DNA from: Gammaproteobacteria bacterium
GTDB lineage: Bacteria; Pseudomonadota; Gammaproteobacteria; SURF-13
NCBI GenBank assembly: GCA_030680605.1
Contig: JAUXUQ010000013.1
Coordinates: 1 to 64,000 of the forward strand
Length of the DNA stretch: 64,000 bases
Reading direction: 5' to 3'
Position 1 is the stretch's first letter, and each line of letters opens with the position of its first letter. The notes below the pieces were generated by a model. It was not told the origin of the DNA, searched no databases, and worked only from the letters and a program-made list of their open reading frames with translations. Both the position numbers and the translations under genes were made by a program. Positions 1 to 64,000 of the stretch are shown here, in pieces.

Positions 1-83
1 GTGTTCGTGCTCATGGGGGCAGCGACAGTGGCGGAGATTTGGCAATTTGGAATTTCAAATCCGCAAATCGCCGACACAGCCAC

Positions 84-959
84 TCACGGCTGCTTTTCCT
101 GCTCACGAAACTGCGTGGGCGTGAGCTTGGTCATCTTCTTGAAGTCCTTGGAGAAGAAGAACTGGTCGTGATAGCCGACCTGACGGGCGATTTCTTTGAC
201 GGGATCATCGGATTCGATGAGGCGGCGCTTCGCCTGATTGATGCGCTCGCGGCGCAGCCAGTCGATGGGGCTGGTGCCGATGGCGGCCTTGAACTGGCGG
301 CTGAAATGGCTCTCGCTCATGCCGCTGAGGTTGGCGAGCTCGGCCACACGCATGGGCAGATGGAAATACAGGCGCATGCGTTCGAGAGCCTTGGACACAG
401 CGGTCGGCAGCTCGGGCTGAACCAGGCCCGGTTCCGACAGACGCACATGAAAGGCGAGGCCGATCAAGGCGGCGACGGATGCGCTGGCGAGCGCGGCATC
501 GCTCGGACGTGTGCCGGTCATGTGCTGAAAGGCGTTTTCAAACTCCTGCATCACGGATTTTTCATTGATGCCCTCCAGCACCGGCTGCGAGCGCACCTGG
601 AGCAGTTCGGCGATGCGATCGAGCGAACGACCCTCCACTCGCATCCAGTAAAGCTCCCAAGGATCACGGTTGTGCGCCCCGTAGAGGTGCGGGTGGTGGC
701 AGTTCACCCACACCAGCGAGCCAGCACTGACTTCATGCCGCTTTCCACCGACTTGCACCCAGCCGCGCCCTCTGAGGCAGAAAATCAACTCGTGACCAGG
801 ATAGGTTTCCCGCTCAATGCGATGCTCAAAGCCCGCGCGCAGATGTCCGGCGCGCACCACGGAATAAAACAAGTCGCGCTGCCAGTCTGCCGGAGTGGCG
901 TACAGATTGGTCAGAAAGACCGTTTCCTGGAACAGCGAAGACATGACCGAATAATACAT
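84..959 (-). CDS. AraC-family transcriptional regulator with cupin-type sensor domain
   Basis: This 291-residue protein has the usual AraC-family layout. Residues about 35-110 look like an AraC-type cupin/arm effector domain (PGHELIFCLRG, then HHPHLYG). Residues about 190-285 carry the paired helix-turn-helix DNA-binding domain, with the signature IARQVGYHDQFFFSKDFKK near the C-terminus. Such proteins usually regulate sugar or small-molecule catabolism genes, but no such gene lies next to it, so its target is unknown. It is transcribed away from rplU. Two in-frame ATGs (residues 1 and 6) make the start uncertain. The protein and its surroundings resemble Verrucomicrobiota more than the rest of the window. 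Confidence 0.85.
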   Translation of the reverse strand: MYYSVMSSLFQETVFLTNLYATPADWQRDLFYSVVRAGHLRAGFEHRIERETYPGHELIFCLRGRGWVQVGGKRHEVSAGSLVWVNCHHPHLYGAHNRDPWELYWMRVEGRSLDRIAELLQVRSQPVLEGINEKSVMQEFENAFQHMTGTRPSDAALASASVAALIGLAFHVRLSEPGLVQPELPTAVSKALERMRLYFHLPMRVAELANLSGMSESHFSRQFKAAIGTSPIDWLRRERINQAKRRLIESDDPVKEIARQVGYHDQFFFSKDFKKMTKLTPTQFREQEKQP

Positions 960-1166
960 TCCCGCCCCGCCACCTGTCGAGCCTGGATTTGTGACACTTG
1001 CTGCTCAATCTTGCGGATGCGCAGGAGCATCCGCCCTGGTTCACCGCCCTGTCAGTCCTGTTTGCCGCTTTTCTCATCAAGTTTTCCCTTGCCGAACCAT
1101 GGCACCTGTGGAAATCTCCGCGCCCCTCGTCCCAGGCAGCGAGGAAACTTCTATCTTTTCAAGGCT

Positions 1167-1481
1167 ATGGCATACGCAATCATCAAAACAGGCGGCAAAC
1201 AGTACAAAGTGTCCGTGGGCGACAAGCTCGACGTGGAGAAACTCGAATCCGCCGAGGGCGAAACCGCCACCTTCGATCAGGTGCTCGCCGCCGGTGAAGG
1301 CAGCAGCATCCAGGTGGGCGCTCCCACCGTCGCTGGAGCCAGCGTTTCCGCCAAGGTGCTCAAGCAGCACAAGGCCGACAAGGTCACCACCTTCAAGTTC
1401 CGCAAGCGCAAGGGCTTCCACAAGACTCGCGGTCATCGCCAGCCGCTGACCCTCGTGCAGATCACCGCCATCAACGCATAA
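1167..1481 (+). CDS. rplU: 50S ribosomal protein L21
   Basis: The 104-residue product starts MAYAIIKTGGKQYKV and ends with the conserved GFHKTRGHRQPLTLVQI segment that contacts 23S rRNA, so it is complete L21. A longer open frame extends upstream to position 39, but only the part from 1167 is L21-like. It precedes rpmA by 21 nt, the usual rplU-rpmA pairing. The C-terminal FRKRKGFHKTRGHRQ form differs from gammaproteobacterial L21, which usually ends in RRQGHRQ-type sequence. This is one reason to suspect a foreign origin for the first 4 kb. Confidence 0.95.
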   Translation: MAYAIIKTGGKQYKVSVGDKLDVEKLESAEGETATFDQVLAAGEGSSIQVGAPTVAGASVSAKVLKQHKADKVTTFKFRKRKGFHKTRGHRQPLTLVQITAINA

Positions 1482-1502
1482 TCGTCTTACCCCTCCCCTC
1501 TT

Positions 1503-1766
1503 ATGGCCCATAAAAAAGGACAAGGTTCCGTCAAGAACGGTCGCGACAGCCAGAGCAAGCGTCTTGGCGTCAAAAAATTCGGCGGTGAATCCGTCGTCGC
1601 AGGCAACATCATCCTCCGTCAGCGTGGCACGAAGTGGATTCCCGGTCTCAACGTCGGCATCGGCAGAGACCACACCATCTTCGCCCTCGTGGACGGCAAT
1701 GTCCGCTTCGACAAGGATGGTCGCCGCGTGAACATCCAGCCACCTGCCGCAGCGCTTCAGGCTTAA
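1503..1766 (+). CDS. rpmA: 50S ribosomal protein L27
   Basis: The 87-residue product begins [20 protein letters not shown] and contains the conserved [15 protein letters not shown] core of L27, which sits near the peptidyl transferase centre. It follows rplU directly. The wording of the conserved blocks ([11 protein letters not shown] rather than AGGSTRNGRDS, and [18 protein letters not shown]) is typical of Verrucomicrobiota as far as I can judge from memory. In gammaproteobacteria obgE usually follows; here a terminator and then cysH follow. Confidence 0.95.
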
Positions 1767-1790
1767 CCCGAAGCAACAGCCAACTTTCGA

Positions 1791-1819
1791 AGGGCGCGGA
1801 TCGTCTCCGCGCCCTTTTT
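1791..1819 (+). terminator. Rho-independent terminator after rpmA
   Basis: A 10-bp perfect inverted repeat (AGGGCGCGGA / TCCGCGCCCT) with a 5-nt loop is followed by a T run. It lies 24 nt after the rpmA stop codon and closes the rplU-rpmA transcript before cysH. Confidence 0.85.
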
Positions 1820-1885
1820 CATGCCCTGATTTTCTATTTCCTACTTTACACATCGAGAATCGGGTGAATAAATCGCCCTCCCACC

Positions 1886-2542
1886 ATGAATCCCGACCAA
1901 ATCGCTGCCCTCAATGATGAAGCCCGTGGCAAATCGCCCCAGGAGATCATTCAGATCGCCCTCGCGCATGCCGACGGCCAGGCCGTCGTCACCACGAACT
2001 TCCGTCCGTATGAAGCGGTGATCCTGCATCTCGCCACGGAACAGGAGGCGGGCATTCCCATCCTCTGGGTCGATCACGGCACCAATCTCCCTGAAACCTA
2101 CCGCTTCGCCGAAAAAAGCCACGCGCGTCTCAACCTCAACTTGAAGCCCTATCTGCCGCTCATGACCGCCGCGCACTGGCTGGCCCTGAATGGCGGCCAG
2201 GTGCCGATGCCAGATGAAGTCGAGCGCGTCGAATCCTTCAGCCGCATCATGAAGCTGGAGCCGTTCGAGCGCGGCATGCGTGAACTCGCCCCGAAAGTCT
2301 GGATCACCGCCCTGCGCAAAGAGCAGAACCCGCAACGTGCCGCCACGCTTCAGCCCTTCATGTGGGACGCCAAATTCAACTGCCTGAAGGTGAACCCCAT
2401 CCTCGACTGGACCCCGGTCGAGATGGACGCCTACCTGCTCGAACACGACCTGCCGAACGAGCGCACCTACTACGATCCTGCCAAGGGCGATGAGAAACAC
2501 GAATGCGGCCTGCACGCCAAGCTCGTCACCGACAAAGTGTAA
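1886..2542 (+). CDS. cysH: Phosphoadenosine phosphosulfate reductase (CysH)
   Basis: This 218-residue PP-loop-fold enzyme reduces activated sulfate (PAPS) to sulfite using thioredoxin or glutaredoxin in assimilatory sulfate reduction. The C-terminal ECGLH motif (near residue 207) supplies the catalytic cysteine, and WVDHGTNLPETY and TALRKEQNPQR are family landmarks. The CC...CxxC cysteines that bind the 4Fe-4S cluster in APS reductases are absent, so PAPS is the likelier substrate. However, no cysC (APS kinase) is visible in the window. It lies 6 nt upstream of the TauE-type gene and is probably cotranscribed with cysD. Confidence 0.88.
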   Translation: MNPDQIAALNDEARGKSPQEIIQIALAHADGQAVVTTNFRPYEAVILHLATEQEAGIPILWVDHGTNLPETYRFAEKSHARLNLNLKPYLPLMTAAHWLALNGGQVPMPDEVERVESFSRIMKLEPFERGMRELAPKVWITALRKEQNPQRAATLQPFMWDAKFNCLKVNPILDWTPVEMDAYLLEHDLPNERTYYDPAKGDEKHECGLHAKLVTDKV

Positions 2543-2548
2543 GCGCCC

Positions 2549-3298
2549 ATGGATCTGCCGCCCGACTTCCTGCTCTACATCGCCGCCGGCTTCGTCGCTC
2601 AATTGATCGACGGAGCGCTTGGCATGGCCTATGGCGTCAGCGCCTCGTCGCTGCTCATGGCCCTCGGTGTGCCGCCAGCGGCCACCAGTGCCACCGTGCA
2701 TGCGGCAGAGTGCTTCACCACGGGCGCTTCCGCGATTTCACATCACGCGTTTGGGAATGTGGACCGCTTTCTGTTTCGCCGCCTGCTCGTTCCTGCGGTG
2801 ATCGGTGCCATCATCGGCGCTTACCTGCTCTCCTCCATCGGCGATGTGCTCAAACCCTGGGTTTCCGGCTACCTCATCATCATGGGCGCCGTGATCATCG
2901 CCAAGGCCTTCGTCCGCGTGCCGCCGCGCAATGTGACCACCCATCTCGCACCCCTCGGCTTCTTCGGCGCGCTCGTCGATGCCATGGGCGGCGGCGGTTG
3001 GGGTCCGATTGTCGCCTCCAATCTCATCGTGCGCGGCAACAACGTCCGCATCACCGTCGGCAGCGTGAACGCCGTCGAGTTTTTCGTCACACTGGCCGCC
3101 AGCATCACCTTTTTCCTCACTATCGGCCTCACGCATTGGAGCATCATCCTCGGTCTTGCCATCGGCGGCATGATCGCCGCGCCGTTTGGGGCCTGGGCGG
3201 CCAAACACATCCCGCACAAGCCCTTCATGATTCTCGTCGGCGTCCTTGTCGTCGCCCTCAGCACGCGCAACCTTCTCAAATTCCTCGCCATCATCTGA
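2549..3298 (+). CDS. TauE/SafE-family sulfite or anion exporter
   Basis: The 249-residue hydrophobic protein has about seven or eight membrane segments arranged as two related halves, as in the TauE/SafE (former DUF81) family. The family exports sulfite, sulfoacetate or related organosulfonates; some members act in other anion transport. Its place between cysH (6 nt upstream) and cysD (6 nt downstream) suggests it vents excess sulfite or moves a sulfur anion during sulfate assimilation. The conserved early motif QLIDGALGMAYGV is visible near residues 17-30. Confidence 0.85.
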   Translation: MDLPPDFLLYIAAGFVAQLIDGALGMAYGVSASSLLMALGVPPAATSATVHAAECFTTGASAISHHAFGNVDRFLFRRLLVPAVIGAIIGAYLLSSIGDVLKPWVSGYLIIMGAVIIAKAFVRVPPRNVTTHLAPLGFFGALVDAMGGGGWGPIVASNLIVRGNNVRITVGSVNAVEFFVTLAASITFFLTIGLTHWSIILGLAIGGMIAAPFGAWAAKHIPHKPFMILVGVLVVALSTRNLLKFLAII

Positions 3299-3304
3299 TT
3301 CATC

Positions 3305-4204
3305 ATGTCAGCCATCACTCACCTCCAATTCCTCGAATCCGAGGCCATCTACATCCTGCGCGAAACCGCCGCGCAGTTTCAAAAGCCCGCGCTGCTCTTC
3401 TCCGGCGGCAAAGATTCCATCGTCATGGCCTGGCTCGCACGCAAAGCCTTCTATCCGTCGAAGCTCCCCTTCCCGCTGCTCCACGTCGATACCGGCCACA
3501 ACTTCCCCGAGGCCATGGAGTACCGCGACTGGTTCGTGCAGGAGATCGGCGCCAACCTCACCGTCGGCCTTGTGCAGAAGTCCATCGACGACGGCCGCGT
3601 GCAAGAGGAAAAAGGCCACAACGCCAGTCGCAACAAGCTGCAGACCGTCACCCTGCTCGACACCATTGAGGAGCACCAATACGACGCCTGTCTCGGCGGT
3701 GGCCGACGCGATGAGGAAAAAGCCCGCGCCAAGGAACGCTTCTTCAGCCACCGCGATGAATTCGGCCAGTGGGACCCGAAGAACCAGCGCCCCGAACTTT
3801 GGAACATCTTCAATGGTCGCAAACACTTCGGTGAGCACTTCCGTGTCTTCCCGCTCAGCAACTGGACCGAGATGGACATCTGGCAATACATCGCGCGCGA
3901 GCAACTCGAAGTGCCCTGCATCTACTACGCCCACCGGCGTGACGTGGTGTGGCGCGGCGGCTGGCTGCCGGTATCACACCTGGTGCAACCCAAGGAAGGC
4001 GAGGAGATCAAAAATCTCATGGTGCGCTTCCGCACCGTCGGCGACATGAGCTGCACCTGCCCGGTCGAGTCGAACGCCACCACACCTGACGAGATCATTC
4101 TGGAAACCGCCGGCTCGCGTATCACCGAGCGCGGCGCCACCCGCATGGATGACAAGACCTCCGAGGCGTCTATGGAGCTGCGCAAGCGCGAGGGTTACTT
4201 CTGA
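3305..4204 (+). CDS. cysD: Sulfate adenylyltransferase subunit 2 (CysD)
   Basis: This is the catalytic PP-loop subunit of ATP sulfurylase (299 residues), which makes adenosine 5'-phosphosulfate from sulfate and ATP. The PP-loop SGGKDS is at residues 33-38, followed by HVDTGHNFPE and GGGRRDEEKARAKER, all diagnostic. The C-terminus is full length (SMELRKREGYF). The TGA stop overlaps the cysN ATG by one base, so the two subunits are translationally coupled. The shift from Verrucomicrobiota-like to gammaproteobacterial sequence appears to fall around the end of this gene. Confidence 0.95.
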   Translation: MSAITHLQFLESEAIYILRETAAQFQKPALLFSGGKDSIVMAWLARKAFYPSKLPFPLLHVDTGHNFPEAMEYRDWFVQEIGANLTVGLVQKSIDDGRVQEEKGHNASRNKLQTVTLLDTIEEHQYDACLGGGRRDEEKARAKERFFSHRDEFGQWDPKNQRPELWNIFNGRKHFGEHFRVFPLSNWTEMDIWQYIAREQLEVPCIYYAHRRDVVWRGGWLPVSHLVQPKEGEEIKNLMVRFRTVGDMSCTCPVESNATTPDEIILETAGSRITERGATRMDDKTSEASMELRKREGYF

Positions 4205-5448
4205 TGGATTTATTACGCTTCACTACCGCAGGCAGCGTCGACGATGGCAAGAGCACGCTCATCGGCCGCCTGCTCTACGATGCCAAGTCCATCTTTGAAG
4301 ACCAGTTGCAGGCCATGGAGATCAGCACAGAGCGGCGCGGTGGCACCGGCGTTGACCTGTCGCTGCTCACCGACGGCCTGCAGGCGGAACGCGAGCAGGG
4401 CATTACCATCGATGTCGCTTACCGCTATTTCGCCACACCCAGGCGCAAATTCATTATTGCCGACACCCCCGGCCACGAGCAGTACACGCGCAATATGGTC
4501 ACCGGCGCCTCGACCGCCAATCTGGCCATCGTGCTGATTGACGCGCGCAAGGGTGTTCTCACCCAGTCGCGCCGTCACGCCTACATCGCGCGCCTGCTCG
4601 GCATTCCGCACCTGATTGCCGCCGTCAACAAGATGGACCTGGTCGATTACTCGGAAGCAACGTACCAGGCCATCAAGACCGAGTTCAGCGCCTTCTGCGA
4701 GCAGCTGGGCGCCCGCGATGTGCACTTCATCCCGATCTCGGCGCTGCACGGTGACAACGTGGTGGAAAAAAGCACGCACATGCCGTGGTACGCCGGTGCG
4801 CCGCTGCTCGATGCGCTGGAATCCACCCCCATCCTGCATGACATCAACCAGCGCGACTTCCGCTTCCCGGTGCAACTGGTGTGCAGCCCGCAGATATCAG
4901 GCCTGCCGGACTTCCGCGGCTACATGGGGCGCATCGAATCCGGCCACATCCGTGTCGGCGACGAGATCGTGGTACTGCCTTCGGGGCACCGCTCGCGCAT
5001 CCAGGACATCGTCACCTACAACGGCAGCCTCAACGAGGCCTGTGCGCCGCAATCCGTCACCCTCACGCTGCAAGACCATATCGATATCTCGCGCGGCGAC
5101 ATGCTGGTACGCCCCGAAAAACTCCCGCGCAGCACGCGCGAGCTGCATGCCACCCTGTGCTGGATGAGCGAACAGCCACTGCACCCCGGCGGCAAGTATC
5201 TCATCAAGCACACCACTCAGACGGCCAAGGCGCTGATAAAAACCATCGAACACAAAGTGGATATCAACACCCTGGCCACGGGCCCGGCGAGCGAATTGCA
5301 GATGAACGAGATTGGCCGCGTGCAGATCACGCTGCAACGCCCCGTGATCTGCGATGCTTACCGCGACAACCGCGCCAGCGGCGCCTTCATTGTCATCGAC
5401 GAGCACAGCAACAACACCGTCGCGGCAGGCATGATCGATGCGGAGTGA
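4204..5448 (+). CDS. cysN: Sulfate adenylyltransferase subunit 1, GTPase (CysN)
   Basis: This regulatory GTPase subunit of ATP sulfurylase couples GTP hydrolysis to APS formation. All G motifs are visible: GSVDDGKST (10-18), DTPGH (87-91), NKMD (142-145) and a later ISAL. Domains II and III follow. At 414 residues it is the stand-alone CysN form without the fused CysC kinase found in CysNC proteins. The start lacks the N-terminal extension of enterobacterial CysN. It overlaps cysD by one base. Confidence 0.95.
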   Translation: MDLLRFTTAGSVDDGKSTLIGRLLYDAKSIFEDQLQAMEISTERRGGTGVDLSLLTDGLQAEREQGITIDVAYRYFATPRRKFIIADTPGHEQYTRNMVTGASTANLAIVLIDARKGVLTQSRRHAYIARLLGIPHLIAAVNKMDLVDYSEATYQAIKTEFSAFCEQLGARDVHFIPISALHGDNVVEKSTHMPWYAGAPLLDALESTPILHDINQRDFRFPVQLVCSPQISGLPDFRGYMGRIESGHIRVGDEIVVLPSGHRSRIQDIVTYNGSLNEACAPQSVTLTLQDHIDISRGDMLVRPEKLPRSTRELHATLCWMSEQPLHPGGKYLIKHTTQTAKALIKTIEHKVDINTLATGPASELQMNEIGRVQITLQRPVICDAYRDNRASGAFIVIDEHSNNTVAAGMIDAE

Positions 5449-5548
5449 TACCAGCGTCACCTGAACATATCCAGTGCCGCGTTGTCAGGCCGCACCCTTT
5501 GCCTGTAGTATTGTTGAATTCCCTGCAAGCCGCCTGCGGATTGACCGA

Positions 5549-6940
5549 GTGCCTATACCCCGATCCTCTGTTGCCAGCATTGCATGGCCCGCGTTGCCCA
5601 CGCCGGAGGCAGCGGCCATGCTTGCCATGCAATACCAGTTGGAACAGAGCCAGTGGTGGCCACCGGAAGTCCTGCTGGAGCAGCAATTGCGTCAGCTCTC
5701 GACGCTACTCGCGCACGCCTACGAAACCATCCCCTTCTATCGGGAGCGCCTCAGGTCGGTGGGCTTTGACCCAAAGAGCGGCCTCACCTGGGACATGTTC
5801 ACAAGCCTTCCGCTGCTGCGGCGCTCCGAGGTGCAGTCGGCGGGCGAGGCCTTGCTCAGCCAGAAGCCACTTCGCGAGCATGGAAAAATCGCCGAAGGCA
5901 AAACCTCCGGCTCCACGGGGCGCCCAATCAAATTTTATGGCACCCAACTCGGCCGGACTTTCTGGCAGATACTCACACTGCGCGAACACCTGTGGCACCA
6001 GAGGGACTTTAGTGGCACCCTGGCCGCTATCCGTTCTCGCGCGCCCAGCCTGGATCGGCGCGGCTGGGGCCCTTCCACCGATGTTGCGTTCGATACCGGC
6101 CCGTGCGCATCCATCGACATCTGCACCGATGTTCAGCGCCAGCTGAAGTGGCTGCAGCAACAGAATCCGGATTACCTGTTGAGCTACCCGTCCAATGTGC
6201 GGGCCTTGGCCAGGGCCTGCCTTGAACAGGGCATAAAGCTGCCACGGTTGCGTGAGGTGCGCACCCTCAGTGAAACACTCAACCCGGATCTGCGCGCGCT
6301 CTGCCGCGAGGCATGGGATGTGCCGGTAGTGGACATGTATAGCGCGGCAGAGGTAGGCCACATCGCCCTGCAATGCCCGGAACATGAGCACTACCACATT
6401 CAGTCTGAAACCGTTCTGGTGGAGATCCTGAATGCGGAGGACAAACCGTGCCAGCCCGGTGAAATCGGCAGGGTAGTGCTGACTGCCCTGCATAACTCCG
6501 CCATGCCCCTCATCCGCTACGAGATCATGGATTATGCCGAAGCCGGCGCCCGCTGCCCTTGCGGGCGCGGCTTGCCGGTCATCACGCGCATACTGGGCCG
6601 GCAAAGAAACCTGATCACCCTCCCCGATGGCCGGCAACACTGTCCTGATACCGGATACAAGACCTGGTTCGGCCTTGCCCCCATACAGCAATTTCAGATC
6701 ATCCAGCATTCCCTGCAACAGATCGAGGTCAAGCTCGTCATGCCGCGGCCCTTGACGCAGGACGAACAGGATAAAATGACGGCCATCCTGCACACATCCC
6801 TGGGCCACCCTTTTGATATCATGTTTTCCTATCACGATGATATCCCCCGCAGCACGGGAGGCAAGTTTGAGGAATTCATGTCAAAGGTCTCATTGCCGCA
6901 TGGCGCTGCACACCCTCTATCCCAAGGCGACCAAACGTAG
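5549..6940 (+). CDS. CapK/PaaK-family adenylate-forming enzyme, copy 1
   Basis: This is a member of the phenylacetate-CoA ligase-like (CapK, COG1541) branch of adenylate-forming enzymes. These activate a carboxylic acid with ATP, and some then form a thioester or amide. Visible landmarks are the phosphate-binding motif SGSTGRPI, the YSAAEVGHIALQCPEHEHY block, LIRYEIMDYAEAG, a CPCGRGLP zinc-like/cysteine motif and the terminal STGGKFEEF. An open frame reaches 5474, but similarity to copy 2 begins at the GTG at 5549, so I prefer that start. The substrate cannot be read from sequence. It is followed by the phosphohydrolase gene, with a 44-nt gap. Confidence 0.8.
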   Translation: MPIPRSSVASIAWPALPTPEAAAMLAMQYQLEQSQWWPPEVLLEQQLRQLSTLLAHAYETIPFYRERLRSVGFDPKSGLTWDMFTSLPLLRRSEVQSAGEALLSQKPLREHGKIAEGKTSGSTGRPIKFYGTQLGRTFWQILTLREHLWHQRDFSGTLAAIRSRAPSLDRRGWGPSTDVAFDTGPCASIDICTDVQRQLKWLQQQNPDYLLSYPSNVRALARACLEQGIKLPRLREVRTLSETLNPDLRALCREAWDVPVVDMYSAAEVGHIALQCPEHEHYHIQSETVLVEILNAEDKPCQPGEIGRVVLTALHNSAMPLIRYEIMDYAEAGARCPCGRGLPVITRILGRQRNLITLPDGRQHCPDTGYKTWFGLAPIQQFQIIQHSLQQIEVKLVMPRPLTQDEQDKMTAILHTSLGHPFDIMFSYHDDIPRSTGGKFEEFMSKVSLPHGAAHPLSQGDQT

Positions 6941-6984
6941 CGCTTCCGCCAAGCCAGGACATCACCCACAACGAGGTATCAGCC

Positions 6985-8592
6985 GTGAACAATAAAATTA
7001 TTGCAGTGTCCTTCGACGCCATGTCTCCGGTACTGCTCGAAATGCAGATCAAGGCGGGCCATTTGCCCAATCTTGCGCGGCTGATGCGTGAGGGCGCCTA
7101 TGGCCGTCTGCACAAGCCTGAGATACTGCCGCATGAAAACAGCTGGTCTGCCTTTCTCACCGGGACCACGCCCGAGCACACAGGCGAGTGGGGACACATG
7201 AGCTATGCCCCCGACAGCTACACCTTCCGGGAATTACCGGCCTACGACAATAAGCAGGCCCGGCCCTTTTACTGCCTGGACCCCAAGCCTCATGTGGCGA
7301 TTTTCGATGTCCCCACCACCCGGGTAGAACCCTCGACCCACGGTATCCAGATTTTCGGCTGGAGCGTGGAGGCCAACCAGTTCCTGCGTCAGTCATCGCC
7401 GCCCGAGTTGTTGAGTGAGCTGACTGACCGCTACGGCACCCATCCAGCCTTCGCGACACTCGACACGCGGGCACTTAACGACCCGGAGGGTAACCCGGTT
7501 TCCTCGTTCAGAATGCCCAACCTGTATGATTTGCCCGCACTGCTGACGCTGAACACGGCGATGATCGACGCGATGGCCCAGCGCACCCATATCATCCGGG
7601 ATCTGGCCGCGCGCGAAGATTGGGACCTACTGCTCAGCGCCTATGGCGAGATTCACACCGTGGGTCACATGCTCTGGCATCTGGGCATGCCCCACCCCTT
7701 GCATGACGCCTTCCAGGCGCAACTGGACGGCGCCCAGCCCCTGCAGGCCGCGCTTGACGCGCTGGACAGGGAGGCGGGGGAACTGGAGGCGTTGACGCCT
7801 GAGGACGGGTATTTGCTGATCTTTTCCGTGTCCGGGATGTCGCCGGTCAATTCGGACATGGTACAGATGCTGTTCCTGCCTGAATTCCTCTACCGCTGGC
7901 AAACCGGGCAAGCCGCCCTCGCCGCCGGTGACCCGGATCGCCCGGTGCCGCCGCCTGCTGTCCATTACCACCGGCACTGGAAGGACGAAATCTGGGCCCT
8001 GCGAACCCCGGCAGGCGAGCGGGATCTGATCTCCCCGGCTGAACTGGAACGCCAGAACGACCCCGTCGACTGGAATCCAACGCGCTGGTTTCAACCCCTA
8101 TGGCCCCGCATGAAGGCCTTTGCCCTGCCCAACTACTATCACGGCATGGTACGCCTGAACGTCCGGGGACGGGATGGCCAAGGGATAGTGGCGCCGGACG
8201 ATTATGGCCGGGAATGCCAGACACTGGCGGATGCCCTGCTCAAGCTTACCGATGCCCGCAGTGGCCGCCCCATAGTGAAGGAAGTCACGCTCACCCGTCG
8301 CCACGCCCTGGAAGACGCCCCGCTGGCCGGCCCTGCTGATCTCATCGTGCACTGGGAGGCAGGCCCCCCTGTGGATACGGTACAAAGCCCGGACATTGGC
8401 CGCATTGGCCCGGTGCCTTATTTCCGCTCCGGGGGTCACGCCCCCACCGGCCTCTGCCTCATCCGCGGCCCCGGCATTGAGCCCGGCAGTCGGTTGCCTG
8501 ACGATGCGCAGGTCACCGACCTCACCGCCAGCCTGCTCAATCTCATGGGACGGACTGTTCCACCCCATATCGAAGGCCGATCCTGGTGGTAG
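6985..8592 (+). CDS. Alkaline-phosphatase-superfamily phosphohydrolase / phosphodiesterase
   Basis: The 535-residue protein starts at GTG and belongs to the type I phosphodiesterase / predicted AP-superfamily phosphohydrolase group. It has the early metal-binding Asp11 (VSFDAMS), the nucleophile region PHENSWSAFLTG (49-60) followed by PEHTGEWGH, and a later metal site GEIHTVGHMLWH. Family members cleave phosphate mono- or diesters using two metal ions; the substrate here is unknown. No signal peptide is evident, so it is probably cytoplasmic. A truncated second copy of the same gene starts directly after its stop codon, which points to a tandem duplication. Confidence 0.8.
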   Translation: MNNKIIAVSFDAMSPVLLEMQIKAGHLPNLARLMREGAYGRLHKPEILPHENSWSAFLTGTTPEHTGEWGHMSYAPDSYTFRELPAYDNKQARPFYCLDPKPHVAIFDVPTTRVEPSTHGIQIFGWSVEANQFLRQSSPPELLSELTDRYGTHPAFATLDTRALNDPEGNPVSSFRMPNLYDLPALLTLNTAMIDAMAQRTHIIRDLAAREDWDLLLSAYGEIHTVGHMLWHLGMPHPLHDAFQAQLDGAQPLQAALDALDREAGELEALTPEDGYLLIFSVSGMSPVNSDMVQMLFLPEFLYRWQTGQAALAAGDPDRPVPPPAVHYHRHWKDEIWALRTPAGERDLISPAELERQNDPVDWNPTRWFQPLWPRMKAFALPNYYHGMVRLNVRGRDGQGIVAPDDYGRECQTLADALLKLTDARSGRPIVKEVTLTRRHALEDAPLAGPADLIVHWEAGPPVDTVQSPDIGRIGPVPYFRSGGHAPTGLCLIRGPGIEPGSRLPDDAQVTDLTASLLNLMGRTVPPHIEGRSWW

Positions 8593-8595
8593 TCC

Positions 8596-8743
8596 CCGGT
8601 ACTGCTCGAAATGCAGATCAAGGCGGACCCTATGCCTAATCTTGCGCGGCTGATGCGCAAAGGCGACTATGGCCGTCTACACAAGCCTGATGTGCTACCG
8701 CATGATAACAGCTGGTCGACCTTTCTCACCGGCACCACGCCCT
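8596..8743 (+). pseudogene. 5' fragment of a second phosphohydrolase gene
   Basis: This stretch repeats, with scattered substitutions, bases about 7027-7174 of the preceding phosphohydrolase gene. It starts at the codon for Pro15 right after the TAG of the intact copy and stays in frame for about 48 codons up to FLTGTTP, where it breaks at CCACGCCCT and ends in TAA. It lacks the first 14 codons and everything after residue about 63. The missing 3' end is found at 9606-9706, on the far side of the methyltransferase gene. Confidence 0.85.
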
Positions 8744-8751
8744 AACCTTCA

Positions 8752-9546
8752 ATGATCGACAGCTATACGGACATTTTCAATCGCCGGGGCCGCGACTATC
8801 ATCAGGCGATGACCCTCTTCCCTCACGCCAGGGTGGATGAGTTCACGCACCTGATCGATCTTGCCGGCATTCGCGCGGGGGACCGGATCTATGATATTCC
8901 GTCCGGCGGCGGCTATCTCAGAAACTTCATTCCCGGCGACACCCACCTGTGTGGAGTGGAAACATCGGCGGGGTTCTACGCCCTCAGCGAGGCGCAACCG
9001 CCCGATGAAAAGGTGTTGTGCGAGGACTTGGGCCATATTCCGCTGCCTTCCTCCAGCGCCCACAAGGTGCTGAGTCTGGCGGGATTGCACCATCTCGAGG
9101 ACAAGACCCCGTTTTATCGTGAGGCCGCTCGCTTGCTGGCCGAGGGCGGAGCGTTGTGCGTGGCCGATGTGCTTGAGGGCTCCCCGCCCGCCAGATTCCT
9201 CAACGACTTCCTCGACAAGCACTCGTCCATGGGCCACCGGGGGCTATTTATTACGGAAGGGGAGATCAGGCAGGAGATCGAGTCCGCTGGTTTTGCCGTC
9301 GAATACATCAACCCGACCTCGTTTGTCTGGAAGTTTCCCTCCCTGGATGGCATGGTTTCGTTTATGCGTCTGCTACTCGGCATAGATAAAGCGGACGGAG
9401 CCACGATACTGAAAGCCATCGATGACATTCTGGGCTACGAGAAGGTTGGCGACAGCTACCACATGAGCTGGGGGCTTTTATATCTTCGAGCAGTAAGCGC
9501 GCAGCGAAGCCAGCCAGCCGTCCTGCAAAACGGGGCGGATCAATAA
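8752..9546 (+). CDS. Class I SAM-dependent methyltransferase
   Basis: The 264-residue protein has a Rossmann-type methyltransferase core. Motif I is YDIPSGGGYL (47-56), a variant of the usual DxGxGxG, followed by GVETS (68-72), DLGHIPLPSSS and VLSLAGLHHLEDK (106-118), then AARLLAEGGALCVADV. The acceptor cannot be told from sequence. It sits inside the remains of a duplicated phosphohydrolase gene, so it arrived by recombination or insertion. Its first bases and the 9 nt before them recur after the third CapK gene at 19002-19033, suggesting it originally stood behind a CapK gene. Confidence 0.82.
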   Translation: MIDSYTDIFNRRGRDYHQAMTLFPHARVDEFTHLIDLAGIRAGDRIYDIPSGGGYLRNFIPGDTHLCGVETSAGFYALSEAQPPDEKVLCEDLGHIPLPSSSAHKVLSLAGLHHLEDKTPFYREAARLLAEGGALCVADVLEGSPPARFLNDFLDKHSSMGHRGLFITEGEIRQEIESAGFAVEYINPTSFVWKFPSLDGMVSFMRLLLGIDKADGATILKAIDDILGYEKVGDSYHMSWGLLYLRAVSAQRSQPAVLQNGADQ

Positions 9547-9605
9547 GCCTCGCCCCGTGCTACGGGCCCAATACTGCTTTAAGGAACCTCTGGACAAGCC
9601 ACGCC

Positions 9606-9706
9606 GCCTGCCCGACGATGCGCAGGTCACCGACCTCACCGCCAGCCTGCTCAAGCTCATGGGACGGACTGTTCCACCCCATATCGAAGGCCGATCCTGG
9701 TGGTAG
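9606..9706 (+). pseudogene. 3' fragment of the second phosphohydrolase gene
   Basis: This stretch is nearly identical to the last 34 codons of the intact phosphohydrolase gene (about 8492-8592), ending in the same GRSWW-stop. One visible change turns Asn to Lys in LLNLMG. Together with 8596-8743 it brackets the methyltransferase gene. The middle of this second copy is gone. Confidence 0.85.
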
Positions 9707-9713
9707 CCGCCGT

Positions 9714-10634
9714 TCAGCGGGCAAAGCGGTAGGCGCGGATTGTCTCCGGCTGGCCCGCATCCACGGTGGCGAGCGCCTGCCGCAGCCAGGGCGCGAGCCG
9801 GAAGTTGATCGCGACCTCAAAGTCACTGGCCACCGCCTGATAATAGTCCAGCGCCGCCACCAGGGTGGCGCGCGCCTCGGCGGCCCGTCCTTGCCGGGCC
9901 TGGATCTCAGCCAGCAGCAGGCGGCTGTTGAGTGACTCCACCGGGAAAAGGCCGCTATCGCCGGCCGCTGCCGCCAGATGCTTCGCCGCCTCGTCCCAGC
10001 GCCCGGCCTGGTAGTCCATGTAGCCGAGGAACCAGCGATAGCGCAGCCAGTCCGGCTCCAGCGCAATCGCGCGCTCCAGCCGCCGGCGGTACAGACGGGT
10101 CTTGTCCGGCGCTTTGGCGGGGTCGGGGAGGTGCGTCACCTCCAGCCCCTGCAGCCACAGCGCCCGCTGACCGCGTTCCCGAATGTCAATCTGGGCGTTG
10201 TCATGCACCAGGCCACGCTTGCGCAACCCCTTGCGAAACAGAAACAGCTTGTAGTCCTCGAACGGGGGGGCGCCGTCCAGATGATTGGTCCAGCGCCCGA
10301 AATAGCCTGCCACGTCCGGCGCGTGGCGCATGGCGCGGAAATGATGCAGCGCCTCCGGCGCAATACGCTCGTCGGCGTCGAGGCTGAGTATCCAGTCGGC
10401 CTCAGCCAACCCGATGGCCCGGTTACGTTGGTCGCACTTGCAGTAACAACGGGCCTCCTCCAGCACGCCGTCGAGCGGCTCGATACCATAGCGACGGCGG
10501 AGCAGATCGGGCGTGCCGTCGGATGAGCCGGTATCGATGACGACAATCTGATCGACGAGACCGTGAACCGGATCGAGACAATCGACGATGCGGTCGATCT
10601 CATCCTTGACGACCATGCACAGCGCGAGCTTCAT
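9714..10634 (-). CDS. Family 2 glycosyltransferase with TPR-like C-terminal part
   Basis: The N-terminal half is a GT-A fold glycosyltransferase: MKLALCMVVKDEIDRI, VVIDTGSSDGT and ILSLDADERI (the DxD metal site) are typical of GT2 enzymes that use nucleotide sugars. The C-terminal third is rich in Ala and Leu with repeated helical segments resembling TPRs (LEPDWLRYRWFLGYMDYQAG...). I chose the ATG at 10634; an upstream in-frame ATG at 10679 adds 15 unconserved residues. It is convergent with the phosphohydrolase/methyltransferase block. The product may be a glycosylated metabolite or a surface glycan; I cannot tell which. Confidence 0.85.
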   Translation of the reverse strand: MKLALCMVVKDEIDRIVDCLDPVHGLVDQIVVIDTGSSDGTPDLLRRRYGIEPLDGVLEEARCYCKCDQRNRAIGLAEADWILSLDADERIAPEALHHFRAMRHAPDVAGYFGRWTNHLDGAPPFEDYKLFLFRKGLRKRGLVHDNAQIDIRERGQRALWLQGLEVTHLPDPAKAPDKTRLYRRRLERAIALEPDWLRYRWFLGYMDYQAGRWDEAAKHLAAAAGDSGLFPVESLNSRLLLAEIQARQGRAAEARATLVAALDYYQAVASDFEVAINFRLAPWLRQALATVDAGQPETIRAYRFAR

Positions 10635-10703
10635 CGGAGTCTCCGGCCAGCAAGTGGGTATAGTGCGAATTTCATGCATGACTCGGGCAGCAGGCCATCA
10701 GGG

Positions 10704-12047
10704 CTACAACTCGGAGCGAAAGTCCTCGAACTTTCCGCCGGCGCTGCGCGGGATGTCTTCGCAGTAGGTAAAGTTGATCGTGAACTCGAACCCGAGCTTG
10801 AACTGAAGGTGCGTCCGCAGGGCCTCCTCCTCCTGGCTGAGTGGCCAGGCGGTCACCAGCATGACCTCGATCGTGTCCAGGCTGCGCTGGATAAATTGAT
10901 ACTGTTTGACGCTCGTCGCCGCCGGGTGTGTGCGGTCAATGCCCATTAATGGCCAGCGTTTGGCTCCGGAAGGCAGTGTCAGCATGTTGCGCACCCGCCC
11001 CATGATCCGCTTCAGCACCGGCAAGCCGCGCCCGCACGGGCACGCCTCCCCCACTTCCGCGAAATCGCCGATTTCATAGCGTATCAACGGCATCGCCATG
11101 TTGTGCAGGGTGGTGATCACCACCCTGCCGACCTCGCCCGGCTTGCAGGGCTCGCCCTGCGCGTCGAGAATTTCCACCAGCACGCCTTCCGACTGGATGT
11201 GGTAATGCCCCGTCTCCGGGCACTGGAGGGCAATGTAGCCGACCTCCTGGGCGGAATAGACATCCACCAGCCGAACACCCCATGCTTCGCGGCACAGCCG
11301 GTGCAGCTCCGGTGTCACCACCTCGCCCACCGCACGGACTTCGCGCAGCTTTCCCGGACGTATACCTTGGGCCAGACAAAGCCGGGCCAGGGCCTCGATA
11401 TTCGAGGGAAAGCTCAGCAGGTAATCCGGGTCCTGTTCCTGCAACCACGCCGCCTGCTGCCCGGTATCGGTTTCAATCTTGAGCGCAGCGCTCGGCCCGG
11501 TATCAAACACAACGTCGGTGGAGGGTCCCCAGCCCGACCGCGCACCGGCCTCCGGCACCTTGCGGATCGCCGCCAGTTTCCCCATGAAATCCCGCTGGTG
11601 CCACAAGTGCTCGCGCAGCGTGAATACGCGCCAGAAAAATTGCGTCATCGTGGTATTGAAAAAGCGGATCGGCCGGCCGGTGGAGCCGGAGGTCTGCCCC
11701 TCGCTCACGGCCCCGTGTTCCGGCGGCGGCCTGGTGCTCAGCAACGCCCCTGCGGCAGCCTGCACATCCGCGCGGCTCAAGAGCGGCAGTTTCGGGAAAT
11801 CATCCGGCCAATGGGCAGACTGCGGGTCAAGGCCGCAGGCCAGAAACCGCTCCCGATAAAAGGGGATGGTTTCGCAGGCGTGCTCCAGCGTTTTGGCGAG
11901 CTGGCGCAATTGCTGCTCGCGCAGCATTTCCGGCGGCCACCACTGGCTCTGCTCCAGCTGGTATTGCAGTGCGAGCATGGCCGCGGCCTGCGGCGCGGGC
12001 AACGCGGGCCAGGTAATACCGGCCACAGACGAGCGGGGTATCAGCAC
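10704..12047 (-). CDS. CapK/PaaK-family adenylate-forming enzyme, copy 2
   Basis: This is a paralogue of the gene at 5549-6940, alignable from the GTG at 12047 (LIPRSSV) to the terminal SAGGKFEDF. It has the same landmarks: SGSTGRPIRF, YSAQEVGYIALQCPETGHY, LIRYEIGDFAEVG and CPCGRGLPV. An alternative ATG lies at 12110, but the residues before 12047 are not shared with copy 1. It is on the same strand as the glycosyltransferase downstream (69-nt gap) and the oxygenase block upstream. Its substrate probably differs somewhat from copy 1, given many substitutions. Confidence 0.8.
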   Translation of the reverse strand: MLIPRSSVAGITWPALPAPQAAAMLALQYQLEQSQWWPPEMLREQQLRQLAKTLEHACETIPFYRERFLACGLDPQSAHWPDDFPKLPLLSRADVQAAAGALLSTRPPPEHGAVSEGQTSGSTGRPIRFFNTTMTQFFWRVFTLREHLWHQRDFMGKLAAIRKVPEAGARSGWGPSTDVVFDTGPSAALKIETDTGQQAAWLQEQDPDYLLSFPSNIEALARLCLAQGIRPGKLREVRAVGEVVTPELHRLCREAWGVRLVDVYSAQEVGYIALQCPETGHYHIQSEGVLVEILDAQGEPCKPGEVGRVVITTLHNMAMPLIRYEIGDFAEVGEACPCGRGLPVLKRIMGRVRNMLTLPSGAKRWPLMGIDRTHPAATSVKQYQFIQRSLDTIEVMLVTAWPLSQEEEALRTHLQFKLGFEFTINFTYCEDIPRSAGGKFEDFRSEL

Positions 12048-12110
12048 GCGGTCAATCAGGTGAACCGGCAACGGCCACGACAATAGTGGCGCTTCCGCAC
12101 GTGAGTGCAT

Positions 12111-12429
12111 GCTGCACTCGCAGCACGCTCATGCTTCAGTGGCGGCGCTGCGCTTACATGTGTGGGTAGCAAGTACATAATTTGAAAGGCAGACCGGATC
12201 GACCAACCTGCGCGAGCATCTCCCTGTAACAACCACCGATCCCGGTAGTATCGTGCGTTAGCCGGAAACAGTCTCAAGCCTTATGCGCCCCCCCGGCACA
12301 GCAGTCACCCGTTCGCATAAAAAAAACGTGACACCGAAGCACTCAGTTTAAACAACTGTTGTTATTATTAGAAGCTCAACTTCAAACCCGTTATCAAGCC
12401 CAGCAACCATTCGGCGCATGGCAGCATAC
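12111..12429. other. Intergenic region between the oxygenase gene and CapK copy 2
   Basis: No convincing gene is visible. The right half (12317-12401) holds a decayed copy of the 3' end and terminator of the porin gene, listed separately. The left half shows nothing recognisable apart from a run of C at about 12284-12291. Confidence 0.6.
12317..12401 (-). pseudogene. Relic of a porin gene 3' end with decayed terminator
   Basis: The stretch matches 21531-21617, the end of the intact porin gene and its terminator. It shares an ATAAAAAAA run, CACCGAAGC / CGCCGAAGC, AAACAACT, TTATTATTAGAAGCT and CAAACCCGTTAT. Read on the minus strand it gives DNGFEV followed by an early stop, against NNGFEVGIKHSF in the intact porin. 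The terminator hairpin has lost its pairing. The rest of the gene is missing. Confidence 0.75.
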
Positions 12430-13308
12430 TCATCGCAGGTGCCCAAACCTGCTAATCAATATCCGTTCGCAGGGCTGAGCCGTCATTTCCCGTCCATGCA
12501 TATATCGCGTGTTATCGACGATGAGTACATCATTGGCCATCCAACGATGATGATAACTCACCCTGTCGTGCGCATCGATGAGCGCATTGACCACCTCGTC
12601 GGCCAGTAACTCGCCATCACCAAAATACACACGATTTGTCGGTTTCACATAAACCGGCAAACCTTTATAACGGGGATGTGCAATCTGCGGTAAATGGGCC
12701 AGAACGCCGTTGATGAAAGCCGCGCTCCCGCTGCGGGTGCAGGTAATCGCCGGGGCTGAGTAATACAGGTGCAACATCCCGTCCGCCAGGCTGAAGCGAA
12801 CATTTTTGAATCTGCCCAGCAGCGCCCGCAACTCTTTTTCCGTATGGACGCCGAATTCGTTTTTCCAGCGCTCGGCCTCCCACCGGGATTCATAGGTAAC
12901 ACCCGTATCTTCCAACCGGAATCGCAGATCATCAGGCATTACTTCCAGCATTTCCACGCCATCGACCAATGTGGTTTCGCCGCCAGCCTCAACTGGCGGT
13001 GTCACGCACATGAAAAAGCACACCTCTGGCGGCGGCGGATACGGGCGATAGGCCCCCTCAGAATGTCCAAGCAAAATGAAATTGTTGCGAAATACTTCGG
13101 TGGTAAAACCATCCCCGGCCGTTTGGCGCAGCACCTGACGGGTGCCCACCCCGTGAAAATCCTTGCAGAATTGCCGGGTCATCGACTCGAAACCGTCGAG
13201 GTGAAATTCAAATCCCCGCAAGAGCACGACCCCATATTGTTCAAAAGCAGACCGGATGGCTGCTGTTTGCGTGCCATCCGAGGCGTAGCGCATCTCGAAA
13301 ACTGTCAT
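12430..13308 (-). CDS. TauD/clavaminate-synthase-like Fe(II)/2-oxoglutarate oxygenase
   Basis: The 292-residue protein has the facial triad of this fold: His82 and Glu84 in GHSEGAYRPYPP, the distal His271 in DNTRYMHGR, and Arg282 as the likely 2-oxoglutarate anchor. The HxE form and the CFFMCVTPPVEAGGETTLVDG segment resemble SyrP/clavaminate synthase-type hydroxylases, which act on amino acids or peptides in natural-product pathways; TauD itself uses HxD. It lies 9 nt downstream of the P450 gene on the same strand, so the two oxygenases are probably cotranscribed and act on the same product. Confidence 0.85.
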   Translation of the reverse strand: MTVFEMRYASDGTQTAAIRSAFEQYGVVLLRGFEFHLDGFESMTRQFCKDFHGVGTRQVLRQTAGDGFTTEVFRNNFILLGHSEGAYRPYPPPPEVCFFMCVTPPVEAGGETTLVDGVEMLEVMPDDLRFRLEDTGVTYESRWEAERWKNEFGVHTEKELRALLGRFKNVRFSLADGMLHLYYSAPAITCTRSGSAAFINGVLAHLPQIAHPRYKGLPVYVKPTNRVYFGDGELLADEVVNALIDAHDRVSYHHRWMANDVLIVDNTRYMHGREMTAQPCERILISRFGHLR

Positions 13309-13317
13309 GGCGTTGGC

Positions 13318-14508
13318 CTAACCCAGGGTGGCGGGCAAGGCCTCCAACCCGCGAAAGAAGGAATTTCTACGCCATTGAGGGCGCTCATTCAGGAGATGCA
13401 GGGCTGGACATAGCGCCAGCATTCTGTCCAACGCAATCCGGGCCTCAAGCCGCGCCAATGTCTTGCCCAGGCAATTATGCAGCCCCACCCCAAAAGCCAG
13501 ATGGCGGTTGGGGGTGCGCCGGATATCGAAGCGATCGGGGTCCGGAAACTCGGTTTCATCGCGGTTCGCGGCACCGATAATGATGCCCAATTGTTGACCG
13601 GGTTCCAGGCGCATTCCGGCCAGCTCCATCGGTTCGACCGCGATACGGAATGTGGTTCTTTGCTCCGGGCTTTCAAAGCGCAGAATTTCTTCTACCGCAC
13701 CCGGCATGAGTTCCGGCTGCTCCCGCAACAGCGCCCATTGCTCCGGGTGACTCAAAAGCAACCAAAGCCCGTTGCCAATCAGGTTGATAATAGTCTCATG
13801 CCCGGCGAACACCAGAAAACTCACCATGCCGATCAACTCATCGCGCTGGATTTTTCCCTCTGCCTCCGCGTTGACCAGAAAGCCGAGAAGGTCGTCAGCC
13901 GGTGCACGGTGCTTTACCGCGATCAGTTGCTCGACATAAGACAGAAAAGCAAGTAATGCGCTATGCTGCTTTAGCAGAATCTCGTCCGATGCCAGCACAG
14001 AATCAAAACCATCCGCCAGCACCAATGACCACGCGCGAATCTGGGGCAGGTCGCTCACGGGTACGCCCACCAAATGGGCAATGACCCGCAGGGGGAGTTG
14101 CCCGGCAAAGTCCGCGATCAGGTCAATCCTGGTTCTTCCCTGCAACTCCAGAATCAGCGCATCCGCGACCAAGGCAATATGCGGCTCCAACTGGTCGAGG
14201 TACTGCGCCGACAAATAGTCCGCGACGAGCCGGCGCAAACGCAGGTGATCCGGGGCATCCCTTATTAACATTATCAGGTCAAATGGCGTTGATGTACCCG
14301 GTGTCCGCACGCTGCGGATGTTCTTGGAGACCGCCGTGACCTCCCTGAAAATCGTCAGCGCATCCGCATAACGGCTGAACAGCCACAGACCGTTGCTGGT
14401 TGTGTTTTGGGTATGAGGTAGCCAGAAGGGCTTGCCGGCAGCACGGATGCGTGCGTAGTACGGATAGGGATTCTGAAAAAAATCAGGTTGATTCAGGTTC
14501 AATTCCAT
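13318..14508 (-). CDS. Cytochrome P450
   Basis: The 396-residue protein carries all P450 hallmarks: the I-helix oxygen-activation motif AGHETIINL, the K-helix ExxR in EEILRFESP, and the heme-binding FGVGLHNCLGKTLAR with thiolate ligand Cys346. It is soluble, like most bacterial CYPs, and needs an external ferredoxin. The start MELNLNQPDFF at 14508 is preceded by GGAGAAG at a good distance; the open frame runs on to 14616 without conserved sequence. It stands between the hotdog-like gene and the oxygenase gene. The substrate is unknown. Confidence 0.93.
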   Translation of the reverse strand: MELNLNQPDFFQNPYPYYARIRAAGKPFWLPHTQNTTSNGLWLFSRYADALTIFREVTAVSKNIRSVRTPGTSTPFDLIMLIRDAPDHLRLRRLVADYLSAQYLDQLEPHIALVADALILELQGRTRIDLIADFAGQLPLRVIAHLVGVPVSDLPQIRAWSLVLADGFDSVLASDEILLKQHSALLAFLSYVEQLIAVKHRAPADDLLGFLVNAEAEGKIQRDELIGMVSFLVFAGHETIINLIGNGLWLLLSHPEQWALLREQPELMPGAVEEILRFESPEQRTTFRIAVEPMELAGMRLEPGQQLGIIIGAANRDETEFPDPDRFDIRRTPNRHLAFGVGLHNCLGKTLARLEARIALDRMLALCPALHLLNERPQWRRNSFFRGLEALPATLG

Positions 14509-14566
14509 CAACTTCTCCAGCCTGCATCGTCGAGACATTGAACCGTGACGCAAATCAATCCTTTTA

Positions 14567-15031
14567 TCACGACAGGAATCCCTTGAGCTTGATCTCGAAC
14601 AAACCACCCTGATCATCCGTCACCCGGTTGGCGGCCACGCCATACCAGTTTTCACCACGCTTTCGCATCGAAACCACTTCCATCTCAACCTTGATATTTG
14701 AGGGGTCACGGATGGCGCGGACGCAACGTGTCGAGCTCTCCAGCATCCAGACCTCGCGTGTCTTTTTGGAGAGCCCGGCCCTGACGTGCATATAGATGAC
14801 CATCAACTGCGACACAAACTCCACTGCGGTAAAAATCGCCAGGTGGAATCCCTTCGCATCGGTATCAGATACATAGGTCGTGCGCATGGAAACCTTGGCG
14901 GTGAGGCCCTTGTCATTTATTTCAACCGCTTCGATCTGCCAGGATTCCTGCTTGCGTCCCTCATTCAGGTAATGGGAAGACAGGTTCTGGATGTCCGCTG
15001 CAGACAAGCGGACAGGTACGGGTGCATTCAT
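14567..15031 (-). CDS. Hotdog-fold thioesterase/dehydratase-like protein
   Basis: The 154-residue protein, starting MNAPVPVRLSA, looks like a single hotdog domain: GFHLAIFTAVEFVSQLMVIYMH would be the long central helix and flanking strand, followed by beta-rich segments (RCVRAIRDPSNIKVEMEV). I base this on pattern, not on a diagnostic motif. It may be FcoT-like or FabZ-like, acting on an acyl thioester, but a non-catalytic role is possible. Its ATG overlaps the TGA of the ATP-grasp gene (ATGA), so the two are translationally coupled. The next gene is the P450, 58 nt away. Confidence 0.55.
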   Translation of the reverse strand: MNAPVPVRLSAADIQNLSSHYLNEGRKQESWQIEAVEINDKGLTAKVSMRTTYVSDTDAKGFHLAIFTAVEFVSQLMVIYMHVRAGLSKKTREVWMLESSTRCVRAIRDPSNIKVEMEVVSMRKRGENWYGVAANRVTDDQGGLFEIKLKGFLS

Positions 15032-16947
15032 GGTTCGATCTCCGACAATTTTTGGAGCACTATACCGGCCAATGCGTCGGCCGGATAGGTTTTGATCTCG
15101 TGGCCCGACAGGCGACACGAAGCAGCGACCCAATCGGCGCAATCCTGATTGATGATGATGGGCCCAGAGCACATTTCTTGCAGGATTTGGGCAAACCCCT
15201 GCCAACGCTCCCAGACTTCGGGCCCGTTGCCCATGTCCGGCGGCCCTGCCAGCACGAGCACATCGAAGCGATCCACCGGCAACCCCGTTATCAGCATATG
15301 GTCGTCCACAACGCTGATAATGGCCACCTCTACCTGGGGATCGCTGATGAGCACCATGCCACCCCGGAGATTACCGCAAGGTTCCTGGATCACTGTCTGC
15401 CGGCCAATGTTTACCCCAGCCTGCGTAGCCACCCCTACACACCGGTCGGCTGATAAAGCTGTCACCAGCTGTTCGAGCCAGGCCTCACCCGCCACATCAC
15501 CCAGCACCATCACGACAGGAATCCGCCCCTGACCTTTGACCAATCGCTGCAACAGATAGGCCGGCAGGTGCGGCGCAAGCTGCGGCTGGGCATTCACCTC
15601 GCAGATGACCGCGCCCGTTTCCAGCCAGGAACGCCGGATATCCGGTATCAGCAGATCGACACCGGCCAGATCCAGGCGCAGCACCCGCACGGCACGTACG
15701 GCCAGGGCAAGGTTGTCGGGATGGGCCCCTTCCTGTGCCGGCACGGGTATGCCGCCGGAGGCCGCGTTGGCTGCGCCGCGCAGACGAACGAACCGCCCCT
15801 GGGCTGGCACTGCATCCGGAGTCAGTCCTTGCTCCAGCAGCAATTCCACAGCCTCTTCGTCCAAGGCGATACGCTTGAGGAGGGAATTGCTATCCGGGTC
15901 GCCCCGCCGGGGGTCGGCATTCGTTGCGGCCAGCAGATCAATGACCGTGCTGCTGCCATCGCCCGTGACGCCACCCGGCACGCGGTGGCTTACCCAAAAT
16001 ACCTCGCCCTGAAGCACCTGCAGGCGGTAGTCGTTGCCTTCAAAGTGTTTCTCCACCAGCACTGCACGCGACAACGCGCCGGCTTTGACAAAGGCCTTGC
16101 GCACCGCCTCGGCGGATTTCAGGCCGACGGATACACCGCGGCCACCATCCTTATCGGCAGGCTTGACTACAACGGGGTAGCCTAGCTGCTCCGCCAGCTT
16201 CACGGCTTCCTCAGCGTCAGCTGCACGAGCATGGGCCGGCACCGGGATTCCCGCCATTCTCAGTATGTGAGCCGCAGCCTGTTTATTACGCACAAGTCTT
16301 GCGGAAATGCACGGCGTCACATCCGTGAACGAGCTATCCAGCCAACGGGCGCGCGCTCCCCAGCCGAACTGGACCATGTTATTTTCCACGCATGACCAGG
16401 GGATGCCAGCATCCCGCGCTGCTTGCAGGAAGACTGGCGAATTCATCCCCTGGAGCGCCCTCCTCCTGATAGTCCTTGTCACTTCGGCCAATTCCGCCAA
16501 CAATGCCGTAACGGAATAACCTTCAACGACTTGGTTCATCACACGAACTACCCAGTCCAGGGCCAACCCTGTAGCGGAGTGTCCCTGCCCGATGGCAGGC
16601 AAGGCCACCCGTATGGCGCCTTCGGCAGCGCCAGGCCCGACAATGAGCCCCTCGCTGAAAACCGGGATACCTCCACTGCGCAACACCGCGACGGTTCCAC
16701 ACATGACGGGAACCAGCGGATGCGCATCAACCTGACCTGGGGGCTGGGGCGATTCATATTCCGTGAGCGCTTCCCTGAATATCCTGTCCAGTACCATCAG
16801 CGCCTCGCGCCTCACTCTGAACTGAAGGATAACCAGCTCCACCAAAAGAAATGGCTGGCTCATACCGGGCAAATATCCAGTACCTGCCCGAGTCTTCAGC
16901 ACCCCTATCGCCGGCTGCGTCATGCCTTGTGGCTCACCGTTCTCCAT
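15028..16947 (-). CDS. Cyanophycin-synthetase-like ATP-grasp protein with degenerate Mur-ligase part
   Basis: Residues about 190-470 of this 639-residue protein match the ATP-grasp domain of cyanophycin synthetase (CphA): FGWGARARWLDS (195-206), VVVKPADKDGGRGVSV (259-274), VEKHFEGNDYR, GVTGDGSSTVIDLL (327-339), NADPRRGD, ANAASGGIPV (393-402) and ICEVNAQPQLAPH. These enzymes join an amino group to an acyl phosphate. CphA goes on into a Mur-ligase domain with GTNGKTT; here the equivalent is GDVAGEA (483-489). The following VGVATQAGVNI...LISDPQVEVAII...RFDVLVLAG segment is still alignable but the ARGGILR motif is gone. The last Mur domain is absent (CphA is about 870-900 residues). The start is uncertain; ATG codons at residues 9 and 29 are alternatives. 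Confidence 0.8.
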   Translation of the reverse strand: MENGEPQGMTQPAIGVLKTRAGTGYLPGMSQPFLLVELVILQFRVRREALMVLDRIFREALTEYESPQPPGQVDAHPLVPVMCGTVAVLRSGGIPVFSEGLIVGPGAAEGAIRVALPAIGQGHSATGLALDWVVRVMNQVVEGYSVTALLAELAEVTRTIRRRALQGMNSPVFLQAARDAGIPWSCVENNMVQFGWGARARWLDSSFTDVTPCISARLVRNKQAAAHILRMAGIPVPAHARAADAEEAVKLAEQLGYPVVVKPADKDGGRGVSVGLKSAEAVRKAFVKAGALSRAVLVEKHFEGNDYRLQVLQGEVFWVSHRVPGGVTGDGSSTVIDLLAATNADPRRGDPDSNSLLKRIALDEEAVELLLEQGLTPDAVPAQGRFVRLRGAANAASGGIPVPAQEGAHPDNLALAVRAVRVLRLDLAGVDLLIPDIRRSWLETGAVICEVNAQPQLAPHLPAYLLQRLVKGQGRIPVVMVLGDVAGEAWLEQLVTALSADRCVGVATQAGVNIGRQTVIQEPCGNLRGGMVLISDPQVEVAIISVVDDHMLITGLPVDRFDVLVLAGPPDMGNGPEVWERWQGFAQILQEMCSGPIIINQDCADWVAASCRLSGHEIKTYPADALAGIVLQKLSEIEP

Positions 16948-17203
16948 CCAAACCTCTCATCGACGTGGGCCACCAAGATCAAGCCCCTGTGCATGGGTTC
17001 CAAAGCACATCACCACCCTGTTCTGTCTCCGATTCTCCGCCGCCCGCCATGGCTCTGCATGACCCAAAGCCCCCAAGGCGCTCGAAGGCCGGTTTGCATT
17101 ACCAGGCGAAGATGCAATGTCAGATCAAGCGGGGATAGTTGATGGGGGGGTGATATCAGCACGTGGGTCATGGTGCGTGCAGCGCTTCGTGGCACAGAGA
17201 CTG
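16948..17203. other. Intergenic region upstream of the ATP-grasp gene
   Basis: This is the likely promoter region for the minus-strand block ATP-grasp/hotdog/P450/oxygenase. I see no clear gene and no clear -35/-10 pair. A short open frame on the plus strand (16851-17138) overlaps the ATP-grasp gene and looks non-coding. Confidence 0.45.
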
Positions 17204-17416
17204 TCATGCAGCCCCGCAGCCTGACCTGCATCCGGGCTCATCAACCCACAGTTGCAATAAATCCAATGCTGCTGCTTTAGCGCCATCAATGCCCTTGCCG
17301 TGCGTTGTCAAATCAAGCACAGGTATATGGGCGCAGCAATATCCTTCCGGCAGCGAAGGGTCGTTAACCCTCTCGTATAAAATGGAGTAGAGCATCACCA
17401 TCTCTGCCATTAGCAA
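17204..17416 (-). CDS. Small HicB-like protein (orphan)
   Basis: The 70-residue product fits the HicB antitoxin-like pattern: a short strand (MLYSILYERV), EGYCCAHIPVLDLTTHGKG with the G-Y-x-A-x-x-P-x-L spacing, then an amphipathic helix DGAKAAALDLLQLWVDE. No HicA-like partner is adjacent. It sits next to a deleted copy of the porin locus, as the intact hicAB pair sits next to the intact porin, so it may be a leftover of a duplicated segment. ATG codons at residues 1, 4 and 7 are all possible starts. Confidence 0.45.
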   Translation of the reverse strand: MLMAEMVMLYSILYERVNDPSLPEGYCCAHIPVLDLTTHGKGIDGAKAAALDLLQLWVDEPGCRSGCGAA

Positions 17417-17480
17417 TGGGCATAGTGTACATCATACAAAATTGCAGGCGCGCATAAAAAACGGGCGCCCGAAACGAGGC
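17417..17480. other. Relic of the porin downstream flank, porin gene deleted
   Basis: This stretch parallels 21436-21550 downstream of the porin gene: GGGCA..AGTGTA, ACATCATAC, AAATTG, then CATAAAAAACGGGCGCC from the terminator. In the intact locus the porin gene follows; here the sequence passes straight to the dispersed hairpin repeat that lies on the other side of the porin at 22814. Confidence 0.65.
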
Positions 17481-17549
17481 AGGCCGGATCAAGCGTAGCG
17501 GAGCCGACGCCTGGTTTGTCGGTTCCGCCTTCGGCTTGAACCGACCTGC
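17481..17549. repeat. Dispersed hairpin repeat, copy 1
   Basis: About 70 bp with terminal complementary arms (AGGCCGG / CCGACCT) and the shared core GGATCAAGCGTAGCGGA. Copies 2 and 3 are at 22814-22885 and 23483-23555. It contains no gene. Confidence 0.85.
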
Positions 17550-17629
17550 AACCACGCCTCAGCTCGAGCACGATCACCCGGTGAACAATCCGCAGTGATG
17601 TGCAATAATGCGGCTGACCACACACAACC

Positions 17630-19012
17630 ATGACCCAGTTCCTCAGCCATCTCCCGCACATCCTCTGGCCGGCCGCGCCCAGTCCGGCGGGGGCGCAATT
17701 GCTGGCGCTGCTGTTTCAACTGCAGGACAGCCAATGGTGGCCGGCAAACAAACTGGAAGCCGGGCAGTTCCGGCAATTGCACGGGCTGCTGGCCCATGCC
17801 TGGGAAACCATCCCCTTCTATAGAGACCGGCTAACGGCGGCCGGCTTTCATCCTGATCACCCCTTGAAGCGCAAGCAGTGGCAACGCCTTCCCATCCTCA
17901 CCCGGAGCGAGGTTCAGGCCGCCGGGGAGGCGCTGTTCTGCCCCCGACCCCCCGACACCCACCTGCCCCTGCACCGCATCAGCACCTCCGGCTCCACGGG
18001 CAAGCCCATTACCGTACAAGGCACGGCGGTCACCCAGCAATTCCGTTCCGCCTTCGGCCTGCGTGACCATCTCTGGCAGCAGCGCGATTTCGGGGCCAAG
18101 CTCGCCGCCATCCGCGGCATCCACGACCCGGCCAAGCAGGGCGGCCACCAGCGGCACCCATCCTGGGCCCTGCCCGTCGCCTTTGTCTTCGCCTCCGGCC
18201 CCGCCAGCCTGCTCGAGATTACCGCTCCCATCGCCACCCAGGCCGACTGGCTGCTGCGCGAGGCGCCCGCCTATTTATTAACCTACCCCACCAACGCCCT
18301 GGCCCTGGCCGAACACTTTCTCGGCCACGGTTTGTCCCTGCCCTCATTGCGCCAGGTTCAAACCATTGGCGAAAGCCTCCCTGACAATCTGCGCTAGGCC
18401 TGCCGCGCGGCCTGGGGAGTGGATGTGGTGGACGTCTACAGCACCCAGGAGACGGGTATGCTGGCGCTACAGTGTCCGGAACACCCGCATTACCACGTGC
18501 AATCGGAGGGGATGCTGCTGGAAGTGCTGACCGATGACGGGCACCCCTGCCAGCCCGGCGAGGTTGGCCGGGTGGTGGTCACCCCGCTGCACAATTTCGC
18601 CACACCCCTCATCCGTTACGAGCTGGGGGACTACGCCGAGGTCGGCGCGCCGTGCGCCTGCGGCCGCGGCCTGCCGGTGCTCACGCGCATTCTGGGGCGC
18701 AGCCGCAACATGGTGCGGCTGCCCGATGGCAGCCGGCACTGGCCGAAGACCGGTTACGGAGCCTGGATGGGCATTGCCCCCATCAAGCAGTTTCAGTTGG
18801 TGCAGAAAACGCTGCATCACGTCGAGGCCAGACTGGTGATGCCGCGCCGCTTGCTGCCGGACGAAGAGGGCAAACTGACCACCATCCTCCAGCAAACGCT
18901 CGGCTACCCCTTCTCCATTACCTATTCCTACCCGGCGGAGATAGCAAGGAGCGCCGGCGGAAAGTTCGAGGACTTCATCTCCGAAGTGGCTGCGGGCGCG
19001 GCCACGCCCTGA
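17630..19012 (+). pseudogene. CapK/PaaK-family adenylate-forming enzyme, copy 3, with in-frame amber codon
   Basis: The full-length frame would give about 460 residues with all family landmarks: SGSTGKPITV, YSTQETGMLALQCPEHPHY, LIRYELGDYAEVG, CACGRGLPV and SAGGKFEDF. It is interrupted by one TAG at 18395-18397, between LPDNLR and ACRAAWGVDVVDVYS. The frame is the same on both sides, so this is a nonsense change and not a frameshift; CAG to TAG would explain it. Both halves remain free of other defects, which suggests the change is recent, a sequencing error or read through. It stands alone on the plus strand, opposite the oxygenase block. Confidence 0.85.
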
Positions 19013-19080
19013 CCTTCAATGATCGACAGCTATCGTATTATGAGGCGGGGGCTTTTGTGCCTTCGGGCGGCATGCGTGCA
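19002..19080 (+). pseudogene. Relic of the methyltransferase gene, internal part deleted
   Basis: Bases 19002-19033 match 8735-8766 with one mismatch (the start of the methyltransferase gene plus 16 nt before it). After a short unmatched stretch, GGGGCTTTT.T..CTTCG.GC at 19037-19058 resembles the end of the same gene (9472-9494). The rest, more than 700 bp, is missing. Confidence 0.7.
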
Positions 19081-19145
19081 GCCGGCGTAGCGTGCCCTGA
19101 CTTAATCAGAGGTTCCTGAATCCCATGCGAGCCCCCGGCCCATGC

Positions 19146-20387
19146 TCATATGCCGCGGCCCAGCCAGTTTTCCACTGCTTCGTGTAGCGCCCGGAGCTTG
19201 CCGAACACTTCGCGCGTTTCACCGCCCCGCGTCGAGCCGTCCACCACGCCTATGCCGCCCCGCGCCAGGATAGTCCCGGGTTGCACTTCCACCGAGCGCA
19301 GGTTCAGGAAACCGCGAACGCTTCCGTCGGCATCCAGTCTGCCCACCATGCCGCCATAGAAACGCGGCGGACTCAGCACGAGTTCGAACTGCGCGGCGAG
19401 ATCTTCCGGATAAGATACAAACGGGGGAAATGCGCGTTCGAGCAACGCCACGCCATCCAGGCAGGTCGAGAGCGCGCCCTCGACGCGGCTCCACAGGTGG
19501 CGCACATACCGCAAGCGCCTGATCCTGCGCTCAAACGTAACTCGCACGCTGCCCGGGAGACAGACCGAATACGCGAATGCAAGCGCGCGCTCGAGCGCCG
19601 CGGCATGTTCGCGCCGCTCTTTGGCCGACGCAAGAAGCTCCGTCTCCAGCGCCGCATCAAATTCGGCATCCGGATGCACAGGTCGCGTCCCCGCCACTGC
19701 ATCGAGGCGCAATAGCCCTCGTTCTGATTCGACTACATTCTCCGGGCTGGCGCCGAGCGATACGACCTCGCCCGGCAACTCCAGCCAATGAAACGCGGGC
19801 GCGTCAGGCTCGGACGCGGCCAGCAGCCAGGCAAGCTCCAGAGCATCCAGCGAAGCATCCACGGCGCGGCGGAACCCGCGCGTCACCAGGAGCTTGCCCG
19901 GACGTCCCTGCACAAGCGCGATTGCATGTTCCAGCTTCGCCGCAAAGGCATCGTCCGGCTCAGTCTCCCAGCCGGTCATGAGCTGTTGCGAAACGGGCTG
20001 GCATGCGGGGGGAGCGGTACCCGGCGCGGCCAGCGCCGCGTCTACTATCGCCTTGAGGCCGGATGTCGGCGCGCCATGGAAGACAGCGCGGGCGCCGGAG
20101 GCGTCGAAGCGCAGCTCGACGAGCGGACGCACGCATAGCGCGCGGGCCGGTTCTCGACCGCCCGGGGCAGCCTCCGAGCCGAATAGGAAGAACGCGGGCT
20201 TGCGTCCGGCGCGCAGCGCGCTGAAAAACCCCGCGCCGTCGTGCGATACCCGCCCGGCGGCGTCTTCCCTGGCTGCGGCGCCGACCCATATCGTATTGAG
20301 TTCGCGCGAGTGGAGCAGATACGTCGGTCCGCCCAACATGCGCAGTGCCCGGCAAGCGGCGAAGGCATGGGCTGGGTCTATGCTCAT
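19146..20387 (-). CDS. Chorismate-utilising enzyme (anthranilate/isochorismate/salicylate synthase family)
   Basis: The 413-residue protein has the chorismate-binding fold of TrpE, PabB and EntC. Visible are GASPENVV, AGTRPVHPD, the KERREH element, YGGMVGRLDADG and LARGGIGVVDGS near the C-terminus. It differs from the canonical TrpE at 31885-33435: the metal-binding element is LLASAKERREH where TrpE has [11 protein letters not shown]. No glutamine amidotransferase is next to it, so ammonia-dependent anthranilate synthesis is less likely than formation of isochorismate, salicylate or a related acid. It may supply an aromatic acid to the CapK-type enzymes, but this is inference from proximity. 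Confidence 0.8.
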   Translation of the reverse strand: MSIDPAHAFAACRALRMLGGPTYLLHSRELNTIWVGAAAREDAAGRVSHDGAGFFSALRAGRKPAFFLFGSEAAPGGREPARALCVRPLVELRFDASGARAVFHGAPTSGLKAIVDAALAAPGTAPPACQPVSQQLMTGWETEPDDAFAAKLEHAIALVQGRPGKLLVTRGFRRAVDASLDALELAWLLAASEPDAPAFHWLELPGEVVSLGASPENVVESERGLLRLDAVAGTRPVHPDAEFDAALETELLASAKERREHAAALERALAFAYSVCLPGSVRVTFERRIRRLRYVRHLWSRVEGALSTCLDGVALLERAFPPFVSYPEDLAAQFELVLSPPRFYGGMVGRLDADGSVRGFLNLRSVEVQPGTILARGGIGVVDGSTRGGETREVFGKLRALHEAVENWLGRGI

Positions 20388-20457
20388 GCCTGCCGCAGCG
20401 ATGTCACTTTTACCATCGCTACCTTCATAACCCCCATCATCGCTCTTGTTTCCATCC

Positions 20458-20486
20458 GGCGCATTACGGCTCGCGCCTAATGCGCC
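20458..20486. repeat. Palindromic intergenic element
   Basis: Nine-base perfect arms GGCGCATTA / TAATGCGCC enclose an 11-nt loop. The sequence resembles widely seen proteobacterial intergenic palindromes of the GGGCGCATTA type. It lies upstream of the chorismate-enzyme gene. The rest of 20388-20612 shows no gene. Confidence 0.6.
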
Positions 20487-20612
20487 CTACGCTGCTGACC
20501 CCTTTGTTCTGTGTTCTGTGTTTAGCTAGACCTGACCCTCACGGTCCATCACGGCTCACGGCCAGGTGCTTCACGGCAAGACGGTATCTGACCCTGTGTT
20601 CTCGTGGCAACT

Positions 20613-20807
20613 TCAGGCAGCAAGGCCGGGTGGAATGTGAATCGGCAATAAATGGGCCGCCTTGGCGTCGAGCACCGTGATCTCGCCAATTCCCGTTTCA
20701 GTCATGCCGACATTTACGTTCCAGCCGTGGGAGATGTCTTTGATGATCTTTTCGCTGCTGAATTTAATAAACAGGATGTCGCCTTTTTCATCGTAGCTGA
20801 TATCCAT
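20613..20807 (-). CDS. DUF2283-family small protein
   Basis: The 64-residue product (MDISYDEKGDILFIKF...) has the DUF2283 pattern: an initial beta strand with YDxxxDxLxI, then IGEITVLDAKAAHLLP. Function is unknown; such genes often sit beside toxin-antitoxin genes. It lies 22 nt downstream of hicB on the same strand and may be cotranscribed. Confidence 0.75.
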   Translation of the reverse strand: MDISYDEKGDILFIKFSSEKIIKDISHGWNVNVGMTETGIGEITVLDAKAAHLLPIHIPPGLAA

Positions 20808-20829
20808 GATTCACTCCACTAATAAGGGA

Positions 20830-21045
20830 TTAGGCGGCACGAACTTCGACATATTCAATAGCGGATGAAGGCTCGGGGATAGGCAGGCCTTCCTCTTGCA
20901 AACCCTCTATATGGAACTCTATGGCTTCCTGGATTAACTTCACTACCTCAGCCCTTGTTTCGCCTGCGGCCACACAGCCCGGCAAGTCGGGAACATAAGC
21001 GCCATAGCTGGTAGGGCCCTTTTCTAAAATAACCATGTAACGCAT
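20830..21045 (-). CDS. hicB: HicB-type antitoxin
   Basis: The 71-residue protein has the partial RNase H-like fold of HicB: MRYMVILEKGPTSYGAYVPDLPGCVAAGET, then helix VVKLIQEAIEFHIEGL. It is expected to bind and neutralise HicA and repress the operon. It starts 15 nt after the hicA stop codon, in the usual toxin-first order of hicAB. Confidence 0.85.
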   Translation of the reverse strand: MRYMVILEKGPTSYGAYVPDLPGCVAAGETRAEVVKLIQEAIEFHIEGLQEEGLPIPEPSSAIEYVEVRAA

Positions 21046-21060
21046 AGATTCGACCTCCGC

Positions 21061-21246
21061 TTATTTTAAGCCAGCTTGCTTGAGTATGCTATTCAGGGTG
21101 CCGGGTGGCACATCCACGCCAGGCTTGCCGGAAACAGTAACTTTACCGGATTTGCCAGGATGTTTGAACTGACGGTGACTGCCACGTGTTTTTACGAGTC
21201 GCCAGCCATCCGTTTCCAGCATTTTCAGAACATCCTTAACTTTCAT
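21061..21246 (-). CDS. hicA: HicA-type mRNA interferase toxin
   Basis: The 61-residue protein MKVKDVLKMLETDGWRLV continues with KTRGSHRQFKHPGK, in which the His of GSHRQF is the catalytic residue of HicA's dsRNA-binding-like fold, and GTLNSILKQAGL. HicA cleaves mRNA and tmRNA when free of HicB. I prefer the ATG at 21246; the open frame runs on to 21279 with non-HicA sequence. Confidence 0.85.
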   Translation of the reverse strand: MKVKDVLKMLETDGWRLVKTRGSHRQFKHPGKSGKVTVSGKPGVDVPPGTLNSILKQAGLK

Positions 21247-21579
21247 AGTGAAATTATACACTCTGAGAGTTGTGGACATAGTTCGATCAGTAGGGCTACC
21301 ACCGAGGGCCGCGATTCATGCGGATGAAACAGGGTACGGAGCGGCGGCCTGATGGCGTTGATCGTGCGCATGGCGCACGCTACGTTTACTCTCGATTGAA
21401 TCGTAGACTGAACACAGGGCGCCGTGTCCTTTATGGGCAGTGAGTGTAGTTTACATCATACCAAATTGTAAAACGCGCAGTCGCTCTTACGCATCCATGC
21501 GTCCGCGACATTCGCACATCCCTGTGCAGCATAAAAAAACGGGCGCCGAAGCGCCCGTTCAAACAACTTTTTCTTATTA
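21247..21579. other. Intergenic region between hicA and the porin gene
   Basis: It contains the hicAB promoter region at its left end and the porin terminator at its right end (listed separately). A GTGCGCATGGCGCAC hairpin is at about 21365-21379. I see no gene. Confidence 0.5.
21533..21559 (-). terminator. Rho-independent terminator of the porin gene
   Basis: Read on the minus strand, ACGGGCGC and GCGCCCGT form an 8-bp stem with a 4- to 5-nt loop, followed by seven T. It starts about 20 nt after the porin stop codon. Confidence 0.88.
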
Positions 21580-22641
21580 TTAGAAGCTGTGCTTGATGCC
21601 CACTTCGAACCCGTTATTAAACTGAGTTTCAGTGTACGTCCACGTACCCACCAAGTCATCATCCAGGCTATAGCTAGAGCTTTCCTTTGACATGTTCTTG
21701 CCATCGGCGTACAGGGCGAACAGCGTGGTGCGCTTGGACAGCGAATGATCCAGACCCAGCGCCCACAGGCTTTGATCATCACCAAGATCGTTGCGGGCAT
21801 ACTGGGCTTTCAGGGTGTTGGCGCCGAATTTCTGCGCCAGGCCCAGCGACCAGGCGGTGACGTCATCGCCACCATTGTCGGTCCTTTCAATGATGCCGTT
21901 GACCGTGGTGTCGCCGAAGCTGTAGCCGACACCCACTTTATTGCCGTCGGTACCAGCATCGTTATCGGCATGCGCATAGGTCACGTACAGCGGGCCGTTG
22001 CTGTAATTAAACTGCGCGCCCCACGGGTTCGCGCCGCCATCCACGCCGTTTTCCGTGCCGTACTGCAAATGGCCGCTGAAGCCGTTCATGTTGGGCAGGA
22101 ACCAGATCACGGCATCGCCGATGCCGGAGTGGAACGCACCCAGGCCGTTGGTGACGGAACCACGGGCATCGCCGATGGTGTCGCCGAACAGCTCCAGACC
22201 GTCGGTGGCCGTCTTGTAAGGCTGGCCATGGGCGCCGAGGGCCACGGTGCCGAAGTTGCCTTGCAGACCGAGGTAGGCGTCCTTGTTAGGACCAAACAGC
22301 AGGTCGCTGCCGCCGCCGCCGCCCGCGTTACCGGTGACATTGACCCAGGTCTTCAACAGGAACACGGCCTTGAGGCCGTTGCCGAGGTTCTCCCAGCCGG
22401 AAATGGTCAGATCCGAACCGCCGGGGCTGACATCGCTGGCCCTGTCGCTACGGCTGTCTTCGCCGTAACCGTATTCATCATTGACGTAGTCATAGCTTGT
22501 CCAGTAGCTGTTGACTTTCGTTTTTACCGAGCTGACGGAGGCAGACAAATTGCCGCTGATGGTGACGTTGCCTTCGTCGGCCATGGCGTACGGGGCCGCC
22601 AGTGCGCCTGCAATGGCGACTGCAAGAAGTTTCTTATTCAT
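21580..22641 (-). CDS. Gram-negative trimeric porin
   Basis: The 353-residue precursor starts MNKKLLAVAIAGALAAPYAMA, a signal peptide with cleavage probably after AMA. The mature part begins with a beta strand (GNVTISGNLSASV) and shows alternating strands, glycine- and aspartate-rich loops, and a C-terminal FEVGIKHSF whose final Phe is the BAM recognition signal. It fits the general porin family of proteobacteria, a passive channel in the outer membrane. The chosen ATG at 22641 is preceded by AAGGAG; the open frame reaches 22713. Pieces of a second copy lie at 12317 and 17417. Confidence 0.88.
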   Translation of the reverse strand: MNKKLLAVAIAGALAAPYAMADEGNVTISGNLSASVSSVKTKVNSYWTSYDYVNDEYGYGEDSRSDRASDVSPGGSDLTISGWENLGNGLKAVFLLKTWVNVTGNAGGGGGSDLLFGPNKDAYLGLQGNFGTVALGAHGQPYKTATDGLELFGDTIGDARGSVTNGLGAFHSGIGDAVIWFLPNMNGFSGHLQYGTENGVDGGANPWGAQFNYSNGPLYVTYAHADNDAGTDGNKVGVGYSFGDTTVNGIIERTDNGGDDVTAWSLGLAQKFGANTLKAQYARNDLGDDQSLWALGLDHSLSKRTTLFALYADGKNMSKESSSYSLDDDLVGTWTYTETQFNNGFEVGIKHSF

Positions 22642-22813
22642 TCGTTTCTCCTTAAATCGAAGTTTCAATATTTGAAGTTTTAATATTTGGTGTCTATTGA
22701 CGTCAATGGACAAGCGAAACTTACCACCCCTTTAGCGCTTGTGCAACAGTTTTTCTTAAAAAAACTACAGTCCCTGCCGATATGTTGCTTTCATGCAACA
22801 TGCTTGGCGGCGA

Positions 22814-22885
22814 GGTAGGTCGGATCAAGCGTAGCGGATCCGACGTTTGGTGTGTCGGTTCCGCCTTCGGCTTGAACCGACCTGC
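22814..22885. repeat. Dispersed hairpin repeat, copy 2
   Basis: About 72 bp, with terminal arms GTAGGTCGG / CCGACCTGC. It shares GGATCAAGCGTAGCGGA and TTCGGCTTGAACCGACCTG with copy 1. It lies between the porin promoter region and the YoeB-like toxin gene. Confidence 0.9.
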
Positions 22886-22887
22886 GA

Positions 22888-23160
22888 TTACTTATCGTAG
22901 TGGAACCGGCACTGAGCGATGTAGATTACGCCCGCCTCGACGCGGTAGACCAGGCGATGTTCCTTGGTGATACGACGCGACCAGAAACCGGCCAGCGCAT
23001 GTTTGAGCGGCTCGGGTTTGCCGAGACCGGTAAACGGATTACACTTGATGTCGGCGATAAGGGCTTCGATACGTGTCGCGAGAGAAGGATCGCGCCTACG
23101 CCAGTAAGCGATATCCTCACGCGCGTGCCTTGACCACCAAACCTCAACGGCGACGGGCAA
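22888..23160 (-). CDS. YoeB/Txe-family toxin
   Basis: The 90-residue protein has the RelE-superfamily layout of YoeB: WWSRHAREDIAYWRRRDPSLATRIEALIADI, NPFTGLGKPEPLKH, then FWSRRITKEHRLVYRV and the terminal CRFHYDK. The GxGKPExLK and SRRIxxEHRLVY motifs are diagnostic and include the catalytic Glu/Arg/His residues of these ribosome-dependent mRNA interferases. It overlaps the upstream antitoxin gene by 17 nt on the same strand. Confidence 0.88.
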   Translation of the reverse strand: MPVAVEVWWSRHAREDIAYWRRRDPSLATRIEALIADIKCNPFTGLGKPEPLKHALAGFWSRRITKEHRLVYRVEAGVIYIAQCRFHYDK

Positions 23161-23383
23161 TCTCGGCCCCGATTTCCTTTGCCGCCGAACGCAGGCGCGC
23201 GGCGTTCTTCTTGCTGCCGAGAAGGTGCAGGGTTTCCTTCCAGGACTCGATCTCCTTCGCCAGAATAATCACCACGTCACGGCCGTCCTCGCGCGTGACC
23301 GTGACCGCCTCTTCGGCGTCAATGACGTCTTCGATCACCTTGTCTGGGTTTTTCCGGAAGCGTTTGTACGAGATAGCGCCCAT
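23144..23383 (-). CDS. Phd/YefM-type antitoxin
   Basis: The 79-residue protein (MGAISYKRFRKNPDKVIEDVIDAEEAVTVTRE...) has the Phd/YefM N-terminal fold with the TVTREDGRDVVII strand pair, and a helical C-terminal tail that would wrap the toxin. It precedes and overlaps the YoeB-like toxin gene. The ATG at 23383 is favoured; upstream in-frame sequence to 23434 is not conserved. Confidence 0.82.
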   Translation of the reverse strand: MGAISYKRFRKNPDKVIEDVIDAEEAVTVTREDGRDVVIILAKEIESWKETLHLLGSKKNAARLRSAAKEIGAEIARRR

Positions 23384-23688
23384 AGTGGTCTCCTGTCGCC
23401 AGCAAGTGTATACCCGATTGGGATGACGAGCCAACCCCTTGACCTCGCCATTTGTGAAGGTTGGACAGGGTAGCGAGGTAGAGGCAGGTCAAGATCAAGC
23501 GTAGCGGATCCGACGTTTGGTGTGTCGGTGCCGCCTGCGGCTTGAACCGACCTGTGATTCCAACCCAAGAACTGGCGGCCGAATAAATTCGGCCCTGCCA
23601 CAATTTTGCAGGTGCGAATTCATTCGCACCTTTAACCTGGACAACCCTCCGCTGCAATGCGCTGCGCTTCGCGCCCTGCGGGCTGGCT
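23384..23688. other. Intergenic region between two toxin-antitoxin loci
   Basis: It contains the promoter of the YefM-like gene and dispersed hairpin repeat copy 3. At 23584-23640 there is a further weak inverted repeat (GAATTCATTCGCAC against GGTGCGAATTC). No gene is evident. Confidence 0.5.
23483..23555. repeat. Dispersed hairpin repeat, copy 3
   Basis: About 73 bp, closely matching copy 2, with the shared AAGCGTAGCGGATCCGACG and GGTTTGGTGTGTCGG core elements. Its arms are GCAGGTC / GACCTG. Confidence 0.88.
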
Positions 23689-24102
23689 TTACTTGCCGGC
23701 CAAAGGCACACCGCAGTGGCGCGCGGCCAGGCGCAGCTTTTGGTCACGGGTGGCGAGCGGCAGGCCTTCACGCAGGGCGAGATCGAGGTAGGAGGCATCG
23801 TAAGCGGAGAGCTTGTGTTCGCGCGCGAGGGGCAGAATTTTATGCAGGGTGTAATCCAGCCGGGCTGCGTCTACCTTTATCTCCAACCCTTTCAGCAGTT
23901 CAGCAAAGTAGGCCGCATCGGCTTCGCTGAGACGGTTTTTACGTTCAGCGACTATCAGGCCATTTGCCACCTCCAAAGGCCAGATGCCGGGCACCAGTGC
24001 TTCACCTGTTTTCAGGGATTGCAGGATCGCAATGGCATGGCTGTCCCGTTCATCCTCAAAGGCCCAGGACAGTGTCACTGAGCAGTCGAGCACAAAACGC
24101 AC
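23689..24102 (-). CDS. VapC-type PIN-domain ribonuclease toxin
   Basis: The 137-residue protein has the acidic quartet of PIN domains: Asp6 (VLDCSV), Glu44 (LEVANGL), Asp102 (SAYDASYLDLA) and Asp120 (LATRDQKL). VapC toxins usually cut tRNA or rRNA. The start is GTG at 24102, overlapping the antitoxin TAG by one base (TAGTG), so translation is coupled to the antitoxin. Confidence 0.9.
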   Translation of the reverse strand: MRFVLDCSVTLSWAFEDERDSHAIAILQSLKTGEALVPGIWPLEVANGLIVAERKNRLSEADAAYFAELLKGLEIKVDAARLDYTLHKILPLAREHKLSAYDASYLDLALREGLPLATRDQKLRLAARHCGVPLAGK

Positions 24103-24341
24103 TATTCGCGACCCTCGTCGATCATTTCCCGTAGTGACAGGCCGCCCAGACGCTTCCCTTTGCTGAAGGCCAATAGCTGCTTGATGACTTCCCCCACATC
24201 AGGCCGCTCCCCGCTGGGCACGGGAACAAGCTGGGCAACGGGCGCTCCGTGCCGGGTTATGGTAATCTTTTCCCCCTGTTCGACTTTATCCAGCAGGCGG
24301 GACAAATGGGTTTTGGCTTCAAAGGCACCGACGGTTTTCAT
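24102..24341 (-). CDS. Phd/VapB-type antitoxin
   Basis: The 79-residue protein ([41 protein letters not shown]) has the Phd/YefM DNA-binding fold, then a C-terminal toxin-binding tail ending in [12 protein letters not shown]. It is the partner of the PIN toxin that follows. The ATG at 24341 is at the start of the conserved domain; the open frame runs on to 24509 with unrelated sequence. Confidence 0.88.
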
Positions 24342-24356
24342 GCCACATCCTTCCGG

Positions 24357-24385
24357 TTGGTCTAGTTGGTCAACCAGTTTATAAT
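24357..24385 (+). promoter_or_regulatory. Candidate sigma-70 promoter for the SEC-C gene
   Basis: TTGGTC (24357-24362) and a perfect TATAAT (24380-24385) are separated by 17 bp. The TTG start of the SEC-C gene is 33 nt further on. The region also holds TGGTCAACCA, which could be an operator half for the divergent antitoxin gene. Confidence 0.6.
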
Positions 24386-24418
24386 GATCCTGCCTGTTGT
24401 CAAGCCAGCGAGGTTCGC

Positions 24419-24979
24419 TTGAGCACTCCCGGACGTAACGACCCCTGCCCCTGCGGCAGCGGCCTGAAGTACAAGAAGTGCCACGGCGCGGCGGCGGCAC
24501 CCGCTGCACCCGTCGCCACGACCACCGCCACGCGCCCCTGCGGCGATTGTTCGCTGTGTTGCGACGGCTGGCTGAAGACCCATGTGCTGGGACAGGACAT
24601 CTCGCCCGGCCACCCCTGCCCCTACAGCGACGGCCATCACTGCACCATTCATGAGACGCGCCCGCAAGACCCCTGCCGCGTGTTCTTCTGCGGCTGGGCC
24701 CAGGCCGGCAGCCATTTACCGGAGTGGATGCAGCCCAACCAGTGCGGCGTGATCGTGCTCACCGGCCGCTCGGCCTGGCGCGGCCAGCCGGTCGACGTGC
24801 TGGTGTCCGCCGGGCGCGACCCGGAGCCGCGCGTGCTGGCGTGGTATCAGGCCTACTCCATCAGGCACGTGCGGCCGTTTATCTATCAGTCGGGGGAACA
24901 GTGGTTCGGCTTCGGGCCGCCAGCCTTTCAGCAGGAGATCGCGGCGCGGGCATCAAGGGGTGAGGCGTTGTGGACTTGA
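24419..24979 (+). CDS. SEC-C motif and CxxC-cluster protein
   Basis: The 186-residue protein opens with a SEC-C zinc motif, [16 protein letters not shown] (residues 8-23), as found at the C-terminus of SecA and in stand-alone proteins. An Ala/Thr linker leads to a second cysteine-rich part, [11 protein letters not shown] ... [27 protein letters not shown], which resembles YkgJ-type (UPF0153) metal or Fe-S binding proteins. The function is unknown. The start is TTG at 24419, supported by GCGAGG upstream and a good promoter. Confidence 0.75.
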
Positions 24980-24984
24980 AATAC

Positions 24985-25066
24985 AGTAGCGAGTAGCAAG
25001 TGACAAGTAGCAAGATAAAAACAAATACGTGCGCCTTAATTCTTGCTACTTGTCACTTGCCACTGC
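24985..25066. repeat. Short-unit repeat cluster A (GTAGCAAGT type, inverted)
   Basis: AGCAAGTGACAAGTAGCAAG on the left pairs with CTTGCTACTTGTCACTTGCC on the right, giving a long hairpin around about 20 nt. It is related to units at 25154, 25553, 31262, 33445, 34238 and 40571. Confidence 0.75.
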
Positions 25067-25073
25067 AGTTAAA

Positions 25074-25147
25074 TGGCTGGGGGACGAGGATTCGAACCTC
25101 GGTTAACGGAGTCAGAGTCCGTGGTCCTACCGCTAGACGATCCCCCA
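25074..25147 (-). tRNA. tRNA-Gln (anticodon CTG)
   Basis: Read on the minus strand, the 74-nt gene begins TGGGGGATCG and ends GCCA. The acceptor stem TGGGGGA/TCCCCCA pairs perfectly, the T-arm carries GGTTCGAATCC, and the anticodon stem ACGGA/TCCGT encloses the loop CTCTGAC with anticodon CTG. The CCA end is encoded. It lies between two GTAGCAAGT-type repeats. Confidence 0.95.
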
Positions 25148-25153
25148 ATAAGA

Positions 25154-25186
25154 CAGTGGCAAGTAGCAAGTTTAAAGTGGCAAGTG
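25154..25186. repeat. Short-unit repeat cluster B
   Basis: Direct units AGTGGCAAGTAGCAAGT and AGTGGCAAGTGA lie between the tRNA and the four-helix-bundle gene. Confidence 0.65.
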
Positions 25187-25191
25187 ATCAA

Positions 25192-25543
25192 CTATTTAGC
25201 CGGGTCGTAGCGACGAATCAGGCCTTGAATCATACGCGAGATTTCGGTGGCTTCCTGTATGAGTGTGAGTGCCAGCGGTTTATCCAGGAAGCCGGCTTCG
25301 ATGCCGATATACAAGCTGGGTGCGTAACTCGCCGCAGGAGCCCTTGGCTATTCTCAGGAAACGGGAGAACTCCTTTGCTGAGTCACGTTCGTAGCCCTCA
25401 GCGATATTTGAGGGAACGGATAGAGCCGAGCGGGTGACCTGATCTTTGAAGCCCAATTCCTTGCAAAGGCGAAGAGCTTTGTACACCTCTACGCTCAAAC
25501 GACAACTGCGCTTCCATACCTCAAGGTTTTCAAGGGCCTCCAT
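25192..25543 (-). pseudogene. Four-helix-bundle protein (S23/IVP family), frameshifted
   Basis: The first 76 residues (LEVWKRSCRLSVEVYKAL, then SVPSNIAEGYERDSAKEFSRFLRIAKGSCGELRTQL) match the four-helix-bundle family first known from 23S rRNA intervening sequences; Avd of diversity-generating retroelements shares this fold. At about 25316 the frame shifts: a one-base deletion would restore YIGIEAGFLDKPLALTLIQEATEISRMI and the normal C-terminus ending at 25192. As it stands the reading frame ends at 25280. It is flanked by GTAGCAAGT-type repeats on both sides. A sequencing error is possible. Confidence 0.75.
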
Positions 25544-25552
25544 GCCCTTATC

Positions 25553-25582
25553 TTGCCACTTGATACTTGCAACTTGCTACTA
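25553..25582. repeat. Short-unit repeat cluster C
   Basis: CTTGCCACTTGATACTTGC followed by AACTTGCTACT sits just upstream of the four-helix-bundle start and at the end of rpsI. It is in inverted orientation relative to cluster B. Confidence 0.65.
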
Positions 25583-25972
25583 TCGTTTCGAATATTGCGG
25601 TGCCTTGCGGGCCTTGTGCAGGCCGACCTTTTTGCGCTCCACTTCGCGCGCGTCACGGGTGACGAAGCCGGCCTTGCGCAATACCGGGCGCAGGCTTTCG
25701 TCGTAGGCCATGAGGGCGCGGGTGATGCCGTGACGGATGGCGCCGGCCTGACCGGTGGCGCCGCCACCACGCACGGTGACGTTGATCTCAAACCGGTCCA
25801 TCAGTTCTACGCTCTCCAGCGGCTGGCGCACCATCATGCGCGAGGTCTCGCGCCCGAAGTAGTTTTCCAGGCTGCGGCTGTTGACGGTGATGGCGCCCTT
25901 GCCAACCTTGAGGAATACGCGCGCGGTCGCCCCTTTGCGGCGGCCGGTGCTGTAATGTGTGGTGTCTGTCAT
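25580..25972 (-). CDS. rpsI: 30S ribosomal protein S9
   Basis: The 130-residue protein starts with [22 protein letters not shown] and ends with the conserved [17 protein letters not shown] tail, which reaches the P-site tRNA. It is complete and follows rplM in the standard rplM-rpsI operon, 19 nt apart. Its stop codon touches repeat cluster C. Confidence 0.97.
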
Positions 25973-25991
25973 ATGGAATTCCGTGTGGTGT

Positions 25992-26420
25992 CTAGAAGTC
26001 GAGCGACTGCGGCTGCTGCGCGGTGTGCGGGTGCGCGGCGTCCTTGTAGATTTTCAGTTTGCGGAACATGGCGCGCCCGAGCGGGTTTTTCGGCAGCATG
26101 CCTTTTACCGCCTGCTCCAGCACCCGCTCCGGGAACCTGGCCAGCAGCTTGCCGAGGGTGGTGGTCTTCAGGTTACCGATGGTGCCGGTGTGATGCTGAT
26201 ACAGCTTGTCGTTGAGCTTGTTGCCGCTCACCCGCACATGGCCTGCGTTGACGACCACGATGTAGTCGCCGGTATCGACGTGGGGGGTGAACTCGGCCTT
26301 GTGCTTGCCGCGCAGACGGCGCGCGATTTCAACGGCGAGTTTGCCCAGGGTCTTGCCGGTGGCATCGACCACATACCAGTCGCGCTGCACGCTCTCCGGC
26401 TTGGCACTGAAGGTTTTCAT
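25992..26420 (-). CDS. rplM: 50S ribosomal protein L13
   Basis: The 142-residue protein has the L13 landmarks [44 protein letters not shown] and [18 protein letters not shown]. The ATG at 26420 is preceded by AGGAG about 10 nt upstream; the open frame extends to 26483 with no L13-like sequence. It is the first gene of the rplM-rpsI operon. Confidence 0.97.
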
Positions 26421-26528
26421 GTAAAACTGCTCCTGACGGCACGAAAGACCGGAAATAATACCGCAATCCTGCCGCCCCGGCAAGGGTGCTGCGGGTCTGA
26501 CGCCGAGGCCACGCCACCCCCAAGCCGG

Positions 26529-26843
26529 TTAAATCTTCAGCCGCTCCACCACCCGACCGTGGACGAGGTGCTCGTCAATGATCTCGTCAATATCGTCCTG
26601 ATCCACATAGGTGTACCAGACGGCCTCCGGATACACCACCACCACTGGCCCTTCCGCACAGCGGTCGAGACAACCGGCGCTGTTGATGCGCGCCTTGCCC
26701 GGCCCTGCCAGACCCAGCGCCTGGGTGCGCTCCTTGGCATAGTCGCGCATGGCCTGTGCGCCGCAATTATTGCAGCTGGTCTTGCCCGGCTCGCGCTGGT
26801 TGGTGCAGAAAAACACATGATGACGATAATAGGTCTCGGACAC
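26529..26843 (-). CDS. Thioredoxin-like [2Fe-2S] ferredoxin
   Basis: The protein of about 104 residues has the thioredoxin-fold 2Fe-2S ferredoxin pattern: HHVFFCTNQREPGKTSCNNCG early, then INSAGCLDRCAEGPVVVVYPEAVWY with the CxxxC pair that completes the cluster site. The GTG at 26843 has GGAG upstream; an ATG at 26879 lacks one. Family members serve as electron carriers, and some have roles in nitrogen fixation. It could in principle feed the P450, but there is no positional evidence. Confidence 0.85.
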   Translation of the reverse strand: MSETYYRHHVFFCTNQREPGKTSCNNCGAQAMRDYAKERTQALGLAGPGKARINSAGCLDRCAEGPVVVVYPEAVWYTYVDQDDIDEIIDEHLVHGRVVERLKI

Positions 26844-27039
26844 GGCGCATGCTCCGGCAGTTTTGGGTACAGCGCGCATTGTAACGCAGCGGCTGGATCA
26901 CCGCTGTCCCGCCGGCCCCAGGCGCTCCGGCATGGCCTCAGGCATATACCCCTCCCCCTTGACGGGGAAGGAGGCTGCCGTCAGGCAGCTTGCGCAGCCT
27001 GACCTACACTCCTTGTGAGCTTATGCGTAAACTGCATTC

Positions 27040-27681
27040 ATGGATACCCGCAACCCATCACCGCTGGACCAACTGATTTGTCGCTTCGATCAGGCGCTGC
27101 GCACGGTGTGCGCCCCGGCCCGTGCCGGACGCGCCTCACCCGCGCAGGGCGTGAGCGACACCGGGCTGGATACCCGGCAAAAATCCGTTGCGGCACGGCT
27201 GATGCGCGTCAATCACGCCGGCGAGGTCGCCGCCCAGGCCTTGTACCGTGGCCATGCCTTCAGCGCGGCCACGCCTGCCGTGCGCGCCCAGATGGAGCGC
27301 GCGGCGCGCGAGGAAAGCGATCACCTGGCCTGGTGCGAACAGCGTGTGCGCGCGCTGGGCAGTCACACCAGTTTCTTGAACCCGCTCTGGTACACAGGCT
27401 CGTTTGCACTCGGCGTGGTGACGGGGCTGGCAGGGGACACATGGAGTCTCGGCTTTGTGGCGGAGACCGAGCGCCAGGTGGTGCGGCACCTCGATGGCCA
27501 TCTGGCGCGGCTGCCCGAGGCCGATGCGCCGAGCCGGGCGATTCTGGCGCAGATGCGCGCCGATGAGGCCGCGCACGCGGCCCAGGCCATCGAGGCGGGC
27601 GCAGGCGAACTGCCGCCGCCGGTCAAAACGCTGATGCAGTTGACCGCGCAGGTGATGACACGCACGGCCTACTGGCTGTAG
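27040..27681 (+). CDS. coq7: 2-nonaprenyl-3-methyl-6-methoxy-1,4-benzoquinol hydroxylase
   Basis: This 213-residue di-iron hydroxylase performs one of the last hydroxylations in ubiquinone synthesis. The ferritin-like iron ligands are visible: NHAGEVAAQALYRGH, REESDHLAWCE, AETERQVVRHLDGH and RADEAAHA. The length matches bacterial Coq7. It is a single gene on the plus strand facing the speD-containing operon. It supports a proteobacterial host, since Verrucomicrobiota generally use menaquinone. Confidence 0.95.
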   Translation: MDTRNPSPLDQLICRFDQALRTVCAPARAGRASPAQGVSDTGLDTRQKSVAARLMRVNHAGEVAAQALYRGHAFSAATPAVRAQMERAAREESDHLAWCEQRVRALGSHTSFLNPLWYTGSFALGVVTGLAGDTWSLGFVAETERQVVRHLDGHLARLPEADAPSRAILAQMRADEAAHAAQAIEAGAGELPPPVKTLMQLTAQVMTRTAYWL

Positions 27682-27685
27682 CCAG

Positions 27686-28552
27686 CTACAACGGCACTTT
27701 CTTCTTTTTCTTCTTTTTCTGTACCTTGACCAGCTTCTTCAGGCGCCCCATCTTGGGGATGTTCTGGCCGTAGAATATCTCCGCCATCTCGTGCTTCAGG
27801 CTCTGTTTGATATTCTTGCGCTCTTCCGGATCGACCCCTTCCTTGCTGGTGCCGAACAGGTAGTTGTTCAGATCGAACTCCTTGAGCAGCATCTTGGTAT
27901 GGAAGATATTTTCCTGATAGACGTTGACGTCGATCATCTGGTAGCGGTCGCGCGTCTCTTTGGCGATGAAGTTCTGGATCGAGTTGATTTTGTGGTCGAT
28001 AAAATATTTCTTGCCGCTGACATCACGGGTAAATCCGCGCACGCGATAATCCATGATCACGATGTCGGAGTCGAAGCTGTGCACCAGATAGTTCAGGGCG
28101 CGCAGCGGTGAGATACGCCCGCAGGTGGACACGTCGATGTCGGCGCGAAAGGTGCTGATGCCGTTGCCGGGGTGGCTCTCCGGGTAGGTGTGCACGGTGA
28201 TGTGGCTCTTGTCGAGGTGGGCGACCACCGCGTCAGGCAACGGGCCGGGCGTCTCGGCGTTGCTCATGTCCCGCGCCAGGGTGGGCTCTTCGGAGATCAG
28301 CATGGTGACACTGGCGCCCTGCGGGTCGTAGTCCTGATGCGCGATATTGAGGATGTTGGCGCCAATCAGGTTACACACCCCGGTCAGGATATCGGTGAGC
28401 CGCTCGGCATTGTAGACCTCGTCGATGTATTCGATGTAGTCGCGGCGCTGCTTGATCGATCTGGTATAGCAGATGTCGTAAATATTGAAGCTCAAGGTCT
28501 TGGTCAGGTTGTTGAACCCTTGCAGCTTGAGCTTCTTGAGCTGTTTCACCAT
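27686..28552 (-). CDS. speD: S-adenosylmethionine decarboxylase proenzyme
   Basis: This is the pyruvoyl-dependent enzyme that makes decarboxylated SAM for spermidine synthesis. The self-cleavage site is [12 protein letters not shown], with Ser116 becoming the pyruvoyl group, and [22 protein letters not shown] follows, as in the E. coli type. It is 288 residues against 264 in E. coli, partly because of a lysine-rich C-terminal tail with seven consecutive Lys. It is last in a minus-strand run from rpe, 19 nt after the VOC gene. No speE is in the window. Confidence 0.95.
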
Positions 28553-28571
28553 GCCGTATCAATCTCCAGGT

Positions 28572-28988
28572 CTAGGCCGACGCGTCGCTGGTCGCCGGGG
28601 CGGACAGATAAATGAATTGTACCGTGTTGCCGTCCGGATCCATGCAGTAAAAACTGCGCGAGCCGTCGCGGTGCGTGCGCGGCGCGGCCTTGATGGCCAC
28701 GCCCGCAGCCTGCAGGTAGTCGTGCCAGGCATCCACCTGGGCGGGGCTGTCGAGCACAAAACCCAGGTGGTCCAGGCGCTGATGCAGCGGCGGGTCAAAT
28801 GCAGCGGGGTTATGGTGCAGGGCCAGATTGTCGCTGCCCGAGGTAAGATAGAGATTGCTGGCGTCCGGCCGCCAGTCCACCTGCATGCCCAGCAGGTCGA
28901 CATAAAAGCGCTCGCAGGCAGCGAGGTCATGCACCTTGAGGGCAAGATGGCGCAGGCCAACGAGGCCTGTTGGGCGTGCTCCGCTCAA
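28572..28988 (-). CDS. VOC-family (glyoxalase/dioxygenase fold) protein
   Basis: The 138-residue protein is a single vicinal-oxygen-chelate domain with paired beta-alpha-beta-beta-beta modules: GLRHLALKVHDLAACERFYVDLLGM, then LDHLGFVLDS and FYCMDPDGNTVQFIYL. The usual Glu metal ligand in the last strand is Gln here (NTVQF). The substrate is unknown. It lies 6 nt after the osmC-like gene, in the same transcript. Confidence 0.85.
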   Translation of the reverse strand: MSGARPTGLVGLRHLALKVHDLAACERFYVDLLGMQVDWRPDASNLYLTSGSDNLALHHNPAAFDPPLHQRLDHLGFVLDSPAQVDAWHDYLQAAGVAIKAAPRTHRDGSRSFYCMDPDGNTVQFIYLSAPATSDASA

Positions 28989-28994
28989 CGCCGC

Positions 28995-29417
28995 TCAACC
29001 GGTCTGGATGATTTCATAGTCGTGGGTAATGACAGCGCTCTTGTTCAGCATCATGGACACCGAGCAGTATTTTTCTGCCGACAGTTCCACCGCACGCCTT
29101 ATCGACTCTTCCTTCACATCGCTGCCGCTCACAATATAGTGCAGATGTATGCGGGTGAATACCTTGGGCACGGTGTCTGCACGCTCGGCGCTGATCTCGA
29201 CGCTGCAACCGGCGATGGTCTCGCGCCTTTTCTTCAATATCTCCACCACATCAAACGCGGTGCAGCCGCCCAGACCCATCAACACCATCTCCATCGGCCG
29301 CACGCCGAGGTTCTTGCCGCCCGCCTCCGGCGGGCCGTCAAGCACCACCGAGTGCCCGCTGCCGCTTTGCGCAACAAACGAGCTGTCCTCGATCCACTTC
29401 ACGCGCGCCTTCATCAT
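28995..29417 (-). CDS. OsmC-family hydroperoxide reductase-like protein
   Basis: The 140-residue protein has the two conserved cysteines of the OsmC/Ohr fold, one in [18 protein letters not shown] and one in [11 protein letters not shown]. Family members reduce organic hydroperoxides through these thiols; this YhfA-like branch is less well characterised. Its ATG overlaps the trpC stop by four bases (ATGA). Confidence 0.88.
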
Positions 29418-30235
29418 GGGCGGGTATTATGCGACGTTTGCGGCGTGGAAAACAGGGCAGTCAGGGCCGCGCCGGGGTCGGGCGCCACCATAAAGGCCTC
29501 GCCCACCAGAAAGGCATGTACGCCGTGCTCACGCATCAGAGCCACATCCTGCGGTGTATGGATCCCGCTCTCGGTAACCACCAGGCGCCCGGTCGGAATC
29601 CGGTCGAGCAGGTCGAGCGTGGTGGCGAGCCGGGTCTCGAAGCTGCGCAGGTCGCGGTTGTTGATACCGATCAGGCGTACATCGAGTTGCAGCGCACGCT
29701 CCAGCTCGTCGCTGTCGTGCACTTCCACCAGCACGTCCAGCCCGAGGTGATCGGCGAGTCCGGTGAGCTCATGCAGTTGCGCGTCACCGAGGGCAGCGAC
29801 GATCAGCAGAATACAATCGGCGCCCAGCGTCCGCGCCTCATAGATCTGGTAGGCATCAATGACGAAGTCCTTGCGCAGCGCGGGCAGCGTGGTCACCGCC
29901 CGCGCCTGCTGCAGATAACTGTCGTCGCCCTGAAAGAAATCGCGGTCGGTCAGCACCGACAGGCAGGCGGCGCCCGCCTGCTCATAGCTCTGCGCGATGG
30001 CGGCGGGCTGAAAATCGGCGCGTATCACCCCCTTGCTGGGCGAGGCCTTTTTGATCTCGGCGATGACGGCGGCGTCACCACCGGCAATTTTCGCCTCCAG
30101 CGCCGCCACAAAACCGCGCGGCGCAGACATGGCTGCGGCACGCCGGCTCATCTCGCGCAACGGCAGGGCCGCACTACGCTCGGCGACCTCCTCGGCCTTG
30201 CGCTTGAGTATTTTTTGCAGAATGTCTGCGGCCAT
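29414..30235 (-). CDS. trpC: Indole-3-glycerol phosphate synthase
   Basis: The 273-residue TIM-barrel enzyme of tryptophan synthesis is complete. Landmarks are [66 protein letters not shown] and VTESGI. It is the monofunctional form without TrpF. Its start overlaps the trpD stop by one base. Confidence 0.97.
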
Positions 30236-31248
30236 CAGCGCTGACTGAAAGCGATGAGCGCATTGAGCTTGTCGCGCGCTGCGCCGCTGGCAATAACCTG
30301 CTGCGCCGTGCGCACACCCTGCTCCAGGTCAGGCGCAAGCCCCGCCACATAAATGGCCGCACCGGCATTGAGCGCCACGATATCGGTCGCCGGGCCGGGG
30401 GCGCCATCAAGCAGCGCACGGATCAGTGCCAGGCTCTCTGCCGGGCTCGCCACGACCAGCCCTGCCACCGCGGCGCGTGTCATGCCAAACTGCTCAGGCG
30501 TAATGCTGTAAGTACGTACACTGCCATCCTTGAGTTCGGCGACACGGGTCGGCGAGGCAATACTGATCTCATCCATACCGTCTTCGGCATGAACCACCAG
30601 CACGTGACGGCTGCCCAGCCGCGCCAACACCTCGGCCAGCGGCACCAGCCAGTCGCCACTCCACACACCGATCACCTGATTGCGCGCGCCGGCCGGGTTG
30701 GACAGCGGCCCCAGCAGATTGAACAGCGTCCGCACGCCCATTTCACGCCGTGGCCCGACCGCATGCTTCATCGCACCGTGATGTCTGGGGGCAAACAAAA
30801 AACCCACACCGACCTGCTTGATGCACTCCGCCACCTGCTCCGGCGCAAGATCGAGATTGGCCCCGGCCGCCTCCAGCACGTCGGCACTGCCGGACTTGCT
30901 CGACACCGAACGGTTGCCGTGCTTGGCAACCACCGCGCCCGCTGCCGCCGCAACCAGCGCAGCCGCCGTCGAGATATTGAAGGTGTGCGCACCGTCGCCA
31001 CCGGTACCGCAGGTATCGACCAGATGCTCGGCCTGCACCTCCACCCTGGTGCAGAGTTCCCGCATCACATGCGCGGCAGCGGCAATTTCCTCGACGGTCT
31101 CGCCTTTCATGCGCAACCCGATCAGGAATCCGGCAATCTGTGCCGGCGTGGCCTCTCCGCCCATGATGATGCCCATGACCGCAGTCATCTCATCGGCTGT
31201 CAGGTTGCGCCGCTCAGTCACGGCGCGGATGGCGGTCTGCATGTCCAT
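30235..31248 (-). CDS. trpD: Anthranilate phosphoribosyltransferase
   Basis: This 337-residue enzyme transfers phosphoribose from PRPP to anthranilate. The PRPP-binding [15 protein letters not shown], the [19 protein letters not shown] segment and the later HGxDE-like site (VHAEDGMDE) are all present. It is 7 nt downstream of trpG. The product feeds the trpF and trpC steps; trpF is not in the window. Confidence 0.97.
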
Positions 31249-31255
31249 GGTTACC

Positions 31256-31884
<629 letters not shown>

Positions 31885-31894
<10 letters not shown>

Positions 31895-33435
31895 GGCGTT
31901 GCCTCCGCCGTGACATCAGAACCTCTCGACGCCGTCACTGCTGCGCTGATCAAGGCCCGCGCCTTGCTCATGGTCTCCTCCCACTCCGTGCGCGGCACCG
32001 AGTCGGCCACTATGCCGGCACCCGCCTGCACGTGCAGCAGGCCATCCTTGAGCACGGCGGTACGGATCGCAATCGCGGTATCCATGTTGCCATTCCAGCC
32101 GAGATAACCTACCGCGCCGGAATAGATGCCGCGCTTGACCGGCTCCAGTTCATCAATAATCTCCATGGCGCGGATCTTGGCCGCGCCGCTCACCGTGCCC
32201 GCCGGAAAGGTGGCGCGCAATGCATCCAGCGCGGTCATACCGGGCTGCAACTGCCCCGTGACGTTGGAAACGATATGCATCACATGCGAGTAGCGCTCCA
32301 CCAGCATTTTTTCGGTGAGTCTGACGCTGCCGGTCCTGGCCACGCGTCCGACGTCGTTGCGCCCCAGGTCTATCAGCATCAGATGTTCGGCGCGCTCCTT
32401 CGGATCGGCCAGCAGCTCCTGCTCCAGCGCACGGTCTTCCTCGTCGCTGCCGCCGCGCTTGCGGGTGCCCGCGATGGGGCGCACGGTAATGACGCCATCT
32501 TCAAGCCGGGTAAGAATTTCCGGCGACGAGCCGACCACCTGGAAATCACCCAGCGTCAGATAATACATGTACGGCGAGGGGTTCAGCGCCCGTAACGCAC
32601 GGTACAGACCGAGCGCGCTGCCCTGATAGGGCGCACTCAAACGCTGCGACAACACCACCTGCATGATGTCGCCCGCCACAATGTACTGCTTGGCGCGCAC
32701 AACAGCGTGTTCGAAGCCCTGCTGCGTAAAGCCGGAGACAAAATCTTCCTCCCGCAGGGGATGCGCGGTGTCCGGCGTGCGCGGCGTGGCGCGCTGCAGG
32801 CACCCGGCCAGCTCATCGAGCCGGGCGTGCGCCCTGTCCCAGGCGTTGTCGAGCGCCGGATTGACGTGGATCACCAGATACAGTTTGCCGCCCAGATTGT
32901 CGAATACCACCACTTCGTCCGACACCATCAGCAGAATGTCCGGCGTGCCCAGCGCATCCGCTTTGCGTGCCTTGCTGCCCAGCCGTGGCTCGATATAGCG
33001 CACCGTGTCGTAGCCGAAATAACCCACCAGACCGCCGGTAAAACGCGGCAGCCCGGTAGCGGGTGCAATCTTGTAGCGGGCCTGAAATTGCTCAATCCAG
33101 CCCAGCGGGTCATCGCTCTGCGTGTGCTCGGTGATGGCGCCGTCCTTTTCCACTGTAATGTCGTGGCCGGAAACGCGCACGAGGGTGCGGCAAGGCAAGC
33201 CGATGATGGAGTAACGCCCCCATTTCTCGCCACCCTGCACCGATTCGAACAAATAGGAATAAGGTGCGGTCGCTCCCGGCGTCCTGTCTCCCGCGACACT
33301 AGTACGTCCGTGTGCGTCGTCTGCCAGCTTGAGGTAGACACTGAGCGGGGTCTCGAGGTCGGCACTGACCTCGCGCACCAGCGGGATACGGTTATAGCCC
33401 TGGCCGGCCAGGGTTTGGAATAGTTGCGGTGTCAT
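31885..33435 (-). CDS. trpE: Anthranilate synthase component I
   Basis: The 516-residue chorismate-binding subunit converts chorismate to anthranilate. Landmarks are the N-terminal feedback-site LAD segment, [56 protein letters not shown] and [20 protein letters not shown]. The ATG at 33435 gives the conserved [19 protein letters not shown] start; upstream in-frame codons lie in repeat cluster E. It is followed directly by trpG, trpD and trpC. Confidence 0.97.
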
Positions 33436-33444
33436 ATTAAGGCA

Positions 33445-33514
33445 GGAGCGAGCAGCCAGTGGCGAGGGGAAAACGTTTTTCCTAGCCACTCGCTACCAGC
33501 CACTCGCCACTCGT
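33445..33514. repeat. Short-unit repeat cluster E between gph and trpE
   Basis: GCGAGCAGCCAGTGGCGAGG pairs with CTAGCCACTCGCTACCAGCC around AAAACGTTTTT, followed by CACTCGCCACTCG. It supplies the last codons of gph and lies just before the trpE start. Confidence 0.8.
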
Positions 33515-34183
33515 ATCAAACAGCTTCGGTAATTCTAACAGAGAATCTATTACCGCGTCAGGCTGGGCGCTGCGGATATCAACACCGTGATTGTAGCCAT
33601 AGCTGACGCATACTATCTGGAAACCCGCAGCGCGCGCGGCCTCGACATCGTGTACCGAGTCCCCCACCATCAGGGAATCACCCGGCGCGACGCCAAAAAA
33701 ATGCGCCGCATGCAACAATGGCGCAGGGTGCGGTTTTTTCTGCGGCAGCGTGTCGCCGCTCACCACGATGCCGAACTGCTGACGCACGCCCAGATTCTGC
33801 AACAGTGCTTCGGTGAAGCGCGCGATCTTGTTGGTGACGCAGCCGAGCGGGATGCCCTGCGCCCTGAGTGCGGCCATGCCCTCGCGTATGCCGGGGAACA
33901 AGTGGCTGCGCTGCGCGATGTTTTGATCATACAGCGCGAGAAAAACCGGCAGCGCGCGCGCCAGCACGGCGGGGTCCGGCGTGCCGTCGATATCTCCGGT
34001 AAGTGCGCGACAGATGAGCTTCTCCACGCCGTTGCCTACCCAGTCACGCACGCGCTCCAGACCCTGGGGGGGCAGACCCAGCTGCTTGAGTGTTTCGTCC
34101 ACGCAAAAGGCCAGATCGGGCGCGCTGTCGACCAGCGTGCCGTCGAGATCTATCAATACCATTTTGGGGGTTTTTAAGCGCAT
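33482..34183 (-). CDS. gph: Phosphoglycolate phosphatase
   Basis: This 233-residue HAD-family phosphatase removes phosphate from 2-phosphoglycolate. HAD motif I is [15 protein letters not shown], motif II is CVTNK, the motif III lysine is in [12 protein letters not shown], and motif IV is [16 protein letters not shown]. The usual place between rpe and trpE supports the name. The last dozen residues (after [10 protein letters not shown]) come from repeat cluster E. Confidence 0.92.
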
Positions 34184-34202
34184 GGATTACCTTGAAAAAG
34201 CC

Positions 34203-34336
34203 TCAACGCAAAGACGCGAAGGCGCAAAGGAACAATGCGATGTGGCGAGCAGCAAGTGGTAGGCCGCCCATGCGTTTAATGGTGTGGAGGCAAACATTAG
34301 ATTCCATATCTTTGCGTCTTCGCGTCTTTGCGTTGA
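34203..34336. repeat. Inverted repeat with 27-bp arms between rpe and gph
   Basis: The left arm 34203-34229 (containing ACGCAAAGACGCGAAGG) and the right arm 34310-34336 are reverse complements with one mismatch. The 80 bp between them include a GTGGCGAGCAGCAAGTGG unit of the other repeat family. The right arm starts just after the rpe stop codon. Confidence 0.88.
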
Positions 34337-34340
34337 AGTT

Positions 34341-35018
34341 TCAGGCCTTGCCCGCTTTGGCCAATTCCGCGCGCATCTTGTTGATGGTGGCCTTGTAATC
34401 CGGGGTGCTGAAGATGGCCGAGCCGGCGACAAAGGTGTCTGCGCCCGCCTCGGCAATCTCGCGGATATTCTCGGTCTTCACGCCACCATCAATTTCCAGG
34501 CGGATGTCATAGCCACTGGCATCTATCAGTTTGCGTGCCTCGCGCAGCTTGTCCAGCACGCCGGGGATAAAGCCCTGGCCGCCAAAGCCGGGGTTGACCG
34601 ACATGAGCAGAATCATGTCTATTTTATCCATCACATACTTCAGGTGATCCAGCGGCGTCGCCGGATTGAATACCAGACCGGATTTGCAGCCGAGGCTGCG
34701 CACCAGTTGCAGCGAGCGGTCGATGTGCTCGGTGGCTTCGGGGTGAAACGTAATGTAGGTCGCACCGGCCCTGGCGAAGTCCGGGATAATACGGTCCACC
34801 GGCTTGACCATGAGGTGTACGTCGATCGGCGCGGTCACGCCGTGTTTGCGCAATGCCTCGCACACCAGCGGACCGATGGTAAGGTTGGGCACATAGTGGT
34901 TGTCCATCACGTCGAAGTGCACAACATCGGCGCCCGACTTGAGCACGTTGTCGACCTCTTCGCCCAGCCGCGCGAAATCCGCCGACAGTATCGACGGCGC
35001 GATCAGATATTCTGGCAT
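34341..35018 (-). CDS. rpe: Ribulose-phosphate 3-epimerase
   Basis: The 225-residue TIM-barrel enzyme of the pentose phosphate/Calvin pathways is complete: [61 protein letters not shown] and [11 protein letters not shown] carry the metal and substrate ligands. It is the first gene of the long minus-strand run toward speD. Confidence 0.97.
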
Positions 35019-35063
35019 GTTCGTTCCTTAAGTTGAGACTGGTGAAATCCGGAGGGTTTTACT

Positions 35064-37595
35064 TTACCTGATTACACTGGAATTTTCACCCTCCCGGGCA
35101 GCAGCGGGCGGCGACTGCAACAGCCCCCACAGCGGCTGTGGTTTGGCGATCGCGTACCCCTGGGCGAAGTCGATCCCCATCTGTTGCGCGAGCGCCAGCA
35201 CGGCATCATCCTCCACCCATTCGGCTATGGTCTGTATATGCATGACATGGCCGATATTATTGATGGCCTCGACCATGGCGCGGTCAATGACATTGTCTGC
35301 CATGTCCCTGACGAAAGTGCCGTCGATCTTGAGATAATCCACCGGCAGGTTCTTGAGGTAGCCAAACGACGACAAGCCGCTGCCGAAATCATCCAGCGCA
35401 AAACGGCACCCCATGCCCTTCAGCGTGGAGATGAAACGCATCGCGCGCGAGAGATGCGTCACTGCGGCGGTTTCAGTAATCTCAAAGCAGATCTGCGTGG
35501 GCTGGATATCCGCCCGCTGCAGTTGTTCGATCGCGAAATCAAGGAAGGCGTCTTCGCACAGCGATTGACCCGAGAGATTAATGGCGCAGGTAACCAGCGG
35601 GTAATCGTTGCCGTTGCCGCTTCCGGACTGGCGGCTCAGAAAGTCAAACGTGGCGCGGATGACCCAGCGATCCAGCGTGGTCATGAGGTTGTAACGCTCC
35701 GCTGCGCCGATGAATGCCATCGGCAATACCAGTTGCCCGTCGTGCGCCTTCATGCGCAGCAGCACTTCGATGTGATTACCCGCTGTGGCCGTGTTGTTGA
35801 GCGGCTGCATGACCTGGTAATACAGGCAAAAGCGGTCTTCTTCCAGTGCCTGACGTATCTGGCTTACCCATTGCATCTCGCTGCGGTGGCGGGCCAGCGC
35901 ACGGTCGTCAGCCTGATAGACGTGCACACGGTTGCGCCCCTCGCTCTTGGCCACATAGCAGGCGGAGTCCGCCGCAGAAAGCACTTCGGCCAGGCTTGCG
36001 CTCTCGCCATGGATCGGCACCAGACCGATGCTGGCGCCCACATCGAACGTCTTGCCCTCCCAGGCAAAACGGAATTTCCTGGCCATGGCGCACAGGTCGT
36101 CGGCAATCTCCCACGCCTTGTCGAGCGGACATCCGTGCAGCAATACGCCGAATTCGTCACCGCCCAGACGCGCCAGAATGTCGTTCCCGCGCACCCGCTC
36201 CTGCAGGCGTCCGGCAAGTTGCTTCAGCAGCTCATCGCCCGCCATATGACCGCAGGTGTCGTTCACCACCTTGAACTGGTCAAGATCGATGTAGCACACC
36301 GCATGCTGTTTGCCGTCTTCGCGTGCACTCTCCAGCGCCTGCTTGAGACAGAGCTCGAATTCGCGCCGGTTGAGCAGCCCGGTGAGGGGGTCGTGGCGCG
36401 CCTGATAGACAATCTGGTTGGCCATCACCCGCGCCTGGCTTACATCATGAAACACCAGCACCACACCGGTGATCGCGCCCTGCCGGTCACGAATCGGGGC
36501 AGCAGAATCTTCAATGGAAAACTCCACGCCATCACGCCGGATCAGCGCTGCGTCGCAGTCAAGCGCAGCGCTGCGCTGCTCGCGCAGCACCAGCGCCGCC
36601 AGGCACTCGACGGGCTCTCGCGTAAGCTCGTGAATGGCGTTAAATACACGCGCCAGCGGCTGACCTCGCGCCTCAGCCACCGACCAGCCGGTGAGTTGCT
36701 CGGCGACAGGGTTCATGTAGTCTACTCGCGCCTCGGCATCGGTGGTTATCACCGCATCGCCGATGGATTGCAGCGTGACCTGGGCGCGCTCCTTTTCCTG
36801 GAACAGGGCTTCCTCGGCCTGCTTGCGCTCGGTGACATCCTGCACTGTGCCAAGGGAACTCAGTGGTCGGCCCTGCCCGTCGTAGAACGTCTCGCAGCGC
36901 TCGTGCACGTATTTCACGCGCCCGTCCTTCATGCGCAGCCTGTGCACGATGTCGTAGGGGATGCGAGTCTGTACCGATTCGGTATACGTGCGGTTGACGA
37001 AATCACGGTCGTCGGGATGGATCGTGTCGAGGAAGGTCTCATACGAGGGGTCAAATTGCGCGGGGTCAAGCTCGAAGATACGGTAGACCTCGTCTGACCA
37101 CTTGAGATCGTTCTGCACGAGATCGAGCTCCCAGCTGCCGAGCCGCGCGATGCGCTGCGCCTCGTTCAACAGCGCCTCGCTGGCGCACAGAGCCTGCTCC
37201 GCCTGCTTGCGCTTACGGCGCTGCCCGGCCTCGCGCAGCTCGCGTTCGACCACCACGTTCAGGCGCACGAGCCGATCCTTCATGACGCAGTCGCTGGCAC
37301 CCGAGTGCATCGCCTCCACCACAGCCTCCTCGCCGATATTGCCGGAGACGATGATGAACGGTATGTCATGTCCACACCGTTTCAGCAGCTCCAATGCTGT
37401 TGGCGCGCTGAAATGCGGCATGGTGTAATCGGAAAGGATGATGTCCCACGGCTCCGCCAGGGCGGCGGCCATGGCCTGCCCCGTATCCACCCGCTCATGA
37501 GTGGGGGCATAGCCGCCGTGCGCCAGCTCGCGCAGCAGCAGCAAGGCATCGTCTTCCCTGTCCTCGACGATCAATACTCGGAGTGGTATTGTCAT
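35064..37595 (-). CDS. Response regulator with REC-PAS-PAS-GGDEF-EAL domains
   Basis: The protein of 843 residues starts at MTIPLRVLIVEDREDD; Asp56 (ILSDYTMP) is the likely phosphoacceptor. Two PAS/PAC segments follow, then GGDEF (LARLGGDEFGVLL) and EAL. In the EAL part the first motif is EVLLRM, with INLSGQS, FEITET, LDDFGSG and LKIDG also present, so phosphodiesterase activity is plausible; the late AEGVE motif reads AEWVED. It probably makes or degrades c-di-GMP on a phosphorylation signal. The CHASE kinase gene is 261 nt upstream on the same strand and is the obvious partner. AGAGGTGGGA precedes the chosen ATG. Confidence 0.92.
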   Translation of the reverse strand: MTIPLRVLIVEDREDDALLLLRELAHGGYAPTHERVDTGQAMAAALAEPWDIILSDYTMPHFSAPTALELLKRCGHDIPFIIVSGNIGEEAVVEAMHSGASDCVMKDRLVRLNVVVERELREAGQRRKRKQAEQALCASEALLNEAQRIARLGSWELDLVQNDLKWSDEVYRIFELDPAQFDPSYETFLDTIHPDDRDFVNRTYTESVQTRIPYDIVHRLRMKDGRVKYVHERCETFYDGQGRPLSSLGTVQDVTERKQAEEALFQEKERAQVTLQSIGDAVITTDAEARVDYMNPVAEQLTGWSVAEARGQPLARVFNAIHELTREPVECLAALVLREQRSAALDCDAALIRRDGVEFSIEDSAAPIRDRQGAITGVVLVFHDVSQARVMANQIVYQARHDPLTGLLNRREFELCLKQALESAREDGKQHAVCYIDLDQFKVVNDTCGHMAGDELLKQLAGRLQERVRGNDILARLGGDEFGVLLHGCPLDKAWEIADDLCAMARKFRFAWEGKTFDVGASIGLVPIHGESASLAEVLSAADSACYVAKSEGRNRVHVYQADDRALARHRSEMQWVSQIRQALEEDRFCLYYQVMQPLNNTATAGNHIEVLLRMKAHDGQLVLPMAFIGAAERYNLMTTLDRWVIRATFDFLSRQSGSGNGNDYPLVTCAINLSGQSLCEDAFLDFAIEQLQRADIQPTQICFEITETAAVTHLSRAMRFISTLKGMGCRFALDDFGSGLSSFGYLKNLPVDYLKIDGTFVRDMADNVIDRAMVEAINNIGHVMHIQTIAEWVEDDAVLALAQQMGIDFAQGYAIAKPQPLWGLLQSPPAAAREGENSSVIR

Positions 37596-37856
37596 TCCCA
37601 CCTCTGGCACGGGGCACGAACTGCCGCCAACCTTGCCGCACCGTGACCGGAACCACGTGTGAATACCGCAACTGCGGCACACCCCGCTGTCAGCAGGTGA
37701 CCCTTGCAACTCCAGCCTGAGCAACTGCCAAGGCGCTCGAAATCCCGCTACACCGCAAGCACCTGCCCGCGAATAATGCACTAAAAAACTGGGGTATGCC
37801 ACTGGCCGGCACGCGCACAACAACCCTGCATGCAACCTGACGTGCGGCGCACCCCA

Positions 37857-40079
37857 TCAAGCCGGCGCCTCCCTGCCCGCCTGGGGTTCCAGCGTGAAGT
37901 AAAACGTCGCCCCGCGCTCCACCGCGCCCTCGGCCCAGATGCGTCCGCCATGGCGCCGGACGATGCGCTGCACCGTCACCAGGCCGATGCCTGTGCCCTC
38001 AAACTCGGTCGCCCCGTGCAGGCGCTGGAAGGGGGTGAACAGTTTGCTCGCGTAGGCCATATCAAAACCCGCGCCATCGTCACGCACAAAATACACCTGT
38101 TCATCCTGCAGACGCGCCACGCCCAACTCGATCACTGCCCGCGCATGGCCTGCGGTAAACTTCCATGCATTCCCCAGCAGATTATGCAGCAGGATGCGCA
38201 GCAGGCGCGCATCGCCGTGTACTACGATATCCGGGGCAACCACTGTGGTTACCTCGCGCGCGCCATTCTGCCGGGCAAGATCGGCCAGAATGTCTGCGGC
38301 AAGAGCGCTCAACGAAACCTCACCGTAGCGGACAGGCGCACGTATAACCTGTGACAGGCCAAGCAAGGCCTCAATGATCTCCGACATGCGGCGGCTGGCA
38401 TTATCGATGCGCTGCAGATAATCCACCCCGGCGGCATCCAAACGCGCCGCATACTCCTCAATCAGGGCCTGCGAGAAACCATGGATGGCACGCAATGGCG
38501 CACGCAGATCATGCGAAACTGAATAGCTGAAGGCCTCGAGTTCCTGATTGAGCGCAGTGAGCGCCTCGGTGCGCTCGGCAACGCGCCGCTCCAGCTCGAG
38601 ATTGAGCCGCTGCAGCTCCTGTTCCGTGCGCTTGCGCAGCGTCACGTCCTGTACCGCGCCGATCATACGCTGCGCCACACCCACATCGTCATAGGTCACG
38701 TGCGCCCGCTCATGCACGATGCGCTCGCTGCCATCCGGCAACAGTATCCGGTGGTCCATGCGCAAGACTGCACCGAATTCGAGCGATACCTCAATTGCCT
38801 TTTGCAGCAGCTCACGATCATCGGGGTGGACAGTAGCCAGAAATGCATTCAGGGTCTCACGGGGTTGCTGCGCGCAGCGCCCGAATATGCGGCAGGCCTC
38901 TTCCGACGCGGTCACCTCGTCACGCGCCATGTCCCACTCCCAGTGACCCATACGCCCTATGCGTTGCGCCTGTGCCAGCCTGGCACGACTCTGCCTGAGG
39001 TCGGCAGCGATGTGCTCGGCGCGGGCGCGGGCGCGCACCTGCAGCAGGGCAATGCCGAACAACAGGGTGCTCACCAGCATGCCGCTGCCCAGCACCCACA
39101 GGGGCAGATAGGCCTGCGGTCCTGCGCCAAACCCGGGCAAAGAGACGAAGTACAGCGTCCAGGGGTGGCCACCGATGCTCACTACGCGCCTTGCTTCAAA
39201 GTGAGGATGAACCGGTGTGTTCAAAAAATGCGGGGTATTGTCGTCGTCGTACAACAGGGTGTCTATGGACATGTGCGCGCCATCGAACACCTCGAAATCG
39301 ATGAGCGGGTGCTGCTGAGTGTCGTAGATGTTCGCCAGCAGGTCAGCGGCATGGAATACGCCGATGACATAGCCTTGCAGTGCCGCCCGACGCTGCTCCA
39401 CGCTGTCCGCAGGCATGGCTTTGTAATAGATTGGCACAAAGGCGAGAAAACCGGGCTGGTTGGCAGGGCCCCCCGCCAGCTTGGCAATGCGCCCGCCCAG
39501 CGCCGGCCCGCCGCCGTCACGGGCGCGCGCCATGGCGCGTCTGTTCATCACTGCGCTGCCGACATCCAGCCCCAACGCCAGCGGTTCAAGGGGCTCCCCA
39601 TATTCAATCGGGAAATATTCCGCTTTCTCGCGTAACACGCCGTGCTGGCCGTCACCGATGTCCCATACACGATAGTCTTCCAGCCCCTCGGCCTTGAGCC
39701 GTGCCTGAAACGCATCCAGCGTGGCAGGCGTAACGCGCGGAGCGTACTGAATGGCCGCGAGGCCTGGGTAGCGCTCCTTGAGCTTGAGGCTGGCGACAAA
39801 GGTACTGAATTCTTCTCGCGTGACGTGCTCACTCGAGACAAACAGGCCGCGCGTAGCAACCAGCGCATCAAAAAAGCGGCCCATGCGCCGCTCCACCCAC
39901 ACCTGCATCGTCTGCGCCGCGTTATCGAACTGCACCTGGTTGTCTGCCTGCAGGTTGCCCTGCTCGAGTCGCCAGGCAAGCACGCTCATGCCCAGGCCTA
40001 TGGCCAACACGAGATAGGGTGTGGCGCGATGCCACAACACGGTCTGCAAACGGTTGAGTATGGCGACTCTATCGAGCAT
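37857..40079 (-). CDS. CHASE-domain sensor histidine kinase with PAS domain
   Basis: The 740-residue protein has an N-terminal membrane helix (about 18-36), a periplasmic CHASE domain (FSTFVASLKLKERYPGLAAIQYAPRV), a second membrane helix near residues 330-350, a PAS domain, and a kinase core. The phosphorylated His is in YSVSHDLRAPLRAIHGF; the ATP lid shows LLGNAWKF, DDGAGFDM and GTGIGLVTVQRIV. CHASE domains bind small extracellular ligands such as cytokinin-like molecules or peptides; the ligand here is unknown. Confidence 0.92.
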   Translation of the reverse strand: MLDRVAILNRLQTVLWHRATPYLVLAIGLGMSVLAWRLEQGNLQADNQVQFDNAAQTMQVWVERRMGRFFDALVATRGLFVSSEHVTREEFSTFVASLKLKERYPGLAAIQYAPRVTPATLDAFQARLKAEGLEDYRVWDIGDGQHGVLREKAEYFPIEYGEPLEPLALGLDVGSAVMNRRAMARARDGGGPALGGRIAKLAGGPANQPGFLAFVPIYYKAMPADSVEQRRAALQGYVIGVFHAADLLANIYDTQQHPLIDFEVFDGAHMSIDTLLYDDDNTPHFLNTPVHPHFEARRVVSIGGHPWTLYFVSLPGFGAGPQAYLPLWVLGSGMLVSTLLFGIALLQVRARARAEHIAADLRQSRARLAQAQRIGRMGHWEWDMARDEVTASEEACRIFGRCAQQPRETLNAFLATVHPDDRELLQKAIEVSLEFGAVLRMDHRILLPDGSERIVHERAHVTYDDVGVAQRMIGAVQDVTLRKRTEQELQRLNLELERRVAERTEALTALNQELEAFSYSVSHDLRAPLRAIHGFSQALIEEYAARLDAAGVDYLQRIDNASRRMSEIIEALLGLSQVIRAPVRYGEVSLSALAADILADLARQNGAREVTTVVAPDIVVHGDARLLRILLHNLLGNAWKFTAGHARAVIELGVARLQDEQVYFVRDDGAGFDMAYASKLFTPFQRLHGATEFEGTGIGLVTVQRIVRRHGGRIWAEGAVERGATFYFTLEPQAGREAPA

Positions 40080-40111
40080 GATTCACTCCGCTGTCATGAC
40101 TGCGGGGGCGC

Positions 40112-40546
40112 TTATCCCGGCGTGTTGTGCTCCACCCAGCGCGCGGCCTCGCCCACCTGTTCACGCTTCCAGAGCGGGGCGCGGGTCTTGAGTTCTTCGA
40201 CCAGATAACGGCAGGCCGCAAACGCCTCGGCACGGTGCACGGCCCAGACGGCGGCAAGCACCAGGCTATCGCCGGGAGCCACGGCGCCGGTGCGGTGCAC
40301 GATGAGCGCATCGATGATCGGCCAGCGCTGCATGGCCTCGGCGCAGATGGCATCGAGGTATTTCTCGGTCATGCCGGGGTAGTGCTCCAGCGTCATGCCC
40401 GTAACCGTCTCGCCCTGATTGAAGTCGCGCAGGGTACCCACAAAAACGGCGGTGGCGCCGTAGCCGCCCGTTGCTGCCCGTTGGTTTTGATAAGCGGCTA
40501 ACTCGGCCCAGGGGTCGAGCGGGGTTTCACGGACGAAAATGGTCAT
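40112..40546 (-). CDS. moaE: Molybdopterin synthase catalytic subunit
   Basis: This subunit (144 residues) transfers sulfur from the MoaD thiocarboxylate to precursor Z. Landmarks are GATAVFVGTLRDFNQGE, LEHYPGMTEKYL, VHRTGAVAPGDSLVLAAV and the Lys-rich LKTRAPLWKRE that forms the active site. The ATG at 40546 opens the conserved domain. It follows moaD after a 59-nt gap that holds a repeat unit. Confidence 0.95.
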   Translation of the reverse strand: MTIFVRETPLDPWAELAAYQNQRAATGGYGATAVFVGTLRDFNQGETVTGMTLEHYPGMTEKYLDAICAEAMQRWPIIDALIVHRTGAVAPGDSLVLAAVWAVHRAEAFAACRYLVEELKTRAPLWKREQVGEAARWVEHNTPG

Positions 40547-40570
40547 GTCTTTAATCCAGGGCCTGGGAAC

Positions 40571-40600
40571 TGAGACGTTTTTCACTGGCCACTGGCCCCC
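40571..40600. repeat. Short-unit repeat cluster G between moaD and moaE
   Basis: GACGTTTTTCACTGGCCACTGGCC resembles half of clusters D and E (AAAACG core and GCCACT units), here in diverged form. Confidence 0.5.
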
Positions 40601-40605
40601 TGCCT

Positions 40606-40836
40606 CTAGCCTCCGGTGACTGGCGGGAAAAAAGCCACCTCGTCCCCATCAAATACTTGCTGCTGCGCGTCGGCATATGTGTGATTTACCGCTGCCAGCA
40701 TATTGGCAGGCCACGGCGCGCCGCGCGCGACCCCGGCCCAGACCTCGGCCACACTCCGTGCATGCGCGGCCTCGACGTGCTCTTCCGTGCGCCCCATGTA
40801 CTCGCGCAGGCCAGCAAAATACTTTACGCTAATCAC
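40606..40836 (-). CDS. moaD: Molybdopterin synthase sulfur carrier subunit
   Basis: The 76-residue ubiquitin-fold protein ends in PPVTGG, the C-terminal Gly-Gly that is adenylated and converted to a thiocarboxylate. It pairs with MoaE downstream. Its start codon is only 29 nt from the divergent moaC start. Confidence 0.95.
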   Translation of the reverse strand: MISVKYFAGLREYMGRTEEHVEAAHARSVAEVWAGVARGAPWPANMLAAVNHTYADAQQQVFDGDEVAFFPPVTGG

Positions 40837-40865
40837 CTTACTTCAAAGTGTAGCACCACGCACGC

Positions 40866-41360
40866 GTGTCAAAAACCATACATAAACTAGGCCATTTCAA
40901 CCGGCGCGGCGAGGTGCACATGGTGGACGTAGGCGGCAAAGACGCCACCCGCCGCCGGGCATGCGCCGAGGGGCGCATCCTCATGCAACCCGCCACCCTC
41001 GGGCTGATCCTGCAAGGCGCCCACGCCAAGGGTGACGTGCTCGGCATCGCGCGCGTGGCAGGCATCATGGCGGCAAAAAAAACCGCCGACCTGATCCCGC
41101 TGTGCCACCCGCTGGTATTGACGCATCTCGACATCCGCCTTGAACCTGTAGCCGATGCAGCCGCGGTACTTTGCACCGCCAGCGTCGAAACGTACGGACC
41201 CACCGGCGTAGAGATGGAGGCGCTGATCGCGGTGGAAGTCGCACTCGCGACCATTTACGACATGTGCAAGGCAGTGGATCGCGGCATGACGCTGACTGAC
41301 ATCCGTCTCATGGAAAAAGCGGGCGGAGAATCCGGCCACTGGCAAAGAAGCAGCGCCTGA
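40866..41360 (+). CDS. moaC: Cyclic pyranopterin monophosphate synthase
   Basis: The 164-residue protein rearranges the MoaA product to cPMP in molybdenum cofactor synthesis. Conserved segments are [39 protein letters not shown] and [13 protein letters not shown]. The start is GTG at 40866. moaA is not in the window. Confidence 0.96.
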
Positions 41361-43487
41361 TCAGTTACTCGTCTGCCGCAGGCTGCGTTGCACCCGCCGT
41401 GAGGTGAGCGGAGTCTGCCCGAGCCAGGCGGTGAAATCGGCTACTGCCTGTGGCCGGCCCAGGAAGTAGCCTTGCGCCACATCACAGCCCCAATCTGCCA
41501 GCATGTCCCACACCGCCTGACTCTCCACACCTTCCGCCACGACCCTGAGGCCCAGATGATGTGCGAGATCTATGGTGGAGTGAACAATCGCAGCAGCGCT
41601 GCCATCCTGCACCATGTTCATCACAAACGACTTGTCGATCTTGAGCGTATTCACCGGCAGCTTGGTGAGATAGGCCAGCGATGAATAACCCGTGCCAAAG
41701 TCGTCGATGGAAAGGCCTACGCCCATGGCATGCAACTGCGTCAACATGTCCAGTGCGCGCGCCGGGTCAGTCATGATCACACTCTCAGTGATTTCGATCT
41801 CCAGGCTGGCAGGCGGCACATCGTGCTCGGCCAGAGACAAGGCCACGAACTCCGCAAGCTGCTCCTCCTGCAGGTCGCGCGCCGAGAGGTTGACTGCGAG
41901 CGGTATCCCGACCCCGGCACTGCGCCACGCTGCACACTGGCGTATCGCCTCATGCAGCACAAACCGCGTCAGATCGCATATCAGGCCGGTACGCTCGGCG
42001 AGCGGGATAAAATCATCCGGCAGTATCAGGCCACGCTGCGGATGCTGCCAACGCACCAGGGCCTCGGCGCCGGCCACTTGCCCGGTTGCAAAGGCAATCT
42101 TGGGCTGGTAGTGCAACAGCAGCTGCTGTCCTGCAATGGCGTGATTGAGCTCACTGCTCAGCATCAACTGGCGCAGGCTGTCCTGATCCTGCTCCTGGTC
42201 ATACAGCGCATAACCGCTATGGCTGCGCTTGGCCACGTACATGGCTACGTCCGCACGGCGCAGCAGCGTAACATTATCTGCGCCGTGCGCCGGAAACAGG
42301 GCGATGCCGATGCTGGCGCTCACCTCCAGCAGCCGTCCCTGGACATGAAACTCCACAGCCAGCGCATTGATCAGCATGTCTGCGGTGCGCATGGCCTGCT
42401 CACCCTCCGCACCGACCAGCAGCACGGCAAACTCATCGCCCCCCAGCCGGGCAACGGTGTCTGATTTACGCAGCGTGGTCTGCAGTCGCAGCGCCACCTG
42501 TTGCAGCAACTGGTCACCATACTGATGGCCGAGGCTGTCGTTCACCTCCTTGCAGCGGTCAAGATCCATCACCAGCAGCGCAAACGGCTTGCTGTCACGT
42601 GCCGCCGCACGGATGACCTGCTGCAGGCGATCCTCCAGCAAGGCACGATTGGGAAGGTTGGTAAGCGAGTCGTGCAGCGCCTGGTGCTCCAGCAACAGCG
42701 TGCTTTCGATGAGACGGGCGTTATCGGCCTCGATCGTGCGCGCCATCTGGTCGAAGGCCTGGCCAATACGCCCGAGCTCGTCATTGCCGCGCAAACCGGT
42801 CTGCGCGGTGTGATCCCCGGCGGCGAGACGTTCAGCGGTATGGACGATACGCGCCACCCGTCGCGTCACCACAAAGTGGGCAAATACCCACAGCAACAGA
42901 GCCAGGCCCGCCATGAACACGGTCGAATCCCATACATGATTCTGCACACTGTACCGCCCGGCCTGCTTGCGGTTGCGCAGGTCGTAGCGCATGTGCAGGA
43001 TGCCAGTCCGCGACGGGCGCAATTCATTGCTGTGCGCACCCAGCACCACGGGATAGTAGCCGGCCACCGAGTTGCGGTCTTCCGCCAATACCACCTCACC
43101 GGCCAGCGTGTCACGGGCTCGCGCCACCATGCCCTCGTCAAAGTCCGGCAACGCCTGCTTTACCGGCATACCGATCCAGGCCCTGCGCGTGGCATGACGT
43201 ATGATGTCGCCCTCATCTATCAGCACCGCATGTATCAGACCGGAGTTCGACCCTGCCGAGGCGATTTCGATTGCAGCCGCCTCCATGCCGCCCAGGCCCA
43301 CCAGATACTCAAGCAGACGCTGCATGTCCGTCATGTCCTGAATCAGCTGATCACGGGCCAGGGTTTCGATGCGGTGGTCTTCGGTGCGGGTGCCCTGATA
43401 CAGGGTATAGGCGCTCCATACCGCTGTCAGCAGCAGCAACAGCACAGGGATCATGATCCGCAGGGGGAACAGGAGCAACTGTTTCAT
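41361..43487 (-). CDS. Membrane HAMP-GGDEF-EAL c-di-GMP enzyme
   Basis: The 708-residue protein has an N-terminal membrane helix, a periplasmic sensor part (about 30-185), a second helix (about 188-208), a HAMP linker (RRVARIVHTAERLAAGDH), GGDEF (RLGGDEFAVLL) and EAL (AEALVRWQHP). Both catalytic signatures are intact, including NLSARDL, EITESVI, DDFGTGYSSL, KIDKSF and AEGVES. Its ATG overlaps the stop codon of the binding lipoprotein gene by four bases, suggesting the two form a sensor unit. Confidence 0.93.
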   Translation of the reverse strand: MKQLLLFPLRIMIPVLLLLLTAVWSAYTLYQGTRTEDHRIETLARDQLIQDMTDMQRLLEYLVGLGGMEAAAIEIASAGSNSGLIHAVLIDEGDIIRHATRRAWIGMPVKQALPDFDEGMVARARDTLAGEVVLAEDRNSVAGYYPVVLGAHSNELRPSRTGILHMRYDLRNRKQAGRYSVQNHVWDSTVFMAGLALLLWVFAHFVVTRRVARIVHTAERLAAGDHTAQTGLRGNDELGRIGQAFDQMARTIEADNARLIESTLLLEHQALHDSLTNLPNRALLEDRLQQVIRAAARDSKPFALLVMDLDRCKEVNDSLGHQYGDQLLQQVALRLQTTLRKSDTVARLGGDEFAVLLVGAEGEQAMRTADMLINALAVEFHVQGRLLEVSASIGIALFPAHGADNVTLLRRADVAMYVAKRSHSGYALYDQEQDQDSLRQLMLSSELNHAIAGQQLLLHYQPKIAFATGQVAGAEALVRWQHPQRGLILPDDFIPLAERTGLICDLTRFVLHEAIRQCAAWRSAGVGIPLAVNLSARDLQEEQLAEFVALSLAEHDVPPASLEIEITESVIMTDPARALDMLTQLHAMGVGLSIDDFGTGYSSLAYLTKLPVNTLKIDKSFVMNMVQDGSAAAIVHSTIDLAHHLGLRVVAEGVESQAVWDMLADWGCDVAQGYFLGRPQAVADFTAWLGQTPLTSRRVQRSLRQTSN

Positions 43488-44461
43488 GGCATCACTTTTT
43501 CAATGACACTGGCATCCAGCAATGCCGTGGCCTCCATGTCCTGGCGCAGCAATTTCTGCGCCCGCATGCTGTGTTGCATATACCTGACAGGAGCCAGCAA
43601 TTCGGCCCCGGATCCACGGATCATGCGCAGGTTCCGCGCGATATCTGGAATCCGCAATAACTGCCATGCGGCCTGAATCTCGTCCGCATCCAAGGCCAGG
43701 CGCGGCCTCATGCGTGCGGCAGCGTCCTCCGGGTGCAGCTCGACATAGGCCAGGGCACGAAACCAGTTCTGCACCAGACCTGCTACCGCAGCAGCCTCAC
43801 GCTCCAGATAATCGGATCGCACCACCAGTACATCAACGATCTCGCCCGGAATCTGGCTGCTGTCAAACAGTTTGGCCGCACCTTGCTGCAACAGCCGGGT
43901 GCGCACCGGCTCAAAGGTCACGACCGCATCTACCTCATGCTGCAGAAATGCCCGCTCGTGCGCAACAGCAGGCAGCGGCACTACCTGTATCTCATCCAGC
44001 GTCATGCCTGCCAGTGTAAGCGCGCGGGCAAGCACATAGGCACCCAGCGCACCGTGCTCCACCCCGATGCGTCGGCCTTTGAGATCACCCAGCCCGCGCA
44101 TGCCTGCCCTGCCCAAAATCACATCGGCGCCATTGGAAACATCCATGACCAGCACCACGCGTGGCTGCTGACCAGAATCGAGCAGCAGCAGCGCCTCGTC
44201 CAGCGTGAGTGCCGCGGCCTCAACGGCGTGGTTGCGAAAGGCACGGAGAACCTCGGTCGCCGAGGCATACTCCACCAGATGTACCGGCCCACCCTCGAAG
44301 TAACCGAGATCGCGCGCCAGATACAGCGGCTCATACCCCAGCCAGACATTGGTGCCGACACGCAACGGCGGTGGTGGCTGCGGCGTACAGCCGGCCATTA
44401 TCAGCGCCAGCATGCCGCTAACCAGAAGAGCCACATACCCGACGAACCTGCCCAACGTCAT
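43484..44461 (-). CDS. Periplasmic binding lipoprotein, NMT1/SsuA-like
   Basis: The protein of 325 residues from the ATG at 44461 has a lipoprotein signal (LALIMAGC) and a type II periplasmic binding fold like nitrate/sulfonate/thiamine-precursor binding proteins: LRVGTNVWLGYEPLYLARDLGYF, then GLGDLKGRRIGVEHGALGAYVLARAL and VDAVVTFEP. No ABC permease or ATPase is beside it. It is coupled by ATGA to the HAMP-GGDEF-EAL gene, so it may present a ligand to that enzyme instead of feeding a transporter. The open frame extends to 44590, but conservation starts after the signal peptide. Confidence 0.85.
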   Translation of the reverse strand: MTLGRFVGYVALLVSGMLALIMAGCTPQPPPPLRVGTNVWLGYEPLYLARDLGYFEGGPVHLVEYASATEVLRAFRNHAVEAAALTLDEALLLLDSGQQPRVVLVMDVSNGADVILGRAGMRGLGDLKGRRIGVEHGALGAYVLARALTLAGMTLDEIQVVPLPAVAHERAFLQHEVDAVVTFEPVRTRLLQQGAAKLFDSSQIPGEIVDVLVVRSDYLEREAAAVAGLVQNWFRALAYVELHPEDAAARMRPRLALDADEIQAAWQLLRIPDIARNLRMIRGSGAELLAPVRYMQHSMRAQKLLRQDMEATALLDASVIEKVMP

Positions 44462-44588
44462 CCTGTGCTCCGCGCGTATTCCCCTGCCCATTTCCATTAT
44501 GTATCGGCAGGATACCCTGCCACCATATCCCATAAGACGGCCAATGACGTCTATACTGGTATCCAGCTGAACCCTGCTGTCATGCGCC

Positions 44589-45521
44589 ATGTCATTATCG
44601 CACCCTCACGCCCCTACCCACGCACGCTCCGGTCGCCCGGCCGTGTACATCAGCGCCATACTGCTCACGCTGGGCTTTGCCCTGGTCGAAGCCGTGGCGG
44701 GCTGGTGGTCGGGCTCGCTGGCCCTCTTGGGCGATGCGGCACACATGGTCACGGACAGCGCTGCACTGGGACTGGCCGCCTTCGCGGCCTGGGTCATGCG
44801 CCGCCCGCCCTCCGCCCGCCACTCCTACGGACTGGGGCGGGCCGAAGTGGTGGTGGCGCTGATCAACGGCCTGTTCATGCTCGCAATCATCGGTGCCATC
44901 GGCTGGGCGGCAGTAGAACGCCTGCAGGCGCCGCAACCTGTGACGGGCTCGGTAGTGATGGCCGTGGCCGCGGTCGGGCTGCTGGTCAACGCGCTGGTGG
45001 CGGGCCGGTTGATGCGCAGCGAGCAGTCGCTCAACCTGCGCGGCGCGCTGCTGCATGTGCTGGCTGACCTGCTCGGCTCCGCCGCAGCACTGGTCTCCGG
45101 CCTCGTGATCCACTTCACCGGCTGGACGCCGGCCGACCCGCTGCTCGCCCTCGCGATCTGCGCCCTCATCCTGTACTCCAGCCTGCACCTGCTGCGCGAT
45201 GCGCTGCACATCATCATGGAGGGCGTGCCGCCCGAGCTAGACCTTGCCGAAATCGGCAACGCGCTGGCAGCCGTGCGAGGCGTGGGCTCAATCCATGACC
45301 TGCACATCTGGACGCTTTCGTCAGGGGTAGTGGCACTCTCCGCCCATGTGGTGGTGGACGACCTGCGCGGCTGGCATGAGGTGCTTGCCAGCCTGCGCGC
45401 GCTGTTGCATGAATGTTACGCCATAGACCACGTAACACTGCAACCGGAACCGCGCACTCACCCGCTCAAGCCCCTGCCCTACCCGCCGCGCACCACCCCT
45501 GAGGGATCAGAGACACCTTAA
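44589..45521 (+). CDS. Cation diffusion facilitator (Zn/Co/Cd exporter)
   Basis: The 310-residue protein has six membrane segments and a cytoplasmic C-terminal domain, as in ZitB/CzcD. The metal site appears as LLGDAAHMVTDSAAL in helix 2 and HVLADLLGS in helix 5 (HxxxD). The C-terminal part contains IHDLHIWTLSSGVVALSAHV. CDF proteins export divalent cations using the proton gradient. It is divergent from the binding lipoprotein gene and 72 nt upstream of pstS. Confidence 0.92.
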   Translation: MSLSHPHAPTHARSGRPAVYISAILLTLGFALVEAVAGWWSGSLALLGDAAHMVTDSAALGLAAFAAWVMRRPPSARHSYGLGRAEVVVALINGLFMLAIIGAIGWAAVERLQAPQPVTGSVVMAVAAVGLLVNALVAGRLMRSEQSLNLRGALLHVLADLLGSAAALVSGLVIHFTGWTPADPLLALAICALILYSSLHLLRDALHIIMEGVPPELDLAEIGNALAAVRGVGSIHDLHIWTLSSGVVALSAHVVVDDLRGWHEVLASLRALLHECYAIDHVTLQPEPRTHPLKPLPYPPRTTPEGSETP

Positions 45522-45526
45522 TCAAA

Positions 45527-45546
45527 CTGTCATTTTTCCCTGTCAT
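45527..45546 (+). promoter_or_regulatory. Candidate Pho box upstream of pstS, atypical spacing
   Basis: Two CTGTCAT heptamers (45527-45533 and 45540-45546) lie 48 nt before the pstS ATG. They are 13 bp apart start to start; the E. coli Pho box repeat is 11 bp. PhoB control of pstS is expected from other proteobacteria. Confidence 0.5.
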
Positions 45547-45593
45547 TCTGGCGCCAGTTTCAGATCCGGCCAATAATTCAGGAGGTAGTTTCA

Positions 45594-46640
<1,047 letters not shown>

Positions 46641-46667
46641 TCCGGAGTCCTGTGGATTTTGGGTGGC

Positions 46668-46697
46668 GAAAGGGCGTCCTCGGGCGCCCTTTCTTTT
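46668..46697 (+). terminator. Terminator between pstS and pstC
   Basis: AAAGGGCG and CGCCCTTT form a perfect 8-bp stem with an 8-nt loop and are followed by CTTTTT. It could make pstS the most abundant product or end its transcript completely. Confidence 0.85.
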
Positions 46698-46752
46698 TCC
46701 GGCCTTGCCAAGTAATAGGCCATACACAGCTCACACGGCCTGGCATCGTGGC

Positions 46753-46770
46753 CTGTCATCTAACTGTAAC
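46753..46770 (+). promoter_or_regulatory. Pho box upstream of pstC
   Basis: CTGTCATCTAACTGTAAC has two heptamers 11 bp apart, a near-perfect fit to the PhoB site CTGTCAT-N4-CTGTNAC. TATCAT about 13 bp downstream could be the -10. The pstC ATG is 60 nt away. Confidence 0.72.
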
Positions 46771-46829
46771 AATCGTATTTTATCATCGATTTTCTTGTCA
46801 TTATTTCCTCAGCAAATCGCCCTGACCCA

Positions 46830-47744
46830 ATGAGCCAACCAGCACCCTCACGATTTGCTTATCATATCCGGCGGCACCTGCTGGAGCGCATCATTCATGG
46901 CATCCTGTTCCTGGCGGCGTTCTCCGCCGTCGCCGTGACCATCGCCATTGTGGTTATTCTGGTGTACGAATCCCTGGGGTTTTTTGAGCATGTCTCGATT
47001 GTCGAGTTTCTGACCGACACCCAGTGGACCCCGCTGTTTTCCATCAAGCACTTCGGTGTCCTGCCGCTGGTGGCAGGCACCCTGGTAACGGCTGCGGTAG
47101 CGCTCGCCATTGCGGTACCTATCGGCACCATCACCGCGATCTACCTGAGCGAGTTCGCGCCGCACCGGGTACGCGAGACCGTCAAGCCTTTCCTTGAACT
47201 GCTGGAGGGCGTGCCAACCGTGGTGTACGGCTATTTCGCGCTGTTGTTCGTCACACCGCTGCTGCAGATCTTCATTCCCGACCTGCCCGGCTTCAACATG
47301 CTCGGCGCCGGTATCGTGATCGGCATCATGATCATCCCCTACGTAAGTTCGGTAAGCGAGGACGCGATGCGCGCTGTGCCCATGCACATCCGCGAGGGCT
47401 CCTACGCCATGGGCGCGACGCGCTTCCAGACCGCCATCCGGGTAGTAACCCCGGCCGCCACCTCCGGCATCGTGGCCGCCTACATCCTCGGCATCTCGCG
47501 CGCCGTCGGCGAAACCATGGTGGTGGCGGTCGCCGCCGGTACCCAGCCGAACCTGACCTGGAACCCGCTCGAAGGCGCGGCCACCATCACCGCCTATATC
47601 GTGCAGGTAAGCCTCGGCGATCTGCCGCACGGCAGCCTTGAGTACCAGAGCATTTTCGCAGTCGGCCTGGTGCTACTGATGATGACGCTGCTGTTTAATG
47701 TGATCGGCCACCGGTTGCGTAAACGCTTCCGCGAGGTGTACTGA
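46830..47744 (+). CDS. pstC: Phosphate ABC transporter permease PstC
   Basis: The 304-residue inner-membrane protein has about six membrane segments and the permease loop EGSYAMGATRFQTAIRVVTPAATSGI with the conserved EAA-like contact region. It ends at the pstA start with a one-base overlap. It forms the channel with PstA. Confidence 0.95.
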   Translation: MSQPAPSRFAYHIRRHLLERIIHGILFLAAFSAVAVTIAIVVILVYESLGFFEHVSIVEFLTDTQWTPLFSIKHFGVLPLVAGTLVTAAVALAIAVPIGTITAIYLSEFAPHRVRETVKPFLELLEGVPTVVYGYFALLFVTPLLQIFIPDLPGFNMLGAGIVIGIMIIPYVSSVSEDAMRAVPMHIREGSYAMGATRFQTAIRVVTPAATSGIVAAYILGISRAVGETMVVAVAAGTQPNLTWNPLEGAATITAYIVQVSLGDLPHGSLEYQSIFAVGLVLLMMTLLFNVIGHRLRKRFREVY

Positions 47745-48676
47745 TGTCCAATCCTGCCGACACCAAGATCGAAGACATCCGCGCCCTCATCGGCCGCCAC
47801 AAGCGCTGGGACCAGATCTTCGCCATTATCGGCCTGCTGGCGATGATGGTCGGCGTGATCACACTGATTGCGCTGTTCATGGATCTGCTCATTGACGGTT
47901 CATCGCGGCTCACCTGGCAGTTCCTCACCTCCTTCCCCTCGCGTCATCCGCTGGAGGCCGGCATCCTCTCGTCCTGGGTCGGCACCATTCTGGTGATGCT
48001 GGTCACGGCCCTGTCCGGGGTGCCGCTCGGCATCGCCGCCGGCATCTATCTTGAGGAATACGCGCCGCGCAACTGGATGACGGATCTGATCGAGATCAAC
48101 GTCACCAACCTGGCGGGTGTGCCATCCATCATCTATGGCTTGCTGGCGCTGGGTTTGTTCGTGTACCAGTTCGACCTTGGCGAGAGCGTGCTCGCCGCAG
48201 GACTGACGCTCGGCCTGCTGATCCTGCCGGTGGTGATAGTAGCGACGCGCGAAGCGATACGCGCCATTCCCGCCAGTATCCGCGAGGCGGCCTATGCCCT
48301 GGGCGCCACCAAGTGGCAAACCGTCTCACAGCATGTGCTGCCCTACTCCACGGCCGGCATTCTGACCGGCGTGATCATCGGCATGGCCCGCTCGATCGGC
48401 GAGACCGCGCCGATCATCACCATCGGCGCGCTCACTTTTATTGCCTTCCTGCCGCCGTCACCGTTCACAAGTGAGCCGCCCTTTGTCTCGTTCGACTGGC
48501 TGTTCGCGCCGTTCACAGTGCTGCCGATCCAGATGTTCAGTTGGGTATCGCGGCCGCAAGCGGCATTCCTGGACAACGCGGCAGCGGCCGGTGTGGTGAT
48601 CATCATCATGACGCTGGCGATGAACGCAGTGGCCATCGTCATCCGCTACCGCTTCCGCAAGCGCATAAAATGGTAA
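47744..48676 (+). CDS. pstA: Phosphate ABC transporter permease PstA
   Basis: The 310-residue membrane protein has six segments and the coupling loop [47 protein letters not shown] near the end is typical of PstA. It is followed by pstB after 10 nt. Confidence 0.95.
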
Positions 48677-48686
48677 CAGGGAACCC

Positions 48687-49568
48687 ATGAACAAATCCGA
48701 GATACAGCCCGTCACACCCCCTCCCTTCCACGCATCCAGCTTAAGCCGGGTAACCAAACCGCCTGTGCCGGGTACCGGAAAGATGGAGGCAAAAGCAGCC
48801 CTGCCGCCGAGCAAGGCGCAGGTGCGCGGCCTCAATTTTTATTACGGCGGCACCGTGCAGGCGCTCAAGGACATCAACCTTGATCTGGCCGAGAAGCGCA
48901 TCACCGCCCTCATTGGTGCATCGGGCTGCGGCAAATCCACGCTCCTGCGCTGCTTCAACCGCATGCACGACCTCTACCCCAACAACCGCTACGAAGGCGA
49001 GGTTCTGATCCACCCGGACAACATCAATATCCTGGGCAAGAACGTGGATCCGATTGAGGTGCGCATGCGTATCTCGATGGTGTTCCAGAAACCGAACCCT
49101 TTCCCCAAGTCAATATACGAGAACGTGGCCTACGGGCTGCGTGTACGCGACATCAAGCGTCGCAGTCTTCTGGATGACAAGGTCGAGGAGGCACTACGCG
49201 GTGCGGCGCTGTGGGACGAGGTCAAGGATCGCCTGCACGACCTCGCCTTCAATCTGTCCGGCGGCCAGCAGCAGCGTTTGTGTATCGCCCGCGCACTGGC
49301 CACCGACCCCGAGATACTGCTGTTCGACGAACCGACCTCGGCGCTCGACCCGATCGCCACGGCGTCCATTGAGGAGCTCATCACCGTACTGAAACAGAAA
49401 GTGACCATCTTCATCGTCACGCACAACATGCAGCAGGCGGCGCGTGTTTCGGACTATACTGCATTCATGCATCTGGGCGAATTGGTGGAGTTCGGCGACA
49501 CCGACATCATGTTCACCAACCCGACCCACAAACAGACGGAAGATTACATTACCGGCAGATACGGCTAA
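48687..49568 (+). CDS. pstB: Phosphate ABC transporter ATP-binding protein
   Basis: The 293-residue ATPase has Walker [10 protein letters not shown], the signature [15 protein letters not shown] and Walker [16 protein letters not shown], with the switch His in [16 protein letters not shown]. It has an N-terminal extension of about 40 residues before VRGLNFYYG compared with E. coli PstB, so a downstream start is possible. The gene is 12 nt before phoU. Confidence 0.95.
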
Positions 49569-49580
49569 GGAACGCTCATA

Positions 49581-50297
49581 ATGAAGCCCGAAATCTCGAC
49601 TCACATATCACGCCAGTATAACGAGGAACTGGAAGACATACGTACGCGCGTGCTCGCCATGGGGGGCCTGGTCGAACAGCACATCGACCAGGCGTTACAG
49701 GCCCTGGTCAAGGGTGATGTGGAGCTCGCCAACACCGTCGCCACGAATGACTATGAAGTCAACCGCATGGAAGTCGCCATTGACGAGGAGTGCAACCAGA
49801 TCATCGCCCGCCGCCAGCCTGCCGCGAGCGACCTGCGCATGGTAATGGCGGTCATCAAGACCATCTCCGACCTGGAGCGCATGGGCGACGAGGCGGAAAA
49901 GATCGCCCGCATGGCGGTGCGACTGGCGGACGAAGAGCGGCCCAAGAACAATTACATGGAAATCCAGTACCTCGGCAACCACGTGCGCGGCATGGTGCAT
50001 GATGCGCTCGACGCCTTTGCCCGCCTCGACACCGAGGCCGCGCTGCGCGTGGCGCGCGAAGACCTGCAGGTGGACAAGGAATACGACGGCCTGATCCGGC
50101 AGATGATCACCTTCATGATGGAAGACCCGCGCACCATCTCGCGCGCGCTCAACGTGATCTGGGCCGCACGCGCACTGGAGCGCATCGGCGACCACGCCAG
50201 CAACATCTGCGAATACGTGATTTATCTGGTGAAGGGCAAGGACGTGCGCCACACCAGCCTGGAGCAGATTGAAAGGGAATTACACCCACAAAAATAG
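49581..50297 (+). CDS. phoU: Phosphate signalling regulator PhoU
   Basis: The 238-residue helical protein has two PhoU repeats, each with the E/DxxxD metal-binding pattern (VIKTISDLERMGDEAEKIA and VIWAARALERIGDHASNICE). It connects the Pst transporter with the PhoR/PhoB two-component system and dampens phosphate uptake. It ends the pst operon. Confidence 0.96.
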   Translation: MKPEISTHISRQYNEELEDIRTRVLAMGGLVEQHIDQALQALVKGDVELANTVATNDYEVNRMEVAIDEECNQIIARRQPAASDLRMVMAVIKTISDLERMGDEAEKIARMAVRLADEERPKNNYMEIQYLGNHVRGMVHDALDAFARLDTEAALRVAREDLQVDKEYDGLIRQMITFMMEDPRTISRALNVIWAARALERIGDHASNICEYVIYLVKGKDVRHTSLEQIERELHPQK

Positions 50298-50314
50298 ACT
50301 GGATGCGTTTGCGT

Positions 50315-51358
50315 TTAACACCTGAACGCCACCATGTGATCCACGTCATAGCGTATCCCTACCTGCTCGCCTATCGCATGGTTGTGGTGGCTGGGGAATA
50401 GAGACAACACCTTCGAGCCGGTCGGCAGGCGCAGGGTGTACATGATCTCCGCGCCCTTGAATGCCTTGTGCAACACCTCGGCTCGCAACGGCGAGGCATC
50501 ATCATGCACAATATCATCCGGCCGCAGCAGCACCTCCACCGAGGTACCCTGCGGCCATGGGTAAGCGCGATTGCCCTGTATCGCGCCCACTTCGGTCTGC
50601 ACCGTATCGGGTGTCATCAGGGTACCGCGCATCAGCACCCCCTGACCGATAAAATCGGCCACGAAGCGATTACTGGGTTCGTGGTACAGGTTGTAGGGCG
50701 TATCCCACTGCAACACCCGGCCTTCGTCCATCACCCCGATCTGGTCGCCCCAGGCAAAGGCCTCGTGCTGGTCATGCGTAACAAGTATCGCGGTGCTGCC
50801 CTGGCCTTTCAGAATGGCGCGCACCTCCTGGCTCAGGCGCTCGCGCAACTCGACATCCAGATTGGAGAACGGCTCATCGAGCAGAATCAGCGCGGGCTGC
50901 GGCGCCAGCGCCCGGGCCAGCGCCACGCGCTGCTGCTGGCCGCCGGACAGCTCATGCGGATAACGCCCCCCCAACCCCTCCAGCCCGACCACCTCCAGCA
51001 GCCGCCGCGCCATGTTGTCGCGCGCCTTGCGGGTGAGGCCGCGCAGGCCGAAACAGATGTTGTCTGTAACACTGAGGTGCGGAAACAGCGCGTACTCCTG
51101 AAACACCATGCCCATCTGGCGCAGTTCCGGCGGCAACAGATAACCGGGGCGTGAAATACTGTGGCCGCTCAGCGTAATCTCGCCCTGCACCACCGGCTCG
51201 AAACCGGCCACGGCGCGCAACGCCGTAGTCTTGCCGCAGCCGGACGGCCCCAGCAGGCACACCAGCTCGCCCACATTGACGTGCATGGAGAAATCACGCA
51301 CCGCCACCTGCTCCTGATAGCGGCATTCGATCTTGTCCAGTTTCAGCAGGGCACTCAT
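50315..51358 (-). CDS. ABC transporter ATP-binding protein, FbpC/PotA-like (orphan)
   Basis: The 347-residue protein has Walker A GPSGCGKTTAL, Q-loop MVFQEYALFPHLSV, signature LSGGQQQR, Walker B LILLDEPFSNLD and a TOBE-like regulatory domain after residue about 240 (VEVLLRPDDIV). This layout fits ferric-iron or polyamine/sulfate importer ATPases. No permease or binding-protein gene is adjacent, so its partners lie elsewhere. The ATG at 51358 begins the conserved domain; the open frame runs to 51469. Confidence 0.88.
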   Translation of the reverse strand: MSALLKLDKIECRYQEQVAVRDFSMHVNVGELVCLLGPSGCGKTTALRAVAGFEPVVQGEITLSGHSISRPGYLLPPELRQMGMVFQEYALFPHLSVTDNICFGLRGLTRKARDNMARRLLEVVGLEGLGGRYPHELSGGQQQRVALARALAPQPALILLDEPFSNLDVELRERLSQEVRAILKGQGSTAILVTHDQHEAFAWGDQIGVMDEGRVLQWDTPYNLYHEPSNRFVADFIGQGVLMRGTLMTPDTVQTEVGAIQGNRAYPWPQGTSVEVLLRPDDIVHDDASPLRAEVLHKAFKGAEIMYTLRLPTGSKVLSLFPSHHNHAIGEQVGIRYDVDHMVAFRC

Positions 51359-51475
51359 GCGGCCTATCATAGCAAATTTGCGCGCATCAGCCTGTAGGCG
51401 GGCTGCTGCGTCAAGACAAGAGTCTATATTCAAGGGCCACTGGGAACCATTGCCGCTTCGAGCTATCATAGGGCC

Positions 51476-51856
51476 ATGGCGAACTACTGCAGCAAGCTGT
51501 CTACCATCCTTTTATTTGCCTTGCTGCAATGTTTTTCGCCGCTGTTGCACGCCCATGTTGACGCGGAATCTCACGCTCTATCCGGCATCCATCAGCACGT
51601 GACTGTGGAGTTGTACTGCCTCGACGGTGACCAGTCCCACTGCCACGATGCCCAGGTGCTGGATACCCAGGCTGTCGCGGCAACGCAGACCTTCCCCAAG
51701 AAGCCTTCCAACGCCATCCATGCCGGTGCGCTGACATTCCCTCTCTCCTCGGCACAGGCACAGACCCGTCTTGCGGCTACCCCCCCGGCCAGCACCGCCG
51801 TCCCACGCTGGCACTTTGCCTCACCCCCCGCGCACGCCCCGCCTTACCTCTTTTAA
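51476..51856 (+). CDS. Small exported His-rich protein preceding an efflux operon
   Basis: The 126-residue protein has a signal peptide (LSTILLFALLQCFSPLLHAH) and a periplasmic part with clustered histidines (HAHVDAESHALSGIHQH, then DQSHCHDA) and two Cys. It matches no family I can name with certainty. Similar small proteins before czc/cus operons are thought to bind metal in the periplasm. It lies 114 nt upstream of the adaptor gene. Confidence 0.6.
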   Translation: MANYCSKLSTILLFALLQCFSPLLHAHVDAESHALSGIHQHVTVELYCLDGDQSHCHDAQVLDTQAVAATQTFPKKPSNAIHAGALTFPLSSAQAQTRLAATPPASTAVPRWHFASPPAHAPPYLF

Positions 51857-51970
51857 TCTCCCGCAGTTCATAGTTTTTTAGTCGCCAGCTGCATTCGGGC
51901 GAATTTGGAAAACGGTTCCACTAATTCAGCAGGCCTGGCTGTTTGATGTCAGGCTACAGGAGTACAGGGT

Positions 51971-53074
51971 ATGCGCAAGTTGCGTGTGAGCTGTCTGCTA
52001 TTGAGCAGTATTTTTAATGTCACGGTGCTGCATGCCGGTGATGATATTGCGCTGTCGGCGCAACAGGCACAGGCGCTGGACATCATGAGCGCACCCCTGC
52101 AGAAACAGGACGCCGCATTGGGTGCGGGACTTCCCGCGCACGTCGTCATTCCCAACAACCAGATGCACGTGGTCAGCGCGCCCACGGACGGCTTTGTGCA
52201 GGCCATGCTGGTAGCGGTGAATGAGGAAGTGAAACAGGGACAGGCGCTGGCACGCCTGCAAAGCCCTGCGCTGGTCGAAGCGCAGCGCGCATTTTTGCAG
52301 GCGCTGGCGCACGCGCAGTTACAGCGCGACAATCTCAGCCGCGATCAGGCATTGTTCGATGAAGGCATCATCGCGCAGAGCCGCTATCTGGCGACCAAAA
52401 ATGCATACGCCGAGGCCGCCGCCGAGCTGGCCGGGCGCGAGCAGTTACTGGCGCTCTACGGCATGAGCGCATCGGCCATCAAGCGTGCGCGCGACCAGCG
52501 CACGCTGAACAGCACGGTCGAGATCGTCTCGCCCATCGCTGGCGTGGTACTGGAGCAACTGGCGGTCGCCGGCCAGCGCGCCGAGGCAACGGCGCCGCTG
52601 TATAAAGTGGCGAGTCTTGCGCCACTGTGGCTTGAGATCGCCGTGCCGCTGTCCGGCGTTGCGCAGACAGCAGCAGGCAACAACATCAGCGTGCCCGCCT
52701 ATCAGGCCAGCGGCAAGGTGTTGTCGGTGGGGCGGGGCGTGGACAGCGCCAACCAGACCGTGATGGTGCGCGCCGAGGTGACCGAAGGCGCGGAGCGCCT
52801 GCGCCCCGGCCAGCAGGTAGAGGCCCAGATCGCCGCAGCAGATTCTGCCACGCTGCAATGGGCCGTACCGAATCAGGCCCTGGTACGGCAGCAAGGTCGG
52901 GTGTATGTGTTTATACAAACCCCAGGCGGATACCGGGCGCAAGCGGTGACCGTGGTGAACGCGGCGGCGCAGACCAGCACCATTCAAGCTCCGTTGCGCG
53001 GTGATGAGCGCATCGCGGTGCGCGGCGTAGTCGCTCTGAAGGGCGCGTGGCAAGGGCTCGGAGGCGGCGAATGA
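51971..53074 (+). CDS. RND efflux periplasmic adaptor (CzcB/CusB-like)
   Basis: The 367-residue membrane-fusion protein has a signal peptide, a hairpin/lipoyl region (GFVQAMLVAVNEEVKQGQALARLQSPALVEAQRAFL), a helical hairpin and a beta-barrel part. It links the inner-membrane pump to the outer-membrane channel. Its TGA overlaps the pump ATG (ATGA). Confidence 0.9.
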   Translation: MRKLRVSCLLLSSIFNVTVLHAGDDIALSAQQAQALDIMSAPLQKQDAALGAGLPAHVVIPNNQMHVVSAPTDGFVQAMLVAVNEEVKQGQALARLQSPALVEAQRAFLQALAHAQLQRDNLSRDQALFDEGIIAQSRYLATKNAYAEAAAELAGREQLLALYGMSASAIKRARDQRTLNSTVEIVSPIAGVVLEQLAVAGQRAEATAPLYKVASLAPLWLEIAVPLSGVAQTAAGNNISVPAYQASGKVLSVGRGVDSANQTVMVRAEVTEGAERLRPGQQVEAQIAAADSATLQWAVPNQALVRQQGRVYVFIQTPGGYRAQAVTVVNAAAQTSTIQAPLRGDERIAVRGVVALKGAWQGLGGGE

Positions 53075-56000
53075 TACTCGCACGCCTGGTAGAATTCGCC
53101 CTGACCCAGCGCCTGCTGATGCTGCTGCTGATGCTGCTGCTCATCGCGGGCGGCAGCTACGCCTTCAAGGGCCTGCCCATCGACGCCTTCCCCGACGTCT
53201 CCTCCACCCAGGTCAAGGTCATCATCAAGGCCCCCGGCATGACGCCGGAAGAAATTGAGGCGCGCATCACCGCGCCCATCGAAGTGGAGATGCTCGGCAT
53301 CCCCAACCAGAAAATCCTGCGCTCGGTGACCAAGTACGGGCTCACCGACATCACGCTCGACTTTGCGGACGGCACCGACATCTACTGGGCGCGGCAGCAG
53401 GTCGCGGAGCGCTACAACAACATCACGGACGATCTCCCGCCCGGCATTGCCGGCGGCCTCGCGCCGATCACCACGCCGCTGGGTGAGATGTTCATGTTCA
53501 CCATTGAGGGCGGCGATCTCTCGCTCATGGAGCGCCGCAGCCTGCTCGACTGGGTGATCCGCCCGGCGCTGCGCACCTTGCCGGGCGTGGCCGATGTCAA
53601 CGCGCTGGGCGGGCTGGTGCGCAGCTTCGAGGTGGTGCCGGACAACATGGCCTTGCGCGCACGCGGCATCGGTTTGGGTGAATTGCAAACGGCGCTGGAA
53701 ACCAATAATCGCAACGACGGCGCCGGACGTCTCACCGACGGCGAAGAAGTATTGCTGGTGCGCGCGGAAGGCACGATCAAGACGCTGGACGACTTGCGCG
53801 CCATTGTCGTAACCAGCCGCGGCGGCACACCGGTACGCGTCGGCGATGTGGCCGAAGTGCGCATCGGCAGCCTCACCCGCTACGGCGTGGTAACCAAGGA
53901 CGGTCAGGGCGAGGCCGTACAAGGGCTGGTACTGGGCCTGCGCGGCGCGAACGCACAACAAGTGGTGAAGGGCGTGCGTAACAAACTGGCAGAGCTTGCT
54001 CCCACACTCCCTGCAGGAGTGAAGACCGAGGTATTTTACGATCGCGGCAGTCTGGTAGAGCGTGCAGTCGGCACGGTGTCTACCGCCTTGCTGGAAGCCA
54101 TCGTGCTGGTGGTGATTCTGCTGCTGCTGTTTCTCGGCAACCTGCGCGCCGCGCTGGTGGTGGCGCTGACCTTGCCACTGGCGGCCTTGGCCACCTTTAT
54201 CCTGATGCGGCAGTTCGGCATGTCCGCCAACCTGATGAGCCTGGGCGGGCTGGCGATTGCCATCGGCAGGCTGGTGGATGCCGCCGTGGTGGTGGTGGAA
54301 AATACCGTCTCGCATCTGGCGCACGACAAGAGCGCCGCAAAGCTGCCGCGCCTGCATGTGATTTATCGCGCGGTACGCGAAGTGGCGGCACCGGTCACGG
54401 CCGGCATTCTGATTATCATCATCGTGTTTCTGCCGCTGCTGACACTCCAGGGTCTGGAAGGCAAGTTCTTTGTGCCGGTCGCGCTCACCATCGTGTTCGC
54501 CCTGTCTGCCTCGCTGCTGCTGTCGCTCACCATCATCCCGGTGCTGGCTTCATTTCTGCTGAAGCAGGTGGCGCACCGCGAACCGTGGCTGGTGCGCAAG
54601 GCCAACGCGCTGTATGAGCCGACATTGCGCTGGGCCTTGGTACATGTGAAAACCGTGGTGACTGTGGCCGGCGTGGCCTTACTGCTCACTGTGTTGGTGT
54701 ACCTGCAAACCGGCAAGACCTTTATGCCGGAAATGGATGAAGGCGACCTCATCGTCGGCATCGAGAAGCTGCCGTCCATCAGCATCGAACAAACGGCCGC
54801 GCTGGATCTGAAAATCCATCAGGCGATCATGAGCCAGGTGCCGGAAGTGACCGGCATCGTGGCGCGGGCCGGGGCCGATGAGTTGGGGCTCGATCCGATG
54901 GGATTGAATCAGACTGACACCTATCTCCAGACCAAGCCGCGCAGCGAGTGGCGCGAGCCCGACGTGGAGTGGCTGAAAGATGAACTGCGTAAGGTGCTCG
55001 ATCAGTTGCCCGGCATTTCCTACAGCTTCACCCAGCCGATAGACATGCGCGTGCAGGAGATGATTATCGGCGTGCGCGGCGACGTGGCGGTGAAGGTGTT
55101 CGGACCGGAGCTTGCCGTCCTCAACCGCCTGGCGGCGGAAATCGAGACCGTACTGAAGACTGTCCCCGGCAGTCAGGACGTATACACCGTGCAGAACGAG
55201 GGCGTGCAATATCTCACACTGGAGATAGACCGTCTCGCCGCCGGGCGCATGGGCCTGAGCGTGGACGAGATCGGCGCGGCGCTACGTTCGCAACTGGAAG
55301 GCAAGACCCTGGGCGTGGTGCTGGAAGGCGCGCGACGCACGCCAGTATTGCTGCGCGGCGCCGATGCAGTGCGCGCCTCGCCCACCTTGTTTGCCGGTCT
55401 TACGCTGACGCTGGAGAACGGTGCCAGCGTACCGCTGTCGCAGGTGGCGCGCTTGCAGCGCGTGGACGGCCCGGTCAAGATCGATCGCGAAAACAGCGCC
55501 CGCATGGCGGTGACGCTCTCCAATGTGCACAACCGCGACCTGGTCGGCTTTGTGGAAGAAGCCAGACAGGCGGTGAGCGAGCGCGTGCCCTTGCCCGACG
55601 GCTACCGGTTGAGCTGGGGCGGGCAGTTTGAAAACCAGCAGCGCGCCGCTGCACGTCTCGCCATTGTGGTGCCGGTGGCGCTGGGGCTGATCTTTCTACT
55701 GCTGTTCGCCACCTTCGGTTCGGTACGTCAGGCCGTGCTGGTACTTTCCAACATTCCGTTCGCCATGGTCGGCGGCGTGTTCGCCCTCTGGCTCTCCGGT
55801 GAATACCTGTCCGTCCCCGCCTCGGTCGGCTTTATCGCCTTGCTCGGTATCGCGGTGTTGAACGGCGTGGTGATGGTGAGCTACTTCAACCAGCTGCGCG
55901 CGCAGGGCATGGCGCTCGCCGATGTGGTGGTCGAAGGCGCCAAGCGGCGTTTGCGCCCGGTGCTGATGACCGCCAGCATCGCCGCCTTTGGTCTGGTGCC

Positions 56001-56154
56001 GTTGCTGTTCGCCAGCGGCCCCGGATCGGAAATCCAGAAACCCCTGGCGATCGTTGTGATTGGCGGCCTGGTGAGCGCGACGCTGCTGACGCTGATTCTG
56101 CTGCCTATACTCTACCGCCGCTTTGGCGTTGGCCCCAAGGAGGCCGCCGTATGA
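53071..56154 (+). CDS. Heavy-metal RND efflux pump (CusA/CzcA family)
   Basis: The 1027-residue inner-membrane pump has twelve predicted membrane segments and two large periplasmic loops. The helix-4 signature AIAIGRLVDAAVVVVEN resembles the monovalent-cation (CusA, HME4-like) form more than the CzcA form (DFGxxxDGAV), with Arg where CusA has Ala-Met. This hints at Cu(I)/Ag(I) or an uncharacterised specificity. The ATG at 53071 has GGAGGCG in front; the frame opens at 53047. Confidence 0.9.
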   Translation: MILARLVEFALTQRLLMLLLMLLLIAGGSYAFKGLPIDAFPDVSSTQVKVIIKAPGMTPEEIEARITAPIEVEMLGIPNQKILRSVTKYGLTDITLDFADGTDIYWARQQVAERYNNITDDLPPGIAGGLAPITTPLGEMFMFTIEGGDLSLMERRSLLDWVIRPALRTLPGVADVNALGGLVRSFEVVPDNMALRARGIGLGELQTALETNNRNDGAGRLTDGEEVLLVRAEGTIKTLDDLRAIVVTSRGGTPVRVGDVAEVRIGSLTRYGVVTKDGQGEAVQGLVLGLRGANAQQVVKGVRNKLAELAPTLPAGVKTEVFYDRGSLVERAVGTVSTALLEAIVLVVILLLLFLGNLRAALVVALTLPLAALATFILMRQFGMSANLMSLGGLAIAIGRLVDAAVVVVENTVSHLAHDKSAAKLPRLHVIYRAVREVAAPVTAGILIIIIVFLPLLTLQGLEGKFFVPVALTIVFALSASLLLSLTIIPVLASFLLKQVAHREPWLVRKANALYEPTLRWALVHVKTVVTVAGVALLLTVLVYLQTGKTFMPEMDEGDLIVGIEKLPSISIEQTAALDLKIHQAIMSQVPEVTGIVARAGADELGLDPMGLNQTDTYLQTKPRSEWREPDVEWLKDELRKVLDQLPGISYSFTQPIDMRVQEMIIGVRGDVAVKVFGPELAVLNRLAAEIETVLKTVPGSQDVYTVQNEGVQYLTLEIDRLAAGRMGLSVDEIGAALRSQLEGKTLGVVLEGARRTPVLLRGADAVRASPTLFAGLTLTLENGASVPLSQVARLQRVDGPVKIDRENSARMAVTLSNVHNRDLVGFVEEARQAVSERVPLPDGYRLSWGGQFENQQRAAARLAIVVPVALGLIFLLLFATFGSVRQAVLVLSNIPFAMVGGVFALWLSGEYLSVPASVGFIALLGIAVLNGVVMVSYFNQLRAQGMALADVVVEGAKRRLRPVLMTASIAAFGLVPLLFASGPGSEIQKPLAIVVIGGLVSATLLTLILLPILYRRFGVGPKEAAV

Positions 56155-56462
56155 ATACTCCCGATTGCTGTTTGACGCTGATCGCCCCCAAGGCACTGGA
56201 AGAAAACCTGCTCGACCTGCTGCTGGAGCATGACGCACTGGCCAGCGACTTCACAATCTCCGAGGTGGCGGGCCACGGGCGCACGGTGGCCTATCAGAGT
56301 AATACCGAAAAGGTGCGCGGCCATGCGCGGCAGGTGCGGATGCAAATCATCATGCAGCACGCCGATGCGCAAACCCTGTTGCACGACATCAAGCAGGCGC
56401 TACCGCGCGTCAACATTGTTTACCACATCACTCCGGTAACGGAATCGGGGAGTCTCCTGTGA
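56151..56462 (+). CDS. DUF3240-family PII-like protein
   Basis: The 103-residue protein (CCLTLIAPKALEENLLDLLLEHD...) fits DUF3240, small proteins with a ferredoxin-like/PII-like pattern found in czc-type efflux operons. VRGHARQVRMQIIMQHADAQTLLHDIKQALP forms the second half. The function is unknown; it may bind metal or a nucleotide. It overlaps the pump gene by four bases and the channel gene by four. Confidence 0.82.
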   Translation: MNTPDCCLTLIAPKALEENLLDLLLEHDALASDFTISEVAGHGRTVAYQSNTEKVRGHARQVRMQIIMQHADAQTLLHDIKQALPRVNIVYHITPVTESGSLL

Positions 56463-57793
56463 AACGCATTCTTGTATTAGCTGGTTTTCTTGGTGTCTGT
56501 ACCGTGGCTACGGCGGCAGAGCAGCCGTCGTTTACCGACGTACAGGGCCGCACTAGTGTCGCGGAAGGCAGGATGCCGGGAGCGACCGATTACCCTGATT
56601 TGCCGTCGCTAGCCGTGGTCACCGAGGTTATGGAGAACAGCCCGCAGGTCAAGGCCGCAGCGGCAGGCATTGAGCTGGAGCAGGCCAACGAACGCGGGCT
56701 CAACGCCGGGCCATACGAGTTCAATGTGACGCTGGGCGCAAAACAGCGCAACACCGACAGCGAGGGCAATTTCAACGAATGGGAGGCCGGGCTGGAGCGC
56801 GGCTTGCGCCTGCCCGGCAAGGCCCGCATTGATCAGCAGTTAGGTATACAGGGCGTGCGTCAGGCGCGGCTGGCGCTGGGCGATGCTTTACATGAGTCCG
56901 GCCGCACCCTGTTGCGCTCTTGGTTTAGCTGGCGGCAGGAACATGCACAGGTCAAGCAGTGGCAGGCACAGGTGGAGGTGTTGCAACAGCAATTGGGCAT
57001 CGTCAACAAACGCATTGAGGCGGGTGACGCCCCGGTGCTGGAACGTTCGCTCAGCGAGGCCGCACTGGCGCAGGCCACATACGCGCTCAAACAGGCCGAA
57101 CTGCGCGCGCAGATGGCGGCCACTGACATACAGCAACGCTATGTCGGGCTCACGCTGCCCGCTGATCCGGCATTTATGGCCCCGGAGCCGTTGCGCGAAA
57201 ATCTGGATTATTGGCGCACACGCATACTTGAGCACAACCACGAGCTGGCGCTGATACGCGGTGAAGTGGAGCGCGCACAACTGCACATCAACCGTGCCAG
57301 CGCCGACCGCACCCCCGACCCTACCGTGGGACTCAATACCTCGTCAGAAAGAAACGGCGCGGAACAGGTCACCGGATTATTCCTGTCCATCCCGTTGTCT
57401 GGTTCAGCACGGGCGGCCACACAATCAGCTGCGCTGGCGCAAGCCTCCATCTCCGCTCAAAACGAGGCCGACACCCTGCGCCGCCTCAACGCCGAGATCA
57501 TCAACACCTACGCCAGCGCCAGCAGCGCCTATGAGAGCTGGCAAAGCGCGCAAACGGCAGCAGACGCCATGCAACACAACGCCGGGCTCATGACTCGCGC
57601 CTACAGTCTGGGTGAAGCGAGTTTGAGCGAAACCCTGAACGCGCGTCGTCAAGCACTGGAAACCGGCCTCGCCGCTGCGCTGGCACAACTCAACGCGCGC
57701 GAAACACGTTACCGCTTAATGCTGGACGCGCATTTATTGTGGCCGCTCGACAAGGACGAAGACGCGGCGGACGCCGAGCATGTGCATTATTAG
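56459..57793 (+). CDS. Outer-membrane efflux channel (CzcC/TolC family)
   Basis: The 444-residue protein has a signal peptide (VLAGFLGVCTVATAAE) and the alpha-helical barrel pattern of outer-membrane factors, with two internally related halves rich in Ala, Gln and Glu. It completes the tripartite pump with the adaptor and RND genes. The C-terminus ends in acidic and His residues (DEDAADAEHVHY). Confidence 0.9.
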   Translation: MKRILVLAGFLGVCTVATAAEQPSFTDVQGRTSVAEGRMPGATDYPDLPSLAVVTEVMENSPQVKAAAAGIELEQANERGLNAGPYEFNVTLGAKQRNTDSEGNFNEWEAGLERGLRLPGKARIDQQLGIQGVRQARLALGDALHESGRTLLRSWFSWRQEHAQVKQWQAQVEVLQQQLGIVNKRIEAGDAPVLERSLSEAALAQATYALKQAELRAQMAATDIQQRYVGLTLPADPAFMAPEPLRENLDYWRTRILEHNHELALIRGEVERAQLHINRASADRTPDPTVGLNTSSERNGAEQVTGLFLSIPLSGSARAATQSAALAQASISAQNEADTLRRLNAEIINTYASASSAYESWQSAQTAADAMQHNAGLMTRAYSLGEASLSETLNARRQALETGLAAALAQLNARETRYRLMLDAHLLWPLDKDEDAADAEHVHY

Positions 57794-58204
57794 AATTCTC
57801 TGGCAGGCGTCACATTGCCCTCCTGCATTTTTGAGGCTTCATACCGAGCAAGTACCACTACATTTTCCGCCTTATGTACGCCAGCGCACAGAGTACTTTC
57901 GACAGAAGACACATAAATAGCAGCGTTACAACATAGTTAACGAACGGAAGGGTATCGAACTATTAATACTTAGAGGCTTACTGTCACAGCAACAGGCATC
58001 CTGCTCGCGGCATTTGCACTGGGCTCCGTCGCCGCACCCGGATAACCCCACAAACAACAAGCCCGGGCACGAGTAGCGGGCAACCAACACCTGATAGCAA
58101 GGTAAAGGCAAAGACCTGGTCAAGCAGGTACCAGCCCTTCAACTCAGGTCACATTGATTATATGACCCGCAACAGCGGGCCATTACTTAGCAAGCGTCGA
58201 GTGT
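57794..58204. other. Intergenic region after the efflux operon
   Basis: I see no intact gene. At about 57970-58040 the plus strand reads LTVTATGILLAAFALGSVAAPG and then a stop, like a leftover of an exported-protein start. A cysteine-rich open frame on the minus strand (57926-58123) is probably chance. The region is AT-richer than the operon before it. Confidence 0.4.
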
Positions 58205-59653
58205 ATGCACAATAAACTCCAATTCAAGGGTGATGCTAATATCCTCTTCCCTCCGAAGGTCCTCTCGAGCCGCCCTGTTACTGGCATCTTGTTGATTTGC
58301 CTGAGCCTGCTTACGGCCTGCGCATCACTGCCTGACACAAATGATTTTCTCGACACCTCCGTGCGCAAGCATAGCGCCCCGCGCCTCGAAAACGCCCGTG
58401 GCCCGCTGTCGGCGCAGCAAAGCAAAGCTATCCTAGACAAACTCAGCGCACAAGCTGGCAACCCCGATATCATGCAACGACATCTCGCTTTTACAGAAGC
58501 GATTGTCGAGAGTCCACTTGTAATTGGAAACCAGGTGCGGCTACTTCAGGATGGGCCGAGCACCTACAGCGCCATGTTCAGCGCTATTCAAAGCGCGAAG
58601 AATCATATCAACATGGAAACCTTTACCATCGAGGACGATGAGGTCGGACAACGCTTTGCGGATGCACTGATCGAGAAACAGCAGCAAGGGGTACAGGTTA
58701 GTTTGATTTACGATAGCGTCGGTTCGCTTGGAACCCCGGCGGCCTTCTTTGAGAGGCTCAAAGAGCATGGAATCGGCGTACTGGAATTCAATCCGATCAG
58801 TCCGCTCCAGGCGAAAAAAGCCTGGTCTTTAACGCATCGTGATCACCGCAAACTCCTCATCATTGATGGAACTACGTTATTTACCGGCGGCGTCAATATC
58901 AGCAAGGTCTACTCAAGCGCCCCCTTCAAGAGACGCGGAGCGGATGACGCTGAAAAAACTTCTACCGGCTGGCGCGATACCCATACCCGAATAGAAGGTC
59001 CAGTGGTGGCCGAATTTCAGAAGGAATTTCTGAAAACCTGGGAAAAACAAAAAGGCCAACTGCTCGCCGCAAGTAACTATTTTCCTGCTCTCACAAAAAA
59101 AGGTAATGATGTAGTACAGGCAGTCGCCACCTCACCTGATGACCCGTTAAGTTTGATTTATCTTACTCTGGTCTCCGCCATCACCCATGCCGAGTCATCA
59201 ATAAACCTGACAAACGCCTATTTCGTTCCTGACCAGCAACTGCTTGATGCGCTCAAAGACGCTGCGAAACGAGGCGTGAATGTAAAGATGGTACTCCCGA
59301 GCTATAGTGACTTCTGGCCCGTGTTTCATGCCGGCCGCTCTCATTATTCAGAGCTATTGGAGGCAGGGGTGAAAATTTATGAGCGGCGTGATGCCTTGCT
59401 GCACGCTAAAACCGCATCGATTGATGGTGTCTGGTCAACCATCGGATCAACCAATCTGGATTGGCGCAGTTTTCTGAACAATGACGAAATCAATGCTGTC
59501 GTTCTGGGCCGGGATTTTGCTGACGAAATGGAGTCGGCTTTCGAGAAAGATATTGCCCAATCTAACCCTATCATCCTGGAAGAGTGGCAAAAACGTCCGC
59601 TTAGCGTGCGCATGAAAGAAGCCGCTGCGCTCCTCTGGCAACGTTTACTATAA
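58205..59653 (+). CDS. Phospholipase D-superfamily lipoprotein (cardiolipin synthase-like)
   Basis: The 482-residue protein has a lipoprotein signal (ICLSLLTACAS, lipobox Cys near residue 38) and two HKD motifs, HRDHRKLLIID and HAKTASIDGVWSTIGSTN, each supplying His-Lys-Asp of the PLD active site. The arrangement with a membrane anchor and no long insertion fits cardiolipin synthase-type phosphatidyltransferases or exported PLD-like proteins. It has clearly lower GC and different codon use than its neighbours, so recent transfer is likely. It has no operon partner. Confidence 0.88.
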   Translation: MHNKLQFKGDANILFPPKVLSSRPVTGILLICLSLLTACASLPDTNDFLDTSVRKHSAPRLENARGPLSAQQSKAILDKLSAQAGNPDIMQRHLAFTEAIVESPLVIGNQVRLLQDGPSTYSAMFSAIQSAKNHINMETFTIEDDEVGQRFADALIEKQQQGVQVSLIYDSVGSLGTPAAFFERLKEHGIGVLEFNPISPLQAKKAWSLTHRDHRKLLIIDGTTLFTGGVNISKVYSSAPFKRRGADDAEKTSTGWRDTHTRIEGPVVAEFQKEFLKTWEKQKGQLLAASNYFPALTKKGNDVVQAVATSPDDPLSLIYLTLVSAITHAESSINLTNAYFVPDQQLLDALKDAAKRGVNVKMVLPSYSDFWPVFHAGRSHYSELLEAGVKIYERRDALLHAKTASIDGVWSTIGSTNLDWRSFLNNDEINAVVLGRDFADEMESAFEKDIAQSNPIILEEWQKRPLSVRMKEAAALLWQRLL

Positions 59654-60163
59654 TCATAGACAGCCTCTATCCCAGGGAGTGACACTCAAACACTACGCAC
59701 CCATCAAGGCTGCATTTTCTCTGCGTCCTGCCGATATCCTCGCATACCAGCAAGTAACCTGGATGAAACAACGTGGAATCCGGGAAGGATTATCCCGGGT
59801 TGCATTGCATTCCACCCAAGCTATGCGCTGAAGTCTTAGCTTACTGGCAACCGTGATATCAAGACGCGCGCCCTATATCCCCGCTGTTTGTTTCACTAGT
59901 GAATCGTCGCGAGTCGGACAGTCCGATCTTGGGGGAGGTATTCAAATCCAGCTGCGAGTCTCGTCGGATATCCGCCCTCTCGTTTGATCTTGATCATGAG
60001 GCTGAACTTCATCTGCAACCACAAGGCGTGAACACCCTTCTCCGCCAGATGCTGAGTCCAGCCACAATATCCAAACCATACTCCGGACCGGGCCTATAGA
60101 AACCCGATCCGTTGTTAATGGATAAGCCGTGACGCGTCCTTCATCAATGTCCCTTCTCCGAGA
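59654..60163. other. Intergenic region between PLD gene and katG
   Basis: No gene is convincing. At 59773-59817 there is an intergenic palindrome (GTGGAATCCGGGA against TCCCGGGTT...GCATTCCAC). A 66-codon open frame at 59899-60099 has no recognisable protein. Confidence 0.45.
59773..59817. repeat. Palindromic intergenic element
   Basis: The nested arms GTGGAATC... and ...GATTCCAC-like GCATTCCAC enclose an inner CCGGGA/TCCCGG pair. It is REP-like, without a gene. Confidence 0.5.
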
Positions 60164-62711
<2,548 letters not shown>

Positions 62712-63539
62712 TTACTCCGGTACGCTACCTGCTCGCCGCCTCTTGACCATATCTGCCAGTGGACGCAACGCGAGCGCCGCCAGCGGCAGCAGGCCCAGCA
62801 CCGCCACCATCGTGGTGCCGGTGGGCAAATCTGCCGCATAGGAGAGCCACAGGCCCGCGACGCTGCCTGTCAGACCCAGCAGGTATCCCAGCATCAGCCG
62901 CAGTGCCGGTGTCGCGGCCAGCAGCGTGGCGCTGAAGGCGGGAATGATAAGCAGGGCGAACACCAGCAGCACGCCGGCGATCTGCACCGCGAGCGTGATG
63001 ACCACGGCGAAGGACATGAAGAACAGCAGCTCGCGCCCGAAGGTAGTCTGCTTGCCGAACCCCAGCACTGCACTGCGTTTGCGCAACAGTATCTGCGCCG
63101 CCACTAATAAGGTATAGACGACGGCAATCACGCCGACTTCCTGCCAGCGCACCCACAGGATGTTGCCGTTGAGCAGGGTTTTCAGTTCTTCCATGCCCAC
63201 GCTGGAGCGGCTCAAAATCAGTATGGATAAAGCACTGGCCACCACATACACGCAGCCGATGGTGGCTTCGCGCGTGGTGATATCCGCTATCTTGCGCAGA
63301 CAGGCGCAACCCACGGCGGCGAGCAGCGCGGCGCCGAAGGCATACGCCAGGGCCGCGCTGCCGTGGGCGTCGTGGCCGAGCAGGAACGCCAGGCTCGCGC
63401 CCAGCGCCGCTACCTGAGCCAGGGCCAGGTCCACAAAGATGACGCCGCGCGCCAGCACGTGCAGCCCCAGATAGGTGTGCGTGATGATCATCAGCACGCT
63501 CAGGGCGAGTGCCGGCAGCAAGATCATCCAGCCTTCCAT
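62712..63539 (-). CDS. znuB: Zinc/manganese ABC transporter permease
   Basis: The 275-residue membrane protein (MEGWMILLPALALSVLMI...) has about eight helices and the GVIFVDLALAQVAALGASLAFLLGHD motif of the ABC-3 metal permeases (ZnuB/MntB/TroC). Its ATG overlaps the substrate-binding-protein TGA (ATGA). Zinc is the likely ion but manganese or iron is possible. The open frame extends upstream to 63896 in the wrong context for a start. Confidence 0.9.
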   Translation of the reverse strand: MEGWMILLPALALSVLMIITHTYLGLHVLARGVIFVDLALAQVAALGASLAFLLGHDAHGSAALAYAFGAALLAAVGCACLRKIADITTREATIGCVYVVASALSILILSRSSVGMEELKTLLNGNILWVRWQEVGVIAVVYTLLVAAQILLRKRSAVLGFGKQTTFGRELLFFMSFAVVITLAVQIAGVLLVFALLIIPAFSATLLAATPALRLMLGYLLGLTGSVAGLWLSYAADLPTGTTMVAVLGLLPLAALALRPLADMVKRRRAGSVPE

Positions 63540-64000
63540 CAGAGAGCGCCGGACTTTTGCAAGGCGGCGACGATGCCGTCGAACAGGTCGAAGTAGGTCG
63601 CAACCTCCGGCGCGCTCCCGACCGACTGCGGCAACACGGCGATCTTGATGCCGGTCTGTTCGGCGAGGTAGGTGGCCGAGCGCCGTTCGTAATAAGATTC
63701 CATAATCAATAACCCTATCTGGTCCGCCTTGATGCGCGCCACCAGCTTTTGCAGGTGGGCCGCGCCCGGCGCGATACCGGGCACGGGCTCCACCTGATCG
63801 ACTATATTCAGGCCAAAGGCATCGGCAAGATACAAGAACGAGCTGTGATAGGCGATCACCGGCTTGTCCTTGAGCGGCGCCAGCGCCGCTTGCCACGCCG
63901 CCATTCTGGCCTGCAAGTCCTGCTCGAAGCGGTTCAGGTTGATTTGATATTCCGCCGCATGCGCGCCATCCAGTGCGCTCAGCCTTGCGGCAATGGCCTG
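63539..64000 (-). CDS. znuA: Zinc/manganese ABC transporter substrate-binding protein, partial
   Basis: The C-terminal 153 residues of a cluster A-I metal-binding protein are present; the 5' end lies beyond the window. KDKPVIAYHSSFLYLADAFGL supplies a metal-binding His, and GLLIMESYYERRSATYLAEQTGI is the later family landmark. The reading frame is open to base 64000, so the TTG at 63916 is not a start. It overlaps znuB. Confidence 0.88.
   Translation of the reverse strand, partial: QAIAARLSALDGAHAAEYQINLNRFEQDLQARMAAWQAALAPLKDKPVIAYHSSFLYLADAFGLNIVDQVEPVPGIAPGAAHLQKLVARIKADQIGLLIMESYYERRSATYLAEQTGIKIAVLPQSVGSAPEVATYFDLFDGIVAALQKSGAL

Follow-up and report, generated by a model that had tools for sequence, protein, structure and literature searches.

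A recurrent operon with a CphA-like ligase, a hotdog protein and oxygenases in a partly decayed gene block of a gammaproteobacterium

Do genes for adenylating enzymes, a cyanophycin-synthetase-like ligase, oxygenases and tailoring enzymes that lie within 15 kb of each other form one biosynthetic cluster, or have they merely gathered at one place? The question is raised by a gammaproteobacterial genome (assembly GCA_030680605.1), in which we analysed a stretch of 64,000 nt (contig JAUXUQ010000013.1, positions 1 to 64,000 of the forward strand), referred to below as the window. An earlier note, made from the sequence alone, read the whole block as a possible undescribed cluster without NRPS or PKS, suggestive of a carrier-independent, amide-forming pathway to a small oxidised, possibly aromatic metabolite.

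The gene block and its insertion site

Genes in the block were called from six-frame ORFs and family scans, which located all the genes named in the earlier note. Neither NRPS nor PKS families, nor a carrier protein, appeared among the ORFs scanned; no exporter or self-protection gene was recognised within the block. The features are as follows.

5474-6940, + strand: CapK1, PaaK-like adenylating enzyme, intact
6985-8592, + strand: AP (alkaline-phosphatase)-superfamily hydrolase (Pfam PF01663)
8592-8742, + strand: remnant of the 5' part of a second AP gene (88% to 7023-7173)
8752-9546, + strand: SAM methyltransferase (Pfam PF08241), of a family that adjoins other CphA-like ligases
9609-9712, + strand: remnant of the 3' end of the second AP gene (96% to 8495-8598)
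9714-10679, - strand: GT2 glycosyltransferase with a TPR-like tail (family scan), putative pathway member
10704-12110, - strand: CapK2, intact, 61% identical to CapK1
12430-13308, - strand: TauD/clavaminate-synthase-like 2-oxoglutarate oxygenase (Pfam PF02668; HxE...H triad)
13318-14616, - strand: cytochrome P450 (Pfam PF00067; CYP107-like by PDB matches), likelier start 14508
14567-15031, - strand: hotdog protein, 154 aa (AlphaFold model), whose homologues adjoin the ligase
15028-16947, - strand: 639-aa CphA-like ATP-grasp ligase, whose gene opens the core operon (partial NCBIfam cyanophycin synthetase match; CphA by PDB)
17630-19012, + strand: CapK3, with an in-frame TAG at 18395-18397
19146-20387, - strand: chorismate-binding enzyme, putative pathway member

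The ligase, hotdog, P450 and TauD genes make up what we call the core operon (12430-16947, minus strand). They are tightly spaced; the ligase gene ends within the first codons of the hotdog gene, its stop codon overlapping the hotdog ATG (ATGA).

Genome G002, of the same genus, has cysN (window 4204-5448) next to the porin gene (21580-22713). This genome has no counterpart of window DNA 5444-17236 and 17548-21533 and shares only the piece between them, 17237-17547; compared with it, the block consists of two insertions in the interval from cysN to the porin gene. A porin gene is also adjacent to cysN in genomes G001, G004 and G005, and a contig of G003 keeps cysN, with the porin region matched in parts by DNA. 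Since G003 also shares window DNA 20813-21380 (96% DNA identity) at the same site, the insertion site is a hotspot. Judged by eye, the DNA shared with G003 is a small cassette resembling a HicA/HicB-type toxin-antitoxin pair. Neither the ligase nor the block was found in any of five members of the order, and GC goes down to 0.54-0.57 across 12-15 kb. Between genes, a 75-nt repeat occurs three times (17475-17549, 22811-22885 and 23481-23555); it is present too at the empty site of the same-genus genomes.

Recurrence of the core operon

A class-wide search returned one relative of the ligase (43% identity, in genome G020), standing without the core partners. We aligned it with the window ligase and with a full-length CphA-like protein of the host. 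The ligase-family-specific block of this alignment (A1), scanned over ~85,000 species genomes, gave 26 ligase loci; the two scan patterns used both favour close members, and several loci come from MAG contigs whose ends lie close to the operon.

The core operon, whole or partial, was found in ten other proteobacterial genomes from several proteobacterial orders. Thus the co-occurrence that the earlier note proposed to look for, of the ATP-grasp, hotdog and P450 genes and sometimes TauD, does exist. The hotdog gene adjoins the ligase in 10 of the 26 loci, eight of them also with the P450. TauD is absent from most core loci, and the P450 from some: TauD accompanies the hotdog-ligase pair in two loci (L023 and L033, where it adjoins the hotdog or P450 gene), from Marinobacterium (all four genes) and Sphingorhabdus (without the P450), and in Thiobacillus (L018) a 27-residue TauD remnant follows the P450. 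The closest copy is in a Nitrosovibrio MAG, which has the ligase and P450 at 78-81% identity; within a sample of 369 genomes of the class the hotdog gene occurs in the host genome only. A plasmid collection yielded only distant matches to CphA and TauD and none to the hotdog protein, and the TauD relatives examined in two plasmids sit in other contexts.

The genes of the core are inherited together. In a tree of 36 ligases one branch with 97/96 support splits the hotdog-linked from the methyltransferase-linked ligases, and none of 500 shuffles grouped the hotdog-linked ligases as closely. Pairwise distances of the ligases correlate with those of the P450s (r=0.96, nine loci) and of the hotdog proteins (r=0.65, 11 loci), with permutation p<0.001 in each case; these tests, the tree included, rest on small numbers.

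A precursor peptide or carrier protein was sought by comparing small ORFs between loci and was rejected: what matched was mostly core-gene sequence read in another frame, and no small ORF outside these genes is common to non-sister loci. In the open-licence literature we found no published cluster that combines these genes. Recurrence of the four-gene operon in unrelated bacteria indicates a probably real, uncharacterised pathway. On balance we consider it probable that the core is a biosynthetic operon that has spread horizontally, and that its product is an oxidised amide assembled with neither NRPS nor PKS nor a dedicated carrier protein. The idea of a carrier-independent, probably amide-forming system therefore stands for the conserved core; it is not supported for the whole 15 kb as one conserved cluster.

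The CapK, AP and methyltransferase half of the block

That the 15 kb are mostly accessory genes which gathered at an insertion hotspot and have nothing to do with each other, with only the four-gene operon coherent and the rest bystanders, has in our judgement about an even chance of being true. The possibility, raised at the outset, that the neighbours are conserved together nowhere else can be set aside for the core; the CapK, AP, GT2 and chorismate genes were not found with the core elsewhere. The two separate insertions at one site and the different content of this site in G003 speak for accumulation, as do the duplications, fusion and decay seen in the block.

Among 24 ligase-bearing genomes CapK is nearly absent: a single relative was found (27%), apparently not on the contig that carries the ligase locus, and within the host genome close homologues of CapK are confined to the three of the block. 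AP relatives occur in just two of the 24. Against mere accumulation, one of these two lies amid ligase paralogues (L064), and other adenylate-forming enzymes are found near ligases in L026, L037 and L038. The methyltransferase, too, argues against it. Exactly one relative was found in each of eight of the 24 genomes (E < 1e-36), adjoining the ligase in six and a second ligase paralogue in a seventh. Its inclusion in the cluster was thus borne out in so far as the family recurs beside other CphA-like ligases; since relatives also occur without a ligase nearby (L058, L060, L061 and L062), it is a ligase partner, but not an exclusive one. CapK1-3 group with the PaaK-like ligases (PaaK, AjiA1, DVU_1553) by weak matches far under the family cut-offs, and the methyltransferase matches the DVU_1556 methyltransferase model weakly, also far under the cut-off.

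This half of the block consists of shuffled, partly decayed duplicates. The second AP gene is cut in two, and the methyltransferase lies between the pieces. At 8735 and again at 19002 stands a 32-nt repeat in which a run of codons for 'Thr-Pro-stop' leads straight into the start of the methyltransferase, and after CapK3 only the first methyltransferase codons are left (19002-19033). From these repeats and fragments there was presumably once a CapK-methyltransferase pair, duplicated and then broken. The single TAG that splits CapK3 makes it either a pseudogene or a sequencing error; two of the three CapK genes are intact as sequenced. With CapK3 broken and neighbouring genes decayed, the host may be losing the pathway.

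Three of the loci have features of their own. In locus L064 (4508-17231, on the contig of L019) genes for an AP hydrolase and a glycosyltransferase accompany four or more members of the ligase family, which possibly make several amide bonds in series. In L062 (8772-16985) relatives of the methyltransferase and CapK accompany two QueC-like genes, a PTPS/QueD-like gene and a sulfotransferase; the region may be a deazapurine metabolite cluster. In L061 (6679-11844) the methyltransferase relative is accompanied by a different P450, a sulfotransferase and a protein of 410 aa that matches no family.

Predicted chemistry of the core

We infer the chemical steps, the substrates and the product as follows. 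The hotdog protein would take a thioester, supplied by primary metabolism or formed by a CapK, and release a free modified carboxylic acid. The CphA-derived ligase would phosphorylate a carboxylate and couple it with an amine; it would thus be an amide ligase with one active site and not a cyanophycin polymerase. The P450, together with the 2-oxoglutarate oxygenase where present, would oxidise either the acid or the amide. The host's methyltransferase and the accessory CapK, AP and chorismate genes would probably decorate the product or feed the pathway.

The surroundings of other ligases could point to a different role, namely decoration of a surface glycan or capsule, in which the ligase adds amino compounds to sugar acids and CapK, GT and AP are glycan enzymes. 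Glycosyltransferase or sugar-nucleotide genes are found near ligases in L019, L025, L030 and L034 and beside AP in L063, and the window has its GT2 gene. Still, among the genes scanned no polysaccharide genes were recognised beside the core in L018, L020, L021 and L023, and a P450 with a hotdog protein is unusual in glycan loci; we regard this role as unlikely. Exporter parts were observed near ligases in L025, L030 and L034.

The hotdog protein has no match in Pfam and no sequence match in the PDB, and its fold is taken from an AlphaFold model (pLDDT 91). Two residues, His63 and Glu71, do not vary among 11 sequences and, judging from this conservation, could be catalytic. Foldseek gives SAV606 as the top match (E 1e-7) and lists Rv0098 as well. 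Thioesterases of the SAV606 type both attach glycine to an unsaturated thioester and hydrolyse it, and they pair with 2OG oxygenases in isonitrile pathways (PMC11284099). Accordingly, the hotdog protein might be a glycine-adding thioesterase of the SAV606/CmiS1 type, with TauD turning the N-carboxymethyl group into an isonitrile and the ATP-grasp enzyme replacing an NRPS. We regard this version, too, as unlikely: no sequence similarity to these thioesterases was detected, and FabZ fits the model as well as SAV606 by VIA-align (Z 15.8, rmsd 2.9 and Z 15.5, rmsd 3.1, respectively, over 141 residues each), FabZ being a dehydratase. It also requires TauD, which most core loci do not have. A TauD profile search (E up to 0.01) returned chains of the PvcB, clavaminate and carbapenem synthase types and none named as the isonitrile-forming ScoE. 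The iron triad of TauD (H82-x-E84 and H271) is invariant in three sequences (alignment A3).

The ligase model (pLDDT 87) matches CphA1 over the whole length (7wae: Z 29.4, rmsd 4.7, 613 residues) and CphA2, an enzyme that condenses beta-Asp-Arg dipeptides, as well (7ta5: Z 25.6, rmsd 5.4, 562 residues); with both it shares the three-domain fold and the ATP/Mg residues, and unlike both it sits in a biosynthetic operon. K222, K262, R308, D431 and E450 are invariant in 20 of 20 aligned ligases, likewise R322 and N394; in TeCphA1, Lys220, Lys261, Arg309, Asp431 and Glu450 bind ATP/Mg or stabilise the acyl-phosphate (PMC9427784). The Mur P-loop (GKT), which belongs to the second active site of CphA1, is missing in all 20. 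Position 268, where CphA has the P-loop His267, is Gly in 17 of the 20 and His in none, and position 458, the aspartate-binding Arg458 in CphA, is Ser or Ala in 13 (Ala in the window). With the ATP/Mg residues kept and the Mur P-loop and the residues that CphA uses on aspartate lost, we infer from sequence a one-site amide ligase with a substrate other than that of CphA. The whole-length CphA fold and the lack of the Mur P-loop, as in CphA2 (PMC9427784), might suggest that the ligase makes a storage polymer, cyanophycin or a variant like it, and that the other genes are there by chance; this is very improbable, given that the CphA substrate residues His267 and Arg458 are replaced, that the ligase is co-inherited with the hotdog protein and P450 and has up to five paralogues per locus, and that the host has a separate full-length CphA-like gene. 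The latter gene (L002, G000:C1:109988-111367) is CphA1-like, with an intact Mur P-loop and an unusual ATP-grasp loop, KASGKGKG, that has no His.

The hallmark of NRPS-independent ATP-grasp pathways, an amide-ligase-type gene and tailoring enzymes in a conserved operon with no NRPS, is seen in the core. The E-64 pathway (cp1 and cp2 clusters of Aspergillus) uses a 2OG oxygenase, an ATP-grasp enzyme and an adenylating enzyme independently of NRPS, and sequence identity of its Cp1B to other characterised ATP-grasp enzymes is undetectable (PMC12568646). The block resembles the E-64 and dapdiamide-type pathways in combining an Fe/2OG oxygenase, an ATP-grasp ligase and an adenylate-forming enzyme in a small NRPS-free cluster. 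It differs from them in that the ATP-grasp enzyme is of the CphA type, a hotdog protein and a P450 are added and no amino-acid decarboxylase was seen.

We put forward, tentatively, an undescribed class of natural-product pathways, in which a one-site CphA-derived ligase would yield oxidised amides together with a P450, a 2OG oxygenase and a hotdog protein of a new family, all encoded by an operon mobile across several proteobacterial orders, with sister multi-ligase clusters. The ligase-family motif WLDS[ST]FTD together with the hotdog gene, which is unnamed in the Pfam library, provides a genome-mining marker for clusters that have no NRPS, PKS or RiPP hallmarks. The data suggest that cyanophycin synthetase was converted in evolution to an amide ligase for small molecules, an idea that can be tested in Undibacterium flavidum, U. 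fentianense and Allochromatium palmeri.

The product is possibly aromatic, on the basis only of the CapK and chorismate genes. Relatives of the chorismate enzyme in genomes of the same order are just ~30% identical, none of them an orthologue, and all its family scores are far under the cut-offs. At the site of the PIKGT-type motif of PabB (aminodeoxychorismate synthase) it reads DAVAGTRP, with no lysine there. In locus L030 (42-2373) there is a chorismate enzyme 36% identical to that of the window, with salicylate synthase as best match; it lies beside a sulfotransferase, 8 kb from a ligase.
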